This document shows, one piece after another, positions 1 to 19,118 of a stretch of DNA of 19,118 nt. Numbering within the stretch: the first letter of the stretch is position 1; the number at the start of each line of letters is the position of its first letter. This stretch comes from Candidatus Pacearchaeota archaeon (GTDB lineage Archaea > Nanoarchaeota > Nanoarchaeia > Pacearchaeales > GW2011-AR1). The translations under genes were made by a program, and so were the position numbers. The DNA is taken from contig NZAS01000235.1 of the NCBI GenBank assembly GCA_002686195.1, positions 1-19,118 on the forward strand. The letters run 5' to 3'. The notes under the pieces were generated by a model. The model was not told where the DNA came from. It saw nothing but the letters and a program-made list of their open reading frames with translations, and searched no databases.

Positions 1-1440
1 CTTGGTCCTGGCGCTCCGTTTACAATATTGACAGTTGCAAACTCATCAACTCAGGCACAGATTCTTTTTAGAGAAATAAAAGATAAAATGCTGAGATCTC
101 CATATTTTGCAGATAAATTATCATCAGATAAAATGAACCAGGATTCAATTAATCTATTAACTCCGGCAGATAAAAAACAAAATGAAGAATTTAAGAAGAG
201 AGGACTGCCAACCTCTCCAGGTTCTGTTGAAATTAGATGTGGACATTCCAATTCAGATACATTAGCTGGTATAGGTTGTTTTTGTCTATTACTTGATGAG
301 ATTGGTTTGTATAAACAGACTGCTGGCGCAAGTGGCGGAGACGCAATCTTTAGAACATTAACCCCTGCTGTTGCAACATATGTTAGAAAGGAAGATATGT
401 TAGACGAAAAGGGAAATCAAGTAATTGATGACGATGGTAAGGTTGTTCAAAAAGAAATTTATGATGGTAAAATTATATGTATTTCATCACCACGTGGTAA
501 GGAGGGGATCTTTTATGAATTATATAGACATTCTCCAGACGTAAAGCACAGATTAATGTGTAGAATGCCTACTTGGAAGGTTAATCCAAGTCATACAGAA
601 GAATCTCTTCATAATCTTTTTCCAGAGATGACGGAAGAAGAATTTTCTATGGAATTTGGAGCAACGTTCTCGGGAACCGCTGGTCAAACATTCTTTTCTA
701 GAGACCTTATTGAACGTGCATTTAAAAACAATTTAAAGCTAAAATCTAATGGAGAGCCAAATGCAAAATATTTCATGCATTTAGATCCAGCTACTAGCTC
801 TCATAACTATGCACTAACAATTTGTCACAAAGAAAGATTTATTAATGAAAAAACAGGAAAAATGGATTGGAAGGTTGTGTTGGACCACGTAAAGTACTGG
901 ATACCAAAGCCAGGTCAACCTATTGTTAATAGGGAAATTGAAGATTATATCTTATATATTAGTAGGAGATTTTATTTAGCTTTAGTAACTTTTGATCAAT
1001 GGAATTCTACAGAATCTATTAATAGACTTAGGGAATATGGAATCCCAGCAAAGATGACTAGGTTTACAAAAAGATATAAAATCATTATTTATGACAATCT
1101 TTATAATTTAGTATCTGCAAATAAAATAGATCTCCCACATCACGAATTATTAAAAAATGAAATGTTATATCTTCAAAGGAGATATTTACCAACAGGATAT
1201 AGGGTTTTTGCCAAAAAAGATGGATTAGTTAGAACTGATGATCTGGTTGATTCCTTAGCTGGATCAGCGTATATGTCTATAGAAGAGGAATCAAACGGTT
1301 TACCTAAAGGAAAATTAGTGCGATTTGATGTATATTCAAATAATAACATGGTTTGGAATGGAATGCAGGGACCCCTCGGTATGGGACCTGGGTCTAGAGT
1401 TTCCAACGAATTAAATAGAAAATCTCCAAGGAGATTTTAA
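1..1440 (+). CDS. Terminase large subunit, 5'-truncated by window edge
   Basis: This is the ATP-driven DNA packaging motor and headful/cos nuclease that docks on the portal. The frame is open from base 1, so the N-terminus (Walker A region) lies outside the window; an internal TTG at 28 is not a real start. Counting residues from base 1, a hydrophobic strand ending in D99-E100 (LLLDEIG) is the Walker B motif, and SSPRGKEG (about 162-169) is the ATPase coupling motif. The C-terminal half reads as an RNase H-like nuclease with acidic residues at D262 (HLDPATS), D332 (TFDQWNS) and D413/D414/D417 (RTDDLVDSLAG). The gene ends in TAA and is followed closely by the next gene. The family assignment is from recognisable motifs; which terminase subgroup it belongs to cannot be told here. 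Confidence 0.94.
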   Translation, partial: LGPGAPFTILTVANSSTQAQILFREIKDKMLRSPYFADKLSSDKMNQDSINLLTPADKKQNEEFKKRGLPTSPGSVEIRCGHSNSDTLAGIGCFCLLLDEIGLYKQTAGASGGDAIFRTLTPAVATYVRKEDMLDEKGNQVIDDDGKVVQKEIYDGKIICISSPRGKEGIFYELYRHSPDVKHRLMCRMPTWKVNPSHTEESLHNLFPEMTEEEFSMEFGATFSGTAGQTFFSRDLIERAFKNNLKLKSNGEPNAKYFMHLDPATSSHNYALTICHKERFINEKTGKMDWKVVLDHVKYWIPKPGQPIVNREIEDYILYISRRFYLALVTFDQWNSTESINRLREYGIPAKMTRFTKRYKIIIYDNLYNLVSANKIDLPHHELLKNEMLYLQRRYLPTGYRVFAKKDGLVRTDDLVDSLAGSAYMSIEEESNGLPKGKLVRFDVYSNNNMVWNGMQGPLGMGPGSRVSNELNRKSPRRF

Positions 1441-1455
1441 CACAGGATAAATAAG

Positions 1456-2541
1456 ATGGGCATATTTAACATTTTTAAAAGAAAAAAACAAGCATCTAGA
1501 GAACAACTTTTAGAAGAAAATAGAGACAGTCAAAAATTATCATCTGACGATGATTCTTTATCATATCAGTATAATTTAAGCGATGTTCATAAAAATGAAG
1601 ATGTTCAGCCGGTTATATGTGAGGGATCTATGTCTGAAGGTAGTCATAAAAACACAGATTCAACAGAGACGTCTCTTGAAAAAAGAATGTCAGAGCCATC
1701 TAATGACGGAATGTATGCTCATAAGAATGATGAAAAAGAGTATTCAGCAACAGATATTAGCGTTGCATCAGAGAAGAGAGATAGAGAATTTAGAGATACC
1801 TATGCAGAGGCGGAGTCAAAACTTACAGAGAAAAAGAATATTTTTGAATCAATGGCTGGAATGCAATTAAATAGAGAGCCAAAGATGATATCTGATAATG
1901 TTCCATTGGAAAATAGTGGATTAAATATTGCTCCAGAAAGATTTAAGGATTTTGGAGAAACTCCAGGTCCAGATGCAAAAGATAACTTAAAAAACTATGG
2001 CAAGAATCCAGAAATTACTCCGATGAAATTCGCATCATTAAAAACATCAGATGAGTTATTGTCTATGATACGAGATGCGGATGCGATGTCTCTTATTATT
2101 AAAACACAAGCAGCAAGAGATGGAAAATCTATTGGAAAAGAGGAATCCATTCAACTATCTCAATTAAAGTCTGCAAAAACAATGATAGTAGAGTCCTTAA
2201 GGCTCAAGCAGGCTCAAGAAGAGATCGGAATGTCTCACGAGATGCTAGATCAACTAGTTGCTCAAGAGGAGCTAGAAAACGATTTTTACAAACAAGAAGA
2301 AATGGATGACCTTCATAGAGAGATGATGGAACAAGATTATAGTCAAGAGATGGAGGGGTTTATCCCTTCTGCGGAAGACTGCGATAGAGAACCTATGACT
2401 GACTGTTGCGGTGCTCCATTTGGTCATCCAGATAGTGACCTATGTTCTGAATGTCATGAACATGCAGACGTTTTCGAAGAGGAAGTTTCTGCAAAAATTG
2501 AAGAAATTAGTGAAAGATTAAAAGCAATAACAGGAGATTAA
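1456..2541 (+). CDS. Charged hypothetical protein with C-terminal zinc motif
   Basis: A 361-residue protein of unknown function. It begins with a short basic amphipathic segment (MGIFNIFKRKKQ), continues with a long polar, charged and probably disordered region, then a helical Gln/Glu-rich segment (about 205-300) likely to form coiled coils. Near the C-terminus are C317, C318, C330 and C333 in a CC-x11-CxxCHEH arrangement, which looks like a small zinc-binding ribbon, followed by a final charged helix. An AGGA ribosome-binding site at 1444-1447 lies 8 bases before the ATG. It sits 15 bases after the terminase stop and 6 bases before the next start, so it is co-transcribed with the packaging genes. 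A packaging or virion accessory role is inference from position only. Confidence 0.85.
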   Translation: MGIFNIFKRKKQASREQLLEENRDSQKLSSDDDSLSYQYNLSDVHKNEDVQPVICEGSMSEGSHKNTDSTETSLEKRMSEPSNDGMYAHKNDEKEYSATDISVASEKRDREFRDTYAEAESKLTEKKNIFESMAGMQLNREPKMISDNVPLENSGLNIAPERFKDFGETPGPDAKDNLKNYGKNPEITPMKFASLKTSDELLSMIRDADAMSLIIKTQAARDGKSIGKEESIQLSQLKSAKTMIVESLRLKQAQEEIGMSHEMLDQLVAQEELENDFYKQEEMDDLHREMMEQDYSQEMEGFIPSAEDCDREPMTDCCGAPFGHPDSDLCSECHEHADVFEEEVSAKIEEISERLKAITGD

Positions 2542-2547
2542 TCTCTA

Positions 2548-3054
2548 ATGAGGGTATTTGACATTACTCTTTTTAAGGAGGCTAGATTTGGATCTGGAAC
2601 TCCAACTGCTTTTCAGTCTCCTGTAGACAGAGATGACCCATATCCATCTAATTTTATACCTAATGATGGAAAATCTAGAAGAATAACACAATTCATGAAT
2701 CAGGGACTTCCAGGAGAGACTCCAGATATATCTTCGTCGGGAGGTAAATATAGCAGAAATGATATACCTCTTTCAGAAAATTTAGAAAAACCAGTTAGAC
2801 ATCCTTATATTAATGGCGGCGATCCTGACCTCCCATTTGGAGCAGGCGACGTAGATGGAAGCAATGATCAATATGGAAATTCCAATTACGGTCAACATTA
2901 TTATAATGATGATAGTCCACTTTCTAGGTTAAACGAAATTAATCGATTAAACCAAGAATATAAAGATAAGCCTTATGATAGAAAAACTCTAACATCAAAT
3001 ATGGGTATGCAAAATATTCAATCAAAAGTTAGAAAATTGACGAAATCCTTATAG
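2548..3054 (+). CDS. Hypothetical protein, Gly/Asp/Pro-rich
   Basis: A 168-residue protein that I do not recognise. The N-terminus MRVFDITLFKEARFGSG is followed by a low-complexity region rich in Gly, Asp, Pro, Asn and Tyr that is probably unstructured, then a short charged helix (SRLNEINRLNQEYKDK, about 125-140) and a basic C-terminus (KVRKLTKSL). No transmembrane segment or signal peptide is visible. The gene starts 6 bases after the preceding stop, with AGGAG at 2533-2537 as a plausible binding site, and ends in TAG. Position in the block between terminase and portal suggests a virion or assembly protein. Confidence 0.8.
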   Translation: MRVFDITLFKEARFGSGTPTAFQSPVDRDDPYPSNFIPNDGKSRRITQFMNQGLPGETPDISSSGGKYSRNDIPLSENLEKPVRHPYINGGDPDLPFGAGDVDGSNDQYGNSNYGQHYYNDDSPLSRLNEINRLNQEYKDKPYDRKTLTSNMGMQNIQSKVRKLTKSL

Positions 3055-3081
3055 AGGGACTTTAACTTTAAGGAGATTATT

Positions 3082-3696
3082 ATGCTAATAACAACAAAAG
3101 ACAATTTAAAAGGGGAATTGTACATATCTGCCATCGGACACACGCTAAGGGCTGGTAGGTCTGTAACAATAGACGATTCGTATGCAAGTGATCCAGATAT
3201 ATTGTGGGCTGTATCAAAGGGGCTTATAGACGTAGAGGTTGAAAATCTATCATCAGATGCCGTTTCGATTGGAGATGATGATTATATTAATATAAAAAAT
3301 ATATCAAATAGTTTATTGAATTTATCATTTATTAATAAAACATTAGAGCCTGGTCATTCATTTGCCTTATCTCACGATGATTTCAATTCATCAGAAGTTT
3401 CTATGATGATAGAGAAAGGCTGGATTGAGATAGTTGTCAGTGAGCCAAAGAATGACATTAAAAAGATTTCCAAGAAAACAACCTCAAAAAAGAAGAAAAC
3501 AACCTCAAAAAAGAAGGCAACTAAGAAGGTGGAATTAGACAATGAAAACATCGACGAGTTGGAGTCTAATAAAAACAAGGAAAAACCCTCAATAAATGAG
3601 AATAATTCTTCAGGAATGGATACCGTTACCATCTCTTTCCCTGAAGTGGACGATGACGGGATTATTTTTGTTGATAATAACAATGAGGTTGGTTAG
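3082..3696 (+). CDS. Hypothetical protein with duplicated domain and Lys-rich linker
   Basis: A 204-residue protein of unknown function. Residues about 11-54 and 77-119 look like two copies of one small domain: each has a T-L-x-x-G-x-S turn, an acidic segment, and then an x-K-G-(L/W)-I-(D/E)-V/I strand (KGLIDVEV versus KGWIEIVV). Between residues 126 and 150 is a lysine-rich stretch containing two exact KKTTSKK repeats. The C-terminal 55 residues are acidic and Asn-rich. A strong AGGAG at 3071-3075 supports the ATG at 3082. The basic stretch could bind nucleic acid or an acidic partner, which is inference. It is not matched to a named family. Confidence 0.84.
   Translation: MLITTKDNLKGELYISAIGHTLRAGRSVTIDDSYASDPDILWAVSKGLIDVEVENLSSDAVSIGDDDYINIKNISNSLLNLSFINKTLEPGHSFALSHDDFNSSEVSMMIEKGWIEIVVSEPKNDIKKISKKTTSKKKKTTSKKKATKKVELDNENIDELESNKNKEKPSINENNSSGMDTVTISFPEVDDDGIIFVDNNNEVG
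3472..3513 (+). repeat. Two 21-bp exact tandem repeats encoding KKTTSKK
   Basis: Positions 3472-3492 and 3493-3513 are identical 21-base units inside the gene at 3082. Each encodes KKTTSKK, and a degenerate third unit follows (KKATKKV). This in-frame duplication makes the lysine-rich linker and is a likely site of length variation. Confidence 0.9.
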
Positions 3697-3841
3697 TTTG
3701 ATTAAATTTAATACAAAATTGGCAAAGAAAAAAAAGAAAAAAACCAAGACACAAAGCAATAAAGACACTTTGTGTAGGTATTGGTCCCTCATCTATCCAT
3801 CAGACTATGCAAGTAAGTTGGTGGGTAAAAAGTGTGACTGA
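3683..3841 (+). CDS. Possible 52-residue basic mini-protein
   Basis: An open frame of 52 codons starts at ATG 3683, overlapping the last 14 bases of the preceding gene, and ends in TGA at 3839-3841, where it would overlap the start of the next gene. The product is very basic, with a run of lysines (KLAKKKKKKTK), followed by a Cys/Trp/Tyr-containing tail (LCRYWSLIYPSDYASKL). It fills a 110-base gap that is otherwise empty, and overlapping starts and stops are typical of this window. Against it, no ribosome-binding site is visible and the lysine run comes from an A-rich tract. The frame may be real or chance. Confidence 0.35.
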   Translation: MRLVSLIKFNTKLAKKKKKKTKTQSNKDTLCRYWSLIYPSDYASKLVGKKCD

Positions 3842-4586
3842 TCAAATTACCAATATAGAATTAGAACATTTCGGAATAACAATACTGTCTCCAGATCAAA
3901 TTTTACTAAATGGAGAGACAATATCTGTAGATTCTTTTTTCAATTCTATAATAGAAAGATATAAAAAAATACAAGATTTACAAAAAGATATTATCTCTGA
4001 GGTAAATAAGTTTTGTTACAATTCAGTTCGAGACACTTCGTTGGAGTTAAGTTGTCCATCTCTTGGCGCAATGAAATACTTTTTAAAAGAAGTATCTTCT
4101 ATCTCTTTTTATGACTTATCAAAGCAGAGCGTTATGGCGTCTACATTAAATAGATGTGGCTTGCATTTATCTGCGTTTTCAAGAAAGAATATTATATTAT
4201 GTAAAATGACGTTTAAATGGCTGAATTATCTTTTAAAGAAAGATATCTACTTATACGATTTGGTCAGCAACACACTTAAAGAGGCTGGACAGTTAGATCC
4301 CAATTCTCATCACAAGATGGCTCGCGGAATTCAAGGTCCGTGGGGTAATTTGGACTTACCAATGCAAGAGAGGGTATTTAAGTGGGATGATGTTTCTGAG
4401 GAAACATATGGTCGTCGTGCTGACATACAGAAGCAAAGAAGATATGTGATGGGACTAGAGGATATGAATGATCCAAACGTAAAAGTCGGATACTACTATA
4501 GAGAACTAAGAAATGAACCCTATCTCTTTTCGGATTCAGATACAGAAAGTCCATATCCTCATAGAAATGTACTTTGGGAGTCATAA
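3807..4586 (+). CDS. Hypothetical protein between terminase and portal
   Basis: A protein of up to 259 residues, not recognised. The N-terminal 160 residues are mixed helical with several cysteines; the C-terminal 90 residues (from about KMARGIQGPWGNLDLP) are rich in Arg, Tyr and acidic residues and end in an Asp/Ser/Pro segment. The start is uncertain. ATG 3807 gives the longest frame but has no clear ribosome-binding site, while GTG 3834 lies in the same frame and would overlap the TGA of the possible mini-gene by 8 bases, a coupled arrangement. The sequence after residue 10 (VTDQITNIELEHFGI) looks like a natural beginning, so the shorter form (250 residues) is quite possible. No membrane segment is evident. 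Its position suggests a structural or assembly role. Confidence 0.8.
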   Translation: MQVSWWVKSVTDQITNIELEHFGITILSPDQILLNGETISVDSFFNSIIERYKKIQDLQKDIISEVNKFCYNSVRDTSLELSCPSLGAMKYFLKEVSSISFYDLSKQSVMASTLNRCGLHLSAFSRKNIILCKMTFKWLNYLLKKDIYLYDLVSNTLKEAGQLDPNSHHKMARGIQGPWGNLDLPMQERVFKWDDVSEETYGRRADIQKQRRYVMGLEDMNDPNVKVGYYYRELRNEPYLFSDSDTESPYPHRNVLWES

Positions 4587-4587
4587 A

Positions 4588-4881
4588 ATGGGAACATTAG
4601 ATATTTTATTAAACTTATTTCCTAATATGAAAAAGAACGATCTCTTATCAAAAGAAGCTCAATCTTTATATAAATTATGGAGCGATGCTTCGTGCAAGGT
4701 TTCTGATACTATTTTTACAAGACCTCTAAATCTTTCAATTGACAATGTCGTTGGAATGCAAAAAAAAGGATTAGTAGATTACGACGGTAACAAGATAGAG
4801 ATTACATCTAATGGTGTTGATTTAATTAAAAAAATAATACTAGACGAGGATGATTTTTCAATATCATATCATAGGAAATGA
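4588..4881 (+). CDS. Small winged-helix-like protein
   Basis: A 97-residue protein. The frame extends upstream to an ATG at 4513, but that start lies deep inside the preceding gene, whereas ATG 4588 follows GGGAG at 4576-4580 with a 7-base gap and comes one base after the previous stop, so I take 4588. Residues about 45-82 have the shape of a winged helix: a helix (NLSIDNVVGMQKKGLV), a short turn, then a two-strand wing (DGNKIEITSNG) and a closing helix (VDLIKKIIL). This pattern is common in DNA-binding regulators and also in phage terminase small subunits. A small-terminase or transcription-factor role is possible but unproven. The stop overlaps the next start in ATGA. Confidence 0.8.
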   Translation: MGTLDILLNLFPNMKKNDLLSKEAQSLYKLWSDASCKVSDTIFTRPLNLSIDNVVGMQKKGLVDYDGNKIEITSNGVDLIKKIILDEDDFSISYHRK

Positions 4882-5237
4882 CAAGCATACTTAACATTAC
4901 AATAATAGATACTAAACCCGTCACCAACAACGCTGTGCCCAATAAAAAACTATGGTATGACGCTAGCTCTAAAAAAATGATAGAGATTGATGGTGAAATC
5001 GGATTCAACTACAGTAAGGGTGAATTGAACGTTGTTTCTAAAAACATACAGCAAACAAAGTCAAATAAATCAAACATTAATGTAATGGATAGAATCGAGA
5101 GAGATTCTGACATTTTAGTGTTAGGTAAATATAAATATAATAATAAAACCATCATTACAATTGAAGTGTCAGATGAGGACAAAAAAGACCTATGTGATAT
5201 GTTGGATGATTTTAGAGTGAACTATTACGATGGGTGA
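4878..5237 (+). CDS. Hypothetical protein, 119 residues
   Basis: A small protein that I do not recognise. It is predicted to be mainly beta strands at the start (MTSILNITIIDTKPV) followed by a polar middle and an acidic C-terminus (VSDEDKKDLCDMLDDFRVNYYDG). The ATG at 4878 overlaps the previous stop as ATGA, and the gene overlaps the following ATG at 5230 by 8 bases, so it is translationally coupled on both sides. No signal or membrane segment is present. Coupling to the winged-helix-like gene and to the DUF192 gene suggests the three are made together. Confidence 0.78.
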   Translation: MTSILNITIIDTKPVTNNAVPNKKLWYDASSKKMIEIDGEIGFNYSKGELNVVSKNIQQTKSNKSNINVMDRIERDSDILVLGKYKYNNKTIITIEVSDEDKKDLCDMLDDFRVNYYDG

Positions 5238-6153
5238 TATTAAGTTTTTAAATATAGAGGTTGCAAAAACTCCACAACAACTGCAGAAGGGTTTAATGTT
5301 TAGGGAAAAACTATCAAGCAACAATGGAATGATATTTTCTTTTCCAAAAGATGATGTGTTAAGTTTCTGGGGAATGAATACATTTATTCCATTAGATATA
5401 GCTTTTATAGATAACTCTAATAAAATAGACTCCATTCAAAGAATAAAGCCTCACGATTTAACATCTGTAAAAAGTAAAAATAAATGTTGTCATGCAATAG
5501 AGGCAAACGAAGGGTGGTTTGATAGAAATGGTATTTCTAATGGTGATTTTGTTGAGATTTTTGAAGACAACCTAGGAAATTCTCCAAAGGTGTTTTTTAT
5601 CAAAAAGCAATCTTCAGTAAAGACTGCTCAACTAGACAGTGATGATGTCGATGATCTATCCGAACCAACTAATGAAGAATTGGATCTTATTTCAAGAGAC
5701 GAGTTCCTGAACGATTCTAACCCATCAGAATCCAACTACCTAGTTGATAATGAAGGTTTTGTTGATGATGAGTCAGATGTAACATTGGAGGAATTAGATG
5801 ACGCTATTGATGGAGCGAGGGAGTATTTAGACAAACCGTCAGATAAGAAGGATGAAACCAAGGGGGTGCCAACTGATTTAGCTCATATACCAAGATTTGG
5901 AAGTGTATTTCAGGCTATTAATTGGGGAAAAGAAAACAATCAAACAATGTTAATAAAATATAAAACGATTAAGGGAAATATAATTTCGAGAGAAATTGAG
6001 CCCCATGATCTGTTTTTTGCAAAAACAACACGTAGGCAGGTAATGGCAACATTTGATAGGCAGGTAGGAGCACCAAGGTCTTTTATTGTAATGAATATTC
6101 TTGAGTACTCTTTTAATGGAGTTGAGTTTACTCCTAAGTTTATAGTAATTTAA
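5230..6153 (+). CDS. DUF192 protein with C-terminal WYL-like domain
   Basis: A 307-residue, three-part protein. Residues about 3-112 match DUF192: an early strand (IKFLNIEVAKTP), GLMFRE at 21-26, GMIFSF at 33-38, and FWGMNTFIPLDIAFID at 46-61 (the family more usually has W-M-K-N-T). DUF192 proteins are small beta folds, often exported in bacteria, and have no settled biochemical role. Residues about 128-212 form an acidic linker that begins with the window's recurring K-T-A-Q motif (131-134). Residues about 226-300 resemble a WYL domain: a strand (MLIKYKTIKGN), R-E-I-E-P-H-D-L and a final strand pair (RSFIVMNILEY). WYL domains bind ligands or nucleic acid in bacterial regulators. There is no signal peptide, so a virion or assembly role is likely, by position. 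The WYL assignment is tentative. Confidence 0.85.
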   Translation: MGDIKFLNIEVAKTPQQLQKGLMFREKLSSNNGMIFSFPKDDVLSFWGMNTFIPLDIAFIDNSNKIDSIQRIKPHDLTSVKSKNKCCHAIEANEGWFDRNGISNGDFVEIFEDNLGNSPKVFFIKKQSSVKTAQLDSDDVDDLSEPTNEELDLISRDEFLNDSNPSESNYLVDNEGFVDDESDVTLEELDDAIDGAREYLDKPSDKKDETKGVPTDLAHIPRFGSVFQAINWGKENNQTMLIKYKTIKGNIISREIEPHDLFFAKTTRRQVMATFDRQVGAPRSFIVMNILEYSFNGVEFTPKFIVI

Positions 6154-6169
6154 AAAGGCGATATTAAAT

Positions 6170-7702
6170 ATGAATGATAAAATCATTAAAATCTTAAAAA
6201 TAGCGTCCAAACTGGATGGTGCTGGTTTTAAGGACCAAGCATCAAGCTTGGATAAGTGCGCATCAAATCTCAATCTAATTAAACAAGCTCAATATGATGG
6301 AGTCCAGGGTTATTGGGTTAGAAACTCAAGATGCTGGCAAAATTGTTATAGACAAAAAAGGTCTAGCAATCCAGACAAACCAATCCAGGAAGTCTGGAAT
6401 GATTGTCATAGTGAGTTTATTGGCTCCTTATATGGAGGTGAAGGTTCAGATTGGGGCAAGTATGCTTCCCAATCTAATGATATTAAAATCGCGTCAAAAG
6501 ATCAAGCCAAGTTAATAAATACCCAGTTTGATAAGATGATGGATGATCTTATGGCTAGTGGAGAAAATGTTGAGTCTGCCGTCGCAGGTGCTATTATTAA
6601 GCAATGCTCAAGCTATACTGACTTGGTGTCTGAAATTTCAATATCTATATTAAAAGTTGCAGAAGATATAAAGTCCAATAACATGTCAGATGCAATGTCT
6701 CTTGTTGATGTTAGTGGAGCTTTAACGAAAGAAGCTCAGGGGTTCTTTAGAAAACTATTAGACACATTAAAGGGTGGCGTTTCTTATGGGAAAGATGCCA
6801 TTGGTGATTCTAGAGTAAGGGGGACTTTAGAGAGACTGTCAGACAATGCAGTTGCTCAACTTCAGAATTTTTATGATGCAATGAAGGGATTTAATGACGT
6901 GGTTCAGGAGACATTAAATGTTGCAAGGACAGCCACAGATTCAGGAAGTGCAAGATTAAAAGATGCTGGAGAGGAAACAATACAGCTTTTAGATAATGTG
7001 TCAATACAATATGACATTCGTCCAGTTTTAGATAGAATTAGAAATCTACCATATTCGAGGTGGACGATTCCCAATGAAGATGTTGGTTTATCTGAGAGTG
7101 ATCCTATGCCATCATTAGAAGAAGGTGTAGGTTCTTTGCCCGACACTATAGAAGACAGTGGTGCAGTTGGGAGCGATGTTGATATAGACACTGAAGTATC
7201 TCCATCTGCAAGCTCAGGAAGTCCAAGTGAATTTATTTCTGACAACATAGATACCGCAAAAGATGTTGCTACAACACTTCTAAATAATATGAATCAATCA
7301 GAAGAAGGACAAGAACAAATAATGAAGTTAATTAGTGGATTAGGAATTAGAATGTCTAGCCTTAATGATTTGTCATTTAATCTAAAAAAAGAATCTCAAT
7401 TTAGAGATCAATCAGCAATGTTGGAAAAAGAAAGAAGCATGGATGCCTTAAGGGCACAACGTGATGCCATTAAAGATAGACCTAAAAAAGAGATGGATAT
7501 GAAAAAAGACATGATGATGGGTTTGGTAAAACGTAATCCATATAGATTTTTAACAGAATTAATGAATATTTTAGGTAAAAGTCAATTTATCTCATTCTTA
7601 AATAATGCAGTAAAAGATGACGCATCGAGAGGTTCGGGCGGAAGATTCAGGAAAAAAATAAAAGGAACATTTGAGGACATAGGAGGATCTTTAGATCTTT
7701 AA
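6170..7702 (+). CDS. Large hypothetical virion/assembly protein
   Basis: A 510-residue protein with no named family that I can assign. The start is helical: residues 10-33 read KIASKLDGAGF...ASSLDKCASNL, an L-D-x-x-G...A-x-x-L-D pattern. Residues about 45-98 are a Trp/Cys-rich module (C55, C59, C79, with several W) that may be a small independent domain. The middle is predicted helical, then about 300-355 is an acidic Ser/Pro/Gly linker, and the C-terminal 150 residues are helical, Met- and Lys-rich, ending in a basic loop (GSGGRFRKKIKG). Short K-E-A-Q and K-V-A motifs recur, as in its neighbours. It starts 16 bases after the preceding stop with AAGGCG at 6156-6161 upstream. A tape, core or scaffold role cannot be settled from sequence. 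Confidence 0.85.
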   Translation: MNDKIIKILKIASKLDGAGFKDQASSLDKCASNLNLIKQAQYDGVQGYWVRNSRCWQNCYRQKRSSNPDKPIQEVWNDCHSEFIGSLYGGEGSDWGKYASQSNDIKIASKDQAKLINTQFDKMMDDLMASGENVESAVAGAIIKQCSSYTDLVSEISISILKVAEDIKSNNMSDAMSLVDVSGALTKEAQGFFRKLLDTLKGGVSYGKDAIGDSRVRGTLERLSDNAVAQLQNFYDAMKGFNDVVQETLNVARTATDSGSARLKDAGEETIQLLDNVSIQYDIRPVLDRIRNLPYSRWTIPNEDVGLSESDPMPSLEEGVGSLPDTIEDSGAVGSDVDIDTEVSPSASSGSPSEFISDNIDTAKDVATTLLNNMNQSEEGQEQIMKLISGLGIRMSSLNDLSFNLKKESQFRDQSAMLEKERSMDALRAQRDAIKDRPKKEMDMKKDMMMGLVKRNPYRFLTELMNILGKSQFISFLNNAVKDDASRGSGGRFRKKIKGTFEDIGGSLDL

Positions 7703-7792
7703 TGATAATCAAAAAAGGGTTTTTTAAAATAAAACTCAATTTATAATTAAACTATAGTTTCATAATCTTAAATTAAATAAGGAGAAATGCGC
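7703..7792 (+). promoter_or_regulatory. Regulatory-looking spacer with TATAAT and palindrome
   Basis: This 90-base AT-rich gap is the most regulatory-looking spacer among tightly packed genes. It holds TATAAT at 7742-7747, a good bacterial -10 hexamer, but the -35 region (around 7719-7724) is only T-rich and poor. The perfect 12-base palindrome aaactatagttt at 7749-7760 follows directly and could be an operator. An A6-GGG-T6 inverted repeat at 7711-7725 is too weak to be called a terminator. It plausibly begins a new transcript for the acidic structural genes downstream. Confidence 0.4.
7779..7784 (+). promoter_or_regulatory. Ribosome-binding site that decides the start at 7793
   Basis: AAGGAG at 7779-7784 is a near-perfect Shine-Dalgarno site. 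It is only 2 bases from ATG 7787 but 8 bases from ATG 7793 in the same frame, so translation most likely begins at 7793. Confidence 0.75.
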
Positions 7793-8356
7793 ATGAAATT
7801 TGTTAGTAACAAAATTTATTTACAAGACTCACCAAAGACATTTGGGGATCTTTGTAAAGAAGCTTCATTAAAGAATGAAGAAATGACTAAGGTAGCTCAG
7901 GCTGAAATTGCTGAAGCACCAGTAGTTGAACCAGTGGTCGAATCAACAGACTCTGGAGATCAAGGTGTTCCAGAAGAGCTTATGGATGCACTTAGCGAGC
8001 TAAAAGACGCTGAATCATCAGAAATTCTTGCCAGCGATACTGATCCGTTAAAGGTTGCTTCTATTGATTCCAATGACGACGGAACAGTAACTGTTAGCTT
8101 TGATAAGAGCGCGGGAATAGAAGAACTTCTAGCTGAACTTGAGGAAGATGAAGGCGGAGAACCTGCAGAGGAAGAGTGTCTAGAGTGCTCCGATGGCGAA
8201 GAAGAAATAATCGAAGAGGCATGTGCTTATGCTAATGATTATGGAAAATTTGTTAAGGTCGCAAACCTTACAGATAGTCAAAAAGATTATTTTAAATCTT
8301 ATTGGGCTTCAGTTTGGCCAGAAGGGTATATTGACTCTCTTCTTATAGATCAATAA
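7793..8356 (+). CDS. Acidic hypothetical protein, possibly scaffold/core-like
   Basis: A 187-residue, strongly acidic protein; start chosen at ATG 7793 from ribosome-binding-site spacing rather than ATG 7787. The N-terminus (MKFVSNKIYLQD) is followed by K-E-A-S and K-V-A-Q motifs, then a long Glu/Ala/Pro/Asp-rich region with a strand-like segment (DGTVTVSFDKSAG) and two cysteines in an acidic stretch (ECLECSDGEEE). The last 35 residues (FVKVANLTDSQKDYFKSYWASVWP) look like a compact helical domain with conserved-looking aromatics. Acidity, small size and location before the portal are reminiscent of prohead core or scaffold proteins, but no homology is claimed. It is the first gene after the spacer at 7703-7792. 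Confidence 0.82.
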   Translation: MKFVSNKIYLQDSPKTFGDLCKEASLKNEEMTKVAQAEIAEAPVVEPVVESTDSGDQGVPEELMDALSELKDAESSEILASDTDPLKVASIDSNDDGTVTVSFDKSAGIEELLAELEEDEGGEPAEEECLECSDGEEEIIEEACAYANDYGKFVKVANLTDSQKDYFKSYWASVWPEGYIDSLLIDQ

Positions 8357-8374
8357 AAAACAGTAGGAGTTTTT

Positions 8375-8950
8375 ATGTCTTTTTTACCTGTTGGACGTAG
8401 GCGTCCAATGCAATCTCAAGTGTTTAAAACTGCTCAGGATGATTTTAATTTACCTGAGTTAGATTCTGATTATATGTCTGGAGTAAATATTCCAGTAGAT
8501 TTTTCTAATCAGCCACAAGATGTTAGCAATGAAGCTAGTATCGATGAGGAAGATTTAAAGTCATCTATCTTTCAAAGTCTTGAAGATATAGGGCTGTCGC
8601 CTAGAGTTATAAGAGAGAAGCATGATAGTATTTTTAGCCAAACTCTTAAAAGTGATGGAAGTCTGTCTGGATTTTTCCTTATTCCAACATTTACGGCAGA
8701 GGGAAAGATATCTATTAAGAAAGCAACAGATATGGCAAATAGCATTTCAACTAAATACTCTTTAGAGTGGCAAATAGAAGAGGTCAACAATAACTATAAG
8801 GTTAAATTTGATACGATGAAACAGGAATCAGCTCCAGAGAGTTCATTTGACCAATTGGGTGGTAAGACACCAAAAACAGCAAGTGTTCTTTCTGAGTTGC
8901 TTGAAGAGAGAAAAAATTTATTATATAACAAATTAAGGAATCTACAATAA
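8375..8950 (+). CDS. Hypothetical protein with KTAQ motif
   Basis: A 191-residue protein of unknown function. AGGAG at 8364-8368 precedes the ATG. The N-terminus has GRRRPMQSQVFKTAQDDF, carrying the recurring V-F-x-x-x-K/T-A-Q type motif (K-T-A-Q encoded at 8426-8437). An acidic linker follows. Residues about 60-150 appear folded, with alternating helices and strands (SGFFLIPTFTAEGKISIKKATDMANSI, then LEWQIEEVNNNYKVKFD). The C-terminus has another K-T-A-S motif and a charged helix (SELLEERKNLLYNKLRNLQ). The stop TAA shares one base with the next ATG (TAATG), indicating coupled translation. Confidence 0.82.
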   Translation: MSFLPVGRRRPMQSQVFKTAQDDFNLPELDSDYMSGVNIPVDFSNQPQDVSNEASIDEEDLKSSIFQSLEDIGLSPRVIREKHDSIFSQTLKSDGSLSGFFLIPTFTAEGKISIKKATDMANSISTKYSLEWQIEEVNNNYKVKFDTMKQESAPESSFDQLGGKTPKTASVLSELLEERKNLLYNKLRNLQ

Positions 8951-9636
8951 TGCTTTTTAGAAATCAAGATCAACATAATAGCTCTATTTTTGGAGATGCT
9001 TTAGAACGTATTGCATCTGAATTGGATACAGCAAAAATGGATTTATCAAATACTCCAAAACAAAATTTGGATCCAAACGATTTTATAGGTAATAAAAACT
9101 CAATTATACCATCAACCTCTGAAGATTCTATAAATGCAAAGACATCATCAAGTCACATGGGGACATCTAGGTCTGCTTTGATGTTTGATAAGGACATATA
9201 TAATTCAATATCAGAGGATTCACGAGAAAAAACAGCACGATTAAAAGGTGAGGATAACTTTTCTCGCAAGGAAGCTCAAGACTCATTTGAATTACTTAAT
9301 AAGCCATCTGAAGAGGAAGAAGGTATTCTTATTCAAAAGAGCTCTTCATCACTGGTTTCTACTTCGGCAGATGAAGATAGTAGTGGATTAGTCCCCGGTC
9401 ATGAAAATAGTATTTTTGATAGTGAGGCATTTGAGAGATTAAATATTCATAGCGCAGAGTTAAAAAAAGATGTGCAGAAGGAAGCTAATTCAAGTCCAAT
9501 ATCAAAACAAATCACATCTAGCGATATAGTTGATGGTTTGTATTCAAAGTTAGAGTCTAATGAGGTAGATAGATCTACTTTTACCGAAAAAACATTAGAC
9601 AATTTATACAATCTAATAAAAAACAATGAGGGATAA
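8950..9636 (+). CDS. Ser/Glu-rich hypothetical protein
   Basis: A 228-residue polar protein, probably largely disordered, with no recognised domain. It begins MLFRNQDQHNSSIFGDALERIASELDTAK, whose helix resembles the A-x-x-L-D pattern of the 510-residue protein upstream. It contains K-T-A-R and K-E-A-Q motifs in the middle and a helical C-terminus (DIVDGLYSKLESNEV). The start overlaps the upstream stop by one base, with AAGGA at 8935-8939 upstream. The start of the next gene lies two bases after its stop. A structural or assembly role is inferred from context alone. Confidence 0.8.
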   Translation: MLFRNQDQHNSSIFGDALERIASELDTAKMDLSNTPKQNLDPNDFIGNKNSIIPSTSEDSINAKTSSSHMGTSRSALMFDKDIYNSISEDSREKTARLKGEDNFSRKEAQDSFELLNKPSEEEEGILIQKSSSSLVSTSADEDSSGLVPGHENSIFDSEAFERLNIHSAELKKDVQKEANSSPISKQITSSDIVDGLYSKLESNEVDRSTFTEKTLDNLYNLIKNNEG

Positions 9637-9637
9637 A

Positions 9638-10630
9638 ATGACATTTAATCTATCTAAACATTCTCAACTAGAAACACTAGACGCTCCAATGCCTGAACCA
9701 GCATTGGATAGCATGGAGTTTGAAGTAGGGGAAGAAACCTTAATGAGAGACGAGGATAATGTAGAAAAGATAAAAGATCATGCCCACTTAAGGGATACTT
9801 TGCTTTCTATGACCGTTGAATCAGCAAATGATGCTTTCGTGTCAAAAGTTGAAGACAACTCAGTTGTTGATGAAGAAAGTGGCTCTATAGTAAATCCAAA
9901 ACAAACAATAAAAGATGGGATTCAGAGATTCTTTTCTCCTGGATTAACCCCAGAAGATCAATTAGATATATCTGATAGTATATTTGATTCACTCCCACTT
10001 TCATTTAAGAGTGAAGAATATTCTCAGCCAACAATGACGGGAAACGAAACAGAAGTAGTCGCAAGTATCGTTTCAGATACAGATCTTCTTATTTCCAAGA
10101 TCGCATCGAGTTTGTCTAAGTTGAAGTCAAATGATAATAATCAGGTTTTTAACCTATCAAAAACAGCTCAAGCTCATGCTTTTCAACATAATATGTTTCT
10201 TTATGGTCCAGAACAAACCAGAATCTCTCCTTTTACTGGAGATATTCAATCTGGATTGCATTTAATTGAACAAAATAAAGGTTTTGGTCTTAAAATTGAT
10301 GATATTTTAGATATTGATTTTGAAGCTATTTGGAGAGGTAATATTATGGATAAATATTCTCGTCCATATAAAAACGAAAAAGGAGAATGGGTTGGTGGGT
10401 ACATTAACAAGAGATTTGAAGTTAACCAATGGGTCCCTGAGGGAAACAATCTTCAAATAGCACCCAACCGAAGAGGTAGACCATATATGCCAGAATATGG
10501 AAATTATGAAGCAAGATTTGAGGCGGCAAGGGGTCAGAAAGATAGACTAAGCGACCCTCTAGAGATAGGTGAAATAAAACTTTCTTCTAGTAACAGGGTT
10601 TTTAACCTCTCAAAAAAAAAAGATAGCTGA
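9638..10630 (+). CDS. Structural-type protein ending at an A10 frameshift site
   Basis: As read, this is a 330-residue protein. ATG 9638 is preferred over the in-frame ATG 9626 because GAGGGA (9628-9633) precedes it and because it follows the upstream TAA. The first 170 residues are acidic and linker-like. The region from about residue 170 to 310 looks well folded and conserved in style, with aromatics and Gly turns (MFLYGPEQTRISPFTGD, WRGNIMDKYSRPYKNEKG, GRPYMPEYGNYEARFEAARG). The motif (T/V)FNLSK occurs three times: at the N-terminus, at 10145-10162, and at 10598-10615. Just after the third copy the frame meets ten A and stops at TGA 10628. The adjacent frame continues with coding quality to 10850, so the natural product is probably about 403 residues. 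Function unknown. Confidence 0.82.
   Translation: MTFNLSKHSQLETLDAPMPEPALDSMEFEVGEETLMRDEDNVEKIKDHAHLRDTLLSMTVESANDAFVSKVEDNSVVDEESGSIVNPKQTIKDGIQRFFSPGLTPEDQLDISDSIFDSLPLSFKSEEYSQPTMTGNETEVVASIVSDTDLLISKIASSLSKLKSNDNNQVFNLSKTAQAHAFQHNMFLYGPEQTRISPFTGDIQSGLHLIEQNKGFGLKIDDILDIDFEAIWRGNIMDKYSRPYKNEKGEWVGGYINKRFEVNQWVPEGNNLQIAPNRRGRPYMPEYGNYEARFEAARGQKDRLSDPLEIGEIKLSSSNRVFNLSKKKDS
10612..10621 (+). other. A10 homopolymer, apparent frameshift or slippage site
   Basis: Ten consecutive A separate the 330-residue frame from a downstream frame. Reading nine A (a one-base loss, or a +1 shift) joins them without a stop: FNLSK-K-IAEKTASNL. This may be a sequencing or assembly length error, a true mutation, or programmed transcriptional slippage on the homopolymer. 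The sequence alone cannot separate these. Confidence 0.75.
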
Positions 10631-10850
10631 AAAAACGGCTTCAAACCTGGTTCCCAAATTAGATATCTTTAGACCTGACCCTCAAGATGGTTCAGCGAAT
10701 ATGTATAAAAACATGGCAAAAACCTGCCCTGTTTGTCATTCTATGTGTTCTGCGGATTCTTTAAAAAATAATAATAAGTGTCACAATTGTTCTGCAGATC
10801 TTTCTGGCGTAAAAATAGAGTTAGTAACTGGAAAATCCCCGAAAAAGTAG
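10620..10850 (+). CDS. Zinc-ribbon C-terminal extension in shifted frame
   Basis: These 76 codons, ending in TAG at 10848-10850, lie in the frame +1 relative to the gene at 9638. They read as a natural continuation: KIAEKTASNLVPKLDIF, then a zinc-binding ribbon with C-P-V-C, a further Cys four residues on, and C-H-N-C, ending in a basic tail (GKSPKK). The paired CxxC spacing is that of rubredoxin-like or treble-clef zinc ribbons. The K-T-A-S motif of the neighbouring proteins is present. A separate 49-residue gene from ATG 10701 is possible, but no ribosome-binding site precedes it. I favour the view that this is the C-terminus of the upstream gene, which then ends 18 bases before the portal start. 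Confidence 0.7.
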   Translation, partial: KIAEKTASNLVPKLDIFRPDPQDGSANMYKNMAKTCPVCHSMCSADSLKNNNKCHNCSADLSGVKIELVTGKSPKK

Positions 10851-10868
10851 AATAGGTAGTAGTATAGA

Positions 10869-13800
10869 ATGGCAAAAGAGTCTAATAAAAAACAAAGCAA
10901 TATAAAAGAGTCATCATCACAAGGCTCAATAAAGACTGGTGCACCAGTATCTATATCTATTGGGAATGAGTATGCAAATAGTGCTTCCATTCATATGCCA
11001 TTAACTAAGGCGGCTCAATTTATGGGAGGATCTCCATCGACTGTTTTTACACAGCCTATGTTCTTTTCCCCATTGCACACTCCTCAGTCTTGGCAGATAG
11101 CAAGTAAAAGAAAAGAAGTTTATCAATGGTCTAGGTTCTATTATGAAAATGAGCCAAAAGCTGCTGCAGGTATAGATTTTTATTGCTTTGACCCAACAAC
11201 TCCCATATTAATGGCTAATGGATCACAGAGATCTATTAGTTCTATTGACGAGGGTGATGCTGTTAGATCTCATGACGGAACTGTTGGGATAGTAGATAAG
11301 GTTCATAAAAAGTATACAGAAGAGAATTTATATTATATAAATATATCTGGAGTTAATAATGGATCACTTAAAGCAACAGGGGGGCATAGTGTTCTCGTGT
11401 CTCGTGATGAAGATATACGATGGATGGATGTCTGTGACTTGCAAAAAGGCGATTATTTATTAACTCCTTGTAATTACGAGGCTGCATATGGGCAATCTGA
11501 AAAATTTTCCATATCAGAAGATATGGCATGGTTATTGGGCATTTATGCTGCAGAGGGGTGTGGGATTCCATATGACCATGTTAGTAAGAGGGGAAAAAAG
11601 ACGTCTAGATATCGCGGTGTATATTTTACACTACATAGGGATGAAGTTGACCTGGCTATTAAGATAAAAAATTTGGTTGATAAGATGTATCCAAATCTTA
11701 GTATAACGTTCAATCAATTAGAAGACAAGAAAGTACTACGCGTAGCCGTCTATGGAAAAGAGATATCAGACGATTTAATGGGGCTTTGTCCTGGGACGTC
11801 TAGCGATGATGGGTCGAAGAGAATTATTTCGTCCGTAATGAAGTCTAAGAATAGTATTTTGTTCCATTTATTATCTGGTTTTCTTGAAGGGGATGGGTGT
11901 TTTAATAAAAACAATGGGTTCCAGGGTGTTGGTGTGACAAAGACCTTATGTGAACAAATGTGTAATTTATGTGACAGACTTGGGATTGAACACTCATTTA
12001 CCAGTACTAGGATAAGTAGAGAGAACAGGCAAACGTGCTATAATATTCGGATATCTAGGCGGGCATGTAGCGTATTCGAGGATGTTAATAACAAACACTA
12101 CACAGCTACTGTTGACGAGTCTAAGATTCGCAATACTCCATATTTTGCAAATGGAAAGTATATTTATAGAAAAATAATATCCATTAAACAAAAGCAATAT
12201 CAAGGGGATGTGTATGACTTAACTGTTAAGGGGTCTCATACTTATATTGCAAACAGGGTCTCTGTTCATAATTCAGGATTTCCTATGAATGGATTCAAGG
12301 TAGAATGCAAAGATAGGAAGGTTCAAATATATTTTGAGGATGTAGTTAAGAGTTTAAATCTGGATTATTGGTTTAAGAAGATAAGTCACGAATATTTCTT
12401 GTTAGGCGACGTTTTTGTGTTTACTGAAATTGAGTGCCCAATTTGCGGTGGAGGTGGAATAAATCCATCTGATGGTTCTCAATGTAATCACCCCGATGGA
12501 TCTATAAAAAAGATATTAATCTTAAATCCAGATTTTATAGAAGTTCAGAGTAATCAATTGGCGGACGATCCAGTTGTAAGTCTTATACCAGATGATGATT
12601 TAAAAAGAATTATAGCATCTAGAAAGCCAGTTGAGATTTATGAAAGAATACCAGACAATATAAAAGAGTTAGTTGCTGCAGGAAGACCTATTCCACTTTC
12701 TTCAAGATGTGTTAGTCACTTAAAACACAAAGGGTCTCCATATGGAACATACGGAGAATCTTTACTTAGACGATTGTTTATGGTTATCGCATATAAGACA
12801 AAGCTAATGACTGCAAATTGGATAATGGCTGAAAGGCATGTTTTACCAATACGTATTGCGAAAGTTGGCGAAACTGCGCGTCCAGCAAGTGGCGATGATA
12901 TTGCAGATGTTCAAGAGCAGTTGGCTGCAGTGGCAAATGATCCAAACCTAACTATAGTAACACATCATGCTTTTGATTTAGATTTTGTTGGCGCAACGGG
13001 CAGAATACATAATATAGCTCCAGACCTTGAATATGTAGGGAAGGAAATGCTTGATGGGCTCATGCTTAATCAATCATTATTAAATGGAGAAATGCAATCT
13101 TACAGTGGAGCCGCCGTTGGTGTTGAAACTATGATTAGGAGATTGGAATCGTGGAGGCAGGAACTTTCACACTGGGCAGAGATAAATATATTCTTACCAA
13201 TAGCTCAAATGCAGGGATTTATTGATGCTGAAAAAACAGAAATACTTGGCAAGCCACAGTATCTTTATCCTAAAATAAAATGGAACGATCTAAGGTTAAG
13301 GGACAATTCAAACCATTTACAGCAAATACAACAACTTCATGATAAGGGTGTTGTTTCTACTCAAAAATTATGTGAAGAATATGACTTAGATTATGATTTA
13401 GAGATTAAGAGAATAAGAGAAGAACAGGTAATGTCAGGTAAAGGTGGCATGATTTCAGGTGCAGCAGGTGCAGTCGGTGGACTTGATGGAGATATGGGCA
13501 TGGGCATGGGTATGGATATGGGAATGTCGGGAGGAGCACCTTCACTTCCAGGTGGAGATATGGGCGGGGGTATGGATGTAGATATGCCAGCTATGCCCGG
13601 AGGAGATATGGGTGGTGGCATGGATATGGGTGGCAGCATGGGCGGAGGTATGGACGGCATGGCGGCGTCGTCTTTCGATGACAAAATATACAAAAAAGGC
13701 AAAGCTCCAAAGAAAGAAGAAGTTAAGGTCTCTGCTGACGTTAAAGCTCCTATTTTTCTAACAAAGCCCGAACAAAAATTATATAATATTATAGTATCTA

Positions 13801-14216
13801 TGAGGTTGCCATATAAGGTTTATGCGCAGTTTAAGCAGTTCTCTCCAGGGAATAGTCAACCGTATTTGTTAGATTTTGCTATTCCAGAAATAGGTATAAA
13901 TTTTGAGGCGGATGGGGCAAGATGGCATTCTGACATAGAATCTGTAACTAGAGATAGAAAAAGAGATTTAAAATTAGCATCTCTAGGTTGGCGAGTCGTA
14001 AGAGTAAAAGAAGATGCACTTAACAATAAAGCGGACTTAGTCCAACAGGTTGTAAAAAATAATATAGAAGAGGCAATTCACGAGAGGCAGGAATTACTTA
14101 AAAAATCTGATAATAACAATGAAAGTCTATTAAAGTTCAGCTCTAGTGAGAAGGACTTTAATGACTATTTCATAGTGAAACCGGTTATTATAGATAATGA
14201 TAAAAATATCAGCTAA
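10869..14216 (+). CDS. Portal protein with intein and C-terminal nuclease domain
   Basis: A 1115-residue precursor. The portal is the dodecameric vertex ring through which DNA is packaged. N-extein residues 1-105 end ...AAGIDFY; the intein is residues 106-468; the C-extein starts at S469 (SGFPMNGFKVE), so splicing gives a 752-residue protein. The post-intein part contains a stem/clip-type region with a small Cys cluster (C523, C526, C539, H541), the conserved-looking GTYGESLLRRLFMVIAYKTK, and a long helical segment with SGAAVGVETMIRR. Residues about 855-935 are a Gly/Met-rich linker. Residues about 960-1065 resemble a Vsr/DUF559 (PD-(D/E)XK-type) nuclease: E968, D1002, E1013, D1015 and H1020, then RDRKRDLKLASLGWRVVRV. 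This domain is not a normal portal part. The C-terminus is a polar tail. The start ATG has no strong ribosome-binding site. The portal assignment is from architecture and gene order. Confidence 0.85.
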   Translation: MAKESNKKQSNIKESSSQGSIKTGAPVSISIGNEYANSASIHMPLTKAAQFMGGSPSTVFTQPMFFSPLHTPQSWQIASKRKEVYQWSRFYYENEPKAAAGIDFYCFDPTTPILMANGSQRSISSIDEGDAVRSHDGTVGIVDKVHKKYTEENLYYINISGVNNGSLKATGGHSVLVSRDEDIRWMDVCDLQKGDYLLTPCNYEAAYGQSEKFSISEDMAWLLGIYAAEGCGIPYDHVSKRGKKTSRYRGVYFTLHRDEVDLAIKIKNLVDKMYPNLSITFNQLEDKKVLRVAVYGKEISDDLMGLCPGTSSDDGSKRIISSVMKSKNSILFHLLSGFLEGDGCFNKNNGFQGVGVTKTLCEQMCNLCDRLGIEHSFTSTRISRENRQTCYNIRISRRACSVFEDVNNKHYTATVDESKIRNTPYFANGKYIYRKIISIKQKQYQGDVYDLTVKGSHTYIANRVSVHNSGFPMNGFKVECKDRKVQIYFEDVVKSLNLDYWFKKISHEYFLLGDVFVFTEIECPICGGGGINPSDGSQCNHPDGSIKKILILNPDFIEVQSNQLADDPVVSLIPDDDLKRIIASRKPVEIYERIPDNIKELVAAGRPIPLSSRCVSHLKHKGSPYGTYGESLLRRLFMVIAYKTKLMTANWIMAERHVLPIRIAKVGETARPASGDDIADVQEQLAAVANDPNLTIVTHHAFDLDFVGATGRIHNIAPDLEYVGKEMLDGLMLNQSLLNGEMQSYSGAAVGVETMIRRLESWRQELSHWAEINIFLPIAQMQGFIDAEKTEILGKPQYLYPKIKWNDLRLRDNSNHLQQIQQLHDKGVVSTQKLCEEYDLDYDLEIKRIREEQVMSGKGGMISGAAGAVGGLDGDMGMGMGMDMGMSGGAPSLPGGDMGGGMDVDMPAMPGGDMGGGMDMGGSMGGGMDGMAASSFDDKIYKKGKAPKKEEVKVSADVKAPIFLTKPEQKLYNIIVSMRLPYKVYAQFKQFSPGNSQPYLLDFAIPEIGINFEADGARWHSDIESVTRDRKRDLKLASLGWRVVRVKEDALNNKADLVQQVVKNNIEEAIHERQELLKKSDNNNESLLKFSSSEKDFNDYFIVKPVIIDNDKNIS
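11184..12272 (+). mobile_element. Intein with LAGLIDADG homing endonuclease
   Basis: A 363-residue in-frame protein intron in the portal gene. Splicing blocks are clear: Cys1 (C106 of the precursor, CFDPTTPILMANG), block B with the conserved His (ATGGHSVLVSRD, H173), block F (YDLTVKGSHTYIAN) and block G ending V-H-N at 468, followed by Ser+1. Two LAGLIDADG motifs lie at 222-230 (LLGIYAAEG) and 334-343 (LLSGFLEGDG) with acidic residues retained, so the endonuclease may be active. The insertion falls between AAGIDFY and SGFPMNGF, a conserved-looking portal segment, as is typical for inteins. Confidence 0.92.
13431..13674 (+). repeat. Gly/Met-rich low-complexity linker in the portal
   Basis: About 81 residues of repeated M-G, G-G-M-D and P-G-G-D-M-G units separate the portal body from the C-terminal nuclease-like domain. 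The 17 bases ccaggtggagatatggg at 13548-13564 recur exactly at 17641-17657 in the protease-scaffold gene, so the two genes share this linker type. The DNA is much more GC-rich than its surroundings. Confidence 0.85.
13749..14068 (+). other. Vsr/DUF559-like nuclease domain at the portal C-terminus
   Basis: The domain lies at residues about 961-1066 of the portal precursor. It carries the order of acidic and His residues seen in Vsr-type and DUF559 nucleases: a helix with E968 (TKPEQKLYN), D1002 (YLLDFAIP), E1013-x-D1015-G (NFEADG), W1019-H1020, a following R-D-x-x-R-D, and the strand LGWRVVRV. Conserved catalytic residues suggest an active fold of the PD-(D/E)XK superfamily. EDxHD-type homing endonucleases share this fold, so it could be a captured homing nuclease. 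Activity is not proven. Confidence 0.75.
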
Positions 14217-14610
14217 AAGAATTAAAGATCGAGGAATAAGGTGGGAAGAGTCTTATACAGAAAGGACTAAGCCACTTCATGATCGATATTTTGAAAAAAT
14301 AGGTCCTGGCTCATATTATAGGTGGGAAGGTCATGATTATACTACTGACTCAGACTATTACATAGTTGTATCCCCTGCAAAGACCAAGGACGAAAAAAAG
14401 AGATTTTTTGCTGGTATTAAAAAGCTTCCACCAATTCATAAGAGAGATATTGCCAAGGTATATAGTCCATACGGGGAATATTTTACTTCAATAAAAAGTG
14501 CTTTAAGTTTTGTAAATGAAAGATATGGAGTTTTTTTCCCTAAGGGGCAAGCTGCATATACGATTAATCATTTACAGGGCATTAAAATTCCAAGACACGT
14601 AAAAGGATAA
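14197..14610 (+). CDS. Hypothetical protein, 137 residues, between portal and protease
   Basis: A small basic protein, not recognised. It overlaps the last 20 bases of the portal gene. It is rich in Tyr, Lys and Arg throughout; the middle has a short strand (DYYIVVSPAKTKDEKKRFF) and the C-terminal part (YSPYGEYFTSIKSALSFVNERYGVFFP) looks like a compact alpha/beta fold ending in IPRHVKG. No cysteine cluster and no membrane segment is visible. Its position between portal and maturation protease suggests a head-assembly role, which is inference. Confidence 0.8.
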   Translation: MIKISAKRIKDRGIRWEESYTERTKPLHDRYFEKIGPGSYYRWEGHDYTTDSDYYIVVSPAKTKDEKKRFFAGIKKLPPIHKRDIAKVYSPYGEYFTSIKSALSFVNERYGVFFPKGQAAYTINHLQGIKIPRHVKG

Positions 14611-14616
14611 TAAATT

Positions 14617-17600
14617 ATGTCTTTCAAAAAATATTCTAAAACGATTGACGCATCAAACATCCAGCCACTTAATATTCCAACTGGATCAGAATGTGATATG
14701 TATTCATTCGATGAATTTAAAAAGATTGCATCTATGGTAAAGTCCGCTCCAACCGATTTGGGTGGATTTGACATTGAATCTGCAAAAAATAAAAACCCAG
14801 ATCACTTGTTTGTAAAGGTATTTGCAATAAGAGAAGATGAAGTAAATGATAATGGAGACTTATTTAGTGCAGATATTCTTAAGGAATCAGCTCATACATT
14901 TATCGGCGTTCCAGTATTTGTTAATCATCAGAATGATGACATAGAAAAGGCGAGAGGGAAAGTTGTTCATGCTTGGTATGATGCAGATAAGGGTGGTATT
15001 TATACTATTAATATGGTTGACAAAGTTGCTTATCCAAAACTTGCAAGAGGTATTGAGGAAGGATATATAACTGGAAGTTCGATGGGGGCAAAAGTTGGTT
15101 ATTCCATATGTAGCGTATGCCATAATAAAGCAGCAAATCCAACTGATTTTTGTTCACATATAAAAGAAAGAAAAAATAAGTTATTTAGTGGAGATATTAA
15201 GTGCGCATTTCATGGAAATAATAATTCAACTAATGACGAATGTCCATTGTGCAAGAAAGCTCACGATAAAGAAAAAAACTTAACCCACGATAAACAAAAG
15301 GTATTTGAATATAATTACGATGTTAATTTTATAGAAGATAGTTTTGTTGTAAATCCAGCATGTCACGATTGTTTGGTGTGCGACATTCTTAATACAGATG
15401 AGGTTGAGGCTAAAATAGCCAAGATAAGAAGCAATGTTGATTCTTTAGTTAAGGCTGCTTCTGTGATGGACTCTGAAGAAAATAAATGTGATGGTACATG
15501 TTTGTTAAATAAAGAGGCTGGAGTTAAGGAGATTGGACATCTTAACGAGGCAATGAATTTGATGGAGAGAGTTGCAAGGTCTTTAATGGCTCAAAAAGAT
15601 AAGGTTTCAATGGAATATGTATCCGATATAGTCAAAACATTGGCAAATATACAGTCAACATCAGACGAGTTAATAGAGATGGGATATGCAGCTTTAAGTA
15701 GTCCAAATGAGAATCAAATAGCATATGGAACAACATCTGCAGCATCGCCTATTGATAAGGATAGAATAGGTCAATCCATGGACCCAAGTGCAATTGCAGG
15801 AGGGCAACCCCCTCAAGATCAGCCCCCTCAGCCACAATATTCTGTTGGAGATTCCTCTCAAGTAGAGTTTGGTGACGATGTTGGGGTTGTTACTAAACCA
15901 ACTTTTATTAAGTCAACTTCCGAAAATAAGAAGGATTTATTAGAAAAAACGGCAAGGATTAAACAATACATATTAAATATAAATAAAAAAGCAAAAGAAA
16001 TTAATAATTCATTAGGAGTAAATGGAAAAAAAGTGTCAGAAAAAGATTTAACTGAAACTTATATAGCCCAAGAGGGTGATAACTCTGTCGTCATTGGAGG
16101 AGACTCTAATGGGGAAGTTTTTGTTTCGTATTATAAAGGTGATAACTTACTAAAGTTTGAGTCGGTCAATAGTTTAGACGATGATATGAAACAGGCTATA
16201 GGTAATGACATAAAGGCTGCTGCGAATACCTTTTTGCAACAGTTTTTAAATAAAACATCAACAACTAAAAACGAGGAGATTGTTGTGAGCGAGAATATTA
16301 AAAATGCACAGACACCAGATGATGGCAAAGAAGTCACATCTCAGGTGGTAACCGAAGGTCAGTTTGAAGATACTGATCTTACTTATCATTCAAGAACGAA
16401 TGATTCTCCAGAAACCATTCAAGAGAGTGATGACAGGTTGGGTGGTTCTTTTAGTTCAGATGTAAATAGTGGCACTCCAGCAGTGCGCACAGATTCATCT
16501 GAGACTATTACTGAGGATCAACTTACAAGTCCAGGAGGATATCTTGCTCGTTGGGACGATTTCCCAGAAGTTATTACAGAAGCACAGTGGGATGATATGA
16601 GTCGTGCTGTTTCGCAGAAACTTCCGTCTGATTGGACAGAAGTGAACGGTGAAAGTCAACTTAATATGTTAAGAAATGATCACAGATGGGGTGATCCTGA
16701 AGTGATAACAGAATCACAATTGGGAGATCAGGGTGGAGCAACTTCTCGCTTTGCAAGCTTTGATACACCTCAATCTCTGATGAAGGCAGCATCTAATGCT
16801 GTTTCTGATGCAATTACTAAATATCATTTGTCTCCAAGACAAATTAAGTCAGCAATGACCTCAATGAACGAAACTCCTCATAGTCAATTGAAGTCAACAT
16901 ACCTCACTCTTATTAATGCCGCTCCATCAATTAGAGAAGCAAGAGATGAGGAGCTCGCACGCATCAGTTATTTTAACAAGAAAGCAAGCAAATCAACCTC
17001 ATTCAGCTCTGTTGATGGAGTTATTTCAGCAATTGCAGACAATGTCAAATGTGCCAATGTAGATAAGATAATAAAAGCATTTAACATTATAGTTAACGAT
17101 GATAATATGTTGGCTCATGTTGAGAACGACGCATTCTCTGCAGAAAAGACAATGGAAGTTAATGCTTCCTTAAACCTTGGGGATGATCTTAAGGTTGCCT
17201 TCTATGAAGGTCGAAGATCAGACGATGGGATGTATAAAATATGCGCCTCCCTTAATGAAGACATTAGTGCTGATACGTCAGACAAAAATAACTTTATTGA
17301 TGAAGTTATGAGTTTTTCACAAGATATGGTTCGTAAGAACTTTGGAGATATTGAAGTTACAGCTATGTCAATTGATGTAGATGAAGAAAATGGAATTGTA
17401 GAGTGTATTTGCAAGGACAATTCAATGCTTTCAGGCGAAGAAAAAACGGCATATGACAATTACATGAGTGTTAAAACTGCAAAAGAGGAATCAGATAGTC
17501 AAGAAAAGAAGGCATCAGATGAATCAAAGGCAATAAGTCGAGATGCAGTTATTGATGCTCTTAAGAAAGAATCTCAGCTAATGGGTGGACAAATGCCTGC

Positions 17601-19118
17601 GGGACTTAATCCAGAGGGTATGGGGGCGGGAATGCCGATGCCAGGTGGAGATATGGGTGCTCCAGAAGGTATGCCGGGAGCAGAAGCATTTAGTATGGAC
17701 ACTCCCCCAGCTTCGCTTGGTATGCCAGGTGAAGAAGAAGCTGCAATGGACGAAGAATTCGATGGCAAACCTAAACCTCCAGGTGCTATTTGCTTAATCT
17801 GTGGAAACAACGATTGTGATGTTTCTGGCGGAAAATCAAAGTCAAACGTATCTGGTTTAAATTACACAATTAAGGTTATTCCAGACTCAAGTCTATTAGA
17901 CAGCATTGCTGATGGGACCATAGATGAGAGTGATATGGGTGGTGACGAAGAAGATGCAACTGGAATGGGTGTTGAAATGCCTATGCCAGGTCTTCCTGTT
18001 GCTGCAATGACAAAATTAACTCCAGATGTTGTTGAAAAATATGCATCAGTTAATCCTATTGGGTCAATATCTCCTATATCAGGAACAACAAATACAGTAA
18101 AGCTTGATAACACAACATGGCAATGCTTAGATAGCAATCAAACTTACAACGTAAAGGTTGCTGCTGCTACAGATGACCCAAGTGGAATATATGTTCAATG
18201 GGAATGGATTCCATCTGTTAAGGAAGCATCTTGCAGTTCATGCAAGAGAGCTAGAAACAGCGTTGAAGGAGCATTAAAAAGACTTGGGATATCAAGAAAT
18301 GACTTTGACTCAATGGATCTCGAATCAAAAGGTAAAGCTCTAGATGCTATTCATGCTCACGGATTGATTGATCATCAAAAAGAAGCAAGTACAGAAAACT
18401 TGTTAGACAATTTTAAGGTTGCTTATACAGTTCATGGTGACTTCCCAATGGAATCATGTTTAGATAAAATTAGTAGAAAATTTGGAGAAAATGCTCTTGC
18501 ACTTTCTGGTCCATGTGAAGGTAAGAATCTTCCAGAGTGTGTATGTAAGTCTCTTTCTGGAGTAAGAACATATAACTCAAATCTTGCAGTGAAAGTTGCA
18601 GAGGTTTGGTCAGAAAAAGAAGCATCGATTGAATGTGTAGAAGACTTCATTAGAATGGGTCACGATCTAGACAAATCAGCTTCAATTTGCGATATGCTCA
18701 AATCAGCATATAGATCTGATGAAGAAGCGTTTGCAAATGAGCTTTCTAAAGTGTCAATGGATGATAATGATGGTGAATACTTCGAAGATACAGAGGAATT
18801 AGATCCATTTGATTCTTCTGAAGATGAACCTCAAGGCGAGGATCTTTCAGGTGAAGATGCTCTTGAGCAAATTAGAGAAATACTTGAGAACCTTTCTGAT
18901 GAAGATTTAGATCTTGATGAAGACGGGTCAGATATCTCAGACTTGTCTGACGATGAAGATCTTGACCTTGACGGTGAAGAGATGGAGTCAGAAGGTGATG
19001 AGGAAACATCTCTTGTAGAAGTTGAAGAGGAAGACCTTGAGGAAGACCTTGAGGAAGACCTTGAGGAAGACCTTGAGGAAGACCTTGAGGAAGACCTTGA
19101 GGAAGACCTTGAGCTTGA
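14617..19118 (+). CDS. Prohead maturation protease fused to a giant acidic scaffold-like tail, 3' end missing
   Basis: The frame is open from ATG 14617 (AGGA at 14604-14607) to the window edge without a stop, so the protein has at least 1500 residues. Residues about 60-165 are a prohead serine protease of the assemblin-like type: H104 (VFVNHQ), then GYITGSSMGAKV with S155 as the probable nucleophile. A Cys/His-rich insert follows (C165, C168, C179, H181, C196, C209, C212, C249, C252, C255). Downstream are helical segments, an array of six V-I-T-E-x-Q-type repeats (about 577-700), a Met/Gly/Pro-rich linker, a Cys motif (ICLICGNNDCD), a CSSCK module, and finally a strongly acidic region ending in E-E-D-L repeats. 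Head proteases are normally 200-400 residues, so this is a protease-scaffold fusion or polyprotein, presumably self-cleaved on maturation. Protease is confident; the tail role is inferred. Confidence 0.88.
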   Translation, partial: MSFKKYSKTIDASNIQPLNIPTGSECDMYSFDEFKKIASMVKSAPTDLGGFDIESAKNKNPDHLFVKVFAIREDEVNDNGDLFSADILKESAHTFIGVPVFVNHQNDDIEKARGKVVHAWYDADKGGIYTINMVDKVAYPKLARGIEEGYITGSSMGAKVGYSICSVCHNKAANPTDFCSHIKERKNKLFSGDIKCAFHGNNNSTNDECPLCKKAHDKEKNLTHDKQKVFEYNYDVNFIEDSFVVNPACHDCLVCDILNTDEVEAKIAKIRSNVDSLVKAASVMDSEENKCDGTCLLNKEAGVKEIGHLNEAMNLMERVARSLMAQKDKVSMEYVSDIVKTLANIQSTSDELIEMGYAALSSPNENQIAYGTTSAASPIDKDRIGQSMDPSAIAGGQPPQDQPPQPQYSVGDSSQVEFGDDVGVVTKPTFIKSTSENKKDLLEKTARIKQYILNINKKAKEINNSLGVNGKKVSEKDLTETYIAQEGDNSVVIGGDSNGEVFVSYYKGDNLLKFESVNSLDDDMKQAIGNDIKAAANTFLQQFLNKTSTTKNEEIVVSENIKNAQTPDDGKEVTSQVVTEGQFEDTDLTYHSRTNDSPETIQESDDRLGGSFSSDVNSGTPAVRTDSSETITEDQLTSPGGYLARWDDFPEVITEAQWDDMSRAVSQKLPSDWTEVNGESQLNMLRNDHRWGDPEVITESQLGDQGGATSRFASFDTPQSLMKAASNAVSDAITKYHLSPRQIKSAMTSMNETPHSQLKSTYLTLINAAPSIREARDEELARISYFNKKASKSTSFSSVDGVISAIADNVKCANVDKIIKAFNIIVNDDNMLAHVENDAFSAEKTMEVNASLNLGDDLKVAFYEGRRSDDGMYKICASLNEDISADTSDKNNFIDEVMSFSQDMVRKNFGDIEVTAMSIDVDEENGIVECICKDNSMLSGEEKTAYDNYMSVKTAKEESDSQEKKASDESKAISRDAVIDALKKESQLMGGQMPAGLNPEGMGAGMPMPGGDMGAPEGMPGAEAFSMDTPPASLGMPGEEEAAMDEEFDGKPKPPGAICLICGNNDCDVSGGKSKSNVSGLNYTIKVIPDSSLLDSIADGTIDESDMGGDEEDATGMGVEMPMPGLPVAAMTKLTPDVVEKYASVNPIGSISPISGTTNTVKLDNTTWQCLDSNQTYNVKVAAATDDPSGIYVQWEWIPSVKEASCSSCKRARNSVEGALKRLGISRNDFDSMDLESKGKALDAIHAHGLIDHQKEASTENLLDNFKVAYTVHGDFPMESCLDKISRKFGENALALSGPCEGKNLPECVCKSLSGVRTYNSNLAVKVAEVWSEKEASIECVEDFIRMGHDLDKSASICDMLKSAYRSDEEAFANELSKVSMDDNDGEYFEDTEELDPFDSSEDEPQGEDLSGEDALEQIREILENLSDEDLDLDEDGSDISDLSDDEDLDLDGEEMESEGDEETSLVEVEEEDLEEDLEEDLEEDLEEDLEEDLEEDLEL
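16345..16722 (+). repeat. Array of six V-I-T-E-x-Q linear motifs
   Basis: Within the protease-scaffold frame the units QVVTEGQF, ETIQESDD, ETITEDQL, EVITEAQW, TEVNGESQL and EVITESQL are spaced about 20-30 residues apart, often preceded by a short R/W-rich segment. The shared core is (V/I)-(T)-E followed by a small or polar residue and Q. T4 gp21-type proteases cut after (I/L)-x-E, so these are candidate maturation cleavage sites. Confidence 0.7.
19027..19110 (+). repeat. Seven 12-bp tandem repeats encoding E-E-D-L
   Basis: The unit gaggaagacctt occurs seven times in exact tandem, encoding (EEDL)7 at the end of the acidic tail. The window ends 8 bases later in GAG CTT GA. Copy number may be collapsed or the sequence broken by assembly. 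Confidence 0.95.

Follow-up and report, generated by a model that had tools for sequence, protein, structure and literature searches.

Analysis of the window, the whole stretch of 19,118 nucleotides, showed a portal gene that carried both an intein and a predicted C-terminal nuclease domain, with terminase and head-maturation-protease sequences on its two sides. The features of the window were as follows:

1..1440, + strand: large terminase subunit, 5' end outside the window and frame open at the first bases (phrog_9, E 2.4e-13)
10869..14216, + strand: portal protein precursor, 1115 aa, with intein and C-terminal nuclease (single open frame; Pfam portal, intein and DUF559 matches)
10869-11183, + strand: portal core, first part
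11184..12272, + strand: intein with LAGLIDADG-type domain, residues 106-468 (C106 ... HN468, then S469; PF14890, PF14528)
12273..13436, + strand: portal core, second part, residues 469-856 (PF06074 at residues 612-838; model of the relative L004)
13437..13757, + strand: Gly/Met/Asp-rich low-complexity linker, residues 857-963 (composition; relatives; L004 model)
13758..14081, + strand: DUF559/Vsr-type (EDxHD-like) nuclease core, about residues 964-1071
13770..13772, + strand: E968, presumed first acidic active-site residue, invariant (59/59; 164/164)
13872..13874, + strand: D1002, presumed metal-binding Asp, invariant (59/59; 164/164)
13905..13913, + strand: E1013-A-D1015 of the EADG motif (E 164/164, D 161/164)
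13926..13928, + strand: H1020, nearly invariant (59/59; 163/164)
13953..13955, + strand: D1029, nearly invariant (59/59; 163/164)
14082..14213, + strand: C-terminal tail beyond the nuclease, residues 1072-1115 (model confidence low)
14197..14610, + strand: companion gene, 137 aa, overlapping the portal end (no known family)
14617..19118, + strand: long protein with head-maturation-protease domain, open at the window end (phrog_18299, E 3.8e-11, residues 91-209)

The single continuous open reading frame was confirmed, and it carried portal, linker and nuclease together, in an order common to the window protein and its relatives. The portal part scored 30.9 bits with PF06074 (Pfam cut-off 23.9), the relative L004 matched phrog_16240 of PHROG (E 2e-44), and the predicted structure of L004 aligned with the solved portals of lambda, T4, SPP1, Mu and G20c. 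The place of the gene, between the large terminase (1-1440) and the protease domain (from 14617), was likewise that of a portal. This core profile and fold are common to the window-type portal and the HK97/Mu-type portals (PF06074; phrog_16240), to which the window type adds the low-complexity linker of about 107 residues and the C-terminal nuclease. The intein matched PF14890 (E 1.5e-16) and PF14528 (22.7 bits); in relatives without an intein the portal was uninterrupted at this position. Intein-like inserts were present in 71 of 190 nuclease-bearing portals, and an insert of this kind lay right after the presumed catalytic Glu (EADG) in 10 of the 190. The closest nuclease-free relatives seen were the portals of Bacillus phage G (gp14), LR745208 and the L013 type, with 27-33% identity, which differ from the window type in the absence of the nuclease domain. 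LR745208 gave a weak match to the nuclease profile (E 0.026), with one stop within.

The earlier note had read the end of the portal precursor as a Vsr/DUF559-like nuclease joined by a Gly/Met-rich linker. The residues it named were found where it had placed them (E968, D1002, E1013-x-D1015, W1019-H1020, R1028-D1029-x-x-R1032-D1033 and L1039-GWRVVRV), as was the linker (residues 857-963), with 31 Gly and 17 Met among its 107 residues. With PF04480 (DUF559), 27.8 bits were obtained for the whole protein and 31.8 bits for the excised domain, above the curated cut-off of 20.6. The cut-off of PF18741 (MTES_1575; 38.2) was missed, with 27.4 bits for the whole protein and 30.9 for the excised domain, and so was that of the NCBIfam vsr model (19.5 vs 97.85 bits), so that the domain did not classify as a Vsr mismatch endonuclease in the narrow sense. 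The modelled domain showed a predicted Vsr-like restriction fold, with the catalytic domain of the homing endonuclease I-Bth0305I (PDB 3r3p) as its best structural match, followed by Vsr. Among the 50 VIA-align rows for the domain no chain was named RuvC or endonuclease VII, which excludes nothing.

Conservation was examined in an alignment of 59 domains and in a larger set of 164 unique fused domains. The mean column identity was 37% (59 domains), while the presumed active-site columns were 98-100% invariant (164 domains). The conserved E, D, H and D of EDxHD nucleases were present in 164, 164, 163 and 163 of the 164. EDxHD is a family name that appears in PMC3943268. In sequence alignments, the His column was Ala in the solved 3r3p chain and adjoined a gap in 3hrl, and the Vsr stretch around its first Asp was aligned at an insignificant score only. 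Profile matches, predicted fold and conservation all speak for a Vsr/DUF559-type nuclease domain fused to the portal; the earlier reading was borne out, with a modelled nuclease fold and intact conserved residues. It is practically certain that a fused nuclease-type domain is genuine, and the predicted nuclease is very probably catalytically active. A non-catalytic role, in which the Vsr-like fold would serve to grip DNA or a scaffold, possibly like the similar RAP module found in FASTKD4 and mitoribosomal proteins, is quite unlikely, because binding alone would not be expected to require invariance so far above the mean column identity. The structural matches also included the 5-hydroxymethylcytosine-specific enzymes AbaSI and PvuRts1I, which would suit a nuclease at the head entrance that destroys mispackaged unmodified foreign DNA while modification protects the phage genome; however, Pfam showed no modification-sensing domain anywhere in the protein, and such a discriminating role is very improbable.

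Related portals were found both with and without the domain: among 187 unique portal ORFs from the fetched loci (window included, together with 55 loci from a scan with P0145 that were scored like the others), 69 had the nuclease and 109 complete ones did not. Chance does not account for the DUF559 match: all 35 proteins found with a relative's nuclease region carried PF04480. Among them, P0002 showed 100% identity to the query across the part that matched, and P0029 had the same C-terminal end as the window. PF04480 was also present in 116 of the 120 portal-core matches listed (466 found), and the portal-nuclease fusion in 118 of the 121 database proteins tested. The earlier note had allowed for a reading error. 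A frameshift, an assembly join or a misread stop fusing two neighbouring genes is refuted by the recurrence of the fusion across many metagenome contigs (69 unique ORFs) and in the database proteins, and retains virtually no probability. Literature searches found no description of a portal-nuclease fusion. A scan of genome contigs with two short patterns returned 33 stretches, with no relative among them.

In the tree, the 67 nuclease-bearing rows all lay on one side of one branch, so that one change suffices, and the nuclease distances tracked the portal-core distances (Mantel r 0.80). Purifying selection was observed in close pairs, and the sole DUF559 match per record was the portal nuclease in 7 of the 7 nuclease-bearing records tested. 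Contigs bearing the nuclease-portal reached up to 548 kb. A fused, fixed nuclease marks one clade of the portals of huge uncultured phages. Within this clade no portal lacking the nuclease was seen, except for three truncated-looking database proteins and ORFs cut by locus ends. P0039, P0042 and P0105 look truncated, P0084 breaks off halfway through the domain, and L053, L076, L095, L100 and L109 run past the locus edge.

These patterns bear on the proposal of the earlier note that the domain is a captured EDxHD homing nuclease. Descent from such an enzyme fits I-Bth0305I as the best structural match, but the domain does not look mobile now. If it were still selfish, it would cut portal alleles without it and the fused allele would spread in coinfection. 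The closest solved relative is indeed a phage homing endonuclease domain, and homing-endonuclease families of PHROG and PADLOC matched the nuclease domain. On the other hand, no DNA-recognition (NUMOD-type) domain was found in the protein (Pfam, E up to 1), and the single tree change, the correlated distances, the single match in seven records and the lack of nuclease-free portals within the clade (truncated-looking or locus-edge cases apart) are not the sporadic distribution of a mobile element. Continued selfish homing has little probability.

The 137-aa companion had no Pfam match over cut-off and no PHROG match to E 0.1. Of the 69 nuclease-portal loci, 67 had it and the remaining two ended at the locus edge; of the 109 others, none did. 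An upstream 334-aa gene, unrelated to the companion, showed a like pattern (57 of 69 vs 0 of 109), and the companion link is therefore not diagnostic and may merely mark the clade. The companion as immunity partner of the nuclease was rejected, the upstream gene being equally clade-specific. The protease domain was found in 53 of 69 nuclease-portal loci and 30 of 109 others, with limited flanks. The terminase itself appears from its sequence to have nuclease-domain Asp motifs, which we take to be LDPAT, FDQWN and DDLVDSLAG. A role of the portal domain as replacement for a dead terminase nuclease was dropped, because with these motifs no missing activity would need replacing.

Of five resolvase families, only RuvC differed between nuclease-bearing and other records, the four others being without contrast. 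RuvC was found in 0 of 16 nuclease-bearing records and 7 of 18 others (one of the seven matches below cut-off), a contrast that is confounded by clade and comes from possibly fragmentary records, repeats among them (L183 and L184 with cores identical over 424 aa, L050 and L051 with equal portal scores); its p value carries no correction for relatedness or for the number of families, and as support for a branch-cleaving role it is circumstantial. Endonuclease VII was found in one of the 16 nuclease-bearing records and in two of the 18 others, with one match below cut-off, and one endonuclease VII search matched nothing, controls included. RusA was found in 0 of 11 and Hjc in 0 of 20 records, and T7 endonuclease I gave no match over cut-off in 20 records and two below it, one per group. 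Among the nuclease-bearing records, G003 has a homologue of endonuclease VII, and G001 a T7-endonuclease-I-like match below cut-off.

The phage portal is a ring of about twelve subunits at one vertex, and here up to about twelve nuclease domains would be carried per ring, each on a flexible linker of ~100 residues. The linker had a median length of 106 residues (range 84-136) in 190 unique relatives, and the pLDDT of the L004 model was <50 over most of it. The nuclease terminates a Gly-rich C-terminal tail like that of most nuclease-free relatives, among which 96 of 109 complete ORFs had at least 40% Gly/Pro/Met in their last 40 residues. The linkers would leave the ring at the crown side, and the tethered domains may cut or trim DNA handled by the packaging machine (branched, damaged or wrong DNA, or a genome end) while the head is being filled or completed. 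A tethered, predicted catalytically competent nuclease that processes DNA at the packaging vertex is our preferred reading, at about an even chance; action of the domain in packaging or head maturation is possible, at slightly under even. Against the preferred reading stand the incomplete match of the active site in alignments to solved relatives (3r3p, 3hrl, Vsr), the sister portals that manage without the domain, the apparent presence of the terminase's own nuclease motifs, and the resolvase matches in G003 and G001. The C-terminal crown in solved portals faces the head interior, and the tethered nuclease would then lie beside the packaged genome and not at the motor entrance, which is a poor fit with branch removal before entry and raises the question of self-damage. 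That the portal ring is a nuclease machine, with up to twelve domains clearing branches or trimming ends of the DNA in place of the separate resolvases of other large phages, such as RuvC or endonuclease VII, is doubtful.

The crown-side position would put the domain in the head, as a cargo nuclease that is freed there by the prohead protease or leaves with the DNA, is ejected and cuts the DNA of the host or of a competitor at an early stage of infection. The second gene downstream of the portal encodes a head-maturation-protease domain, and the candidate prohead-protease motif [LIVMFAST]xKxA[QSR] was enriched overall; 30 of 190 portals had it in their linker, vs 3.5 expected. However, this motif is a candidate cleavage site only, is absent from the linker of 160 of the 190 portals and of the window, and was seen more often at the N-terminus (125 of 190) and in the tail after the nuclease (117 of 190 vs 5.2 expected, as [LIVMFAST]xKxA[QSRN]), where cleavage would leave the nuclease attached. 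The first 110 residues of L315 3206-4096 and L316 6242-7138, likely major capsid proteins by our own reading without a family search, contained no such motif. Delivery as cargo is unlikely.

In tailed phages the portal ranks with the best-conserved components, and it is commonly regarded as a channel and a nucleus of assembly. A nuclease domain that is fixed and under selection on the portal, in phages with contigs to about half a megabase, would imply a DNA-cutting step at the head entrance, and it makes testable how very large genomes lose branches or get their ends finished during packaging. The sister groups of portals, one with the nuclease and one lacking it, offer a natural contrast, and the nuclease domain is amenable to purification and assay without phage culture.

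Compared with I-Bth0305I (3r3p), the window domain is without DNA-recognition domains, is not intron-encoded, is fixed in a structural gene and is present in a single copy per record tested. Its predicted fold resembles that of Vsr (1cw0, 1vsr), whose T:G mismatch specificity is not to be expected. The fold of T4 endonuclease VII, a His-Me finger, is unrelated to it. As described in PMC10893049, endonuclease VII (gp49) associates with the portal gp20 and releases stalled branched DNA; it is a packaging-machine nuclease, as the window domain may be, but its attachment to the portal is non-covalent. T4 gp4, a TnsA-like head-completion nuclease described in PMC7824862 as needed for head morphogenesis, ties a restriction-fold nuclease to that process, as is proposed here. 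By analogy, the portal nuclease would be the covalent counterpart of T4 gp4 or endonuclease VII.

Annotation of the portal region in the window showed the following features:

10869-14216, + strand: portal-nuclease precursor, frame open over 1115 residues
11184-12272, + strand: intein, residues C106 to N468 of the precursor (Pfam PF14890)
Precursor residues 857-963: Gly/Met-rich linker, with 31 Gly and 17 Met among 107 residues
Precursor residues ~964-1071: nuclease core
14197-14610, + strand: 137-aa gene, family unassigned, overlapping the portal stop
14617-19118, + strand: long gene with a head-maturation-protease domain

Pfam searches of the precursor detected the Mu-type portal family (PF06074, 30.9 bits against a cut-off of 23.9), the intein (E 1.5e-16), and DUF559 (PF04480), which scored 31.8 bits for the cut-out domain and 27.8 for the entire protein (cut-off 20.6). 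An earlier note had described a portal with a fused Vsr/DUF559-like nuclease, and all the nuclease residues it listed were found at its numbers in the translated sequence; that the fold serves in non-catalytic binding was considered improbable. The portal neighbourhood contained the end of the large terminase gene and a set of structural-looking genes. The structural-cluster gene at 5230-6153 begins with a DUF192 (COG1430) domain (PF02643, E 5.9e-27, residues 8-110).

The annotated phage collection gave 206 matching records, none of which spanned 80% of the portal-plus-nuclease query. Bacillus phage G gp14, which aligned over the core (33% identity, 59% coverage), and an uncultured phage of 485 kb matched best. 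The first viral-contig search gave 11 loci, of which 10 were portal-nuclease fusions without an intein, while the remaining one (L013, 28% identity) had no nuclease. When the nuclease portion of a relative served as the protein query, 35 proteins were returned, some of them nearly identical to the query or to the window; PF04480 was present in all 35, and PF06074 as well in 26. The portal-core protein search gave 466 matches, with PF04480 in 116 of the 120 listed, and our own profiles found the nuclease in 118 of 121 retrieved proteins, the other 3 appearing truncated. Some database sources label such proteins “very-short-patch-repair endonuclease”, with the portal part unmentioned. Contigs with a nuclease-portal were as large as 494,120 and 547,943 bases, and prokaryote genomes, scanned once, yielded no relative. 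Searches of the open-licence PMC literature brought up no account of a portal fused to a nuclease (subscription papers may differ), and the available portions of PMC7824862, PMC10969951, PMC12619734, and PMC12363816 did not mention one.

The earlier note had asked whether other portals share or lack the domain, and both kinds were seen. At least 187 unique portal ORFs were pooled from six viral-contig scans: at least 69 carried the nuclease, at least 109 with a complete 3' end did not, and 9 without it ran off the locus, these counts being samples and not frequencies since three of the scans stopped at 80 loci each. The 137-aa gene family was present in 67 of the 69 nuclease-portal loci. In 96 of these 109 complete nuclease-free ORFs, Gly, Pro and Met made up 40% or more of the final 40 residues, which suggests that the nuclease was joined onto the end of a pre-existing type of tail. 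A FastTree tree was built from the 175 rows whose core columns sufficed (67 bearing the nuclease, 104 lacking it, and 4 cut). In it, all nuclease-bearing rows lay to one side of a single branch (support 100, length 0.74), giving one change in nuclease presence when cut rows are ignored; the tree has long branches, most of all that of locus L002, and no outer root. This corresponds, on the unrooted sequence tree, to one gain or one loss, and a gain appears likelier because more distant portals in the annotated phage collection match over the core alone.

A roaming homing endonuclease was judged very unlikely on the following grounds. The portal nuclease was the sole DUF559 match in all seven nuclease-bearing records tested, pairwise distances of nuclease and core were correlated (r 0.80, 167 unique rows; 0 of 999 permutations as high), and Pfam found no fused DNA-recognition domain in the portal protein. 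Its ancestry may be homing-endonuclease-like, since nuclease matches include PHROG and PADLOC homing families and free-standing relatives include proteins with Cys-pair motifs, read as zinc-finger-bearing.

The portal is also an intein hotspot, with at least one intein-like insert in 71 of 190 unique nuclease-portals. The inserts occupy several positions in the core and also interrupt the nuclease motif, directly after the presumed catalytic Glu (junction E-C-D-G), in loci L033 (2241-6593), L080, L083, L098, and L108 and in database proteins P0076, P0080, P0103, P0115, and P0117. At locus L315 (3206-5867), from the L010 phage, the likely major capsid gene is apparently followed or cut by another gene whose start, read by eye, resembles that of a zinc-binding homing endonuclease, pointing to an intron or insertion.

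For the place of the domain, the portal of L004, a nuclease-bearing relative, was modelled from 48 alignment rows (mean pLDDT 66.7, pTM 0.46). In ten-residue blocks, pLDDT was 63-94 at residues 71-250 and 381-480, 44-73 between, and 27-59 in the linker. The best 50 Foldseek matches listed were all portals. In the VIA alignment (best 50 rows), the L004 range stopped at model residue 434-496, which places the start of the linker, in the model, beyond the last portal helix. Portals are twelve-fold, and their crown end points into the head interior in solved structures.

The motif [LIVMFAST]xKxA[QSR] was enriched in structural-cluster proteins of the window (2548-14610 and 14617-19118; 24 against 1.8 expected) and of L003-L010 and L013, with 34 against 2.1 in L010 and 14 against 2.2 in L013, and may serve as a signal for a protease or for sorting. 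When the last position could also be N, the motif occurred among 190 portals at the N-terminus in 125 (14.8 expected), inside the linker in 30 (3.5 expected), and past the nuclease in 117 (5.2 expected). If it is a protease site, the nuclease would stay on most portals. That the nuclease is cargo ejected with the DNA was judged unlikely.

Action in packaging or head maturation is the reading we tentatively favour. Among five resolvase families compared between groups, RuvC alone differed: none of 16 nuclease-bearing records had a match, against 7 of 18 without the nuclease, group membership having been checked (1 of the 7 below cut-off; Fisher p 0.008, taking no account of relatedness, with records possibly fragments and the L183 and L184 cores identical). 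An endonuclease VII homologue was present in one nuclease-bearing record. T4 gp4 is a restriction-fold nuclease required in head morphogenesis (PMC7824862), and T4 endonuclease VII associates with packaging proteins and can free stalled branched DNA (PMC10893049); these are two precedents for a nuclease at the packaging site.
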